From NCBI GenBank assembly GCA_030062745.1, contig CP099846.1, positions 6,190,432 to 6,254,431 on the forward strand: a DNA stretch of 64,000 nucleotides. Direction: 5' to 3'. The translations under genes and the position numbers were made by a program. Positions 1 to 64,000 of this stretch are shown here, piece by piece (position 1 is the first letter of the stretch; each line of letters starts with the position of its first letter). A model generated the notes under the pieces. It saw nothing but the letters and a program-made list of their open reading frames with translations. It did not search any database and was not told the DNA's origin. Source of the DNA: Capitulum mitella (lineage: Eukaryota; Arthropoda; Thecostraca; Pollicipedomorpha; Pollicipedidae).

Positions 1-307
1 ACATCGATTGAACAACAGCAAAAACTGTTTGTGCTTTACGTCGTTTGTGATCTTCCAACCGCGAGTGCCGATATTTGTGTTCGTTGGCCATTGTTTCAGT
101 GAAATAATGTACGTTGCTGGTCATTCAAATTTAGCAGAGTTTCGTAACCAGTCCAGGATTTTCGACCCGCTTTTGGAGTTGAGTTCAGTGGCGTAGACGT
201 TGTTCTCTGATGTCCATGATACTCCTGATACAGTTTTTTTTTTTTTTTTTTTTAACTAACCCCGGAGGGGGGGGGTTTTTTTTTTTTTAAAAATTTTTTT
301 TTTTTTT

Positions 308-686
308 GCAACGTTTTTGGGGGCACCTAGGTATTTTTGGGTTGAGGGTAAAAGGAAAATGTCTGAAAAACAGAGTTTTAAAGATAAAACTTAAAATTTT
401 ATATGAATATATAGCTAAATAGTTGGGCAATGTGCATATGTGTTTTGTTTTTTTAGTTTACAAGGTCAGGTAGGTCAAAGTCAAATTTGTTTTTTTAAAA
501 TATTTCGGCGCGTTTTTTAAAAATATATGAAATATGACTAAATGTCAGTGACGTACCCTATATCGCAAAAGCCAAAAAATGATTTTTGGAATAGAGTGAT
601 TTAATCGGTTAAAGACGTTTACAGATAATATTGAATGACACGAATTAGGTGAAAGGTACGATCTGAAGAACGTGTGACCGTACGTT
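308..686 (+). repeat. Degenerate MITE family 2 fragment inside the left arm
   Basis: The stretch from GCAACGTTTTT to GAACGTGTGACC aligns with the element at 56964-57539. It shares phrases such as TTGAGGGTAAAAGGAAAATG and a long AT-rich middle. Several internal blocks are missing, including most of the ones with repeated AGGTCA, and it has lost its termini. It is absent from the partner arm at 40.3-41.1 kb, so it inserted after the two arms separated. Confidence 0.75.
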
Positions 687-1239
687 TTTTTTACTGTGAA
701 CTCTTACAGCGGTCAAAACGGGTATAAAAAGTAATTTTGATTTTTTTGACTGTTTCAAGAAATGATAACCAGTCTAGTTTGTAGGTTAACGTTTAGGATT
801 TTCGACCCACATTCGGCGTGCGCTTCAGTGGTGTAGTTGCTGTCATGTAATGTTCATGGCTCCTGACATAGTTGTGCAGTGGCGTCAGATTTAAATTCCA
901 CTTGTGGGTGGCAAGATTTCCAAGTCATGTATTGTTAAATAGTTGTAAGCTAGGACTCGCCGATTACTTCGTTACGCAAGGCTGACAAACACTGAACTGC
1001 CGGGTTTCCAGCAGTATCGGTTTCGAAGCGGTCTGGCCTTCGTGACCTTTGGTAGCGGTTTTGGGCTTTGGATCGCGGATCGTTATCAATGACGGTAATA
1101 TGCTCCTTGCTAGACGCTGTTGTGCATTACAGACCCCGTTTCTAAATGCTCTTGATTTTATTTTGCATTTCACTTTGATGATATGATCTTGGTGATGGTG
1201 TCTACAATCGGCACAAAAGGTGAAAAACTCCGGAAATTG

Positions 1240-1301
1240 TCAGCTTAAGAAGAATGAATCTGGGAGTGCCGTTCATAGGTAAAGAGCAAAATGACTATTT
1301 T
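1240..1301 (+). repeat. 62-bp block inverted relative to the partner arm
   Basis: This block runs from GTCAGCTTAAGAAG to AAAATGACTATTT. It lies in the same window orientation as the copy at 40248-40309, whereas the sequence next to it (1201-1233) is inverted relative to its partner (40312-40345). The block has therefore flipped in one arm. The switch occurs within 1-5 nt of the shared CCGG. Confidence 0.85.
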
Positions 1302-1334
1302 GTTGTGTTCTGTATACGCAACACGGGACCACCG

Positions 1335-1556
1335 TCATGAGGCTCCCAGGGGGCCGACGACAGGGACGACCACGCCGGTGGTCTTGCCCTGTTCGAGCAG
1401 TTCCCTCACCAGAGGCACGTGCTTTCGAGCCTTTTCGTCGGTCGTCACCTGTAACGCATCAGGACGCTTCTCGACGGCTACTGTCACGTCGACCAGTGTG
1501 ACCGAGTCGTCACGTATCACAACTAGTTCGGGCCGCGTGGAGGACGCCGACCCGGG
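1335..1556 (-). pseudogene. C-terminal endonuclease fragment of a non-LTR retrotransposon
   Basis: The minus-strand frame reads RPELVVIRDDSVTLVDVTVA followed by EKARKHVPLVRELLE and ends at a TGA after a GPLGAS tail. This matches the restriction-like endonuclease (RLE) of R2/R4/NeSL-type non-LTR elements: a PD/PE, some 12 residues, then a D in a 'DVTV' strand, and a later K in a K-A-x-K/R segment. The RLE nicks the genomic target for target-primed reverse transcription. Only about 70 residues survive and no reverse transcriptase is seen upstream (higher coordinates). This is a dead fragment. The local base composition is GC-rich against an AT-rich surround. Confidence 0.65.
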
Positions 1557-1639
1557 AATCTAGCGGTTGACTTTGATCTAAACGTGGCCTCGCGTGACCG
1601 CCCTGCGCAGGTGGTCTACGATTGTGCGGACGTCGCTGC

Positions 1640-3555
1640 TACACCGCACTGCGCGGCATGCAGTGGTACAGTGCATGGAACAGAACGCTGCATATGGCGG
1701 CATATGGAATGCAGAAATATTGAAAAAACACTGAAAGCAAAATATGGAACAGGATAAATGTTAACAGAGATGAGCATCGAACTGGAAAAGCATCGTTTCC
1801 GCTCCGTGCGACAAAATGCCGAATACGTATAAATATCGAGTAACGATGTTTATCCAAATGCAAAAATGTTGCGGAGCGGAATGCTGGATGAACAAGTAAG
1901 CGATGCAAGCAAGATATAGAAATGTAAAGATATGTACCTCAATTAACATGAAGAGAATAAAATGTCGAAAGATAAGACATCACGAGGTTATACTATGTGT
2001 CGTCGTACCAGAGACGGGCATCGTTCATCGACGGCTATAGAATTACCAACTTTTGCATTACCAAATATAGAGAAAGCCAGGATGTGACGGACTAACAGCA
2101 GCAACAGAATTCAAGTCCCGGTTGTTTGAAATTTTCCGTCCCCTTCTTCTTAGGTTGTGGCCGTTGGGAGCTGCGGTAATCGGCCCGGGCCGTCGTCGGA
2201 GCCGTCGTTCTTTTATCCGAGGCGCAGGAGTAAAACATTTTATAGCCCACTGCCATTTCTTGTTATTAGTATGAAGATTCCTGGCAACAGTAAATGCAAC
2301 GTATCCTCAAAAGACCACTGGGAAAAGAGGAAGGAATGATTCTTCATGTTTGGGTCTGAAACATCGCATACTGTATGACGTAAATTGCCAGTATTTTGCG
2401 GCCACGCTATCAGGTCCATTGGCACAACCAGGAAGTCTGTTGTCTGTTTGGTTCAGTTTAGCGGCTCCTTGAAGCAAACTGAATATTCATTTCAAGGAAT
2501 TCCAGCCAAATAGTTCGGTTCGGCTTAGACACTTTGTAATTTATTTTCAAAGCCTGGAAGGCTTTCAACGCATTCCTACTACGATTTTCCCGTACAGTTT
2601 TCGGGAGAAATCAGTGCCTGTGCCCACCGTGCTGCGCTACTGTTGTTCTTGCGATATTTTCCACTGAAATGTGTATCACGTGCGTTATTGATCCTTGCCC
2701 CGATATCTTGCCATTCGGTCATCTATCATTTGGTAGCTAGCTGATTTTAATTCTGCTTCGATATTGCGATATCAGAACATTTCGCAATCGATGTTTTTTC
2801 ATTTTCATGCTTTCTTTCGACGGGGTAATTACTTTTCAGCGTAAGACGTTACGTAAGACGAGGTTATGCACCAAATGTTAGATGAAGCCCTCGTGGATCG
2901 TGTTCGCTTAGCTTAAGATTATTTTGTGAGAGCTTTATTTAGAGGTAAAATGATATTTTGTCATCGTATTCTCGTGGAAGACGATGGTATAGCTTTCTGG
3001 CAATATCGCTAAATTCAGTTCGGAGGAATAATGCGCTTTCTCTGTTGATACCAGAAGAAAGATGTGTTGTTTTTAGCGCTCTGCTGTAATAAAAAAGTTA
3101 AAAACACAAATGAAAAAATCCGCGACTTTTGGTGTGATAACCGCAATGAAATGAATCATGCCACCACCACCCCCCCCCCCTTCCCCGAAAAGAAACGAAA
3201 CAGCACTTGAAGGCAATGAAGCCGGTGTGGAAATTTAGCTCAGGCACCGGCAAACGATATTCCGATTTTAATATGTACATTTGTGGTTTGTGGCGCGTGA
3301 TGTCCAAGAGCCGTGCGAGAAGGAGTTGAGGGGCAATCATATTATCTTGCAATTGAAATTGCAGACAATGTGCGTACGGAGTGCTTCAAAAAGTATACGA
3401 ATTTCACATGTTTATTCTGAGGGAATGGTAATTTGTTCAGTGTCCAACTGCCCACCTCTGGAAACTGACATCATTCCATTTTCAGAAAAGTAACGGTGAG
3501 CTCAATAACTCAACTCAAAACCAAATGTCGTCGGATTTTCCAAAACCACCATTGG
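1640..3555. other. No recognisable gene
   Basis: AT-rich unique-looking DNA. Only short open frames occur and none has a family signature. There is an 11-nt C run near 3171. I see no paired repeat within this window. Confidence 0.6.
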
Positions 3556-3559
3556 TGCA

Positions 3560-4350
3560 TTTTTCTAGCTGACGTTCCCGATAAATACGCCTTTGCGATT
3601 GTGGTACGCCTTCACACAGACCACAAAGTTCTCGCCCACCTTCCTTAGGGTCGCAGGTGTGACTTCTTGAACATAGTTGGCCACATTCAGGTTGAGCTGG
3701 ACCAGTGCAACAGTCACTGGTCCAGAGAGAGCTCTTGACAGTCCCCCACAGCCAGAAGTCCAGTTGGTTGACGTCAGGGCTCTTGGTTGCTGGTGCAGAT
3801 AGGCGATGCTGTCAAGGGCAGTGTGAGGTGGGGCCCCTTCCTATATGAACCAGGATATGAGCATGAATCAGAACCATGAACACAGGATAATACGAAGGTG
3901 TCCCACAGTTAGGGCTGCACTCAAGTCAACGTGGAAGTGCTTTATGATCTCGCGGTAGCGCATGGCGTTGACAGCGATACTTCTGACACCATCTTCGAAC
4001 CAGTAATGGAGATCAGTAACCCATGCCTGGTATTGTAGGCCACGAAGGCAGTGACCTTTAGACTCTTCATCTGCCTGTCTCCGATCTCCTCAGGTTGCCC
4101 AGAACCCCAGAAAATGTTGCTGTGGTTACAAATGGCCCTGTTGAAGTGGAAATACGCCTCGGTGGAGAACCAGATGCGGTTGATCCAGCCCGAGTTACGT
4201 TCCTTTTGTTGCTGAACCATTCACACATGACCTTCCTCTTTTGCATGTCCTCAGCACCATCTGCTGACTTCTCGCGACCGTCTGTGGTCTTCAGATCTAG
4301 TCTCGACCTAGCAAAACTATTAGTTAAGACGCTGATCGGAAAGCTCTTGG
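3560..4350 (-). pseudogene. Degenerate DDE (mariner/IS630-type) transposase
   Basis: On the minus strand, broken frames give, in order: a WFSTEAYFHFNRAICNH segment with KVTAFVAYNTRHGLL (about 4215-4000), a GAPPHTA segment (about 3840), and SPDVNQLDFWLWGTVK (about 3765). These are the three catalytic neighbourhoods of arthropod mariner/IS630-like transposases, which normally read FSDEAxFHL, QDGAPxH and SPDLNPLDFxLWG. The first Asp is Thr and the second is Glu, and several frameshifts separate the blocks, so the protein cannot be active. No terminal inverted repeats were found. The family assignment rests on motif order rather than a database search. Confidence 0.7.
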
Positions 4351-4555
4351 TATTATAACAGGTCTGCTCAGGAAGCATCCAGACTAAGGCCAGGGAAAAG
4401 GTGGCTTCCCTTTCGGGGTCCAACGCTAACCTCCCTCAAAGTAGGCCCTTCATGACTCCACGCACTTACCCCAGCGTGTAAGGGGTAACCTGGGAGTCCA
4501 ATAACCTTTAATGTCCGACTCAGGGCAGGGATCTGGCTAGCCCTGATGTGTATCA

Positions 4556-4757
4556 AACCGCGGTGGTGGCGTGATGGATAAGGAGCCGGCCAACAGATCC
4601 GGTGCGTGACAGACATTGAATTCAAGTCCCAAAACGAGCACCTCCATTTGGCCCGAGACCGAAAGGGTCGACGGCACGGGACGGCCGTGTCGTGGAGTTG
4701 CACGGCACTATAAAGGTCGTCCAACGCCATGTGGGTCCGGCGCCTGGGGTGAAATCA
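4556..4757 (+). mobile_element. tRNA-derived SINE, core-sharing family (copy 1)
   Basis: A tRNA-like head has a box A-like TGGCGTGATGGATAAGG at about 4567 and a box B-like GAATTCAAGTCCC at about 4618. A body follows containing ACGGGACGGCCGTGTCGT at 4676-4693 and a TATAAAGG stretch. The same body occurs at 31210-31240 and, on the minus strand, at 31685-31724, behind different heads. SINEs are transcribed by RNA polymerase III from these internal boxes and mobilised by LINE enzymes. The 3' end runs into a TA-rich microsatellite. Confidence 0.7.
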
Positions 4758-4767
4758 CTCCATATTT

Positions 4768-4892
4768 GGTGTATATATATCCCTATATATACACCAAATT
4801 ATATATATATAGTATATATATATATAAGTAGTATATATATATAGTAGTGTATATATATATAGTATATATATATAAGTATATATATATATAAG

Positions 4893-4952
<60 letters not shown>

Positions 4953-4954
4953 TG
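4768..4954. repeat. (TA)n / (TG)n microsatellite
   Basis: Long TA-dinucleotide tracts broken by short AGT steps lead into an uninterrupted TG tract at about 4919-4946. It is compound and probably length-polymorphic. It abuts the 3' end of the SINE. Confidence 0.95.
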
Positions 4955-5031
4955 TCCGATTAAAAAGCAGGGCGCATTGAAATTTCACAGGCTTCTTTAA
5001 GATAATTGCATCAAAACTGTGCATTCGTTCC

Positions 5032-5866
5032 TTGTTTCAACTTTTCAACATTTCAGAATATACATACTCTCATTATCAAGAAATGGAATACACTGTTCGG
5101 TTATCCAGTATCGAGTATCGATTAATTTACAACAAAAACACGAAAAGTTGAAACGAACCAACGTAATCTACAAATATTCATGCCCTGAGGAACACTGCAG
5201 ACTTCTCAATGAAGACTTCGTTGGTGTAACAACAACCACTTTATCACGTCATTTAACGATGCACCCATGGATGGCGATCCTCGGGGGAGTTGGGGGGGGG
5301 TTAGGATCTCCCCAATATTCAGTGATTTTAACATTAGGCCTATGGCAATGACTGGAGAGAAACCGTTTGAAATCTTGTGTAAACTCCCCAAAAATTTTCG
5401 GAAATCAACAGCCATGTACGCACCTTGCAGACGGTGCCCCAGAAATGCATATGTTAGACAAACACTAACATAGCATGACTAGGCAGAATATGGCACAAAA
5501 TACTGACATCATCAGTTCTACCGCGGGCAAAGGGAAACTTCAAATTTTAGGGGCACTAACCATACAAAAAACTTACCAGTCTTAAATAGGCAAACTTCCA
5601 CTTGTGTAACACTTCAGTTATTTAGGCAGTGAAGGGTTGTGTCCTTGTGTTGTGTGAAACCTGTACAATGCCTTAAACGGTGTCATCGTCATTCGGAATT
5701 AGCAATACCGGAAGTGCCTTAACAGGTCATGGTAACCATGGCAATTTTGTCAGTCAGACTATGAAACTGTTTTATGTATGTCGATACTCGATAGCCGAAC
5801 AGTGTATTGTACTTCTTCATAATGGAAAATGTATGTTCCGAAACGCTGGAAAGTTGAAATAACAAA
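5032..5866. repeat. Imperfect inverted repeat bracketing a Penelope-like fragment
   Basis: Arm 5032-5121 and arm 5781-5866 are reverse complements at roughly 80% identity, sharing blocks such as ATACACTGTTCGG and TCGAGTATCGA. The ~660-bp interior begins with a GIY-YIG-type reading frame. Penelope-like elements often carry inverted or direct terminal duplications, but a foldback element is also possible. Confidence 0.6.
5126..5265 (+). pseudogene. GIY-YIG endonuclease fragment of a Penelope-like retroelement
   Basis: The plus frame reads KRTNVIYKYSCPEEHC followed by DFVGVTTTTLSRHLTMH. This is the start of the GIY-YIG nuclease found at the C-terminus of Penelope-like retroelements: an N-V-I/V-Y-K-F/Y-x-C-P strand, a second aromatic-V/I-G-x-T strand, and then a helix with the conserved L-S-R-R/H-L. 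After TMH the similarity stops at a G-rich stretch (5268-5305) that looks like an insertion, and the rest of the nuclease and any reverse transcriptase are missing. It is a small remnant. The call comes from motif recognition alone. Confidence 0.65.
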
Positions 5867-6324
5867 CGACTGCGCAGTTTTGCTACGATTATCTTTCCAT
5901 TGTCCAATGAGACAAAACGAACACTATGACTTATCGAACAAAACATTAAGAAGCTTGTGAAATGTCAATACGCCTTGATGTTTAATCAAACGTGTATAAA
6001 CGAGAACCTCTTGCGTAAACATACCAATGTATATACGTAACATACAAGAGCGGGGGCAAAAAAATTTTGACCCACCACCGCACAATCAGTCCCTCAGATA
6101 TTTGTGCAAGTACTCCACATTTGGACCACATTTGGACATGTGGCTCAACCACGTGTCCAAATGTGGCTCAGTCATATTTGGTTCATGTGGTTGGACGGCC
6201 ATGAACAGTCCAGGACGGTTGATCGTTATTTCAGGAAGAAAATATTGCCCTCGTATATTCAGTTTGTTGAAATCAAGGACACAGCTCCTACACTGTAGGA
6301 ACTATTACTACAAAACTACACTGT

Positions 6325-6365
6325 AGCATAGGGGTCGACAGGTCTTAAAAACCTGTCAGGTCCTA
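6325..6365. other. Imperfect hairpin
   Basis: CATAGG...GACAGGT pairs with ACCTGTC...CCTATG around a short A/T loop, with four mismatched central bases. It is preceded by two short direct repeats of CACTGTAG. No function is implied. Confidence 0.5.
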
Positions 6366-6447
6366 TGTAAGATGGCGCCTGGGCTCACACGGCGAAGAAG
6401 AAGAAGTCCTTCACACCCGAAGGTTCTGAAAAACTTCGAAAGAAAGA

Positions 6448-6698
6448 TTTAGACTGACTGGCCCGATAGTTGGCCAGATCTGAATATTGCAGAGCACTTG
6501 TTGGCTGGTCTGCAGGATGCAGTCTTCCAGACCTTCAAGCAGCCTCGCCCTCGAAAGAGGGAACATCTGATCGCCCTCTCCCGTGTTGGGAACGATTGGA
6601 ACAGCTTGACCAGGAAATACATCAAGAACTTTGTGGAGAGGTTTTCTTCTCAAGTAAAAGAGTGCTTGCGGAATGAATCAAGGAGCACCACGTGCTAA
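6448..6698 (+). pseudogene. Tc1-like transposase C-terminal remnant
   Basis: The plus frame contains WPDSWPDLNIAEHLLAGLQD, then a basic loop and GNDWNSLTRKYIKNFVERF before the stop at about 6698. The arrangement WP-x-x-SPDLNPIEHLW followed by an amphipathic W-x-x-I helix is typical of the last ~80 residues of Tc1-like DD34E transposases. Here the catalytic-side S-P is WP and the N-P is NI. No N-terminal domain is seen upstream. It lies just before, and on the opposite strand from, the intact-ended Tc1 element, and differs from it in sequence, so it is an older separate insertion. Confidence 0.45.
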
Positions 6699-6786
6699 CA
6701 GCATTCATGGTCTGTTGACAATAAACATGTAATTCATGAAAATATGCTTTTACTTGACTTTCCTACATCAAAAGAGTCACGAGTAC

Positions 6787-6851
6787 ACACACACACACAC
6801 ACACACGCATATATATATATGTATATATACATGTACATATATATATATATA
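6787..6851. repeat. (AC)n(AT)n microsatellite, left flank of Tc1 element
   Basis: An AC tract (6787-6806) is followed by an AT tract reaching the TA target site at 6850-6851. The TA tract resumes at 8595-8613 beyond the element, so the transposon inserted within this microsatellite. Confidence 0.95.
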
Positions 6852-6974
6852 CAGTACTGGACATATTATTATGGATTTTTGAGGAAATCATAAAATTTGC
6901 TTCATTTCATCCAAATATACGACAAATACACATCAAATATCATTTTATTAGTATGAGAAATTATTATTGTCCTT

Positions 6975-8218
6975 CTAGTATTTTGTCTGTCCTCCCTTTG
7001 CTTTCAAAAGAGCTTTAATACGTTTTGGCATCCCTTCAATCAACTTTGAGCACATTTCCTTCAATCTGTCAGAATGAAACCACACTTCTATAAGACGTGC
7101 TATCAGCGTTGTTTTGCTTGTAATTGGCACTTGATGTATTTCATTTTTGAGAACCTCCCATAGGTTCTCTATGGGATTCATATCAGGTGAGTTGCCTGGC
7201 CAAGAGAGCAATTTCACCTGATTTTCTCCACACCATGCCTTCACTGACTTGGCAGTATGACAGGGGGCCCCATCTTGCATGAAAATCCAGTCATCAGCAA
7301 GCTCCCAGTCCCTGATTTGAGGTAGGAGACGATTCTTTAGTACAGATATATACTTGCTAGCATTCATAGTTCCCTCCACTATGTGTAAGCGACTTGTACC
7401 GCTTGTAGAAATTGCTCCCCATACCATGATTTTTTGAGGAAATTTCACAGTTTTTCTCAGGCATTCAGGTTTGAACTCTTCTCCTCTTCTCCTGGACGTC
7501 GTCGTACAGTCTGAACCCTGTCATCCAGCACACATATGGTGCTTTCATCAGAGAACACCACCTGAAATGAATTAATGATGCTGGCTTATCGAGAACTTTT
7601 TTAAGACATTAAGAATCCTACTCTACAGATTCATGATTTTCATCGAAAAATTGCCTGTATAATTTTCTAGGCAAACAAATTTAAAAACAGATTAATTAGT
7701 GATAGAACTATTTCTAAAAATTAGTATGATCAATATAGAATTCTGTAATAATGATTTACCTTAGACCAATCTGCTACAGTCCATTCTTTGTGCTCATTTG
7801 CCCATGACATTCTTGCTTCAATCATTTTCTGGGTAAGACGCGGCTTTTTCCTAGGCCTGTAGGCCTTCAGTCCACACTCCAGGAGTCTTCGACTAACGGT
7901 TTTCCGATGGACATGGAACCCTTCTTTAGCAAGAATGCTTGAAATCTTTTGACAGGAAGCCCTTCTCATCTTCAATGACATATTTTTAATCTTGCGGTCT
8001 GTTCTTGCACTTGTCTTCCTCTTCGGGCCACATTTTCCAACTCTCCTGTTCTCCAATGGAATGTCTTTCTGTAAATTTTTCTTAACTAAACTAACAGTTT
8101 GGGTCGATACGTTCAATTCCTTGGCGATTTCTACCTGTTTAAGAGTAGAATTTTCCAGTAAAGTCTTTATTTGACCTTTCTTACGGGGACTGAGGTCAGC
8201 CCTTTTACCCATCCTCAC
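6975..8218 (-). pseudogene. Tc1-like DD34E transposase, two exons, one frameshift
   Basis: Cut-and-paste transposase of the surrounding Tc1 element. Exon 1 (8218-7760, 153 residues) holds paired helix-turn-helix DNA-binding domains (SPRKKGQIKTLLE, STQTVSLVKKNL, then SCQKISSILAKEG and HRKTVSRRLLECG). A 198-bp intron (7759-7562, donor AAG|GTAAAT, acceptor TTTCAG) joins in phase 0 to exon 2, which opens VVFSDES with the first catalytic Asp. The second Asp is in FMQDGAPCH and the Glu in NPIENLW, with exactly 34 residues between them (DD34E). The protein ends KGGQTKY at 6975. Exon 2 is 587 nt, not a multiple of three. Frames change within the purine-rich GGAGAAGAGGAGAAGAG stretch at about 7478-7498, where one short repeat gain or loss would explain it. 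The start at 8218 gives the usual basic MGKR N-terminus. Probably inactive unless this is a sequencing error. Confidence 0.85.
7562..7759 (-). other. Intron of the Tc1 transposase
   Basis: Most Tc1 transposases are intronless, but a gap between the two coding blocks here has GT...AG ends on the minus strand in phase 0. It directly joins the HTH half (WSK) to the first catalytic strand (VVFSDES). The interior is AT-rich with stops in the coding frame. Confidence 0.75.
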
Positions 8219-8835
8219 TAATTCGTCAATAAATCGATGGAAATGTGATTATTTTGCTATAATTTAACTTTTTCGTATCCAGAATGAATCGAAAGTGAAA
8301 CTAGAATACCAGTGAAATTCAAGAGTGAACTCAGCTGGAAAGGTTCCAGCGCTGAAGTTGTGTTTTTAAAAATGGGCAAAAAATGACGTTCAGTCAAATT
8401 GAGTGGATGAGTGCTTAAAAGCGGGCTTTTATCAATACAAAGTACTCATTAGAAATACTGAATATGAAAATGCATTCAGAAATTGTTTATACATCGATAT
8501 ACCGATGCATCGAAATACCGATCAGCTCCTGCACCCATGTTTCCAAGCAGTATAGCTTCTTTTACAAAAATCCATAATAATATGTCCAGTACTGTATATA
8601 TATATATATATTAGTGGATTTTCGCAGGATATTTTCAGGTATACATGCATGACGGAATGTCAGGGCATATCGATGTTGTAGGCGTTTGGCGGAATCCGGC
8701 ATTTAGGAGAAAACCAGGCGTTCAATGTAATGCCAGCGTTTCATGTAAACATCGTAACATTACCATTGCTAAGCTTTATGATTGAGATTTTATGCGTTTC
8801 TTGAAACGTTCGAAGTTTCTCGGGGACAGAGCGTA

Positions 8836-8836
<1 letters not shown>

Positions 8837-8867
<31 letters not shown>
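8837..8867. repeat. (AAT)n microsatellite
   Basis: About nine AAT/ATA triplets in a row. Confidence 0.9.
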
Positions 8868-8869
<2 letters not shown>

Positions 8870-10985
8870 GTCCGCAACTGAAGACTGTTACTCAATTTGT
8901 CTAGGCAATACAAGAAAAGTCCGGTTGACATTTGGCAAATATCGTTATGAATGATAAGAGCAACGGGAGTGGCGTATTAAGGGGGTGGGCATTGAGTCAT
9001 GAAGGCATGATGATTCGGTCAACGGATAACAATGCTTTCATTGGAAAACGGATGCCCCGATATCAGTCGGCTGAACTGGCCATGGTGTGCCGCCCTTCCC
9101 CCTTAACGTCTTTCCACAGGGGTATTAATCCTATCAAACAGGCGCCGAGTCGTCTGCCCGCAGACCGCCGACCGCCGGCCGGTCCTGGAATATCACAGTC
9201 GTCCTGCCGCAACCCCACCATTACGCCTTGTTCATGCTGCGTTACCAAGCGGTAGCGCTTCCTTCGGGTGTCTCATAGGTGATCTCAAGCGTTTTCAGGG
9301 CGTGCTTGAGCTAGAATGAAAAATTGCTTTGCAATGATGGATACCACGGTAAGGTGGGCATTAAATGGGTTGTAGTTTACTACCAGGCTGTCGCATCGAA
9401 CAAGCTTCAGCACGGTAAGCCCCGCTGAAACTGGAATTTGTGAGCGTGTCCTGCATTTCTTTGAATTCGAGGGAAAAGGCCACACAGCTGCGTGGCCGGT
9501 TCACATCGGCTCTGGTTCGTAAAGTTTGTGTATGTGTCTGTACGTGTGTGGCACCGCGTCAGTGTCTGCCCGCGAGGTTCTCCCATGCAACAAAGACTGA
9601 ATCCAGCGAAGTGGTGTTTGTTCTTCGTGTACTTGTGGACGTGCATACAGAACTGTTAACTGGAGGAAACCTGTAGCGTGGCTATTTCGTAATGATGAGG
9701 GGAGGCTCAATGCTAAAAGCAAGGGGCCTCAATATTACTTTTACCATTTTGTTCCAAATTGCCAACATCAAGGAAATTATCCATATCAAATGGCACACAG
9801 CTGGATATGAAGCGTGTAGTGTTAGAGAATAAGTACACAGTACTTTGTATGCTTTAGATCTGTATGTTCCAAACAAAACTGTCGTATCTCTTCTTTCTGT
9901 TCTTTCGACGTTTCGATGCCGTTTTGTTTCGCCTCCGTCGTCGTATCGAACCCTCACCGCACATGTGATTCCTATCCAGTTTATTACTGTCTCCTTCTGA
10001 GTGGGCCCCAGATGTGGATGCGCTGTACCGATGTGAGGAGCAGGAGGCAGTGTCGTGCGGGCGTCGGCGTGAGCCACTTCGTTCTAGCTAATGAACATCT
10101 AATATAGTCCAGTTTTCTTTAGTATTTTAATTTCTTCTACGCGACTGGTCCTCCGGCGTTTAAACTCTTCAGTTTCTGTCACTCCGACATCAACATCTGT
10201 ATGCTTTATTGTATTAAGTCATCCAATGACAACCATACGGGTGCCCACTGGAGAGCGATTTACATGCCAGCACACCTTTCTCCTTTCAACGAACCTCTCC
10301 CTCTCCCCCATCCCCGGCGCGTGCTACGCTCGACCGGCTTCCCGCATCGAGGACGACCTGCGTCCTGCCAGGCCCCCCCACAAAACACCGTCACACGTGC
10401 CATCCATGGCGGAAGATGAAAGCTATCTTAAACGATGGCAATTTTTCACGTTATTGCAGATAAAAAATCATAAATTTCGCTCATAATCAAGACCATTGGG
10501 AACTCAAGATGAATGGATCCAGATCCGAGGGGCGCACGACGGCCGACTAAATTTCCAAGGAACCTTGGGCTTTCTCTGTGGAGACGACGGCAGTATCAGT
10601 TGCGCGCGGTCGCCGGTTGGCCACTCCGTCGGCCAGCCAGGAAACGGCCGGGGCGCGTCGAGACGTGACCGGAGGGTGGCGAGCCGATCAGAGCCGTGAC
10701 CGGCTGGAGCATGCGCGGCCGCGCCCGTCGTTACGCCCGTTCTCACGTCCTCGCGGGAACGCTGGACCGACTTCAGGTGTCATAAATTGTTATATCGTAG
10801 CGTGCAGACTCCATGAGGTCGTAAAAGTTACTTCGTGACTCTGGTTATACTTTCCGTTGTGTAATTAGCATGCCCCTTCTCTTATACTGCGTCGTCCAAA
10901 AAGATTGAAACCTCGTAGGACGAGCCCTCTCGGTTTGCCTACAATGAAGAACTCGACCTAGCTATCGCCAGCGCCAATTTTCTAA
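8870..10985. other. No recognisable gene; GC-rich patch at 10300-10790
   Basis: I found no conserved domain on either strand. From about 10300 to 10790 the sequence turns GC- and CpG-rich (for example around 10660-10745), resembling the base composition of the esterase gene. It has no open frame with family features. It could be a CpG-rich regulatory stretch or a decayed gene. Confidence 0.5.
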
Positions 10986-10990
10986 CTGTT

Positions 10991-11240
10991 AGGCCTGTTC
11001 CATTGCTCCTTAGATGAGTTTGGAGGAAGGCAGAACAAATGAGCTTAGAGGAGATATGATTGCGTTGGCCAATGGCCACTTTCAGTAACATCTAACTTCC
11101 CCAAACTTAAACCTGCTCTTGATTTGGAAGAGTCTGGAGGAGTTTGGAAGAGCTCGGAGGAGATTGAGTTGCGAATGGTACAGACTCTGAGGAGTTTTGA
11201 GGAGATCAGAGTAGGTTGGATGAAGTTTAGGAACAGGCCC
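10991..11240. mobile_element. Small MITE with GGCCTGTTCC termini
   Basis: A 250-bp AT/GA-rich segment begins TAGGCCTGTTCC and ends GGAACAGGCCCA, a 10-bp perfect inverted repeat. The interior has several GGAGGAG(T/A)TTGG-like phrases and no open frame. The superfamily is not certain; GGCCTGTT-type ends are seen in PIF/Harbinger elements, but a matching 3-bp target duplication is not evident. Confidence 0.6.
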
Positions 11241-11783
11241 ATTGCCAACGGCTAATTCAAGACGAGCGCCATCTATGAATTTTCTCTGTAACTTGGTATG
11301 ACCGTCGAAGGGGGCGTCATCTATCCAGTTCTTACATTATGCATTAGCGCCACCAAACATAGGCAGCCAACTGACACAGGTCTACCATGCTACGTCTGTC
11401 TAAAACATCAGTTGTGACTTCGCTGACTCGTTCTGATGTACTGCATCATAATTTCTTTTCGATAGCGTTGTTGATTCTTTAGCATTGCCAATAATTTAAA
11501 GCGTATCCAATTCCAACAGTTTCCCACAATCGTCATGCATAAATAGCAGAACAACGCATTCATGGGACATCTCGCCATAACTTCGGCATGATTGCTTGGT
11601 CTATTTTCCACTTTTGTTAGGTAATGGAAGTGTGTCGTTCATACTTGGTGACTTATGATAAAGGGCAAAAAGAATAACTTTTCCGAAATACTCAAAATGG
11701 ACGCATAAGCCGGTGTAGTGCCGATCATTAACGTCCCACGCGAGGCTCGGGTGGGTACGCTGGCAGAGTAATTTCGACGAGAC

Positions 11784-12049
11784 CGTCCCACCCTTGGGCA
11801 AAACGGAGTAGTCCTGGGTTCAGCCCAAGTTAACGCTGCACTCAGTCATGCCACAGCTGAACTTGGGTTAACCCATACAGGCATTACTTGGGCAAAACCA
11901 CTTTTGCCCGAGCTGTGGCTCAGCGCCGGTTTGCCCAAGCATAAGTCCGAAGTGTGCATCTGAGTTCTCGGGAATGCCCAAGCAGAACGAAGTTTAGCCC
12001 ATGTTGCCCAAGTACAAAGTGGGCTCAGCCCGGCCAAATGCTGGCTGGG
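11784..12049. repeat. Cluster of GCCCAAG / CTTGGGC motifs
   Basis: Seven copies of GCCCAAG or its complement (a few one-base variants) occur in about 260 bp on both strands, ending exactly where the 9-kb repeat begins at 12050. The spacing is irregular. It looks like a decayed subterminal repeat region. Nothing else is seen between the MITE and this cluster (11241-11783). Confidence 0.5.
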
Positions 12050-12704
12050 TCTTGCTGCCCAAACCATTCTCAAAAATCACTACATCAGTGCCCATGGAAC
12101 CATCACTGTTCAACTGGAAATGCTCTGAAATGTCTCGCGTCCAAATTTCATCCAGAAATATGCACTTTGAGCGAAGAAAAGTGCATAAATGCGATCTCCG
12201 CATGCTATCATTCACCAATAGCGTAACGCCAGTGTTGCTGCCCACTCCACATTCGATAACCGCTCAGGGAATCGTTCCGAAATGAAATGTTATCGATGGC
12301 TACTTGTGTTTAATATATCGCGTTTCAGTGCCAATGACATGGATGCATTCTGACACCTCAAATTGGCGTAAGCTATAAGCAACGTGGTTCTGCACGCCCA
12401 TCCCATACTAAACATAATCGCAAAGCCAATGAGCACCAAACGTCTGTCAATCGGCTGAGCATACGACAACATACACCGCAAATAATAGACTACTTTCATA
12501 AAAGTATGATTAGCTAGGCTTCCAATACTGCGTTCACTGGCTTTCATGCGTAACTACAGAATAGTGTTCACGCGCCATCTAGTTCTGTGACATAGTCGTT
12601 GATTTATTGATTAGTGGTTGCGCCAATGCCACTCGTTCTGCCCCCTGGCCACACGATCTGGCCAGGGGCACGGGAACTCCTCCACGGTGGGGGGGGGGGA
12701 GGAG

Positions 12705-12746
12705 ATGCTTCCTCCACTGTGGAAAACTCCACAGTGGAGGAAGCAT
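12705..12746. other. Perfect 18-bp stem hairpin
   Basis: ATGCTTCCTCCACTGTGG and its exact complement are separated by the 6-nt loop AAAACT, preceded by a G10 run and a third partial CTCCACGGTGG. In copy 2 (about 22598-22640) the same hairpin has one mismatch. It sits near the left end of the element. Confidence 0.85.
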
Positions 12747-12749
12747 TTT

Positions 12750-13925
12750 GAGTCAGTTCTTCCCAGTCAACGTCTACAAAGCCAATGTGTTAAATTAAAA
12801 AAAAATTGGGGTGCTGCCTCTCTGCCTGTTGTTGCCTGTCGAACGATTCCTCATGCCGGTAGGACTAGCATAGGAGTGTCATTGTCCGGTACGTTATGCG
12901 CTTATCGTTGTCGGAGATGTCGGCGGTTGCGGGTCAGCGGGCGGCCGCTCGGGAGCCGGACTAAGTAGCGCCGTTGAGCTTCAACCACGCTAACGATTCC
13001 GAAGGGATCCAAATGTTTTGATGGCGGATCTCGCAGGACGAGTCGGCTTCCGACGTGGGAGCCGCGTATGTAACTGGCATGCAGATCTTACGTGATTTTC
13101 GTAGGCGCCAGCCGGATATTGCTTACGACCTGCAGGATCTAATCGGAAAGGCAAGACCGGAACACTTCCATCTGCACCGCCGAAGCCTAACTGTCCAATC
13201 CCGACAGCTGAACGAAATTAAAGTAATGGACCCCTCGCGACGCCTCCCACCGGCCTCCTACCGACGACGCTATGTCCGAGTCCCTTTGCCGGGCATTCGC
13301 ACTAAAACTGATGATTGTTTCTCGGATCACTGGAATATTCTGATTCGGTGAATGTTCCAATCTTAATTTCAACGTTCTAGTATTCTATGAGTGTTCAGTT
13401 GGCTCATTTTCACCCGAAGAATATTTCACGAATGTTCGGCAACCGAGCATGCGAATACTCTTGCATGTAGCTACAGAATCTGTAGACAAACATGAGCCAA
13501 TGATACATAATCGAGCGGATGCTAATCGGGGCATTACATAGTGCTATTTTCACTTATGTACATTATTATGGGCGGGAACAATGCTGAGTGACACTGCCAA
13601 GGTATGCCCCTCCGCCCCTCTATTGCCACACGGATCTGCTAGTCATATTTCGTGGGGAGATGAGCCACCTCGAGCATAATCTGCTATTTCCTTCGTATCT
13701 GGCAACGACGGGCAGAGATGTCAGGCCGGTATCAGTCGGGGAGTGACAGATACGCAGCCAGGGGGTCCTAGGGGTCCCACGACCCTCTCCTCTCCGGAAT
13801 GTCTGAAGGGAGCCCACCCCCACCAAGGTAAGAAAATTACTCTTATCGGAGCTATCATCAAAATGTTTTAAGAACATTAAACAAGAGAACGACAAAGAAA
13901 AATATATGGCTCCAAGTCTAAGGAA
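12750..13925. other. Unassigned part of copy 1
   Basis: It includes a frame at 13055-13351 with no family signature, mirrored in copy 2 (about 22953-23250). Copy 2 has a stop in the antisense frame instead. I cannot support a gene here. Confidence 0.5.
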
Positions 13926-13929
13926 GGGC

Positions 13930-14355
13930 CCCTGTTAACATGTAGGATGCCACCTACCTGCCTGTAGGTGCTCCAAGCCACCCTCTAGAGGCCTCCTGCC
14001 GGCTTCTAGGGGCCCCTACGAGCCTTTAGGGCCCCTACTCCCTACCAGCCCGATAGGGGCGACCTGTTGGTCTTTAGGGCCTCCTGCCGGCCTGAGGAAC
14101 CCCTGCCAGCCTTTGAAGGACCCCTGCTGACTTGCGGAGGGAACCTTTATTGTCAATTTGGGTCCCCTGTCGGCCTGTAGAGGCCCCCCACTGGTCGAAA
14201 GGGCTCCCTGTTGGCATGCTGGTGCGTGGCCCCCTGCTGGCCTGTAAGGGCCATCCAAAGGCAGACAGGGGCTCCCTACCGGCCTGTAGGGACCTCCTGT
14301 CAGTATGTGGGGCCCCTGCCAGCCGGCGGGCCCCTGCTGCCCAGGGGGCCCACAT
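13930..14355. repeat. GC-rich minisatellite, copy 1
   Basis: Degenerate units of about 25-33 bp built on CTGCCGGCCTGTAGGGGCCC. Open frames across it on both strands are a by-product of the repeat. The equivalent is at 23830-24255. Confidence 0.85.
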
Positions 14356-14359
14356 GAAG

Positions 14360-17155
14360 TGAGGGACCTACCGCTCGGCGAGTGCCATCCTCCCCCGAAA
14401 TTCTTGGCTAGCTGCGCTCTTGGTTAGTAAAAGTGGACGCTTCTGTAAAGTTCATAGGGCCTATAAGCCCGTTTAAACCGAGTCTTTGATTTTAGTCTAC
14501 TGAGACGGACACAGCGAAATAGCCTTTACCTCGGCACAGGAACTGGCATTGTGTGCGCAATAAGCCTTTGCACATGTCCTGATATTCCATTATCACACGC
14601 ACATTCCAGTCGAAAACGAAGCGAAAAACTGAGGCATTGGGAATCCCTTGCATACCCCATCCTGGTTACACAGCAGCATAGCGCCCTCTGCCCCTTCCCT
14701 GCCTCGGCAGCGCCCGGCCGCCGTCCACCCGGTGCTCGGTGCCGACCGCAGCTAGAAAATCCTGTTACATGTTCATGCATCTGTGAATTAGTCTGGTCTT
14801 AACACGTTGTTCCAATCGCACTTTTCGGGCCAAAATGGCACAAACTTCACGATTTGACTTTTTGACCGGAATATTCGAATGCAACCATCCCCATATTCGA
14901 ATCCTAAAACCTATCCTAATTTTCAGTTGTAATTCGCACACACCAGTGATCCAGACAGATTAACCATTATTGTGCTAGCGAACGCATTAGCGGACTGTAT
15001 TAACGAAAAAAACAAGGAAGAAAGTAAGGACTGGTTTGGCTATGGCGCCACATATCATCTTATACCACTGCTACACGTGCGCCCACAGGTCACACAACAC
15101 ACGACTACCGTGTATATGCATCCTGGAGGAATGTATCCTGACCACTGAATCGAAATACGCAAACCCGAAAGGATTAGACACAGAAGTCAATGCGAACTCC
15201 GTCACCAGTTTTGCGTGATTATGGAGACATTCATCATACACGTCACAAAACATAGACATGCATGAAACTTCATGGATGGAGCATCATATGGCCGCCGTTA
15301 GTTCGACAGCAGAGGGTCGAATGTAGAATGACATATCCACATATTTCCCACAGTGCATGACAACGCGTCGTAAAACGCCCGACTGCGACAATCCATGTAA
15401 CCCATGACTCTCAATGATATGATCACGGAAACAAAATGGCCAGCTCTCAATACATGTCGAGGCGCACGCCAATCAACAGCATGTTGCCGTTTTAAGTATG
15501 TAAACAGCTGCGCGGTTATACTGTCACCATCACTAATCACACTACCGTATCCTGCTTTCAATCCCAAGCTCGGACCGAAGAAGCCGCGTGCGTAGTAACC
15601 AAAGGAGTGCTTCATGGTTCTTGTTTCATTTGGCCTCTGCGAAGCCGTGGACGAACTGCTCGGTCTTCAAGCGTCGACGGCCGGCAGACGTCGACGGCCT
15701 GCCGTCCACGTTTCTGGCCAGCTGGCCAGCCGTCCACAGTTACCCCAACGCATGCCACCGCCGCCGAATAACGACACACACCGTAGTAGAACGCGACGTT
15801 GTCGAGGCATGCCGCACCTGCCCAGGAATGCGGCGTCAGCATATTCAGGATCCTTCAGCCTGAGACACATTACCAGTAATCGGTACGTTACCTCGTAACG
15901 TAGTGCGAGAAACAGCATCCCTTCGGTTGGGATTATGAAGGTTTGAAATTCGCAATGGAATATGACACTGAATAACGGACCTGACCAACGGAAAGGGTAT
16001 TTCGACAGCACATGAAGCCTACAACCGTTTACGCTGCAAACAACATGTTTCCTAACTGATACATTATCGAATCGTTACCGTCCGCGACAGCCGGCTTTGT
16101 TACCACAGATACCGCTTGGTTTCGGCTGGGTAAGACCAAAGAGCCCAGGAGACGTTCCCCTTTCCACATTGTCCCTTTCCTAACTTTCGGAATGAGTGCC
16201 TGTTGCCAGCGACTGCCAAAACGAAGTGTTGTAAAGTCGCCGCCCTCCCTGCTAGGAAAGTGAGACGTAACTTTCAATAAGTGTTAAGGTGGTCTGCATG
16301 TGTTCTGAAGAGCTCATGTCACAGGAGTACTAAATGAACTACACTGTCCCGTGATCAGAGGCGTCTGAAATCAGGCAACAGAAGGCGGGGTCCAAAGCAG
16401 CGACTACATACTCATCTTAGTCCGTTGAAGGTCACAATGAGCCACAGGCACATGGCACCTGCCTGTGAAGTTATCTGTTTTCATTACAAAGGAAATTGTA
16501 TGTTAACCTACCAAATCTGAACTTGCACGAATGCTAAACAAAATTATTTTTCTTCAAAATAATCCGCTATCCTTTATCGCACAGCCAGGAGTGTTCCACA
16601 CCCACAAACCCCGCGAATGGGGTAAAATGACAGGCTTGGTTAAGAAACGTCACAAAGTCGCGGCACTCCCTGCTATGTGCATGGAATACATCTGAAATAT
16701 AAAACAATGAGTGACGGAATGGTTCTTTATAGTACATTTTGGACTACCAAAAGGAATTTAGGAAAGATCCTTGGAGAAAGGACAGCAATGAGACTAAAGC
16801 CCATGCCAAGGTCCACTTTTTACCCCCCGTTCCCACTCCTCTGTTGTTCAAGAAATCGTCCATAATGGTTTCAAACACCGAGCCTGGTGGCGCTGGGGAG
16901 ACACTATTAGTAACATGTATCCCGAGATTCTGGAACGAAGCTGCACAATGTTAATGATTTCATTACATTGCAAACAATGTACATTCCAGCTACAAATGTT
17001 AAATAGATGAACATCCTTTTGCTTTTCCGGACCACGAACGTTACGAAGATCGACAATTCAAAGCAAGCACAGCCCACATATCACTGGGGTTTTCGTCAGC
17101 ACTGTCACGTGAGCCAAGGCCCCATCATTGTTACCCATGCACAATACGCTTGAAA
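14360..17155. other. Unassigned interior of copy 1
   Basis: It has moderately GC-rich patches (14690-14760, 15640-15760 with GTCGAC palindromes). No conserved protein domain is seen on either strand, and every open frame has an equally short counterpart in copy 2. It lies 3' of the transposase gene, within the element. Confidence 0.5.
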
Positions 17156-17159
17156 TCCC

Positions 17160-17540
17160 CAGTGGCCACCCTTGTGCAGAGGGGAGCAAGTCCCCCAGAC
17201 AAGTTCACCACGGCGTATTGATTTGATTTGGTCGGATGCAAACGTCACTGTCAGCGGATGGGGCCTCGTCAATGTCGTGTCTGTCAGTGCAGTCAAACCA
17301 ATACGCCTGACATCCTCGGTGGCCACCCTTGTGCAGAGGGGAGCAAGTTCCCCAGACAAGTTCACCACGGCGTATTGATCTGATTTGGTCGGGTGCAAAC
17401 GTCACTGTCAGCAGATGGGGCCTCGTCAATGTCGTGTCTGTCAGTGCAGTCAAACCAATACGCCTGAAATCCTCGGTGGCCGCCCTTGTGCAGAGGGGAG
17501 CAAGTCCCCCAGACAAGTTCACCACGGCGTAGTGATTTGA
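17160..17540. repeat. 157-bp tandem repeat, about 2.5 units (copy 1)
   Basis: Starts of the TGTGCAGAGGGGAGCAAG phrase fall at 17182, 17339 and 17496, exactly 157 bp apart. Copy 2 has one unit fewer. It lies about 40 bp beyond the stop of the transposase, so it is subterminal or in the 3' UTR. Confidence 0.95.
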
Positions 17541-17580
17541 TTGACATGTGTAAAACAGATGCTAACGCAAAGAAAAAACT

Positions 17581-20500
17581 TCAGATTGGAAAGTTTAATA
17601 CCTCCCGCAGATGTGATTTGTGGCATTCCGACAAGTGGAGACGAACATTGTCAGGTAAAACGATGTGCGCCGAATTGGAATTAATGTTGGGAAACCTAGA
17701 AAGGAGACATGACTTTGAAATGTGATACGACATTTTACTCATCTTTTTGAAAATCGCAACTCGGACAATATCGTTTCCAATCTTTTTTGGGTACTCCCAG
17801 CGCTCCAAATGAGTGAGGACAATATCAAACGGTGGTTTCATAGCTTTATAAACAAATGGCTCCCCACACGTTTTACACTTGTTGGTCTGAGGAGTGCAAG
17901 CCTCAATATAAAATGGCTGATCATTGATATGCAGAGGACGCTTTCTTTTCAGTGGTGGTTTTTGTGAAGGTTTACGGCCAGCAGAGGAAGAGATATTCAT
18001 AGATCTCGTGCAGTTGAAAGCAATGACTTTTGGCTCCATGGTTAAAAAGGCCTTGACGTTTTGTTGTTTCTTGAACAGATTTGGATCCACTATGCATTTG
18101 AAGGCGAACTGCTGGTAAGCACCATGGAGCTTGAAATCACCTGCAAAGTCCAAAGCCCGGATGACTTCATGGTACTCAAACATTACTACATCTTTTACCT
18201 TATCAATGAAGTCGTTTACGTTAAGTTTTTTTGTTGTCGACCACTTGCTGAATCATGCTGTTCACACTTTCAGCTCTGTTGGTTGTAAAATTTACTCCGA
18301 TGATACATTTTAACATTTTATTGAGCTTGTATTTCCTAAAGTACTCTACAAACGTTTTCGCCTTAACATCCATGGCACACCATCTGCTGCAGAGTGAATC
18401 CAGCCTTTCGTGGCACGCAGTTTCATTACTCATGTTTATAAGTCCCGAGGTTTCGTCAAATAGGTCGTGCGTGATAACGTCTACTGTTGTCGTCGTAAGG
18501 ACCGTTGAGCGCAGTTTCAGCAGGATGTTGCGGCGAAAATGAACTCTACAGAGGAAGTGTTTAATCCCCGGGAACGTTACCCGGAAAGGGCTGTACAGGC
18601 GTTCATCGTCATCGGTTCCTAGGGCCCGCAAACATTTGTCGTGCTTTATGAGTTGTCGGATTTTGGAAGCAAAGGCAAAATATGTCTTTTCATCTTTTTT
18701 CGTGTGGACCGTTATAGGTCCGATCGACGTTGGATGCTTACCAGAATCTTTCCTTACCACGCTCAGATTTTCGAAAGAAGACACCGTCACGAAGAAGTCG
18801 CCAAGATTAAAGGTGGTGTCAACGGTTAACACGGCATGACGGGACCCACAGCAGAATCTGTTTAAATTTGTGACCTGTTGATCCGTGTAAAGAAATATAA
18901 TTGGCGTATCCGAAAACGTAACTTCCCTTACAAACCTGACATCCTTGAAATCATTCCGATTTTCAGTTATCACACGGTTCAAAATTTCCAAGTAAGGATC
19001 AGAATAGCGCGTCGTAGTGCGCTGTTCGGCCGCTTTGGATGTATTTTTAAGATACTTGACTTGTTTATGATCCCTCGGAGCTTCGTGAGGTGTTTCCAAA
19101 ACCCTTTTCCGGTACACTCTTTTCGGTGACGTGTCCCTGACCTCGCGCTCTACGTCTCTTAGTATCGTGCATGGCGTCCTAACGTATGGCACGTCATGAC
19201 GAGAATTTCCATGGATATGTTTGGCAGAAGAGATCTGGCCCGCCTATTCAATGAAAATGTCGTAGTCTTTTCCTGTTGCACTTGTCGTAAAAGCAATCAT
19301 TTTCTTGAAATTTGTGTCTGCTGACAGACGATAAATTTTCCGGGTGACAGTCACCACGTCACATTCGGACACCTCACTCCACTTCACTTTGTTGCCCCGC
19401 CTAAAAGAAGTAAAGTAGCCTTTGTGGTGGCCTTTGGGATCACGGCTGCAGTTGCGAATTTCTCTAGTTGCGGGATCGATACAGAAAAGACGTGAGTGCT
19501 GTCCGTAATGACGCCAAGCTCCCAAATCATCTCCGACGGCATCAATTTCATTGCTGTAGGAATGTTCGACACTAAAGGAAGATGACGTCATGATTCTTTT
19601 TGGAACGGTTTTCACTTTTTCAGCATTGGACGGTAGTCCCAGACACACACATCCGATGACCTGTTTGGAATTGGAAAACACGTCATTTTGGTCATTCCAG
19701 ATTGAATCCGCTCGTCTTCTGTTGCCAATTTTACTTTTTCCAGATGGCGCTGATTCCTCCTCTCTTTCAGCAATGTCGGGCATCTCCTCGCCACAGCAAG
19801 ATCCACGTGAGATTCCCTGCCCCGGAGAGTCCGTCCTGCTCTCTTCTCTGTCACGGTCTGGAGCTGTCATGTCCGTCTCTGGGTCAATGTTGTCTCCGTC
19901 GAGGGTCACACACAGAACATTTGAGGTCCAGCGTTCGGCACTATTCGTTGTATCGCTGTTCGTGTCGGTATGAATGATATTGGCGACAGAATCAGTTGCG
20001 TCCATATTGCTATTTTCAAAGGCGCTGGGATATAGAGGTACAAAGTGATTGGGCGCCCAGCCAGCAGGCCCATAGTTTCTGTCCATTTTTAGCGGCGCAA
20101 CGCTGGACCACATGATGGATATGCCATCCCCAGCCACCTGCGTACCTGGCCTGGGGTGGATAAGCTGGTTCATCAGACGACTGCACCAGTTGTCAGAACC
20201 GTGAACTGGAGGGTACACCGATTCGATGTCCCTCCCGATGACGGCAGCGGTGGCATAGATGTGCCACATGCCAGCCCACTTATGATTTCCACGACATCTG
20301 ATGGCTTCCACCATTGGCGGGTCGCAGGTGGCTGAGATCAGTCCCGAGTCCGTCAGTCCTTCGTAGTGCTGGGCATGTAAAACAAGTTCAATCGTGGCTC
20401 TCACACGAATTTCCGTGGCGTACATCTCAGAGTTGGTGATTGCTAATGAGACCGAATTCAAAAGGCAGTTGCCATCCCCAGTTGACGACATGGGCAGTGA

Positions 20501-20734
20501 TTTTGGGCGTTCACAGAGCTGAAGGTAAGCCACGGCTGTCTGGTCCACATTCTGGTTGGGTTTGGGTGTAGACTTCACGTGAAGAACTGGACCATATGTC
20601 CTACATACCTGATAGAAGGCCTTTTTACACTCAGCAAACATCTTTTCAGGTTCCTCAAACTCAGGCCTGCTGAGGTGGTACAGCATAGAACTGAAAAATG
20701 CTTCCCTTTCAGCCATGGCTTGCATGGAATGCAT
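17581..20734 (-). pseudogene. OTU-MULE transposase, copy 1, inactivated
   Basis: Same gene as 27337-30489 with about 98% identical residues. Two lesions separate it into three frames. A Tyr codon is changed to TAG at 19244-19246 (equivalent to residue 497 of the intact protein). A T run of seven at 18226-18232 replaces six, shifting the frame at about residue 836. The OTU motif GDGNC and all three DDE neighbourhoods remain readable. Upstream of the Met at 20734 the frame stays open for 64 more codons because a TGA present in copy 2 is TGC here. This extension begins with a hydrophobic stretch and is probably not translated, since a plausible splice acceptor (TTTTCCAG) lies within it. Confidence 0.9.
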
Positions 20735-21000
20735 GATAGGATGCCAATAATGATAGCAACCACAAGGACTGGAGCTGATCTTACCACGTTGCTGGTTCGA
20801 AAGGACGGGCGATGAGAGGATGAAGGACTCCTGGCTGGAAAATTGCAAATGTAATGTAAGAATAAACTTTATCACAAAAATGAAATAACAAAAAGGGGAA
20901 AACAGGGAAAAGCGTGGCAAATGCAAAAATGCGCCATGACCACTGCATCAACGGTTGTCAGTGTACAGTGGTGCCCATATGACCGAATCGAGAGGACTGG

Positions 21001-21500
21001 NNNNNNNNNNNNNNNNNNNNNNNNNNNNNNNNNNNNNNNNNNNNNNNNNNNNNNNNNNNNNNNNNNNNNNNNNNNNNNNNNNNNNNNNNNNNNNNNNNNN
21101 NNNNNNNNNNNNNNNNNNNNNNNNNNNNNNNNNNNNNNNNNNNNNNNNNNNNNNNNNNNNNNNNNNNNNNNNNNNNNNNNNNNNNNNNNNNNNNNNNNNN
21201 NNNNNNNNNNNNNNNNNNNNNNNNNNNNNNNNNNNNNNNNNNNNNNNNNNNNNNNNNNNNNNNNNNNNNNNNNNNNNNNNNNNNNNNNNNNNNNNNNNNN
21301 NNNNNNNNNNNNNNNNNNNNNNNNNNNNNNNNNNNNNNNNNNNNNNNNNNNNNNNNNNNNNNNNNNNNNNNNNNNNNNNNNNNNNNNNNNNNNNNNNNNN
21401 NNNNNNNNNNNNNNNNNNNNNNNNNNNNNNNNNNNNNNNNNNNNNNNNNNNNNNNNNNNNNNNNNNNNNNNNNNNNNNNNNNNNNNNNNNNNNNNNNNNN
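21001..21500. other. Assembly gap (500 N)
   Basis: Exactly 500 N, so probably an arbitrary-size scaffold gap. It separates the right end of copy 1 from the left flank of copy 2 and prevents any direct view of their junction. Confidence 1.
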
Positions 21501-22065
21501 AAACCACGAGCAATCGACTCAAAATGTCTAGGAATAGTTCGCGTTTGAGTTTTACTGCCTTCCATAAGTTATTAACAAAGATATGGACGGAAACCAAAAA
21601 TGGTCTTGCTGCCCAAACCATACTCAAAAACCACTCAACTAACGTCCATGAAACCATCACCAATCGACTGGAAATGCTCTGAAATGGTTCGCGTTCAAGT
21701 TTCATCGAGAAATATGCACTCTAAGCAGAGAAAAGTGCATAAACGTGAAATTCGGAACCGCTGCACGCTATCACTCACTAATAACGCAACGTCCATGTTG
21801 CTGCCGAAACCATACTCAAAAGGCACCCTATAGATTTTAATGAAACCAGCAGTAATCGATTGCTAGTTCCCAAGAATAGTTCGCGTTTGAATTTTATGAA
21901 CTTTCATATGTTACTAACAAAGACTGGATGGGAGCCAGAAATGGTACCTCTTGCTGCCCAAACCATACTCAAAAATCGCTATATCAGTGCCCATGAAACA
22001 TCACTGTTCAACTGGAAATGCTCTGAAATGTCTGGCGTCCAAATTTCATCCAGAAATATGCACTG
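21501..22065 (+). repeat. Divergent ~150-190-bp tandem repeats at the left end of copy 2
   Basis: The pattern AATCGA(C/T)T...TTCGCGTTTGA(G/A)TTTTA, then an ACTAACAAAGA or AAAAGTGCAT segment, then TTGCTGCCCAAACCATACTCAAAA recurs with block starts near 21511, 21662, 21851 and 22010. Units are 70-80% alike. The last one is shared with copy 1 (from 12050) and, inverted, with 34820-35312. The array probably forms a long terminal repeat of the element. Confidence 0.75.
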
Positions 22066-23829
22066 TGAGCGAAGAAAAGTGCATAAACGCGATCTCCGCA
22101 TGCTATCATTCACCAATAACGTAACGCCAGTGTTGCTGCCCATTCCACATTCGATAACCGCTCAGGGAATCGTTCCGAAATGAAATGTTATCGATGGCTA
22201 GTTGTGTTTAATATATCGCGTTTCAGTGCCAATGACATGGATGCATTCTGACACCTCAAATTGGCGTAAGCTATAAGCAACGTGGTTCTGCACGCCCATC
22301 CCATACTAAACATATTCGCAAAGCCAATGAGCACTAAACGTCTGTCAACCGGCTGAGCATACGACAACATACACCGCGTATAATAGATTACTTTCATAAA
22401 AGTACGATCAGCTAGGCTTTCAATGCTGCGTTCACTGGCTTTCATGCGTAACTACAGAATAGTGTTCGCGCTCCATCTAGTTCTGTGACATAGTCGTTGA
22501 TTTATTGATTAGTGGTTGCGCCAATGCTACTCGTTCTTTTTCGACACGATCTGGCCAGGGACACGGGAACTCCTCCACAGTGGGGGGGGGGGGAGGAGAT
22601 GCTTCCTCCACTGTGGAAAACCCCACAGTAGAGGAAGCATTTTGGGTCAATTCTTCCCAGTCAGCGTCTACAAGGCCAATGTGTTAAATTAAAAAAACAA
22701 AAATTGGGGTGCTGCCTCTCTGCCTGTCGCTGCCTGTCGAACGATTCCTCATGCCGGTAGGACTAGGATAGGAGCGTCATTGTCCGGTGCGTTATGCGCT
22801 TATCGCTGTCGGAGATGTCGGCGGTTGCGGGTCAGCGCGCGGCCGCTCGGGAGCCGGACTAAGTATCGCCGTTGAGCTTCCACCACGCTAACGATTCCGA
22901 AGGGATCCAAATGTTTTGATGGCGGATCTCGCAGGACGAGTCGGCTTCCGACGTGGGAGCCGCGTATGTAACTGGCATGCAGATCTTACGTGATTTTCGT
23001 AGGCGCCAGCCGGATATTGCTTACGACCTGCAGGATCTAATCGGAAAGGCAAGACCGGAACACTGCCATCTGCACCGCCGAAGCCTAACTGTCCAATCCC
23101 GATAGCTGAACGAAATTAAAGTAATGGACCCCTCGCGACGCCTCCCACCGGCCTCCTACCGACGACGCTATGTCCGAGTCCCTTTGCCGGGCATTCGCAC
23201 TAAAACTGATGATTGTTTCTCGGATGACTCGAATATTCTGATTCGGTGAATGTTCCAACCTTAATTTCAACGTTCCAGTATTCTATGAGTGTTCAGTTGG
23301 CTCATTTTCACCCGAAGAATATTTCCCGAATGTTCGGCAACCGAGCATGCGAATACTCTTGCATGTAGCTACAGAATCTGTAGACAAACATGAGCCAATG
23401 ATACATAATCGAGCGGATGCTAATCGGGGCATTACATACTGTTATTTTCACCTATGTACATTATTATGGGCGGGAGCAATGCTGAGTGACATTGCCAAGG
23501 TATGCCCCTCCGCCCCTCTATTGTCACAAGGATCTGCTAGTCATATTTCGTGGGGAGATGAGTCACCTCGAGCATAATCTGCTATTTCTTTCGTATCTGG
23601 CAACGACGGGCAGATGTGATGATGTGAGGCCGGTATCAGTCGGGGAGTGACAGGTACACAGCCAGGGGGTCCTAGGGGTCCCACTCCTCTCCTCTCCGAA
23701 ATGTCTCAAGGGAGCCCACCCCCACCAAGGTAAGAAAATTACTCTTATCGGAGCTATCATCAAAATGTTTTAAGAACGTTAAACAAGAGAAGACAAAAAA
23801 GAATATATAGCTCCAAGTCTAAGGAAGGG

Positions 23830-24255
23830 CCCCTGTTAACATGTAGGATGCCACCTACCTGCCTGTAGGTGCTCCAAGCCACTCTCTAGAGGCCTCCTGC
23901 CAGCCTCTAGGGGCCCGTACGAGCCTGTAGAGCCCCTACTCCTTACCAGCCCGATAGGGGCGACCTGCTGGTCTTTAGGGCCTCCTGCCGGCCTGAGGAA
24001 CCCCTGTCAGCCTTTGAAGGACCCCTGCTGACTTGCGGAAGGAACCTTTATTGTCAATTTGGGTCCCCTGTCGGCCTGTAGGGGCCTCCCGCTGGTCGAA
24101 AGGGCTCCCTGTCGGCATGCTGGTGCGTGGCCCCCTGCTGGCCTGTAGGGGCCACCCAAAGGCAGATAGGGGCTCCCTACCGGCCTGTAGGGACCTCCTG
24201 TCAGTATGTGGGGCCCCTGCCAGCCGGCGGGCCCCTGCTGCCCAGGGGGCCCACA
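23830..24255. repeat. GC-rich minisatellite, copy 2
   Basis: Counterpart of 13930-14355, with the same number of units and scattered substitutions. Confidence 0.85.
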
Positions 24256-24259
24256 CGAA

Positions 24260-27065
24260 GGGAACCTACCGCTCGGCGAGAACCATCCTTCCCCGAAATT
24301 CTTGGCTAGCTGCGCCCTTGGTTAGTAAAAGTGGACGCTTTTGTAAAGTTCATAGGGCCTATAAGCCCATTTAAACCGAGTCTTTGATTTCAGTCTACCG
24401 AGACGGACACAGCGAAATAGCCGTTACCTCGACACAGGAACTGGCATTGTGTGCGCAATAAGCCTTTGCACATGTCCTGATATTCCATTATCACACGCAC
24501 ATTCCAGTCGAAAACGAAGCGAAAAACTGAGGCATTGGGAATCCCTTGCATACCCCATCCTGGTCACACGGCAGCATAGCGCCCTCTGCCCCTTCCCTGC
24601 CTCGGCAGCGCCCGGCCGCCGTCCACCCGGTGCTCGGTGCCGACCGCAGCTAGAAAATCCTGTTACATGTTCATGCATCTGTGAATTAGTCTGGTCTTAA
24701 CACGTTGCTCCAATCGCACTTTTCGGGTCAAAACGGCACAAACTTCACGATTTGACTTTTTGACCGGAATATTCGAATGCAACCATCCCCATATTCGAAT
24801 CCTAAAACCTGTCCTAATTTTCAGTAGTAATTCGCACACACCAGTGGTCCGATCAGATTAACCATTATTGTGTTAGCGAACGTATTAGCGGACTCTATTA
24901 ACGAAAAACACAAGAAAGAAAGTAAGGACTGGTTTGGCTATGGCGCCACATATCATCATATACCACTGCTACACACGCGCCCACAGGTCACACAACACAC
25001 GACTACCGTGTATATGCATCCTGAAGGGATGTATCCTGACCACTGAATCGAAATACGCAAACCCGAAGGGATTAGACACAGAAGTCAATGCGAACTCCGT
25101 CATCAGCTTTGTGTGATTATGGGGACATTCATCATACACGTTACAAAACATAGACATGCATGAAACTTCATGGATGGAGCATCATATGACCGCCGTTAGT
25201 TCGACAGCAAAGGGTCGAATGTAATGAACATATCCACATATTTCCCACAGTGCATGACAACGCGTCGTAAAACGCCCGACTGCGACAATCCATGTAACCC
25301 ATGACTCTCAATGATGTGACCACGGAAACAAAATGGCCAGCTCTCATTATATGTCGAGGCGCACGCCAATCAACAGCATGTTGCCGTTTTAAGTATGTAA
25401 ACAGCTGCGCGGTTACACTGTCACCATCACTAATCACACTACCGTATCCTGTTTTCAATCCCAAGCTCGGACCGAAGAAATCGCGTGCGTAGTAACCAAA
25501 GGGGTACTTCGTGCTTCTTGTTTCATTTGGCCTCTGCGAAGCCGTGGACGAACTGCTCGGCCTTCAAGCGTCGACGGCCGGCAGACGTCGACGGCCTGCC
25601 GTCCACGTTTCTGGCCAGCTGGCCAGCCGTCCACAGTTACCCCAACGCATGCCGCCGCCGCCGAATAACGACACACACCGTAGTAGAACGCCACGTTGTC
25701 GAGGCATGCCGCACCTGCCCAGGAATGCGGCGTCAGCATATTCAGGATCCTTCAGCCTGAGACACATTACCAGTAATCGGTACGTTACCTCGTAACGTAG
25801 TGCGAGAAACAGCACCCCTTCGGTTGGGATTATGAAGGTTTGAAATTCACATTGGAATATGACACTGAATAACGGACCTGACAAACGGAAAGGGTATTTC
25901 GACAGCACATGAAGCCTACAACCGTTTACACCGCAAACAACATGTTTCCTAACTGACACATTATCGAAGCGTTACCGTCCGCGACAGCCACTCTTGTTAC
26001 CACAGGTACCGCTAGGTTTCGGCTGGGTAAGACCAAAGAGTCCAGGAGACGTTCCCCATTTCCACATTGCCCCTTTCCTAACTTTCGGAATGAGTGCCTG
26101 TTGCCAGCGACTGTCGAAACGAAGTGTTGTAAAGTCGTCGCCCTCCCTGCTAGGAAAGTGAGACGTAACTTCCAATAAGTGTTAAGGTGGTCTGAATGTG
26201 TTCTGAAGAGCTCATGTCACAGGAGTACTAAATGAACTACGCTGTCCCGTGATCAGAGGCGTCTGAAATCAGGCAACAGAAGGCGGGGTCCAAAGCAGCG
26301 ACTACAGACTCATCTTAGTCCGTTGAAGGTCACAATGAGCCACAGGCACATGGCACCTGCCTGTGAAGTTATCTGTTTTCATTACAAAGGAAATTGTATG
26401 TTAACCTACCAAGTCCGAACTTGCACGAATGCTAAACAAAATTATTTTTCTTCAAAATAATCCGCTATCCATTATCGGACAGCCAGGAGTGCTCCACACC
26501 CACAAACCCCGCGACTCAAGAATGAGGTAAAATGACAGGTTTGGTTAAGAAACGTGACAAAGTCGCGGCACTCCCTGCTATGTGCATGGAATACATCTGA
26601 AATATAAAACAATGAGTGACGGAATGGTTCTTTATAGTACATTTTGGACTACCAAAAGGAATTTAGGAAAGATCCTTGGAGAAAGGACAAAAATGAGACT
26701 AAAGCCCATGCCAAGGTCCACTTTTTACCCCCGTTCCCACTCCTCTGTTGTTCAAGAAATCGTCCATAATGGTTCCAAACACCGAGCCTGGTGGCGCTGG
26801 GGAACCACTATCAGCCGCATATATCCCGAGATTCTGGAACGAAGCTGCACAATGTTAATGATTTCATTACATTGCAAACAACGTACATTCCAGCCACAAA
26901 TGTTAAACAGATGAACATCCTTTTGCTTTTCCGGGCCACGAACGTTACGAAAATCGACAATTCAAAGCAAGCACAGCCCACAAATCACTGGGGTTTTCGT
27001 CAGCACTGTCTCGTGAGCCAAGGCCCCATCATTGTTACCCATGCACAGTCAAACCAATACGCTTG
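24260..27065. other. Unassigned interior of copy 2
   Basis: Counterpart of 14360-17155. No gene can be supported. Substitutions and indels relative to copy 1 fall without codon periodicity in any frame I followed. Confidence 0.5.
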
Positions 27066-27072
27066 AAATCCC

Positions 27073-27296
27073 CAGTGGCCGCCCTTGTGCAGAGGGGAGC
27101 AAGTCCCCCAGACAAGTTCACCACGGCGTATTGATTTGATTTGGTCGGGTGCAAACGTCACTGTCAGCGGATGGGGCCTCGTCAATGTCGTGTCTGTCAG
27201 TGCAGTCAAACCAATACGCCTGAAATCCTCGGTGGCCGCCCTTGTGCAGAGGGGAGCAAGTCCCCCAGACAAGTTCACCACGGCGTAGTGATTTGA
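27073..27296. repeat. 157-bp tandem repeat, about 1.5 units (copy 2)
   Basis: TGTGCAGAGGGGAGCAAG recurs at 27095 and 27252, 157 bp apart. One unit fewer than copy 1. Confidence 0.95.
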
Positions 27297-27336
27297 TTGC
27301 CATGTGTAAAACAGATGCTAACGCAAAGAAAAAACT

Positions 27337-30300
27337 TCAGATTGGAAAGTTTAATACGTCCCGCAGATGTGATTTGTGGCATTCCGACAAGTGGAGACGA
27401 ACATTGTCAGGTAAAACGATGTGTGCCGAACTGGAATTAATGTTGGGAAACCTAGAAAGGAGACATGACTTTGAAATGTGATACGACATTTTACTCATCT
27501 TTTTGAAAGTCGCAACTCGGACAATATCGTTTCCAATCTTTTTTGGATACTCCCAGCGCTCCAAATGAGTGAGGACAATATCAAACGGTGGTTTCATAGC
27601 TTTATAAACAAATGGCTCCCCACACGTTTTACACTTTTTGGTCTGAGGAGTGCAAGCCTCAATATAAAATGGCTGATCATTGATATGCAGAGGACGCTTT
27701 CTTTTCAGTGGTGGTTTTTGTGAAGGTTTACGGCCAGCAGAGGAAGGGATATTCATAGATCTCGTGCAGTTGAAAGCAATGACTTTTGGCTCCATGGTTA
27801 AAAAGGCCTTGACGTTTTGTTGTTTCTTGAACAGATTTGGATCCACTATGCATTTGAAGGCGAACTGCTGGTAAGTACCATGGAGCTTGAAATCACCTGC
27901 AAATTCCAAAGCCCGGATGACTTCATGGTACTCAAACATTACTACATCTTTTACCTTATCAATGAAGTCGTTTACGTTAAGTTTTTTGTTGTCGACCACT
28001 TGCTGAATCAGGCTGTTCACACTTTCAGCTCTGTTGGTTGTAAAATTTACTCCGATGATACATTTTAACATTTTATTGAGCTTGTATTTCCTAAAGTACT
28101 CTACAAACGTTTTCGCCTTAACATCCATGGCACACCATCTGCTGCAGAGTGAATCCAGCCTTTCGTGGCACACAGTTTCATTACTCATGTTTATAAGTCC
28201 CGAGGTTTCGTCAAATAGGTCGTGCATGATAACGTCTACTGTTGTCGTCATAAGGGCCGTTGAGCGCAGTTTCAGCAGGATGTTGCGGCGAAAATGAACT
28301 CTACAGAGGAAGTGTTTAATCCCCGGGAACGTTACCCGGAAAGGCCTGTACAGGCGTTCATCGTCATCGGTTCCTAGGGCCCGCAGACATTTGTCGTGCT
28401 TTATGAGTTGTCGGATTTTGGAAGCAAAGGCAAAATATGTCTTTTCATCTTTTTTCGTGTGGACCATTATAGGTCCGATCGACGTTGGATGCTTGCCAGA
28501 ATCTTTCCTTACCACGCTCAGATTTTCGAAAGAAGACACCGTCACGAAGAAGTCGCCAAGATTAAATGTGGTGTCAACGGTTAACACGGCATGCCGGGAC
28601 CCACAGCAGAATCTGTTTAAATTTGTGACCTGTTGATCCGTGTAAAGAAATATAATTGGTGTATCCGAAAACGTAACTTCCCTTACAAACCTGACATCCT
28701 TGAAATCATTCCGATTTTCAGTTATTACACGGTTCAAAATTTCCAAGTAAGGATCAGAATAGCGCGTCGTAGTGCGCTGTTCGGCCACTTTGGATTTATT
28801 TTTAAGATACTTAACTTGTTTATGATCCCTCGGAGCTTCGTGAGGTGTTTCCAAAACCCTTTTCCGGTACACTCTTTTCGGTGACGTGTCCCTGACCTCG
28901 CGCTCTACGTCTCTTAGTATCGTGCGTGGCGTCCTAACGTATGGCACGTCATGACGAGAATTTCCATGGATATGTTTGGCAGAAGAGATCTGACCCGCGT
29001 ATTCAATGAAAATGTCGTAGTATTTTCCTGTTGCACTTGTCGTAAAAGCAATCATTTTCTTGAAATTTGTGTCTGCTGACAGACGATAAATTTTCCGGGT
29101 GACAGTCACCACGTCACATTCGGACACCTCACTCCACTTCACTTTGTTGCCCCGCCTAAAAGAAGTAAAGTAGCCTTTGTGGTGGCCTTTGGGATCACGG
29201 CTGCAGTTGCGAATTTCTCTAGTTGCGGGATCGATACAGAAAAGACGTGAGTGCTGTCCGTAATGACGCCAAGCTCCCAAATCATCTCCGACGGCATCAA
29301 TTTCATTGCTGTAGGAATGTTCGACACTAAAGGAAGATGACGTCATGATTCTTTTTGGAACGGTTTTCACTTTTTCAGCATTGGACGGTAGTCCCAGACA
29401 CACACATCCGATGACCTGTTTGGAATTGGAAAACACGTCATTTTGGTCGTTCCAGATTGAATCCGCCCGTCTTTTGTTGCCAATTTTACTTTTTCCAGAT
29501 GGCGCTGACTCCTCCTCTTCTTCAGCAATGTCGGGCATCTCCTCGCCACAGCAAGATCCACGTGAGATTCCCTGCCCCGGAGAGTCCGTCCTGCTCTCTT
29601 CGCTGTCACGGTCTGGAGCTGTCATGTCCGTCTCTGGGTCAATGTTGTCTCCGTCGAGGGTCACACACAGAACATTTGAGGTCCAGCGTTCGGCACTGTT
29701 CGTTGTATCGCTGTTCGTGTCGGTACGAATGATATTGGCGACAGAATCATTTGCGTCCATATTACTGTTTTCAAAGGCGCTGGGATATAGAGGTACAAAG
29801 TGATTGGGCGCCCAGCCAGCAGGCCCATAGTTTCTGTCCATTTTTAGCGGCGCAACGCTGGACCACATGATGGATATGCCATCCCCAGCCACCTGCGTAC
29901 CTGGCCTGGGGTGGATAAGCTGGTTCATCAGACGACTGCACCAGTTGTCAGAACCGTGAACTGGAGGGTACACCGATTCGATGTCCCTCCCGATGACGGC
30001 AGCGGTGGCATAGATGTGCCACATGCCAGCCCACTTATGATTTCCACGACATCTGATGGCTTCCACCATTGGCGGGTCGCAGGTGGCTGAGATCAGTCCC
30101 GAGTCCGTCAGTCCTTCGTAGTGCTGGGCATGTAAAACAAGTTCAATCGTGGCTCTCACACGAATTTCCGTGGCGTAGGCCTCAGAGTTGGTGATTGCTA
30201 ATGAGACCGAATTGAAAAGGCAGTTGCCATCCCCAGTTGACGACATGGGCAGTGATTTTGGGCGGTCACAGAGCTGAAGGTAAGCCACGGCTGTCTGGTC

Positions 30301-30489
30301 CACATTCTGGTTGGGTTTGGGTGTAGACTTCACGTGAAGAACTGGACCATATGTCCTGCATACCTGATAAAAGGCCTTTTTACACTCAGCAAACATCTTT
30401 TCAGGTTCCTCAAACTCAGGCCTGCTGAGGTGGTACAGCATAGAACTGAAAAATGCTTCCCTTTCAGCCATGGCTTGCATGGAATGCAT
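27337..30489 (-). CDS. OTU protease-MULE transposase fusion, vertnin-like, 1050 aa
   Basis: Single open frame. Residues 80-240 form an OTU-type cysteine protease: TGDGNC with Asp87 and Cys90, the RVRATIELVLH helix, a MWHIYATAAVIGRDIESVYP strand pair, and NHFVPLY with His230. Residues 240-345 are acidic and low-complexity. Residues 405-500 are a basic unknown domain. Residues 630-830 form a MULE-type DDE nuclease: LTVDTTF (Asp639), GPIMVHTKK, GTDDDERL (Asp708) with FPGIKHFLCRVHFRRN, and FTTNRAESVNSLI (Glu822). The C-terminus has an LKRKRP nuclear-signal-like motif (928-933) and a KCKTCG cysteine pair (953/956) with later His/Cys that may bind zinc. The N-terminal part follows the order of motifs in vertebrate vertnin, a transposon-derived protein. 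The start is the first Met after an in-frame TGA eight codons upstream; an upstream spliced exon is possible (TTTTCCAG at about 30595). The OTU function in transposition is unknown. All catalytic residues are present, so it may be active. Confidence 0.85.
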   Translation of the reverse strand: MHSMQAMAEREAFFSSMLYHLSRPEFEEPEKMFAECKKAFYQVCRTYGPVLHVKSTPKPNQNVDQTAVAYLQLCDRPKSLPMSSTGDGNCLFNSVSLAITNSEAYATEIRVRATIELVLHAQHYEGLTDSGLISATCDPPMVEAIRCRGNHKWAGMWHIYATAAVIGRDIESVYPPVHGSDNWCSRLMNQLIHPRPGTQVAGDGISIMWSSVAPLKMDRNYGPAGWAPNHFVPLYPSAFENSNMDANDSVANIIRTDTNSDTTNSAERWTSNVLCVTLDGDNIDPETDMTAPDRDSEESRTDSPGQGISRGSCCGEEMPDIAEEEEESAPSGKSKIGNKRRADSIWNDQNDVFSNSKQVIGCVCLGLPSNAEKVKTVPKRIMTSSSFSVEHSYSNEIDAVGDDLGAWRHYGQHSRLFCIDPATREIRNCSRDPKGHHKGYFTSFRRGNKVKWSEVSECDVVTVTRKIYRLSADTNFKKMIAFTTSATGKYYDIFIEYAGQISSAKHIHGNSRHDVPYVRTPRTILRDVEREVRDTSPKRVYRKRVLETPHEAPRDHKQVKYLKNKSKVAEQRTTTRYSDPYLEILNRVITENRNDFKDVRFVREVTFSDTPIIFLYTDQQVTNLNRFCCGSRHAVLTVDTTFNLGDFFVTVSSFENLSVVRKDSGKHPTSIGPIMVHTKKDEKTYFAFASKIRQLIKHDKCLRALGTDDDERLYRPFRVTFPGIKHFLCRVHFRRNILLKLRSTALMTTTVDVIMHDLFDETSGLINMSNETVCHERLDSLCSRWCAMDVKAKTFVEYFRKYKLNKMLKCIIGVNFTTNRAESVNSLIQQVVDNKKLNVNDFIDKVKDVVMFEYHEVIRALEFAGDFKLHGTYQQFAFKCIVDPNLFKKQQNVKAFLTMEPKVIAFNCTRSMNIPSSAGRKPSQKPPLKRKRPLHINDQPFYIEACTPQTKKCKTCGEPFVYKAMKPPFDIVLTHLERWEYPKKIGNDIVRVATFKKMSKMSYHISKSCLLSRFPNINSSSAHIVLPDNVRLHLSECHKSHLRDVLNFPI

Positions 30490-30755
30490 GATAGGATGCC
30501 AATAATGATATCAACCACAAGGACTGGAGCTGATCTTACCACGTTGCTGGTTCGAAAGGACGGGCGATGAGAGGATGAAGGACTCCTGGCTGGAAAATTG
30601 CAAATGTACCGTAAGAATAAACTTTATCACAAAACTGAAATAACAAAAAGGGGAAACAGGGAAAAACGTGGCAAATGCAAAAATGCGCCATGACCACTGC
30701 ATCAACGGTTGTTAGTGTATAGTGGCGCCCATATGACCGAATCGAGAGGACTGGT

Positions 30756-31070
30756 AAATGAGGCGAAAGGCGAAAAAATGGTACAGGACATTGTGACTTG
30801 AGGCAAGGGTCTACGCTTTACCGGATGTTAACATTTAGGTCAGTGATATTCGGCATACGGGCTTTTATGTTAATGAGTCGCGACGTCTCACGAACGTTGT
30901 GAGACTGTAAAAAACACTACGACAATTGCGACCTACGCTTGAATGTAATGTGGAAGAACTTCAGTTCGTTCAACGTTCCAGTGTTATAAAAGCATGCCTG
31001 CCGCAGTGGTTTATGCTCGTGAGTTGATTGTTTAGATATTCGCTGGGTCCGGGACTTAACACACTCCCTA
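30756..31070. other. No gene; flank of copy 2
   Basis: Upstream of the transposase gene. It may hold the promoter and a first exon, but I see no clear TATA or repeat. Confidence 0.4.
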
Positions 31071-31071
31071 G

Positions 31072-31430
31072 GCCGACCCCGTGGCCTAGGGGAAAGATCG
31101 CGGAGTCGAGTCCGGTGGTATCGGGCTCGAGTCCCAGAAAAAGCGAAATACCTGACCCCACTGTTGTCTTGCGGTCATATGCTAAGTGGCCAGAGATGGT
31201 TAACCTGGTACGGGACGGCCGTGTCGTAGCATTGTACGGCACGAAAAAGATCCATCATAGGTCCTCTATGGCGAAAAGGCCGGAGGTAAAGTTACCCTTT
31301 GAACTGGAATTGCGCTACTGGGTGGCGGGTTCAGGGTACAAGCAACAAGCTCTGCTGAGCATTTACTCTCAGCCCAAAACCACGGGTGCTTACCATGCGG
31401 GTAAAATAACAAATAGTAATAACAGCTGAC
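31072..31430 (+). mobile_element. tRNA-derived SINE, core-sharing family (copy 2)
   Basis: The head has a box A-like GTGGCCTAGGGGAAAG (about 31081) and box B-like GGGCTCGAGTCCC (about 31122). The core ACGGGACGGCCGTGTCGT lies at 31210-31227, followed by a longer body and an A/T-rich tail (AAATAACAAATAGTAATAAC). The head differs from the SINE at 4556, but the core is shared. Confidence 0.75.
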
Positions 31431-31659
31431 GGGGGAGTTATCGCCACTCCTCTCTTCCCCCCCCCCCCCAATGGCGCATTTCTTAGATCTCCCAAACGAG
31501 AAAACGCTGAAATTTCCGGTAACTTCTTCTACCAGTTATGCACATGACAAAAATTTGGGAACGAAGCCATCTCAAGTCACGTGTCTCAATGGTGTCACAA
31601 ACGTGACACCATTTGATGGCATAACATATCGCATGGAAGTATCGTAAATTTCTGCCGCA

Positions 31660-31840
31660 GACGCCCAGGCAAAGGCCGCTGGAGGAGTTTTATCGAGCCG
31701 CGCGACTTCACGACGCGGCCACCCCATGACCTGCTGACCATTTTGGTCTCGAACAAATATTGGTGTGCGGTCTCTGGGACTCGAACCCAGCGCCTACCAC
31801 GCACCATACTCTGGTTCTGGTTCTGGTTACTATCCAGCAG
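31660..31840 (-). mobile_element. tRNA-derived SINE, core-sharing family (copy 3)
   Basis: On the minus strand a box A-like TGGTGCGTGGTAGG and a clear box B GGGTTCGAGTCCC (about 31768-31780) are followed by GTGGCCGCGTCGTGAAGTCG and a CGATAAAA stretch (31685-31724), the same core as in the other two SINEs. The head sequence is again different. Confidence 0.7.
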
Positions 31841-31859
31841 CCCATGGTAAGAGAAAATA

Positions 31860-33190
31860 TAGTCCTGTCCACCATTTGGTGCCACTTTCGATGAAAACTG
31901 CCCTAAAAACTGGTGATCAAAGAACACAGATCAGGTCACCGATGCAGGGTAAAGGCCATGCTGTCGGCTATCATCTCGCATAACTTCTGGTCAAAACTAC
32001 CAGTCAATTGGAATGCAATGGATCGGTTGTTTTGTAATCCGGCCAGACACCGGATATGCCGGATCGGGATGCCAGCTATCCGGTCGGATACCGGATATTA
32101 TCTTTGCCTGTTTTCACCAAAAAATGAAAGATAAGGACTGAACTGAAAAAACCCTCTTGGCTTTCGCCACGCATCGGGGATGGATCCACGACGTCAAATA
32201 AATAAGTAGATAAATAACGAACAGAAAGATCTGACAAACCAAAAAATTAAATACAAAATGTTAACAGACTGTGATTTATTCCCACCAGTGCCAACAGTTA
32301 TTGTAAGGTTTCCATATCTTTCACTGTAAAAAAAGAACCGCGACCATGGAGGAGCTCACCATCTCTGAATGGAGACAAAGGCCCCAGAATACGCAGAATG
32401 CCATAATAGGGTCTTGATAGAACTAGAATACTACGCCTGATGTACTATTGCATGAAGGGTGTGTTTGTTTCTATGCGGAATTCCGCGTGGAATTCCACGT
32501 TAAATCGGGGAATCCGCAGAGAACCTTCTGTACATCCCTCGCAATATGGCGGCGCTCAGTGAACATGAACCTTGCGAGAAATAAGTGAGGAATATTACAA
32601 CTGTGGGAGATTGGACACAGACAACTCAGTTTTACACGGGTAGGAGCAAACGGTAGTGATCACAACAACAAAAACGTCCTGCTTCAAAATGCCAACAAGG
32701 CGCGATACACAATCCTGACGCATAGTCGACGTCAAAGGTGTAGATGAAGAACGTTTCAGTGCACAACGGGAATCCCGGGAATTCTACATCGCAGTCCTGG
32801 CGCATAGAACGTACCCTATACCTCAATAGCGAACGCGTGCTGGGTCGGCCGTATAGTAATAATATGTCATATATTGTTACATGCTATTACTACACGTCAT
32901 CAAGCATTTTACACGGCTAAAGAATTATTCCAACAAAGTTATCCACCAAAAACGTAGTGTCGCCGGGCGCTCGGCTGGACGGTGCAATCATCCACTCAAG
33001 GTCGTAAACAGTCCGCCATTTCCGAACGACGTGTGCGTGGTACGGGCCGTACGGACGTGGTAGCGGGGTACTGTAACATGTTGCAGCACACCGACCCAAT
33101 TAAGATACAATCTAATACCGCAGTTCGCGCGACCGAACCTCTTTACTGCACAAAGCCAACTCCAATGGCACCCTTTTATCGGCCCGCAGC
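31860..33190. other. No recognisable gene; CCGGAT motif cluster at 32035-32098
   Basis: The cluster has about six CCGGAT/ATCCGG motifs in 60 bp, arranged partly as inverted pairs. The rest is unassigned unique-looking DNA. Confidence 0.5.
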
Positions 33191-33496
33191 CAGGGACGTA
33201 GCCAGGGGGGGGGGCATGGGGGCCATGGCCCCCCTGAACCAAGCGGATGTATACTACACTACACTAGATGTATAGCGATTTCGCACGAATATGGAATAGT
33301 GATCATATATATGTTGCAAAAGCAAACATTATATGTATTCCTGGGGATAAATATGACGTCAGTTACATAAAATTTCATTTTCGTATAAATTTTGTCATAT
33401 GCCAGAGGCATATGACAAAATTTGTCATATGCTAGAGGCATATGACAAAATTTGACATTTGCCTACCCCCTGAGGGCAATCCTGGCTACGTGCCTG
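33191..33496. mobile_element. MITE family 1, copy A (306 bp)
   Basis: Terminal inverted repeats match CAGG(G/C)ACGTAGCCAGG at 33191-33206 and 33481-33496. The interior shares ATATATGTTGCAAAAGCAAACATTATATG and other blocks with 53359-53626 and 60446-60717, which lie in the opposite orientation. No coding capacity. A clear target duplication is not visible. Confidence 0.85.
33391..33450. repeat. Tandem 30-bp palindrome pair
   Basis: Two consecutive 30-bp units (33391-33420, 33421-33450) differ by one base. Each is itself a near-perfect palindrome, TTTGTCATATGCC-AGA-GGCATATGACAAA. The other members of this MITE family have only one diverged unit. Confidence 0.95.
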
Positions 33497-33534
33497 CCTG
33501 CGGTCTCTAATACTCTATACCCAGAAGCGGTTTA

Positions 33535-33670
33535 ACCTCTGCAGAGATGGGGGCAAACGCGATTTTTACCTCGTTTTTTTCCATGCAACGCCATAGGGTT
33601 AATGTTAAAAGTGTTGACCAAAGTTGGGGGGCAGCCCCCTGCCCCACCGGTTCCAACGTCCCTGCCTATA
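33535..33670 (+). repeat. MITE family 3 fragment
   Basis: TCTGCAGAGATGGGGGC, ACGCCATAGGGTTAATGTTAAAA and CAAAGTTGGGGGGCAGCCCCCTGCC appear here. The same blocks appear inverted at 52530-52680 and partly at 35470-35545 and 36685-36735. Non-coding dispersed repeat. Confidence 0.75.
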
Positions 33671-33969
33671 CCGTGCCTCTCGCGCTGGGTTGCGCCTTCG
33701 TCGCAATGTTTGTCCTTTGATATTTATTTCATACGACCTTTTGCCGTACGATCCTTTGCTTGCGATCTTTTGTCACAGGATCTTTCACCCAATAACCCAA
33801 CACCCATGCAAACTGTTTCAACCTCTGTGACGTCACGAGCATCTGCGTTTGCGCTGTAGTCTTCCCTGAAAGCTTGGGTTCTGGCCGTGGTGGTACACTT
33901 AGTAAAGATCACTAAATTTATAAGTGTTTTGTTACCATTTATCAAGTAAAAGCTGCATATACCCGCGTG

Positions 33970-34025
33970 CCTATATAAGTATACAGGTATATATATATAT
34001 ATATATATACATACATACATACACA
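33970..34025. repeat. (AT)n/(ACAT)n microsatellite
   Basis: Simple TA tract followed by four CATA steps. Confidence 0.9.
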
Positions 34026-34815
34026 AACATCGATCCCTTTATGCTGTATTATCTACTACCAGCCTATGTCTTACCTATTACAGCCATTCTTTTGGTTAGT
34101 ATTGCAATTTTCCCTTCAAACCGGCAGAGAATATGGAGAGGGGAAGCCACCAGGGGGCCCAAACCAACATGGGGGTAGGACCCTTATCAGCGTGCAAATC
34201 GACACTCCAAACAAAGGTGAACATGGATGGAACTTTGTTTTTGGAAGGGAGGCCTCCAATAATTTGGGATTCTAAACATTATGTGACGGCAAGAATAGCC
34301 TCAAATTCATCACAATTAGTCCAAATTAGCAATTGGGTCCGGGCCCTCCCCCCAGTCATTTTTGCAAAGCTCCGCCCTGAGAGGCGGGGACAAATATGCA
34401 ACTTTCGGAGAAATATGGACCGGTAATATTCATCCAACCTTTACCTCAGTATGCAACAGATCGGGCAACGAAAGATAAAACACAGAAAACCATACATACA
34501 CAAAAACGAATGAAATATTAAGTGCTATTCATAAACACGACGCACCGCAGCGACACTTTCAGAGCAATAAAGACAAGCCAAAAAAGGCGCCAAATCGACC
34601 CCGGAAATATGCTTGTCATAAGCTTTTGCTACCTCAATTGATGATTTCCGCAATGACATATTTTTTCTGCATTTAAATTCATTCTGAGAAAACAAAATAT
34701 TTTTCAACGAGAACTGAACACCAGTATTTTGAAACAATTACCTTATATCCAGTCGTCCGTAATGGCTTCGATAATTGGGTAGCAGAAGTACTGCTTGAAG
34801 TTTATGGCACATTAA
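34026..34815. other. No recognisable gene
   Basis: Unassigned. Only short frames without family features. Confidence 0.5.
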
Positions 34816-34819
34816 AGTC

Positions 34820-35312
34820 TTGAAATGCAACCATGTCATTGGTACTGAAACGCGATATATTAAACACAACTAGCCATCGATAACATTTCATTTCGGAACG
34901 ATTCCCTGAGCGGTTATCGAATGTGGAATGGGCAGCAACACTGGCGTTACGTTATTGGTGAATGATAGCATGCGGAGATCGCGTTTATGCACTTTTCTTC
35001 GCTCACAGTGCATATTTCTGGATGAAATTTGGACGCGAGACATTTCAGAGCATTTCCAGTTGAACAGTGATGGTTTCATGGGCACTGATGTAGTGATTTT
35101 TGAGTATGGTTTGGGCAGCAAGAGGTACCATTTCTGGCTCCCATCCAATCTTTGTTAGTAACATATGGAAGTTCATAAAATTCAAACGCGAACTATTCTT
35201 GGGCACTAGCAATCGATTACTGCTGGTTTCATTAAAATCTATAGGGTGCCTTTTGAGTATGGTTTCGGCAGCAACATGGACGTTGCGTTATTAGTGAGTG
35301 ACGGCGTGCAGG
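34820..35312 (-). repeat. Inverted copy of the left end of the 9-kb element
   Basis: It is the reverse complement of about 21763-22245, at high identity (CGATATATTAAACACAACTAG through GTTATTAGTGAGTGA). It ends abruptly at about 35312 next to a poly(A/T) tract. Either the right terminal inverted repeat of copy 2 or a separate truncated insertion. Confidence 0.9.
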
Positions 35313-35339
35313 CGTGCTAGGTTTTGGGCAAATTCCCAA

Positions 35340-35358
35340 ATTTTTTTTTCATTTAAAG

Positions 35359-35399
<41 letters not shown>

Positions 35400-35470
35400 T
35401 TTTTTAATTGTTTTTTTTATGCACCAAAATTAAATTTTTTTTTTTAAGGGGTGGGGAGAGAAAAAAAAAT
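35340..35470. repeat. Poly(A)/poly(T) tract
   Basis: Long A and T homopolymers (35359-35410, 35429-35475) with likely length error. A partial MITE family 3 copy follows (35475-35550). Confidence 0.9.
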
Positions 35471-35899
35471 TTTTTTGGGATTTGGGGGGCAAATGTGACT
35501 TTTACCTCACTTCTTTCCATGCAATACCCTAGGGTTAATGTTTTAGGGCCATTGGTCGACAGTAAGATTTTGACCGAGCGCTTACTTCGAGGGAAAATAA
35601 TCGTAGTACTGGTTGCATGGCACTTCAAACGCAGTACTGATAAGTACTACTTACGATTTCAGCCGGAAAAACCTGAAACACATTATTTCCCCCGAAACAG
35701 ATTGCTTCGTCACTGGTATGCTAACCGCCAGACGCTCGCGTAGGGATTTTTCACGTTTCTGCGTTAAATAGTTTGTTTACGTGAGATCTCGACGCTGATT
35801 GGTCGTCGGTCGGACTCAAGGTCCAATCAAGAGTAATAAAAAAGGTTGGAGAAATAACTAATGCGATATAAATTATGTTTCAAATGACAAAGTTAGTCG

Positions 35900-35902
35900 T
35901 TG

Positions 35903-35939
<37 letters not shown>

Positions 35940-36240
35940 TAGCAGTTATAATAATAACAAACAACAATAATAATAAAAAAGTAAAAATATTACAAGGTTG
36001 GAAAAGTGAACTTGCAATTTAAAAAATACAAAATAAAAATAAAATGCAGTGAAATAAAATATCTCAAAAGGAATCATGGAACAAAACTGAAAAATATTAG
36101 GAAGTGAAATAGGTAAAACAATTGTGAAAGTGAAATAAATAAAACAATAAATAAAAATTTACCCTCACCTAACATAGTAACCTAACCTAACCTAACCTAA
36201 CCTTATCTAACCTAGCCCAGCACAACCCAACCTAGCAACC
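35900..36240. repeat. AT-rich simple repeats ending in interstitial CCTAA telomere-like repeat
   Basis: An (ATA/TAA)n run (35906-35937) and AT-rich low-complexity DNA lead into four perfect and several degenerate CCTAA units (36181-36240). CCTAA/TTAGG is the arthropod telomere repeat, but such short runs also arise by chance in AT-rich DNA. Confidence 0.8.
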
Positions 36241-37020
36241 TTATGTAATCTAACGAGTATTAAATGTCATAATGTAATAATACTGATATCAGATATCCCA
36301 ACAATTATCTAATACAATAATATAACGGCGTAATAATTCAGCAGTTCCAAGTTCGGTTTGTGGCAAAAAAAAAGAATTTTCATATATATGACGTCATTAA
36401 TCGCTTGAAGATGCATGCAGGTCTACACATCCTTGATGTCAATAACCTTAACCTTGGTGGCACTACATTTTCCGCCCGCGGAATAATGTTGTTCTCTGCC
36501 AGTCGATTGCAGCATGGTATTACTGAGTGGTAAGTTATCGTTACGATTTTGTTGTTATTTTTTAGACAATCAAGTAGTGGAAAGTAAGGTTAGAAACAGG
36601 ATGATACGTTTTTTACATTGGTGGCAATTATCCAAAGGATTGTTTGCGATTTCGTCGGGCAGCAACTTGCCTGTGGCCGTTACATTTTGTCCAAAGTTGG
36701 CGGCAGCTTCCTCCCTGCCCCCAGCTCCGACGTCGCTAGGTGGTAATGCATACCAGATGCACAGGATTTCTGTACTGCCTGAATATTTTGGACAGATTTT
36801 ATGCCAAATTTCTGCACTGGTAATGTGATTCAGATGAACTGAAATCTCATAAAAAGATTTTGAGACAGTGTGGCTAAATCTGCAATTTTGGGTGCAAAAT
36901 GTCACCCAACCATGGAAGCAGACACATCACAAGTTGTGGAACAAATTCCCTCCTCGGCACCGGCGGCCGACGGGCGACCGGCAGGGCGAGACAGCCCAAC
37001 GATCGACGACGCATGGAATT
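36241..37020. other. No gene; MITE family 3 fragment at about 36650-36745
   Basis: The fragment has TTTTGTCCAAAGTTGGCGGCAGC and CCCAGCTCCGACGT, a diverged relative of 33535-33670. Otherwise unassigned. Confidence 0.5.
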
Positions 37021-37315
37021 CTCCGCCGGGCCGTTGGCACCAGGCTGGCGTGCTACAACGAGACTAGGACAAAGAAAACGACCCACATACATCACGGCCA
37101 ACGATCCCGGATGCGACCCAGGGCACCGAGGACTTCTGAACCTGAGCAGATGGCCGCAAATGAGGGGGCGCGCAACCAGGACGTCGAGGACTTCTGAACC
37201 TGAGCAGATGGCCGCAAATGAGAGGGCGCGCAACCCTGGGTTCGTGGAATTTTCCGCCGGACATTGGCGCCAGGCTGGCGTGCTATAACGAGCCTGGGAC
37301 AAGGAAATCCATCGA
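37021..37315 (+). repeat. Local direct duplications (58-bp and 228-bp spacing)
   Basis: GAGGACTTCTGAACCTGAGC recurs 58 bp apart (37129, 37187). An outer segment with CCAGGCTGGCGTGCTA(C/T)AACGAG recurs 228 bp apart (about 37041 and 37269). GC-rich and noncoding. Confidence 0.85.
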
Positions 37316-37658
37316 GCCCTAGGCAAGAAGAGCCAGATACAACGCTACCGAAATATGGGAAGTACAACCCAGAGCGCCGGGCCACAGCGTCACGAATCGT
37401 CGCTCGCTGGGCGACCCAAGTAGCAACACACCAATCTGCTAGTGGGCCTCCGAGTCGTTAGAATCTTGTCATTTGCGTCCACTGTATAATGTACAATGAC
37501 CCTGTTTCTGAGCGCGGAGCTGTTGGGATAGGCAGAGCAGTTTTCAGCCGCTGAGCGCATGGTCGGCCAGCCGACCGCCGCGCGGGACAGCTCGTCACGT
37601 TACATAAGCAATAGGCGCCGGGGGGCGGAGAACGCGTAAACTTGGAACCGCGAGGGGG

Positions 37659-37666
37659 TATAAAAG
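37659..37666 (+). promoter_or_regulatory. Candidate TATA box in GC-rich context
   Basis: TATAAAAG lies within a GC-rich stretch (37550-37770), followed about 30 bp later by TGAGGGATTCCTGCG. It resembles a polymerase II core promoter such as that of an LTR element, but I could not define LTR ends or a downstream gene. Confidence 0.3.
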
Positions 37667-37769
37667 CTTCCGCCGGCCGGTAGGTGAGGGATTCCTGCGT
37701 TGGGCTCACACCGTGACGCCGCCTCGACTGACGCAGGGAAGTGACCGCCCACCGGCGATACCATGTAAG

Positions 37770-39320
37770 AGACTACCGAAATTCCGTTCTGGCGTGGCCA
37801 GAACGGAAAATACTCGGTCTTGTAGGATCTTAGGTAGATTGTGTGCCTCATCTCGTAATATGTAGTTAGTAGTGGTTAAGTACTTTTGGTCATGGTAATC
37901 TCCGTACGTAGTTCTGTCGGATGTGACTAGTGAAGCTGTATTCCTTAAATCTGTTCTCTGTACCTGTGCCTTAAGGGATCTTAGATGCCGGCATGCTACC
38001 ACTTGTATATTATTAGTAACGGAGATGGTATCCGAACAATGTACTAAAATATACTAATGTTGAATCACTTTTACCTTCTCTAGTAACTGGGGCTGGAAAC
38101 CCCCCAGTTCTTGAGTAGACGGTCGAGGACGAGATAGCCCGCAGAGGAAAACCAAGATAAAAAAATATTCCCATACAATCATGGAATAACTATGCCAAAA
38201 CATCACTTTGGTATGAATTCCATGTGCCCAGACCATAATGCTGCATCATTACTGTGCACGATTTTATCATTATGCATCTTTTCTCACAGGATTTTAACAT
38301 TCTTTGGCAATTTGTACATTTGTACATGTAACCAAGAGGTATTTGTTGAACATTGCGGCTGTTGTCATCCTTTATTTTTGCCATGGTCCTGGAAGATTTG
38401 CATCTTCTGATTTTTTTGCTGTATTTTGGTATTTGTTGTGAAATGTATTTGGTCACACTTTGTAGAGCATATTTTGTGCTAGATGAGTAGGTTCATAATG
38501 GTGTTCCATGGTTTTCAACACCACACAAGTCAGAACAGCATCATAAGTGCCAAACTTTGTCATGCTTTGTGGTCTGGATGGAAGGAGGTATGGAACACCA
38601 TAATGCAATTGAGGATACAGGAAAACATGGCCAAATATAAGCATCTGATTGAACTACAGATGCTGCCCCCCCAGACAGACTTGTGTGGTCTGGCTACAGC
38701 TTCATTTTATGCAGCAGTGTGTTTAACCAGCCTGTTATTGCATGACAGGTATTACAGAAGCACGTATGGCAACTCATGTTACATATGTATGATGTTTGGA
38801 AACGTTGATGTGAAAAATCTGGGCTTTGTGATGCATGGCTTATGCAAATAAAATTGTTTCAGAACATAGGTTTGTGTTCAACTAAAAAAGTACGTGCAAT
38901 TTTTTCCTTGGGATCCTCACATGGATGTCAGCGTACGAAAGCCCCGTTAATTCTGGTCTGGAATCTGCGTGCGATCTCTGACGTTTTCAGCTCCTTGAAT
39001 GAAAATTCGTCGGTCCGCGCGATGGTCCGACACGTCCCAGTAGCCCGGAATACGGGAAGCGTTCGTGTAGTGCTTCTTTCACCTGTTAAAGTACGTGGGC
39101 ATTTTTTATCTTGGGGCATGATATGTGGCTTAAAAGATGCAGAAGAAGCTGATGTATCATGAGTTGTATGCGATTCCTCATAAAATGGTCTCCTTCTGAT
39201 CTTAATCTTATTTCTTCTGAGAAATGCTGCCCATTTCGGACGTCGCCAGGACGACGACAGTAGTTGCCATTTGTGCCGCCAGAGGCGCCACCAGTATCGT
39301 GGCCGCCGCTGACCCCTATC
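37770..39320. other. No recognisable gene
   Basis: Mixed AT-rich DNA. Short frames on both strands (for example 38483-38851) match no family I know. Confidence 0.5.
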
Positions 39321-39770
39321 GTAATACCCCGAAGGGACTCCAGCAGGTGGCGGAAAGTTACGCCGATGCAAGCCGGACAGACCAAACTGTGACAGTTGGT
39401 GTATGCTGCCCAGACCAGAGTGCCAGGTTCACCACAGTTTGCACGGGCCGCACGGCAAGCGGCGGGAAAATCAAGATTATCATGTAAGTGGCGGCAGCAC
39501 CAACTCGAGCATGACACCAGGACCAACAAATAGGCGGCACCATGGCCATCCACCATCAGAATCAGGACCATATGATTCTAGGTCCATGGAATAACTTTTC
39601 AGAACAAACAACAAACTTCCAAAAAAAAATCAAACAACAGACTTCCAATTTTGTTGATGCAATCGAAGCCACTTTTGTTCAGTGCAAAATGGTAATGCTG
39701 ACAAAACATTTGTTTTAGAAATATCTTACCAAGAAGACTAACCTATACAGTAAAACAGATTGCCCGTTGA
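39321..39770 (+). repeat. Dispersed repeat family 4, copy A
   Basis: About 93-95% identical by eye to 55049-55490, from ATACCCCGAAGGGACTCC to AACCTATACAGTAAA. Frames across it are not conserved (an indel near 39440), so it is noncoding or decayed. The parent element type is not recognised. Confidence 0.85.
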
Positions 39771-40245
39771 TCCGAATTGCCAAACATTTTCATTGTGTCT
39801 GCTTGAACATGAGTCAGCAATTGCGCATATTTCGTGATTTTTGTTGGTTGGCGTGAGGCGTGCTCTTATCCTTCTCGTATCCCATTATGGGATCACAGTA
39901 GTGCTCATTGGCAGACTGGAGGTGATATCTGGGATGGTGCTTTCTCCATACAGACTCTTGGGAGACAAATGCACGATTTTAATTGATAAAAAGAACGTCG
40001 TCCCGGCCACACGAACACTTAAAAAAACAGTCGTAATTTGAAGTGTTTAGAGATTAACGTGTCGACTGCATTCACAGCCAAACAAAATGAGCAGCGCACG
40101 CGCGGCTCAGTCTCGGATCCGCGAAGTCAAAAACTCGGCACATTTTGTCGTCAGAGTAGTCTTAGTTTCAGAAGGCTGTCTTGCCCACCTACAGACAAGG
40201 ACTCAAAATGGATACCCTCTGAGAAGAAATTGAGCATCACGCCCT
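39771..40245. other. No recognisable gene
   Basis: A short plus frame continues into the repeat arm, but it has no family signature. Confidence 0.4.
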
Positions 40246-41085
40246 TTGTCAGCTTAAGAAGAATGGATCTGGGAGTGCCGTTCATAGGTAAAGAGCAAAA
40301 TGACTATTTCCGGAGTTTTTCACCTTTTGTGCCGATCGTAGACACCATCACCAAGATCATATCATCAAAGTGAAATACAAAATAAAGTCAAGTGCATTTA
40401 GAAACGGGGTCTGTAATGCACAGCAGCGTCTAGCAAGGAGCATATTACCGTCATTGGTAACGATCCGCGACCCAAAGCCCAAAACCGCTACCAAAGGTCA
40501 CGAAGGCCAGACCGCTTCGAAACCGATACTGCTGGAAACCGGGCAGTTCAGTGTTTATCAGCCTTGCGTAACGAAGTAATCGGCGAGCCCTAGTTTACAA
40601 CTATTTAACAATACATGACTTGAAAATCTTGCCACCCCCAAGTGGAATTTAAATCTGACGCCACTGCACAACTATGTCAGGAGCCATGAACACTACATGA
40701 CAGCAACTACACCACTGAAGCGCACGCCAAATGTGGTTCGAAAATCCTAAACGTTAAGAAACTAGACTGGTTATGAAACCGTCAAAATAACGTTGACCGC
40801 TGTAAGAGTTCACAGTAAAAGTTTCTTGTTATTAGAGCGATAAAAAATGCAACTGTATCAGGAGCCATGGACATCAGAGGACGTCTACACCACTGAACTC
40901 AACTCCAAAAGCGGGTCGAAAATCCTGGACTGGTGACGGAACTCCGCTAAATTTGAGTGACCAACAACGTAAATTATTTCACTGAAACAACAGCCAACGA
41001 ACACAAATATCGGCACTCGCGGTTGGAAGATCACAAACGACGTGAAGCACAAACAGTTTTTGCTGTTGTTCAGACGATGTGGAAA
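40246..41085 (+). repeat. Right arm of long inverted repeat
   Basis: Partner of 1-1302. It lacks the nested MITE, and the 62-bp block 40248-40309 is in the opposite relative orientation. It carries the 70-residue frame at 40370-40579. Confidence 0.85.
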
Positions 41086-41332
41086 TAACAGCCATCACAG
41101 TCATGGTTGAACATTTCCAAAAAATATTCAAGGGGAAAGGGGAGTCGTTCACAAAGGATTTTAGAGCGTTTCTATTCAGTAACTGCCATTAGCCTAATGC
41201 CAAAATCCCTGAATATTGGATATTCAGCCCCCCCGATCGCCAGCCATGATTATAACATTATTGGACGTTTCATGGCCTGCAGGAGCAGTACCGTTACACG
41301 ACTGTTATACGTTATCAAGGAATACTTCCCGC

Positions 41333-41701
41333 CTACCCAGGCTGTATTAAATCTCCTGCTGTTAAACCCGGTAATAATTCAGTCGTATGTCGTAGGTGTG
41401 TATTGTGATACACCACGTTCTGGGTGTACCATGAGCCGCCGCCCGGCAGGCGACCCTGCCGCTGGCCCTCGGCGATGTTGACGCGTAGAGCTGCAAACCT
41501 GCGAACACGAGACAGCGCCACGTATAGCTGGCCATGGGTGAACACCGGACGGCGCAGGTGCAGACCCACCATGTCGAAGGTCTGTCCCTGCGCCTTGTTC
41601 ACCGTCATGGCGAAGCCCAGGCGCACCGGGAACTGGCGGCGACGGAAGGTGACCTGGCCTCCGGTGTCGGACGGGGTCAGCACCGTTCTGTTCAATCTTT
41701 A
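41333..41701 (-). pseudogene. C-terminus of a Helitron PIF1-like helicase
   Basis: The minus frame runs from about 41700 and gives TFRRRQFPVRLGFAMTVNKA, QGQTFDMVGLHLRRPVFTHG, QLYVALSRV and later TQNVVYHN. These are the last helicase motifs (V: NKAQGQT; VI: QLYVALSR) and the N-V-V-Y end typical of the RepHel protein that drives Helitron rolling-circle transposition. The N-terminal Rep nuclease and helicase motifs I-IV are absent: at about 41700 the protein sequence is replaced by the satellite array. About 100 conserved residues remain. The tail after NVVYHN runs on for about 20 residues because the usual stop has been lost or a frameshift has occurred. The nearest Helitron 3' end (hairpin then CTRR) should lie at lower coordinates, in 41090-41380, but I could not identify it with confidence. 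Confidence 0.85.
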
Positions 41702-43638
41702 GCATTCTTTTCTTATCAATTGCATCGAAAAGCGGTCCTGCGGCACCCGTTGGTTTCCAATGACGTCTTGAGCATTTGCGTTTGCACGGCGGAGTCTTAA
41801 ATACAAATCTTGTCTCCACGCAGAATTCAGCAGTGAAATACAACTGCACCAAAATTGACTTGATTGTATTAGCGTGCAGTGTTTTCGAGACATTCTTGTC
41901 TTATTAATTGCATCGAAAAGCGGTCCTAAGGCACCCGTAGGTTTCCAATGACGTCATGAGCATTTGAATTTGCACAGAGGAGTCTCTAACCTTGGTTACG
42001 CTGATGCCTCTGTTATGTGCCATGGCCAAAATCGACTTTATTGTGTTAGCCAGGACTTCTTAAACCTAATGTCACCCACGCAACACGCGACGTGGTTCCG
42101 AAGGATGAGGGAAATTGTGTTGAACCGAAAATGGGAAACCTATGGAAATGCGTACCAAAATAAAGCTTACCTCATGTTCTGTCTTTCCAACGTGGTTTCA
42201 GAACTCCATCTTGTACGCGTTTTGAAATATAACGTTATCCACGCGGGGGCAAAAGTGGCGCAAACACAACCTTTGTTGTACGTTTTTATTCCTTTCGAAC
42301 ACGTTTCACCCCTCACAACGCACACTGCTGGCCATTCCGTCTCTGAAAAGCACTTTAAGCTGTCCATGGCGCACCGGCAATTTTGTACAACCTATTTCAA
42401 GTAGCGCCACAGTGGCGCAATGCCCCAAAGCAACATTGTACTTTTCAACTGTTTTCAGTGAGATTTCATCGGCGAAAAGCATACCAGAAGACAGCGTGCG
42501 TGCTCCTGTGTCTGTTCAAAGTGGTTTCGGCTCACCATCTGGCACTCGGAGTTTAATACGTCCTCTTGTAGCCGACCATTTCCCGTGTGGCAAAACCGCC
42601 CTCGGACAGCCCGACACCACCTTCTGTCAGTCGACTTTTGACATGGTCACTGCACTTTTCTGCAAGAAAAACACCCGAATTCCACGCACAATTGAACTGT
42701 GAACATTATAAAGCGGTCCTACGGCACCCGTAGGTTTCCAATGACGTCATGAGCATTTGAGTTTGCACAGAGGAGCTCTACGAACCTTGGTTACGCTTAT
42801 GCCTCTGGTATGTGCCATCGCCAAAGAAAACGGAAAACCTACGAAAATGCGTGCCAAAATGAAGCTTACCTCATGTTCTGTCTTTCCAAAGTGGTTTCAC
42901 ACCTCCATCTTGCCAGCGTTTTTCAATATAACACCTTATATGTATCCATGCAGGGGTAAAAGTGGCGCAAAAACAAACTTTGTTCTACTTTTTTATTGTT
43001 TTTAAACAGCTTTCACTCCTCACAACGCACACCACAAAAAACACTGCTGGCCGTTCTGTCTCTGAGAAGCACTTTCAACTGTCCATGGGGCACCGGCAAT
43101 TTTATACAACCTATTTCAAGTAGCGCCACAGTGGCGCAATGCCCCAAAGTACCATTGTACTTTTCAACTGTTTTCAGTGAGATTTCATCGGCGAAAAGCA
43201 TACCAGAAGACAGCGTGCGTGCTCCTGTGTCTGTTCAAAGTGGTTTCGGATCACCATCTGGCACTCGGAATTTAATATGTCCTCTTGTAGCCGACCATTT
43301 CCCGTGTGGCAAAACCGCCCTCGGACAGTCCGACACCACCTTCTGTCAGTCGACTTTTGAAATGGTCACTGCACTTTTCCGCAAGAAAAACACCCGAAGT
43401 CCACGCACAATTGAACGGTGAACATTATCAAAGCACCTCGGATGCTGTTGCGCGCGACACTGACGGCGAAAAATCACTTGTCTTTCGGAGCCACTTTCCA
43501 CCGCGCTAAATAGGGAACGCCAAGCTACCGCCGAGGCGATAGTCAGCTGACACCTACGGTCACGTGACAACACGATTGGCCGAAACGTTTTCGGCAATTT
43601 TCGGGCATTTCCGGGCGTTTTTCGGCATTTTTGAGCAA

Positions 43639-43663
43639 AACCACATAACAACGTTATGTGGTT
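43639..43663. other. Hairpin conserved between array blocks
   Basis: An 11-bp perfect stem AACCACATAAC with a 3-nt loop. The related block has CCACATAACG at 48835-48857 with a different 3-nt loop; the stem is maintained although the centre has changed. Confidence 0.8.
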
Positions 43664-45053
43664 GGTGCCAGTTTTGCAGTGCGCTTCGATCGACACCAAA
43701 TTTGTCCGTAACTCGTTGGCGGTTTGGCGGCACAGCCGCCTGCGGACGATGTGGCCAGCGATATGGCCCTGGCGAAACCGTAGTTTTTTGTTTGTCGAAT
43801 TTGAAAGAATCCGGAAACTTCCAAGAAACGCGACATGGCCTACTGATCCCCTCCCTCCAATTCAAGAAAAGTTCCTGTGCTTCTGGTCAGGACCATTGCC
43901 ACTCACCACTGGAGGGGCCTCCGTCGGCACTCTCACTCTCCTCACACGACCCAGACCTCAGCGCTGTCGCGGCATCGCTACTTGCACTGCGAGCTGCGGC
44001 TGTGTCCATGCGAGATGGCTCAGACGCTAAAGTGACCAAGCAACGTCATTTATACTGTTATGTCTGAAATTCCTCGGTGCAGCGCATGCATAGTCCACTA
44101 AGGATCCTTCACCTCCGGTGGTATTTTATTGCACCACCTCGGTCAGGCCCGGATCGGCGTGCGTCGAGACCTCTGTTAACAGGTTGAGCAACGCACCAGC
44201 AAATACGCCGACTGCGAGCGCCGCTGCAGTGGGTACGCATCTAAATGGCCGTAGTTTTGTTCCCTGGTCCCCTGTCGCGGTTCTCTGTCCCAGGCCGTTA
44301 TCCCAGCTCCCCTGTCTCCGTATGTGATACCAACACCGGTCTCCATTTCTTACGTCTACTATCCCATGTCGCTGATTCCCTGTGCCGATCAGCTATGGCT
44401 CGGCCGGGCCAGTCTGCAGGTTGTGCACCACCTCGGCCAGGCCCGGGACGGTGCCGGCGACCGCACGCGTCGAGAGCTCTGTTCGCAGGTTCAACAATGG
44501 CCAGCTATGGCCGGGTCCGGGCCCGCCTGCAGGCCGCGAAACACCTCGGCCAGGACGTTTTACCCCTCACAACACATACCAAATGACAGCCTGCCAGCTG
44601 TTCTTTTTCCGAGAAGCACTTTGAGCCTCTTGTCGATTTGACGTGTGGCAAAACCACCCTGGGATAGCCCGACACCACCTTCTTGCAGTCCACTTTTGAA
44701 TTCGCCACTGCACTTTTCTGAAAAAAAGCCTCGAATTCGACGCAAAATTCAACAGCTGCGCCAAAATCGACTTTATTATATTGTATGGGCCTGCAATGTT
44801 TTGGAGACATTCTTTTCCTATCAACTGCATCGAAGAGCGGTCCTGCGGCACCCGATGGTTCCCAATGACGTCATGAGCATTTGCGTTTGCACAGCGGAGT
44901 CTTAAATACAAATCTTGTCTCCACGCAGAATTCAGCAGTGAAATACAACTGTACCAAAACTGACTTGACTGTATTGGCGTGCAATATTTTCGAGACATTC
45001 TTTTCTTACTAATTGCATCGAAAAGCGGTCCTACGGCACCCCTAGGTTTCCAA

Positions 45054-46459
45054 TGACGTCATGAGCATTTGAGTTTGCACAGAGGAGCTCTACGAACCTT
45101 GGTTACGCTTATGCCTCTTGTATGTGCCATCGCCAAAGAAAACGGAAAACCTACGAAAATGCGTGCCAAAATAAAGCTTACCTCATGTTCTGTCTTTCCA
45201 AAGTGGTTTCAGGACTCCATCTTGCCCGCGTTTTTCAATATAACACCTTATCCATGCGGGGGCAAAAGTGGCGCAAACACAACCTTTGTTGTACGTTTTT
45301 ATTCCTTTCAAACACGTTTCACCCCTCACAACGCACACCACAAAAAACACTGCTGGCCGTTCCGTCTCTGAGAAGCACTTTACGCTGTCCACGGCGCCCC
45401 GGTAATTTTGTACAACCTATTTCAAGTAGCGCCACAGTGGCGCAATGTCCCAGAGCATCATTGTACATTTCAACTGTTTTCAGTGAGATTTCATCAGCGA
45501 AAAGCATACCAGAAGACAGCGTGCGTGCTCCTGTGTCTGTTCAAAGTGGTTTCGGCTCATCAGCTCATTTCAAGCCATGGGTGAACACCGGACGGCGCAA
45601 ATACGGCACCAGCAAATACGCCGACTGCGAGCGCCGCTGCAGTGGGTACGCATCTAAATGGCCGTAGTTTTGTTCCCTGGTCCCCTGTCGCGGTTCTCTG
45701 TCCCAGGCCGTTATCCCAGCTCCCCTGTCTCCGTATGTGATACCAACACCGGTCTCCATTTCTTACGTCTACTATCCCATGTCGCTGATTCCCTGTGCCG
45801 ATCAGCTATGGCTCGGCCGGGCCAGTCTGCAGGTTGTGCACCACCTCGGCCAGGCCCGGGACGGCGCCGGCGACCGCACGCGTCGAGAGCTCTGTTCGCA
45901 GGTTCAACAATGGCCAGCTATGGCCGGGTCGGGCCCGCCTGCAGGCCGCGAAGCACCTCGGCCAGGACGTTTTACCCCTCACAAAACATACCAAATGACA
46001 GCCTGCCGGCTGTTCTTTTTCTGAGAAGCACTGACCTCTTGTCGTCAATTGGACGTGTGGCAAAACCACCCTCGGTTGGCCCGACACCATCTTCTTGCAG
46101 TCCACTTTTGAATTCGCCACTGCATTTTTCTGAAAAAAGTCTCGAATTCCACGCGAAATTCAACAGCTGCGCCAAAACCGACTATATTATATTAGCCTGC
46201 AATGTTTTGGAGACATTCTTTTATTATCAACTGCATCGAAAAGCGGTCCTGCGGCACCCGTTCGTTTCCAATGGCGTCATGAGCATTTGCGTTTGCACAG
46301 CGGAGTCTTAAATACAAATCTTGTCTCCACGCAGAATTCAGCAGTGAAATACAACTGCACCAAAATTCACTTGATTGTATTAGCGTGCAATGTTTTCGAG
46401 ACATTTTTTTCTTATTAATTGCATCGAAAAGCGGTCCTACGGCACCCGTAGGTTTCCAA
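45054..46459 (+). repeat. 1406-bp tandem unit 1
   Basis: Nearly identical to the next unit. Differences are seen at about 45640-45705 and a handful of other sites. Confidence 0.95.
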
Positions 46460-47865
46460 TGACGTCATGAGCATTTGAATTTGCACAGAGGAGCTCTACG
46501 AACCTTGGTTACGCTTATGCCTCTTGTATGTGCCATCGCCAAAGAAAACGGAAAACCTACGAAAATGCGTGCCAAAATAAAGCTTACCTCATGTTCTGTC
46601 TTTCCAAAGTGGTTTCAGGACTCCATCTTGCCCGCGTTTTTCAATATAACACCTTATCCATGCGGGGGCAAAAGTGGCGCAAACACAACCTTTGTTGTAC
46701 GTTTTTATTCCTTTCAAACACGTTTCACCCCTCACAACGCACACCACAAAAAACACTGCTGGCCGTTCCGTCTCTGAGAAGCACTTTACGCTGTCCACGG
46801 CGCCCCGGTAATTTTGTACAACCTATTTCAAGTAGCGCCACAGTGGCGCAATGTCCCAGAGCATCATTGTACATTTCAACTGTTTTCAGTGAGATTTCAT
46901 CAGCGAAAAGCATACCAGAAGACAGCGTGCGTGCTCCTGTGTCTGTTCAAAGTGGTTTCGGCTCATCAGCTCATTTCAAGCCATGGGTGAACACCGGACG
47001 GCGCAAATACGGCACCAGCAAATACGCCGACTGCGCGCGCCGCTGCAGAGGGGACGCATCTAAATGACCGCAGTTTTGTTCCCTGGTCCCCTGACGCGGT
47101 TCTCTGTCCCAGGCCGTTATCCCAGCTCCCCTGTCTCCGTATGTGATCCCAACACCGGTCTCCATTTCTTACGTCTACTATCCCATGTCGCTGATTCCCT
47201 GTGCCGATCAGCTATGGCTCGGCCGGGCCAGTCTGCAGGTTGTGCACCACCTCGGCCAGGCCCGGGACGGCGCCGGCGACCGCACGCGTCGAGAGCTCTG
47301 TTCGCAGGTTCAACAATGGCCAGCTATGGCCGGGTCGGGCCCGCCTGCAGGCCGCGAAGCACCTCGGCCAGGACGTTTTACCCCTCACAAAACATACCAA
47401 ATGACAGCCTGCCGGCTGTTCTTTTTCTGAGAAGCACTGACCTCTTGTCGTCAATTGGACGTGTGGCAAAACCACCCTCGGTTGGCCCGACACCATCTTC
47501 TTGCAGTCCACTTTTGAATTCGCCACTGCATTTTTCTGAAAAAAGTCTCGAATTCCACGCGAAATTCAACAGCTGCGCCAAAACCGACTATATTATATTA
47601 GCCTGCAATGTTTTGGAGACATTCTTTTATTATCAACTGCATCGAAAAGCGGTCCTGCGGCACCCGTTCGTTTCCAATGGCGTCATGAGCATTTGCGTTT
47701 GCACAGCGGAGTCTTAAATACAAATCTTGTCTCCACGCAGAATTCAGCAGTGAAATACAACTGCACCAAAATTCACTTGATTGTATTAGCGTGCAATGTT
47801 TTCGAGACATTTTTTTCTTATTAATTGCATCGAAAAGCGGTCCTACGGCACCCGTAGGTTTCCAA
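46460..47865 (+). repeat. 1406-bp tandem unit 2
   Basis: Follows unit 1 without a gap; every comparable landmark is shifted by exactly 1406. Identity is about 99% by eye, implying recent duplication or ongoing homogenisation. Confidence 0.95.
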
Positions 47866-49150
47866 TGACGTCATGAGCATTTGAATTTGCACAGAGGAGT
47901 CTCTAACCTTGGTTACGCTTATGCCTCTGTTATGTGCCATCCCCAAAATCGACTTCATTGTGTTAGCCAGGACTTCTTAAACCTAATGTCACCCACGCAA
48001 CACGCACCGTGGTTCCGCAGCATGAGGGAAATTGTGTTGAACCGGAAATGGAAAACCTATGAAAATGCGTACCAAAAAAAGCTTACCTCATGTTCTGTCT
48101 TTCCAAAGTGGTTCCAGAACTTCATCTTGCCCGCGTTTTGAAGTATAACGTTGTCCATGCGGGGGCAAAAGTGGCGCAAACACAACCTTTGTTGTACGTT
48201 TTTATTCCTTTCAAACACGTTTCACCCCTCACAACGCACACCACAAAAAACACTGCTGGCCATTCCGTCTCTGAAAAGCACTTTACGCTGTCCACGGCGC
48301 CCCGGTAATTTTGTACAACCTATTTCAAGTAGCGCCACAGTGGCGCAATGTCCCAGAGCATCATTGTACATTTCAACTGTTTTCAGTGAGATTTCATCAG
48401 CGAAAAGCATACCAGAAGACAGCGTGCGTGCTCCTGTGTCTGTTCAAAGTGGTTTCGGCTCACCATCTGGCACTCGGAGTTTAATACGTCCTCTTGCAGC
48501 TGACCATTTCCCGTGTGCCAAAACCGCCCTCGGACAGCTCGACACCACCTTCTGTCAGTCGACTTTTGAAATGGTCACTGCACTTTTCCGCAAGAAAAAC
48601 ACCCGAATTCTACGCACATTATCAAAGCACCTCGGATGCCGTTGCGCGCGACACTGACGGCGGAAAATCACTTGTCTTTCGGAACCACTTTCCACCGCGC
48701 TAAATAGGGGACGCCATGCCACCGCCGAGGCGATATTCAGCTGACACCTACGGTCACGTGACAACACGATTGGACGAAACGTTTTCGGCAATTTTTGGGC
48801 ATTTCCAGGCATTTTTCGGCATTTTTGAGCAAAACCACATAACGTCTCGTTATGTGGATGATGCCAGTTTTGCAGTGCGCTTCGCTCGACACCAAATTTG
48901 TCCGTGACTCGTCGGCGGTTTGGCCGCACGCCCGCCTGCGGCCGATGTGGCCAGCGATATGGCCCTGGCGAAACCGTAGTTTTTTGTTTGTCGAATTTGA
49001 AAGAATCCGGAAACTTCCGAAAAACGCGACATGGCCTACGCCACGCTCCCGATTGCGCAGTTTGTACTGGTGCTGATGGCTTGTCGGCACACCGCGTGAG
49101 AGCCGAGCATTATGTACCTAAAAATTCGAACCGCGTATTAATATAGGTGA

Positions 49151-49800
49151 TGTCGTAGGTGTGTATTGTTTACTGGAGGTAAGTGTACATGTTACCCCGA
49201 GCTCTATGTGCACTGCGTCGTTTTCATTTCTACTTTCATTGCATTCACGACATTGGTGAGTCTGCACGAATCAGCAACCAGAAATAACAGGTAAGAGATA
49301 TTTGGACCTTATTTAGTTTAGCAGTCACCATCACTGCAGCATATAATACTCAGCCCTAACCCAGTTTATATTCTCATGGCCAAATGACCCAGAGGACTGG
49401 TTTCCCCACAGCGGCGCCGACCATGCTCGTTGACCATGTATGTTGAGTTTTTTGTTTGCGAAATTACGCCGTAGGTGGACGCGTCAGTTGATCGACGAAT
49501 GATAGTATTCACTGTTGTCTGTCCATCGTTTTTCAGTTGAACTTTGTTGACGCCAGAACAGACGCCATCAACGTAGTTTTGCCATATATCGTTTTCATTC
49601 TGTTCACACCTCCTTAGGCTATATCGATTCACTTGACTCTGTACTCGAACTGAGTCGATTCACGTTTTCACAAATGCACTGAATTAGAAACGATTCCCCG
49701 CCCTGGCCGAATGTGAATCGTTCACTTCAGGTGAATGAGGCACAAGCCTGGTGACACCATGACAGAAGTGCTTTGTAAATATTCGTCCAAGTACCTCACA
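49151..49800. other. No gene; between the array and the esterase
   Basis: It starts with the 20-bp repeat of the helicase end (49150-49169). The rest is unassigned, with GAATCGATTCACTT-like phrases near 49623-49735. Confidence 0.5.
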
Positions 49801-49828
49801 CCGCTAAGAGGAACGCCATCCCATCACT

Positions 49829-49976
49829 ACGAAGGCGCCAGTCTGGAGTCTGCCGAGGGACGCCGGTCTGGACTCTGGAGTCGGCCGAGACTCGCCAGTC
49901 CGAAGCCCGCCGAGAGATGCCAGACTGGACTCTGGAGTCAGCCGAGGGACGCCAGTCTGGACTCTGGAGTCCCCGG
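49829..49976. repeat. 32-bp minisatellite abutting the esterase stop codon
   Basis: About five units of a 25- or 32-bp motif, CCAGTCTGGACTCTGGAGTC plus AGCCGAGGGACG, end at the base before the stop codon. It would form the start of the 3' UTR of the esterase mRNA. No AATAAA is seen within 200 bp of the stop. Confidence 0.85.
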
Positions 49977-51671
49977 TCAGAGCTCGTCGCGGGTTCGGCC
50001 GGCCGGCCGCTCGTGCGCGTTCCACGGCTCGGCCAGCGACAGGCTGCGCCAGAAGCGCAGCCGCTCGGCGTAGGCGTGGCTGGCGACAGAGGGCGCGTCG
50101 TTCAGTCGCAGGTGGCGCTGGCTGTGCGCCGTGAAGATGGGCCAGGCGGGCGCGGCCGGCGAGGCCGGGTAGCCGAGCCGGGCGAACCCGGTCCACAAGC
50201 CGACCATGAGCCGGACCATGGCGTGCTCGGCCGAGCCGGGCGCCACCGGCGGCTGCCGCTCGCCGCGGAACAGGTACGGCAGGTCGTCGGCGTGCGAGAC
50301 GACCGGCCGCGGCTGGACCGGCGCCTGCACCAGGTCCGTGAAGCGCAGCTGACCGGCGCCCACGTGGTCCAGCACGTACCGGTACACCGGCACGTACTCG
50401 GAGGCCAGCTCCGCCTCGGCCGCAATGCTCAGCATGAAGTAGCGATCGCCGAAGAAGTCCCTGAAGCCGCTCATCGTATCGCCGTCGGCCAGGACGCGAT
50501 CGCGGATCTGCGCGGCCACCTCCAGCGGTTTGTCGGTCTTGCCGGCGAGGCCGCCTCCGCAAAACAGCTCCGCAGACGCCCAGGCGTCCAGGTCGCCGGC
50601 GGTGGCGCGATCCACTGTCGCGCGGTCGGCGTGCACGACGTCCAGGACGAAGACGCCCTCGTCTCGTGTGCTGCCGATCAGCTTCGGCACGCGGTTGAAC
50701 TCGCCACGCTGCAGCAGCACGTTGGCCTCGTCCGGCAGGAACGGCGACGTGGCGTCGCGATCAACCCGCGGCCGGAACTGGGTGCTCAGGCCGGCCGCGT
50801 TGAAGCCGATTTCGCCCAGCACGCGCATCAGCTGGTCGGCGGGCGCGCGGCGCAGGCATTCCAGCACGTCCCGGCTGCGCTCCGACCCGCAGTCGAGCGC
50901 GCGCGCGAAGCGCAGCGCCAGCGGCCGCTGGCTGACGCCCATCGCCCAGCAGGCGGCCGCCGCTCCCGACTGGCTGATGGCGCGCTGGAACAGGCCGGCC
51001 GCCAGCGGGCTCAGCGTCTGCAGCGAGACGCTGGCGGCGCCGGCCGACTCGCCGAACACCGTCACCCGGCGCCGGTCGCCGCCGAACCGCGCCACATTGG
51101 CGCTCACCCACTGCAGCGCCAGCGTCTGGTCCAGCAGGCCCATGTTGCCCGGCGCCACCTCGTCCTCGGTGGTGAAGAAGCCGAACACGTTGAGCCGGTA
51201 GTTGAGCGTGACGACCACGACGTCCTCGTCCATGAGGTAGTCCACGCCGTAGAGGTCGGCGTCGCCGGAGCCGCTGATGAAGCCGCCGCCGTGGATCCAG
51301 ACCATGACCGGCAGGCCTGGCTCGTCCTCTGCGGTCGGCAGACGGGGCGAGTACACGTTCACGAACAGGCAGTCCTCCTGTCCCCTGCGAGTGAAGTTGA
51401 ATATCATGTCGTACTGGAGGCAGACGGCGCCGTGGCGGGAGGCGTCCCGTACGCCGTCCCAGCCCGGATGAGCACGCGGCGGACGGAACCGCAGTTCGCC
51501 CACCGGCGGCCGCGCGTACGGAATCCCCTTGAAGGCGGCGTACTGGCGGCCCTCGAACGAGCGTAGCGTCACGCCGCGCAGCGCACCGTCCACGAGCCGG
51601 ACCAGCGGCCGCTCGGCCAGCGCCGGCGCGCCCAGCAGCGCCAGAACCCACAGCAGCGCCGACACGCGCAT
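49977..51671 (-). CDS. Secretory-pathway carboxylesterase (type-B), RDEL C-terminus
   Basis: 564 residues, single exon. Hydrolyses carboxylic esters with the alpha/beta-hydrolase fold. Signal peptide MRVSALLWVLALLGAPALA, then the mature enzyme. FKGIPYARPPVGELRF (47-63) is the family start motif, EDCLFVNVY (99-107) the type-B signature 2, WIHGGGF (125-131) the oxyanion hole, and VTVFGESAG (203-211) the nucleophile elbow with Ser209. The other triad residues are Glu338 (STRDEG) and His460 (VSHADD). Cysteine pairs 84/101 and 261/272 fit the conserved disulfides, and N92-F-T is a glycosylation site. Length is normal for the family. The last four residues are RDEL, an ER-retrieval signal of the K/R/H-DEL type; vertebrate liver carboxylesterases use HxEL. 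It is therefore probably an ER-luminal detoxification or lipid enzyme. The coding sequence is very GC-rich compared with its AT-rich surroundings and lacks introns, which may mean a retrocopy. The start chosen is the only Met giving a signal peptide. The exact substrate cannot be told. Confidence 0.92.
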   Translation of the reverse strand: MRVSALLWVLALLGAPALAERPLVRLVDGALRGVTLRSFEGRQYAAFKGIPYARPPVGELRFRPPRAHPGWDGVRDASRHGAVCLQYDMIFNFTRRGQEDCLFVNVYSPRLPTAEDEPGLPVMVWIHGGGFISGSGDADLYGVDYLMDEDVVVVTLNYRLNVFGFFTTEDEVAPGNMGLLDQTLALQWVSANVARFGGDRRRVTVFGESAGAASVSLQTLSPLAAGLFQRAISQSGAAAACWAMGVSQRPLALRFARALDCGSERSRDVLECLRRAPADQLMRVLGEIGFNAAGLSTQFRPRVDRDATSPFLPDEANVLLQRGEFNRVPKLIGSTRDEGVFVLDVVHADRATVDRATAGDLDAWASAELFCGGGLAGKTDKPLEVAAQIRDRVLADGDTMSGFRDFFGDRYFMLSIAAEAELASEYVPVYRYVLDHVGAGQLRFTDLVQAPVQPRPVVSHADDLPYLFRGERQPPVAPGSAEHAMVRLMVGLWTGFARLGYPASPAAPAWPIFTAHSQRHLRLNDAPSVASHAYAERLRFWRSLSLAEPWNAHERPAGRTRDEL

Positions 51672-52495
51672 CGTCCCGGTTCAGCGCGCCTGACTACGGA
51701 AATCTCCCGCACGCGACTGAGGCTTGACCTTCGGCTGACCGGCAGAATTCTGCAGTCTGTCATTACGGCGGGCAGGGGCGCGCGCAGAACAGCAGGGTCA
51801 GCATGCTTCTCTCTGTCGGCCGTTTTCGGAGATGTGCAAGATGCACGTACACAGTCTGTCTGTCGCACTCAACGCCCGTTGATGTATGTTGATCCTGTGC
51901 CGCTTTGGGCCTGAATGTGCCTTCGTCTAGGAACGAAGTCCAAGTGTCCCGGTGTGACCGCCACAGGCGCGGCCAGGATTTCGCCAGGGGGGAAACAAGA
52001 CCAGCCTAACCCCTTTCCCTCCAAAGCGGAAACTCCTGGGATTCTGGTCACTTTTTCGTCTTTGATGAGCATAGAACCTTAAGTTTCAACTCCCAAGGGA
52101 GGTCATAGTCCCCCCCCCCCCCCCCAATACTTCCCTGGTGGCGGTGAGCTATTGAGCATACGAATCTTTGTCAATACGGCGTCGGCCAGGGCCAGACGCT
52201 CCTGGGCGGACGCCATCGCCAGATGCACTCGAGATAACCTGTCAACAGGCGCTGCTTGACCTTGGTGGAAGGGTGACGCCACAGTTTCTATGTGTTTGAG
52301 GACCAGTGATGACTCGTCAGTAGAGGAAACTGAGGCAGTACCTCACAAGAAAAAGTTGTAAATGAATATACAGAATAAAAATCATGCGTAAGGTGTGGAC
52401 AATATCGCCGTTTGTATAACTGAATGCAAGATTAAACTGGAATAATGTACTCATTTTGTTCATGCAGTCATCAGCATGCCAGGGAATATGCCCGA
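51672..52495. other. No gene; upstream region of the esterase
   Basis: Should contain the esterase promoter (minus strand). I see no TATA box at the expected distance from 51671. A C14 tract is at about 52112. Confidence 0.5.
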
Positions 52496-52499
52496 AAAC

Positions 52500-52690
52500 A
52501 CGTCCCACGCCGCGCCGTACCCCGCTGCCCGCCAGGGTCTTTGGAACCGGGGGATGGGGGAAGCTGCACCCAACTTTGGACAGTATTTAACATTAACCCT
52601 ATGGCGTTGCATGGAAAAAAACAAGATAAAAATCGCGTCGTTCCTCCCCCCTCCCATCTCTGCAGAGTTTCCACCGCTCCTGCTGTCCGC
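52500..52690 (-). repeat. MITE family 3, most complete copy
   Basis: Reverse-complement relative of 33535-33670: CCCAACTTTGGACAG, TTAACATTAACCCTATGGCG, CATGGAAAAAAACAA, and CCCATCTCTGCAGAG. Noncoding. Confidence 0.75.
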
Positions 52691-52699
52691 GCAAGCACA

Positions 52700-53358
52700 C
52701 GACGGCACATACCAAGGCCGTACAAACAGTGAGGTCACCCGTCTCAGTCAACGCTAGAATGCTATGTAATAGAACCCCCTCGGTGAGCGTCCGCGAAGCT
52801 GCACGGCGGCCACCGCCATCGCAGCTGACAGAGCCCTTGTGAGGCGAGGCGTAGTGCTGCCTGGCCCCCTCCAAAGATCCTGGCAACACCTCGAGCGTGA
52901 CGTCACCGGTGCGACGGCGCGCCTCCTTTAACGTGGACGGAAATGGGAAAATACGCAATTTTGGCATCGCGAGTCCAGATGTTTTTTGTGTATGGGGATC
53001 GACAAAAAGCATCTCAATATGATGCCCGAGGAATGTTCTCGTGATATCTGACAAATGAACGCCTATTATTCCGTCAGAGGGGTATTTTCTAGAACCTTAC
53101 ATATCCTGCAATAAGGGTCATTTTCAGTTAACCCCCGGTAACCGCTCGACAATATCGCCCTTCTTAACAACGTTGCATCGCGCAGTGGCGGCGCAGGTGC
53201 AGCTTGACGTCTATAATGTGCTCGGATGCTTGGGAGGATGTTCAGAGCACATTACTAGGTATATGGGCGAGGCGAGGCTGCCGTCACGACTTACAACACA
53301 GAAATGATTTGGGAATGCCGCGTCCCACAGCGTGCGGCTGGCCTACGAACGCCTGGTA
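52700..53358. other. No recognisable gene
   Basis: GC-rich to about 52930, then mixed. No family signature. Confidence 0.5.
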
Positions 53359-53626
53359 CAGAAACGTAGACAGGATTTTCCTGGGGTCGGGGGCAAATGT
53401 GAAATTTTGTCAAATGCCACTGGCATATGATGACGTTTATACGAAAAAACAGCGGTTTTATGTGATTTCCCGCATACATAGCGGACAGGAATACATATAA
53501 TGTTTGCTTGTGCAACATATATATGATCACTATTACGCATTCCTGCGAAATAGCTATGTATCTAGTGAAGACCGCTTGGTTCAGGGGGCATGGCTCCCAT
53601 GCCTTCCCTTCTGGCTACGTTTCTCG
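53359..53626. mobile_element. MITE family 1, copy B
   Basis: Inverted relative to 33191-33496. Ends are diverged versions of CAGGCACGTAGCCAGG (CAGAAACGTAGACAGG; CTGGCTACGTTTCTCG). It shares the AAATGTGAAATTTTGTC, ATATAATGTTTGC and TTCAGGGGGCATGG blocks. Confidence 0.8.
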
Positions 53627-53839
53627 GCATGAATCAAAAGCTGATCGATGAGATTTTCCCTTTGGCACAAACGTTTGGAATTTCGGAGAAAATTCATAGG
53701 CCTTCGCAGGATTAAAGAAAGAAAATACGAGGGATATCTTTTTTACTTCAGTAACACAAAAGCTACAAACATTTTTTAACATCCTGTTAATGATATACTT
53801 GAAAGTGCAAATCGTATTCCACTGCTTCTATGATGTTCG

Positions 53840-54430
53840 CATAGGCGGCGCGAGGGACATGAAAACGGGCGCGGGCTGTCATGGTCACATGTTCATCAGG
53901 TCAACTTACGACCTTTGACCTTCAGTGAACTAGAAATAACACAAGAGTCACATGTAATGACCTTCGGTTCATTTCACGGTGTTTGAAAATGCTTCCAATC
54001 ATCTGAATTCACTATATTTCCAAAATCCTTGTTGATGGCAGTCGTGACTTCGGGTATGCGCAACGACATTTTAGGTCCCAGTTTCGTGACACGACCTAAT
54101 GTCGACCTGGAACTTGGTACACATTTAGAGGGCACCTTTCTAGATCGTGCAAGTTCTGGATTCTACATTAGGAAAATAGTCAAAGTTAATTAAAAAGACT
54201 AACGCAAAAACAATATTTTAAATTGTGACACTGACCTGACCTTGTTAAGTGACATCAGGGCAACAAAAATATTTTCCGGTGATTGCCAATTCCATTAGCT
54301 ATGCACTCAGATAAAGTTTATAGTTCTATCGTAAAATTTCTCCTTTTGTCAGTCACTTTTCTTTTACCATCAACAGCGCCAAAGTCCGTCTGAGGTGCCT
54401 CCCAAAACCCCAATTTGGCTCCGCCCCTGA
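53840..54430 (-). mobile_element. MITE family 2, copy at 53.8 kb
   Basis: Begins CATAGGCGGCGCGAGGGACATG and ends GGCTCCGCCCCTG, the reverse complement of the ends of 56964-57539. Imperfect ~14-bp terminal repeats GGCGG(A/T)GCCA. The interior has many TGACCT/AGGTCA words. A hAT-type non-autonomous element is plausible, but no 8-bp target duplication was found. Confidence 0.75.
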
Positions 54431-55038
54431 ATGAAATAAAGGTGGAAATTCATCATAAAACCTAGCAAAAAAGCAAGAAATCGCCAAGTTTAGTAAATCT
54501 GCTTTAAAAAAAAAACTATAGAATGGCGAGCAAAAAACCGGAGAGGGATGGATTCAGTCCCCTTCAAGTAATGAGGTTAAGTTCCCTTCCATTCCATCGT
54601 GACTTCTTCAGAAAAAAATCGGAACACAAAAACAAAAAAGGAGAAGAGAATGAAACGCCGACCTGGCCCCTGAATGCGAACAATTCCGCCACCTGCAGAA
54701 TGGTAAAAATAAAGCAGAAAAGGGGTCTTAGCCATGAAAGCTGCAAAAAAACTACCAAATGGGTGACAAGTCCAGCTATCACGCAATTCTACCGAACGAC
54801 CAAACGACCTAAAAACAGGGATGCTTCGCGGTACTTTGAACTTGAATACCTGCAACTAGCTGTCATTTATACACGCGGTCTTCCTCGAGACGTCCGCATT
54901 GTCAGTAATAAGCGCGGTTTGCCGCGAGAAGCAATACTACTTAGCGCACACTTACGCGCAACTTTCTGTGCTTCTTAGTTACGAACGCAATCTGCCGCGA
55001 GAAGACGACCACAACAGAGTGGTGGTCCATTTTTTACT
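54431..55038. other. No recognisable gene
   Basis: A 151-residue plus frame (54523-54978) is open but low in hydrophobic periodicity. It matches no family and shows no conserved copy here, so I do not call it a gene. Confidence 0.45.
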
Positions 55039-55059
55039 TTCGGGGTATGATACCCCGAA
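55039..55059. other. 21-bp palindrome at the edge of repeat family 4
   Basis: TTCGGGGTAT-G-ATACCCCGAA is a perfect 10-bp inverted repeat around one base. Its right half is the first base block shared with 39321. Confidence 0.9.
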
Positions 55060-55490
55060 GGGACTCCAGCAGGTAGCGGAAAGTTACGCCGATGCAAGCC
55101 GGACAGACCAAACTGTGACAGTTGGTGTATGCTGCCCAACCCAGAGTGCCAGGTTCACCACAGTTGCACAGGCCGCACGGCAAGCGGCGGGAAAACCAAG
55201 ATTATCATGTAAGTGGCGGCAGCACCAACTCGAGCATGACACCAGGACCAGCAAGTAGGCGGCACCAGGGCCATCCACCATCAGAATCAGGACCATATGA
55301 TTCTAGGTCCATGGAATAACTTTTCAAAACAAACAGCAAACTTCCAAAAAAAAACTCAAACAACAGACTTCCAATTTTGTTGATGCAATCAAAGACACTT
55401 TTGTTCAGTGCAAAATGCTACTGCTGACAAAACATTTGTTTTAGAAATATCTTACCAAGAAGACTAACCTATACAGTAAATCAGATTGCA
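55049..55490 (+). repeat. Dispersed repeat family 4, copy B
   Basis: Partner of 39321-39770 in the same orientation. The shared region ends at CAGTAAATCAGATTGC. Confidence 0.85.
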
Positions 55491-55567
55491 CATGCACCAT
55501 TTCAATGCCAACAAGGTTTTAGTTTCAGTGTGAACATTATAAAAACAAGACTCACACTCTGATGATG

Positions 55568-56577
55568 TTGTTGTTTATTGGTGTTTTTGGGCGCGCCGAC
55601 TACGCAGGTCATTTTGAGCCCATAACAGGTTGCTTTACCTTACTAGTGAGCCGTATAAAGAGCCTCGAAATAAACGTCTTTAAGAAACAAAAAGAGCGGT
55701 TTCGATTGAAGAAAGCGCGGGTTGTCTCCAAGTACATCGCAGAGCGTCAGAGATGAAGTGTGCTGTCCAAAGTGAAGTGAACGCTCTTCCGCCAAGTGTG
55801 GACACGATACGATCACGTGGTTGACAGTGAGCAAGGCACCACATCGATGGCACAGAGGCCTATCAGCCCCACGCAACAGATAGCCATGGGTCGTATAAGT
55901 GTGACCGATATGCAGTCTGCACAGTATTATTTCCTCTCGCCTCGCCTTACGAGATCAGGATAACCATAAACAAAAGCTGGAGTTTTACCGTTCTGAGTTT
56001 TTTGCCATCTGTTTTATCCAAAGAGCGCTGCCACTTGTACAGGAAGTTCCTAATTGCCGGATAAAAGTCTCTGGCAGGGATTGGCAGAGAACGTGTACAT
56101 GGTGCCAGCGATGGTCGCCTGGCAACGGCATCAGACAACTCGTTGCCCGTAATTCCCACGTGACTGGGTATCCAGCACAGGCTGATTTTCTTTCCAGTCC
56201 GATCCAGTTGTGTCAGACGTAGTAAAATGTCCTGTACAAGGGGACGTGATGGATAAAAATATCTAAGAGCAATAAGATTGCTAAGGGAACCCGTTAAAAT
56301 CAGGTGTAGTTATTCGTCACCAACTTCGATGAAACATAACGTCGTGGTGATTGTTATCAATTCCGATGTAAAAACAGACGCGTGTGCAGGCAACGAGAAC
56401 GATCGGGTGTCAGAACCGTTCACAAACGCACAACCAACACCACCGGCGGTCTTAGATCCGTCCGTGTACGTCAGTGCGTATCCGTCATATGACGCAATGC
56501 GCTCCAGCGCCCTGGATCTCATTATATTTGGCATGGCTTCATTTTTCCTGGTTTCTGTAAGCGAGGTGTCTATTGAA
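55568..56577 (-). mobile_element. 5'-truncated I-type LINE with 14-bp target-site duplication
   Basis: The segment is bounded by the identical 14-mer ACACTCTGATGATG at 55554-55567 and 56578-56591. It reads on the minus strand, carries the C-terminal end of a LINE polyprotein, and ends AATAAACAACAA. A 5' truncation with a variable target duplication is the usual outcome of target-primed reverse transcription. Confidence 0.85.
55643..56577 (-). pseudogene. LINE RNase H domain and C-terminal zinc knuckle
   Basis: The minus frame reads ALTYTDGSKTAGGVGCAF (RNase H strand with first Asp), ASVFTSELITI (Glu), a stop at about 56310, then in the same frame LTGSLSNLIALRY, where the expected TDS catalytic Asp is Gly, and ISLCWIPSHVGITGNELSD (final His/Asp region). 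After a frameshift near 55950 another frame gives LCHRCGALLTVNHVIVSCPH, a Cys-Cys-His-Cys motif at the C-terminus of I/Jockey-type ORF2 proteins. RNase H removes the RNA strand during cDNA synthesis. The stop, the frameshift and the lost Asp make it dead. An RNase H domain points to the I superfamily. Confidence 0.85.
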
Positions 56578-56812
56578 ACACTCTGATGATGAATGCAATG
56601 AGAATGCACAAAGTTGATGCTCAGAGGTCATTGAGCTGCATAATGCATAACATCCAAATGTGGCAAATATGTACATCATGAGATCCCATCTTGCCTTGCA
56701 ATGCTTCATGGAAATATTTTGTGGAGGAGCGGTTGATCTCTTCAGTATCCTTGGATTTCACATGGAATCAACATCCGGCCGCTCAAACCGGAGGTCACAT
56801 TCATGGCCTTAA

Positions 56813-58018
56813 CCCTATTCCCGGCAGGGGGGGCTAAATCCGCCCCCCTCAGGTTTTTTGCTTGCCAATTCCAGGCTTTTTGACGCAGCTTCACAAAACT
56901 TGGTGACTTTTTCTAGCTATCCTTTCTGCGCGCTGTGACAAAATTTCACGATTCTACTTTGCTCAGGAGCGGAGCCAGGCAACGTTTTTAGGAGGAACCT
57001 CAGGTCATTTTTGGCCATGTTGAGGGTAAAAGGAAAATGTCTGCCAAAAACAGAATTTTTAAGATACAACTTAAAACTTTATATGGATGTATAGCTATCT
57101 AGTTGGGTAATGTGCACAGAAAATTCTGTTTGTCTGAGGTCACTTTACAAGGTCAGGTCAAGGTCAAAAGTCAAAATTTGTTTTTTTTAATAAATTCGGC
57201 CCCGTTTTTTCAAATGCCAAACCCGGAATATATATGACGTAGAAAGGTACCCTCTACTTGTGTACCAAGTTTCAGCTTGATATCAGGTCGGGTCACGGAG
57301 CTATGACCTAAAATGTCAGTGCGCGTACCTTATATCGCAATAGCCATAAAATGAAATTTTTGGAATAGAGTGAATTCAGGTGATTGAGAACGTTTACAGA
57401 TAGTATCAAATGCACACGAGATCATTCCAGGTGACCCCAAGGTCACCGGAGGTCATTTAAGGTCAAAGGTCACAAGTTGATCTGAAGAACGTGTGACCAT
57501 GACAGTTCTCCCTTTTTCATGTCCCTGGCACCGCCTATGCTAACATTATACCAACATTGCAATACGATTTGTACTTCTTTGGCATAGCATGACTAGCAGG
57601 AGCCAAAAAAGTGTTTTTACCTTTTTTGTTCATTCAGCTGTTGGAAAATTAATCCTTCTATTTTTGAAACCCTGTGAACGCCCATGAATTTTCTCAAAAT
57701 TTCAGATTTGCGGACCCATGGTAAAAGCCCTATCCATAATCTCTCGATTCATGCCAGTTTCATTGAAATCGGTCCATAAACGACGGAGTTATAAGAAGTC
57801 CAAAAGTACCCCCCATTTTGACATTTTTGCCTCCCTATATCCACAGATTTCGAAATTTTGAAAATTTCTTTTTATAAAAGTGTAGTTTACGTCACGGCAA
57901 ATCGATTGCCGTTTGTTGCGATGAAATCGGACAAGTAGTTCTTGAGATCTCAGGGGGGGGCCGAATCCGCCCCCCCTGCCGGGAATCGGCCATACCGTCT
58001 AGCCCTCCGGGAATAGGG
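56813..58018. mobile_element. Non-autonomous piggyBac-like element, 1206 bp
   Basis: TTAA at 56809-56812 and 58019-58022 flanks perfect 12-bp inverted ends CCCTATTCCCGG, with a further inverted match of CCCGGCAGGGGGGG and CCGCCCCCC subterminally. TTAA duplication and ends beginning CCC are characteristic of piggyBac. No transposase frame remains; much of the interior (56964-57539) is an inserted MITE family 2. Confidence 0.85.
56964..57539 (+). mobile_element. MITE family 2, nested in the piggyBac-like element
   Basis: Runs from CAGGAGCGGAGCCAGGC to CCTGGCACCGCCTATG. It is the most complete member of the family seen at 308-686 (partial) and 53840-54430 (inverted), rich in AGGTCA words around 57120-57190 and 57430-57475. 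Confidence 0.8.
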
Positions 58019-58022
58019 TTAA

Positions 58023-60445
58023 ACTAGAAGTGATTAGACCATACAAAAGCTTGTGTATCCTGAAGTGCATTCTCTCTCTTTGTGGCCTGTATCCATTTAT
58101 CTACCGGCACTTTATCTTTTGGAAGCTGCTGCATCATCACATTATGGTCTTCCATGACCGTATAATTCCCACTAGTGCAATCAGGCTACCAGCTTCTCTT
58201 GGGTTTTTTCACCAATGTATCCATCTGGGACAAAACACACTCAGTTATCACACCTGTACTCAGTGGTGTAACTGATCTCAGGTGCTCTTCAGCTCTGAGA
58301 AGCACCAGTAGTTGCTAAAACTTCATCCGTGAGCACATCAGCATCACAAACAAATCTTCTCACTGAGGTTACATGCACAACGATACAAAACTCCACAAAA
58401 TTTCAGGTCGCGAAGCATGCATGACTGATGCAAAACACTCCAACTGGTCCTCCTAAAAGTGAGCTAGCACGTATTACATCATGTATGCATATGTAGATAA
58501 TCAGTTGTGCAAAGTCTGGTAGTCAGCTTGATCTGCACCAGGAAAAGCAAAAGGTGCACCTGGAGCTGAGCTCAGGTGCACTACCCTAAAACGTACCCGA
58601 ATGTACAAATTACACACACACCAGGACTACACTTATGTATATGACATGACAATTGTGCATCTGTCATGCTTAATCTAAGCCTAGAATTGAACTTCTACAC
58701 CACAGATTTTCAAAATGGACATCTGAGATATCAGGTGCACCAGGTGCAGCAAGATCTTGTCAAAGAGCACCTTACCAACAGACCAGAACAGCAGATCAAA
58801 ACACCAATACATTGTGTATGTAATAGCCCGCCAGACCACAATGATTGTCCATACAGTTAGTAGGTTAGTACACCTTTATCGCAGACCTGTTGCAATATCA
58901 CATAAACTGTGAAGCTTCCCGGATTTACTAAAAGATGAGAACGTGTCCCATAAACTACCGAAGTACCAACACACACCATCATTCCCTAACAGCGTCAGAT
59001 CGGACAGCAAACTCAGACCACTTAGAAATGAAATCACATGATGGACACATGCAAATTGAGTAGATGACGGAAAACACTTTAAAACAACGACATAGGGAAC
59101 ATATGATCACGAATTACATCCTGAACAACCCACACACGCCAAAGCTACCTTTCACGTGAAGACACGCGGTAACCCTCATGATCTTGACGGTTTTAATGTG
59201 TTTAACCAAGGCGATACGCACGTCTTAACGGTTTGTTTGTTTGTTTATTTGCAGTGGGTTAGGACGCACAGCCTCCTGGGCTCAAGCGTCCGTGTCTTGG
59301 GTCAAGTTTTGTGTCTCGTCGGGCGTCAGTCAGTCGTCTGTACGTCTTAACGGTAAATAGGGAGTCGGGTCGGTTTCAAATCAAGAGTGCCAAAATCACA
59401 ATCATCTGGAAAATATGGCTGATTTTCGGTTGGGTTTAAACGGCATGCTTGATAAATCATTTTTTGTCATTTGCCATGCATTAGAAACATTCAGGCACAT
59501 TTATCCATTTTTTTGTTGTAGCATAAAAAACATGTTTTTCATAACTTTCTTTTATCAAAAACGAGGACGTGAAAGGAAACTAGAAAGCAACTAAAATAAA
59601 TCGATATATAGACTAGAAATTTGGAGGAAACAGGTGGCGCATACTTCGCCTAACCTGCTTTTTTCGGGCCTTGGTACTGCCTGTGCCGCCGCCGTCACGG
59701 CGCCAACGTCGGGCCCATCGACGAAGTCTTCGCAACTGCGCGAGCTAAGATCAGTGACGGAGAAAGGAATGTATTGTTGGCTGACTGTTGATTAGGACAT
59801 CTTACATTTCGTATCAGTTCAAAATTTTACATGTATCTTTTGGAACTATTCACAAATGATTCAACGAAAACAACTCCATGTCCCCAGCAGTGCCGACAAT
59901 TTATCCGCCCTTGGAACGGGAACCTGGGACGTTGGAAGCGAGCGTTCTGTTGTGAGAGCTTGTCGTGACGGGAAGTGGTGAGCGGTTGCTCGAAGGCGAT
60001 TGACTAATGGATACCAAGTTTACTCTAGTTTTCTTTGCAAACAACAGGCAAAATAACGAACGTGATGCGTCTTGTCACATTTCGTTTTTTAAAGATGTCT
60101 ACCTGATAAGGGCTGGATACCATTTACGATTCATAGCTAGACAACGTGTGTAAGAGCAGCAGTCGTGCATAAGACAGTCTTGGTGCTGCACGTGCGCTGT
60201 GCCTCAGTTGTTTGTAAAACCACGAGCCGCCACTGGTGAGGACGCCCTGCAGCGCCTGGTTAGGGTGTCCAGTTTGGAATGTCGTCCGGCTATTCGTCGG
60301 TCGGTCATTCGGAACGGGACCGAAGCTCCCAAACGGCCTTGTTTACATAAACAGTGGAGGAGAGGTACTACAGCCTCGGGCAGGGGCGTCGATTCGTATT
60401 TTTTGTAGGGGCCATGGCCCACCCGATGCGGATCTTGGCTCCACC
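58023..60445. other. No recognisable gene
   Basis: Mixed unique-looking DNA. CAGGTGCAC words recur around 58550-58750. A pyrimidine tract ending in CAG is at about 59238-59254, but no exon with family features follows. Confidence 0.5.
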
Positions 60446-60717
60446 CAGGCACGTAGCCTGCATTCTCCTCGGGAGGGGGGGGGAAATGTCAAATTTTGTC
60501 ATGTGCCACTGGAATATGACAAAGTTTATAGGGAAAAAACAGAATTTTTACGTAACTGACCTCACTTTAACCCACAGGAATACACATAATGTTTGTTTTT
60601 GCAACATATGTATGACAACTATTCCGTATTCGTGCGAAATCGGTATAAATCTAGAGTAGCCCGCTCGGGGAGGGGAGAGGCCACGTCTCCCATGGCTCCC
60701 CCTTAGCTACGTCCCTC
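60446..60717. mobile_element. MITE family 1, copy C
   Basis: CAGGCACGTAGCC at the left and TTAGCTACGTCCCT at the right. The interior (GTCATGTGCCACTGGAATATGAC; GAATACACATAATGTTTG, each broken at matching sites) aligns with 53359-53626. Confidence 0.8.
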
Positions 60718-63700
60718 GCCCCACCAATGCTGATCTTGTCCATTCCCAATCTTTTCTGCTAGTTGAAATAAGTAAATGGAGCAAATATTACGAAATGAAT
60801 GACTATAGTGGATAACAGTCAAGTAGAACGTTAGAATAAAGCATACAATGTCATACAGCATTTAGAAGAAAATGGAGGCCCCCTTCATGCTGCCAGATCG
60901 GGAGAGAGACCTTCCCCCCCCCCCGATCTGAAAATTATTGGTCCAATTTCCTAGCGGAAAACGGCCTTTAATATCCTGCAGCAAAGTACACATTTTCCAC
61001 CGAAGAAATGTGGAAAATTTCGAAAAGGATGGATATCGGGTCAAAATGAAGGTATAAATAGGGGTTTATACATACGAGCTTTCTGACCACATTTAGTGAC
61101 CGATTTTGTTCTACTTCATGTCATTCCACAAACAACTGATACGTTTATCACATTCGTTAGGAATAGATCAATATTCAAAATTCATAGGCATGCCCAGGGC
61201 ATCTAAAAGGGGTACACTTTCTGAAAATTTTTATTCATTCTGCAACATAGCTGGGGCCTGATGAGTCTATTTGTGCCCGGAAAACACTTCCATGTGTGTA
61301 ACATGCCATATTATATACTTATGACAAAGTTCATAGGCGGATCCAGGCACCAGAAAGGGCGGTCAATAACTACCGAGCACAGAATCGTGCGTAGCGGCCA
61401 GGAGCACGGCGTAGGGTTTACGGCGCGTCAGTGAAAAGAACCAGTCTCGGAACTGCAGACATCAGCATGGACAGGGAAATAAAAAATAAATCAATGACAA
61501 CAATGCAGATCGACATAGCGTAGAGCTCCGTTATCTATTTTTCAGTGTCCATAATCAAGCGGAGTAACTGCAATTGTCAATACCACATATGAAGCAGGAC
61601 AGAACACCACAGATCTATAAGAGTTATCCTACGCAATCTGGGGCTTGCTATGTATTTTGTCCCTTTACAAAATAGTTCAGTTATTTCACGAAGGTGGATC
61701 AAACAAGATACCATAAGCCACTCTCCTGTTAACTCATTCGACACTCACCCGCCACCGGAGAGGGTAACGCCCACCACCGTATTCGAGTCTGAAAGAGACG
61801 TTTCTATTTGGCGTCATAGTTTATTAATGGAGACCTCGCTTGTACCAATATTTCTCCTTGTTCAACAATTCTCTGTTTAAAACGGCTGTCTCTGCCGTAA
61901 CCTTCTCGTTCAACAGTCGTAGAGTACAGAACTTCTAATAAGTACACATACATTTTTGAGGTCACACTTGCCACTAAGGGCACTCACACTTCACTATGTC
62001 ACGCGCCTCGCGGGGTTCATCACATGATGAGCTGAACCGAGAGCACCGTCCACTCAGGACGGCAACGGCTAGCCTGATATAGTGCCTACAAATGGAAATG
62101 ATGAAAAAGCATGGTGCAAATATCACATCACATGTAACCAATCATTACGTGTTTTGCAATCCCAATGTTCTGCAAAGACTAGGCTTTAACCAAAGGAACC
62201 AACCTTCAAAAAAAAACTTTAACAAACGAAGACGAAGAGAAAGCCGGAAACTCACAGAACTTTCTGTTCTAAGGCTGATGGAAGGGCTCGGAATTTTTTG
62301 TTGGTGTATGCTATTTTGGCATTCAGTAAGGAAGCACTAATTCATAAATTGATACACGACGACATATAGCACGGCGGCACGACTGATATATTCGCAACGC
62401 TAATGGGTTTCCAGACGTATTTACCTGCTTCCATTTAGCGAGGACTCTGAGGAGTAGAGATGAAAATTATTGATAGCTTTATAAAGCTTACGGCCGCAGA
62501 AGTCTTCAGAAAATGTTTCTTTAATTTAGAGGAATCCTTTTACCGATGAAATTTCACCGCCTTCAGATATGGGAACATAAACCTCGCCGGACAGGGGGGT
62601 GGATACCGCTCCCCATGTAGTGTTCCCGGAACCACGGCAAAATGGTGCAAGCTTGCGCCGTAAAACTTGGCATAGTTAACGCCAGATTTATTTCAAACAT
62701 TTTCAAGGAGGAATGACCCCAGGTCACCTCAGATCACTGAGCTTTAATGTCATTACTGAATGTTTGTAGAGCGATTTTTGCGGAACGACTTTTGCGTGAA
62801 GTGACGTATTTTTTACTTTTTTGGGGGCAATAGATATGCAAAAAAGTCAAACGGTAGTCAAAGTCGATAGTCAAGGGAATGAAAACAAATGGAAGAAATG
62901 GATAATGCTGTTACAGTTACAGGACAAACAAATGAACATTGTATTACTATACGTATGGCGTCGTGCGCTGTGCAAAAGTATACGAAACATTGTCTGATGT
63001 TGGCGTCATTTAATGTATCAGGTTCGAATGCGAATCCAATGCTAAATGTTCTTATTGTGTGTCAGGGTGTTCCATGGAAAAGAACCCTGAAAAAATCACT
63101 CCTCCACAGATATTTCTCGGCCGCAAGGTACACATATGCAGTCGTCTTGTCCTGGCAGCATTCTACGCTGAATTCGTGTTTGCGTGTGTGTGAGCAATGC
63201 AGCATATGTTTGAACCGTTCTACAATGATGTATTTGGTGTTAAAAAGGTATTTGGTGTTAAAAGGGAAAGAAAAAATATCAAAAAGTGCAGTTACGTTGA
63301 AGCGGCTTCAAATCAGGTCACGTCCTCGTCATACGCCTGGCGCTCTGAACTCTGCAAAACTTTGTCACCGAAACTGAGGTGTGGCTAGGTGTGATTGAAG
63401 TTCTGCGGCAGAATAAACGTGTCAGAGAGAACGGCCGATACACAGCTTGTCTTGCTGCCTGCCCTGCATGACATAAAATAGAGATTCCCAAGGGATAAGG
63501 GTGACAATGAGCAGAATTTTGAGCCTGAATAGGCTGTCATGCCACTTGTTCATCTTGTTGGCTGCGCAGCGTAGCATAAACGAGGCAGCAGCTAAGCAGA
63601 ACCTAGCAATTCAAAAATCTGAATTAAGTACATGTAAATATATGTCGGCAGCGAGTTTCTTCGACGTGGCAGTAGCTCCGGGCAGTGACGTTTTAATCAA

Positions 63701-64000
63701 ATGCGTCATTTTAGGACTGAAATTGCATTCATAAACAAATATAGTCGCCAAAAGCGTTAATGCCCCTTTGTCTCAGCTATGGGTGATTTTGATGGTGGTG
63801 GTTTTTCATATTCAACCCTCGCCGGAGGTAAAGATTTTCACATACGTGCGGGACGAAGGGAAGTTGCTGTCATCTTATACCATTTCCATTCTAATCAAGA
63901 TGGAGTGACGAAACAGAAGCGAAAGTGTGGCCCATTCTCTTTTTATTCGAATAATGTCTTTTCCCGGTCCTTTCGGGTTACCTAGTAAACTCTAAAACAC
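60718..64000. other. No recognisable gene
   Basis: A MITE family 2-like end (CATAGGCGGATCCAGGC) sits at about 61332-61350 without the rest of the element. Frames such as 62889-63377 and 63501-63734 carry no family signature or splice context that I can defend. Confidence 0.5.

Follow-up and report, generated by a model that had tools for sequence, protein, structure and literature searches.

An uninterrupted 1050-codon frame that probably joins an OTU cysteine protease domain to a MULE transposase core, from a mobile family in an arthropod genome

The window (the whole stretch of 64,000 nucleotides that was analysed) holds two copies of a large minus-strand gene, copy A and copy B, with TIR pieces, minisatellites and an assembly gap around them. 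In order of position, the features of both copies and of the protein encoded by copy B are:

12050..12349, plus strand: left TIR piece of copy A (L023), truncated at 12050
17142..17542, no strand: copy A minisatellite, 2.6 copies of a 157-bp unit, its end 38 bp from the stop codon
17581..20734, minus strand: copy A, a second version of the gene with 98% identity, disrupted by a premature stop and a frameshift of one base
21001..21500, no strand: assembly gap of 500 N between copies A and B, where copy B is predicted to have its left terminus (~21257)
21761..22247, plus strand: inner part of the left TIR of copy B, a 97.7% inverted match to 34824-35311, like the inner TIR of other copies
27046..27298, no strand: partial minisatellite directly 3' of the frame, ~1.6 copies of the 157-bp unit, seen as self-matches and not reported by Tandem Repeats Finder
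27337..30489, minus strand: uninterrupted frame of copy B, the probable OTU-MULE transposase, 1050 aa, stop codon at 27337-27339
27448..27654, minus strand: Cys/His-rich C-terminus, putatively zinc-binding (C946, C953, C956, H975, H1004, C1009), columns invariant in two members
28285..28587, minus strand: match to the MULE DDE core profile (PF10551), residues 635-735 (D639, D708), with E822 beyond
28930..29439, minus strand: conserved basic middle region, residues 351-520, a candidate DNA-binding domain without Pfam match
29440..29769, minus strand: acidic, fast-evolving linker, about residues 241-350, defined by composition and divergence
29977..30234, minus strand: match to the OTU cysteine protease profile (Pfam PF02338), residues 86-171 (D87, C90)
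34824..35311, minus strand: inner part of the right TIR of copy B, breaking at 35311 into a low-complexity stretch

An own-genome search returned the frame of copy B as a 100% self-match with zero stops which, together with the ORF itself, bears out the single unbroken 1050-codon frame described in an earlier note on this DNA (the minus strand is a detail absent from that note). Within the protein, the motifs TGDGNC (D87, C90), NHFVP (H230), VDTTF (D639), GTDDDE (D708) and NRAES (E822) start at residues 85, 229, 638, 706 and 819, which puts each of the six residues at the position that the note had given. Its claim that intact OTU and MULE motifs are joined in one protein likewise agrees with the profile matches of the whole window protein, at E 2e-5 for PF02338 (25.5 bits, above the cut-off of 23.3) and E 1.1e-4 for PF10551 (22.9 bits, under the 27.6-bit cut-off). 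A second full-length open frame with the same domain layout, L004, lies on chromosome C4 (1030 aa, 74% identical to the window protein). Judged from its sequence, the frame almost certainly belongs to an OTU-MULE family.

The OTU match rose to 27.9 bits when the isolated N-terminus was used; it aligns to profile positions 2-85 of 128, with H230 downstream, beyond the matched part, and the corresponding match of L004 falls slightly under the cut-off (22.0 vs. 23.3 bits). When all six frames of the 477-Mb host genome were searched for OTU matches (E ≤ 1e-3), six places were listed, and four of these belong to the OTU-MULE family, which argues that the match is above chance; the window frame scored 28.8 bits in this search, and L004 was not among the matches listed. 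D87, C90 and H230 are identical between both intact members, and across eight ORF loci, seven of which have stops or a frameshift, H230 is kept in all eight and C90 and D87 in seven each. Both marks of an OTU cysteine protease, a profile match and catalytic Asp, Cys and His, are present.

For the MULE part, the earlier note had claimed a complete DDE core: D639, D708 and E822 are indeed present and the E-values are significant, but the curated cut-offs are not reached, so that the core is of MULE/IS256 type by E-value only. PF10551 remained under its 27.6-bit cut-off with the isolated core (25.6 bits, E 1.7e-5), as it did under the curated cut-off in both intact members; Transposase_mut matched the isolated core at E 0.016, under its cut-off, and the NCBIfam IS256 model NF033543 matched residues 717-840, spanning E822, at 22.8 bits (E 3.8e-5, far under its cut-off of 150). 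A genome-wide MULE profile search gave six places among the matches listed, none of them from the OTU-MULE family. AlphaFold2 models from single-sequence input had low confidence (pLDDT 36.6 for residues 56-250, 46.6 for residues 395-520), and the OTU and DDE folds therefore rest on sequence profiles. When the OTU and DDE parts were searched against the PDB, neither an OTU protein nor a transposase matched significantly, and OTU chains appeared only at E 0.5-2. A tachylectin-2 match from the PDB (E 0.0036) was rejected: it sums five short repeats, none passing singly, and fell to 0.4 with a two-member profile.

Two further parts described in the earlier note recur in both intact members. Its basic middle domain is conserved and matches no Pfam family (E ≤ 10); we would guess at a DNA-binding role for residues 351-520. 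The columns of its cysteine-containing C-terminus, a CxxC with further His and Cys, are unchanged between the two members and partly lost in the decayed copies L006 and L052, and this region too has no Pfam match.

Between the window protein and L004, dN/dS was 0.11 overall, 0.106 for the OTU domain, 0.057 for the DDE domain, 0.151 for residues 371-520 (72.6% identity) and 0.376 for residues 241-370 (34.2% identity), all of them rough ratios since dS is close to saturation (0.9-1.7 by region, infinite for residues 881-1050). This comparison supports purifying selection as the likely regime for both the OTU and DDE domains; copies A and B taken alone gave a pN/pS of 0.43 (simulation P 0.09), where selection is not significant. 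The poorly conserved linker carries 25 D+E against 10 K+R in residues 241-350. Ubiquitin-type cleavage comes after Gly-Gly; the 1050-residue window protein has no Gly-Gly, and neither intact member has a site of the R/K-x-G-G or LRGG type.

The frame is one of many relatives in its own genome, where at least 59 related stretches were grouped into about 20 places, most of them with stops. Family TIRs end in GGGAGAGTACAATTTGC, a pattern found at 31 termini in the genome vs. none with the reversed-pattern control. The survey of copy number and TSDs that the earlier note had proposed thus returned about 20 listed places and, among nine paired short copies, exact TSDs of 8-10 bp in six, one mismatch in two and none in one, with a control of 0 out of 72 pairs. 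The 8124-bp copy on C12 has complete 993-bp TIRs (97.7%) and a 9-bp TSD (its left end was placed by hand), and the family also includes non-autonomous foldback derivatives. Long TIRs and an 8-11-bp TSD, both expected of a MULE, were found, the TSD at related copies: the evidence comes from non-autonomous copies tied to the ORF copies through TIR sequence, and no ORF-bearing copy with both termini and a duplication was found. Overall, this supports reading the frame as the probable transposase gene of a large autonomous-type MULE that is part of a mobile family. The window element may perhaps be live, as the earlier note had it; two full-length frames of the family are open. No relatives were confirmed among viral contigs and other genome contigs.

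Within the window, the TIR pair of copy B measures 487/488 bp (97.7%). The outer ~504 bp of its left TIR, including the terminus, is predicted to lie within the N gap and directly after it, the position ~21257 being derived from the ~504-bp offset observed in foldback copies; the terminus pattern was not found within the window at up to six errors, and the own outer ends of copy B are missing from the assembly. Pfam searches on ten other frames of the element arms gave no family above cut-off, and Rfam and tRNA searches gave none. The arthropod telomere repeat is (TTAGG)n. The tandem pair may itself be a scaffolding artefact, made of two haplotypes or of distant copies set adjacent, in which case the local arrangement would be meaningless; we take this as a serious contender, somewhat short of even, given the 500-N gap between the copies and the position of both contig ends within the repeat. 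The two-haplotype version is at odds with the left flank of copy A, which is its own (homology ends at 12050), and with the divergence between the copies, which is 1.5% over the frame and 3.6% over the left arm. There is no counter-evidence to the distant-copies version, and the open frame of copy B stands under either arrangement.

Taken as a whole, we favour, at a probability of roughly 0.6, a cut-and-paste MULE transposase combined with a trans-acting deubiquitinase. The C-terminal half would bind the inverted repeats, then cut and paste the element, and the OTU domain, held on a variable acidic tether, would act in trans. It might strip ubiquitin from the transposase itself, which would thereby escape degradation, or deubiquitinate chromatin or repair proteins at donor and target sites. 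Trans action is preferred over cis action given the missing Gly-Gly and the unconserved linker, and we would put this role for the OTU domain at even odds. Self-processing, in which the OTU domain would free the transposase from its N-terminus, was the other role raised by the earlier note; it has become less likely for these same reasons (34% identity in the linker), and we regard it as very improbable, although OTU domains belong to the papain-like cysteine proteases in the available part of the source (PMC10318531) and a variable linker does come next.

The OTU domain could instead be a non-catalytic binding or dimerisation module, conserved for its fold as in vertnin, since vertnin and OTULL are described as inactive OTU homologues in the available part of PMC10318531 and the PF02338 match is limited to part of the profile. 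We consider this unlikely, given the identity of all three catalytic residues in both intact members and their retention at most of the largely decayed ORF loci. That the frame is a domesticated, vertnin-like host gene and not a transposon is hardly credible: a long intact frame under purifying selection at two loci would fit such a gene, but not some 20 listed places, the majority of them carrying stops, nor inverted repeats at the flanks that recur in non-autonomous copies with target-site duplications.

As far as the accessible parts of the literature go, the combination of OTU and MULE is already known from Hydra: Table 1 of Dupeyron et al. (2019; PMC6446971) lists MuDR-6_HM (Repbase, group 14), a single-ORF MULE with the same domain combination, and names 'Ovarian Tumour Gene' among its other motifs. 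Compared by description only, MuDR-6_HM differs in its cnidarian host, its TIR entry of 'none' and a TSD not indicated, vs. an arthropod host, 993-bp TIRs and 8-10-bp TSDs here; within published listings, the arthropod host group is new and extends the range of OTU-MULEs beyond Cnidaria. Phantom and Phantom_Muta2 elements resemble the family in being MULEs (arthropod ones included) with TIRs of 18-613 bp, 8-10-bp TSDs and, in aphids, a minisatellite after the transposase ORF, but their listings show a FLYWCH or SWIM zinc finger or none (PMC6446971, PMC13359780, as far as accessible). Neither FLYWCH nor SWIM was found in the window protein (Pfam, four segments, E ≤ 10), which is not excluding as only some Phantoms have one. 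An OTU domain in these elements is not mentioned in the accessible main text of either paper, where the supplements of PMC13359780 may hold one, and a literature search under those exact terms found no paper linking OTU to Phantom/Mutator or a MULE transposase. According to the available part of PMC2836005, Ginger1 also fuses a DDE transposase to OTU or Ulp1, with a proposed link to ubiquitin and repair, but its core is of the Gypsy-integrase type and its OTU is C-terminal, whereas the Mutator elements that the paper names from hydra, lancelet and plants are MULEs whose (de)conjugating cysteine protease belongs to the Ulp1 family, not OTU.

Vertnin (VRTN) is assigned an OTU-like domain by published classification, but is a cellular gene published as being without catalytic residues (PMC10318531, in part), and its 'transposase' link is, in the accessible part of PMC3024977, a helix-turn-helix similarity to IS3/IS911 and not a MULE origin. 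Of the vertnin-like N-terminus and the kinship with vertnin's ancestor that the earlier note proposed, published work bears out only the inactive OTU-like domain of vertnin itself. We found neither a MULE ancestry of vertnin nor 'vertnin-like' as a published term in the literature, no OTU or vertnin in the accessible part of PMC10027918, and no vertnin among the PDB matches listed for the window protein. By listing, the literature on vertnin and transposons consists of livestock studies, mostly on SINE or retrotransposon insertions, and one paper on vertnin and transposase concerns a SINE within the vertnin gene (PMC10362595, in part). It is tempting to speculate that an arthropod MULE lineage with an obligatory active OTU, overlooked under the Pfam cut-off, gave rise to vertnin by losing its DDE core and OTU catalysis, though we hold this to be a long shot. 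If true, ubiquitin removal would be a built-in step of transposition and the origin of vertnin would be explained; should a phylogeny confirm the link, it would also shed light on how a gene that influences vertebral number arose. More broadly, OTU or Ulp1 has been gained by several unrelated transposon groups, and two diverged intact members with a selected OTU domain and defined ends make a deubiquitinase role in transposition directly testable.

Finally, the copy on C7 is flanked by a 1663-bp inverted match (98%) that does not match the family TIR. A second subfamily (C4/C12) has a 160-bp minisatellite unit homologous to the 157-bp unit, and its homology between loci extends over more than 20 kb, ending on either side where the C4 assembly has N gaps. 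Around this gap pair lies an inverted match of 294 columns (74%, 30184729-30185019 and 30209551-30209822), which could be an inverted repeat of the second subfamily or a dispersed repeat.

At window 27337-30489 (minus strand), the frame described in the earlier note proved to be a single open frame of 1050 codons, with the residues named there (D87, C90, H230, D639, D708 and E822) at the assigned positions of the protein. The reading of this window frame as an OTU-MULE fusion, i.e., a deubiquitinase-type cysteine protease domain joined to a Mutator-like transposase, is right as well, with the Pfam OTU match above its cut-off and the MULE core below:

Pfam domains of the window frame
Residues 86-171: OTU cysteine protease (E 2e-5, 25.5 bits, cut-off 23.3)
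Residues 635-735: MULE transposase core (E 1.1e-4, 22.9 bits, below the 27.6 cut-off)

Searched in isolation, the core reached 25.6 bits (E 1.7e-5, below cut-off) and weakly met Transposase_mut (E 0.016, below cut-off), and residues 717-840 match the NCBIfam IS256 model, as do both intact members of the family (best E 2.5e-5; window member 22.8 bits vs. a cut-off of 150). H230 lies outside the OTU profile match and is supported by an NHFVP motif and its conservation. Within the DDE core, 68 residues separate the two Asp, in line with the usual 60-76 reported in a 2026 arthropod survey (PMC13359780), and the D-E spacing, at 113, falls slightly short of the 120-135 reported there as usual.

Six-frame profile searches covered the whole host genome (477,042,490 bases, 16 contigs, here C1-C16). 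At E ≤ 1e-3, the OTU model matched six places, four of them belonging to the OTU-MULE family, including the window frame (28.8 bits). The MULE model search listed six places, none overlapping the family, which was missed because its core is too distant from the Pfam model. With tblastn, at least 59 stretches match the window frame, grouped by us into 20 places, two of them with a full-length open frame: the window frame and L004 (C4:30191046-30194138). The latter (1030 aa) is 74% identical with its domains in the same order, scores 22.9 bits for MULE and 22.0 bits for OTU (just under cut-off), and was not among the six genome-wide OTU matches. The second window copy (copy A, 17581-20734; the window frame being copy B) is interrupted by a premature stop codon and a frameshift of one base. 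Far more distant relatives (27-65% identity, most pieces with stops) occur at C16:12263869-12264513 and C8:7542573-7543664, their sequences suggesting older related families.

Between the window frame and L004, dN is 0.164 and dS 1.49 (dN/dS 0.11), ratios here being approximate because dS approaches saturation (0.9-1.7 across regions, and infinite over residues 881-1050).

Approximate dN/dS and identity by region, window frame vs. L004
OTU, residues 81-240: dN/dS 0.106, 82.5% identity
Linker, residues 241-370: dN/dS 0.376, 34.2% identity
Middle region, residues 371-520: dN/dS 0.151, 72.6% identity
DDE, residues 601-880: dN/dS 0.057, 82.1% identity

Copies A and B alone gave no significant selection test (pN/pS 0.43, P 0.09), with substitutions at 1.52% in the frame vs. 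3.64% in the left arm. Across the eight loci read, H230 and D639 are kept in all, and D87 (E in L007), C90 and D708 (both Y in L052) and E822 (G in L008) in seven each.

That the element is a transposon, as the earlier note held, is borne out by its host-genome relatives, shared termini and direct repeats of 8-10 bp at short copies. Inverted repeats that share 97.7% identity lie at window 21761-22247 and 34824-35311, the left one having 82 matching stretches in the genome. Ten such loci were fetched (L025-L034), and these are foldback (palindromic) non-autonomous derivatives of the family: eight are near-perfect palindromes, head to head and ~1.42-1.44 kb long, L030 contains a shorter palindrome (0.8 kb) and L027 an inverted pair (195 bp). 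Both termini were found in nine (956 to 1426 bp), the left terminus of L030 not being found within its locus. Allowing at most three mismatches, a genome scan located the common terminus, GGGAGAGTACAATTTGCTGCCCGGAGC, 31 times (reversed control, 0). An exact 8-10-bp direct repeat bounds six of the nine short copies, two more have a single mismatch and one (L031) has none; the control gave 0 of 72 mismatched left/right pairs.

An 8124-bp copy (C12:21610014-21618137) is bounded by 993-bp repeats (97.7% identical) and shows a duplication of 9 bp, its diverged left end having been placed by hand after a scan; no tblastn transposase match falls there among the matches listed. At ORF-bearing places on C1, C2 and C16, the terminus lies 5.6 to 8.0 kb beyond the frame's 3′ end, and in the host genome no copy that bears the ORF turned up with both of its termini. 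The left terminus of copy B is predicted near 21257, within the 500-N gap (21001-21500). Its right repeat breaks off at 35311 in a low-complexity stretch; window 35311-35700, an A/T run with odd homopolymers, looks like poor assembly. The C7 gene copy is flanked by a 1663-bp inverted repeat (98% identical; C7:15935235-15936894 and 15948350-15950000), which does not match the family's own inverted repeats.

The arms (~4-5 kb per side) hold no recognisable gene in ten frames tested. A minisatellite lies 3′ of the frame (157-bp units, 2.6 copies in copy A, fewer in copy B; 160-bp units, 5.8 copies in the second subfamily, on C4 and C12), much as aphid Phantom elements are tabulated with one after the transposase ORF (PMC6446971, Table 1). 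The five best alignments between subfamilies are 77-81% identical (shuffled control, no match), and elsewhere the arms align in no more than a few pieces of at most 229 bases.

Given the DDE core, ends and duplications, the transposase would be of the cut-and-paste type. As for the protease, which in the earlier note may act on host ubiquitin or process the transposase, action in trans on ubiquitin conjugates appears more likely from sequence than self-processing, since the three catalytic residues are kept, the OTU domain is set off by a variable acidic linker, and Gly-Gly is absent from the whole window-frame protein. The two candidates for what it would affect are the stability of the transposase and, where the DNA is broken, repair or chromatin; a repair role was proposed by the Ginger1 authors for their own OTU/Ulp1 transposases (PMC2836005).

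The OTU and MULE combination is already known: Dupeyron et al. (2019; PMC6446971) tabulate the cnidarian element MuDR-6_HM, their group 14, with ‘Ovarian Tumour Gene’. New here are the host group, for which the literature found does not list this combination, and the ends and selection defined for the family. The 2026 survey, which covered 4268 arthropod genomes, names twelve clades (one ‘non_reference’), group 14 not among them, and OTU, protease and peptidase do not occur in its main text (PMC13359780). Published work describes vertnin as an OTU homologue without activity (PMC10318531) and assigns it a helix-turn-helix like that of IS3/IS911 (PMC3024977), and no derivation of vertnin from a MULE was found among the literature matches listed; the proposed vertnin relation and the present activity of the element are both unproven.

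Elsewhere in the window, 6975-8212 (minus) holds a Tc1/mariner-type transposase over two frames (HTH_Tnp_Tc3_2 in one, DDE_3 in the other). Nested repeats occupy 41700-49040, where two stretches, 44193-46543 and 45606-47947 (97% identical), repeat a ~1.4-kb unit almost head to tail and two frames tested met no Pfam family. An intact 564-aa single-frame carboxylesterase/cholinesterase-like gene (49977-51671, minus; COesterase E 8.8e-131) sits in a 70% G+C island. Arthropod telomeres are built of TTAGG repeats, and a 35-base TTAGG array gave 2436 overlapping matches in the host genome (control, 0), which makes an arthropod the most likely host; the matches listed all lie inside C1, away from its start.
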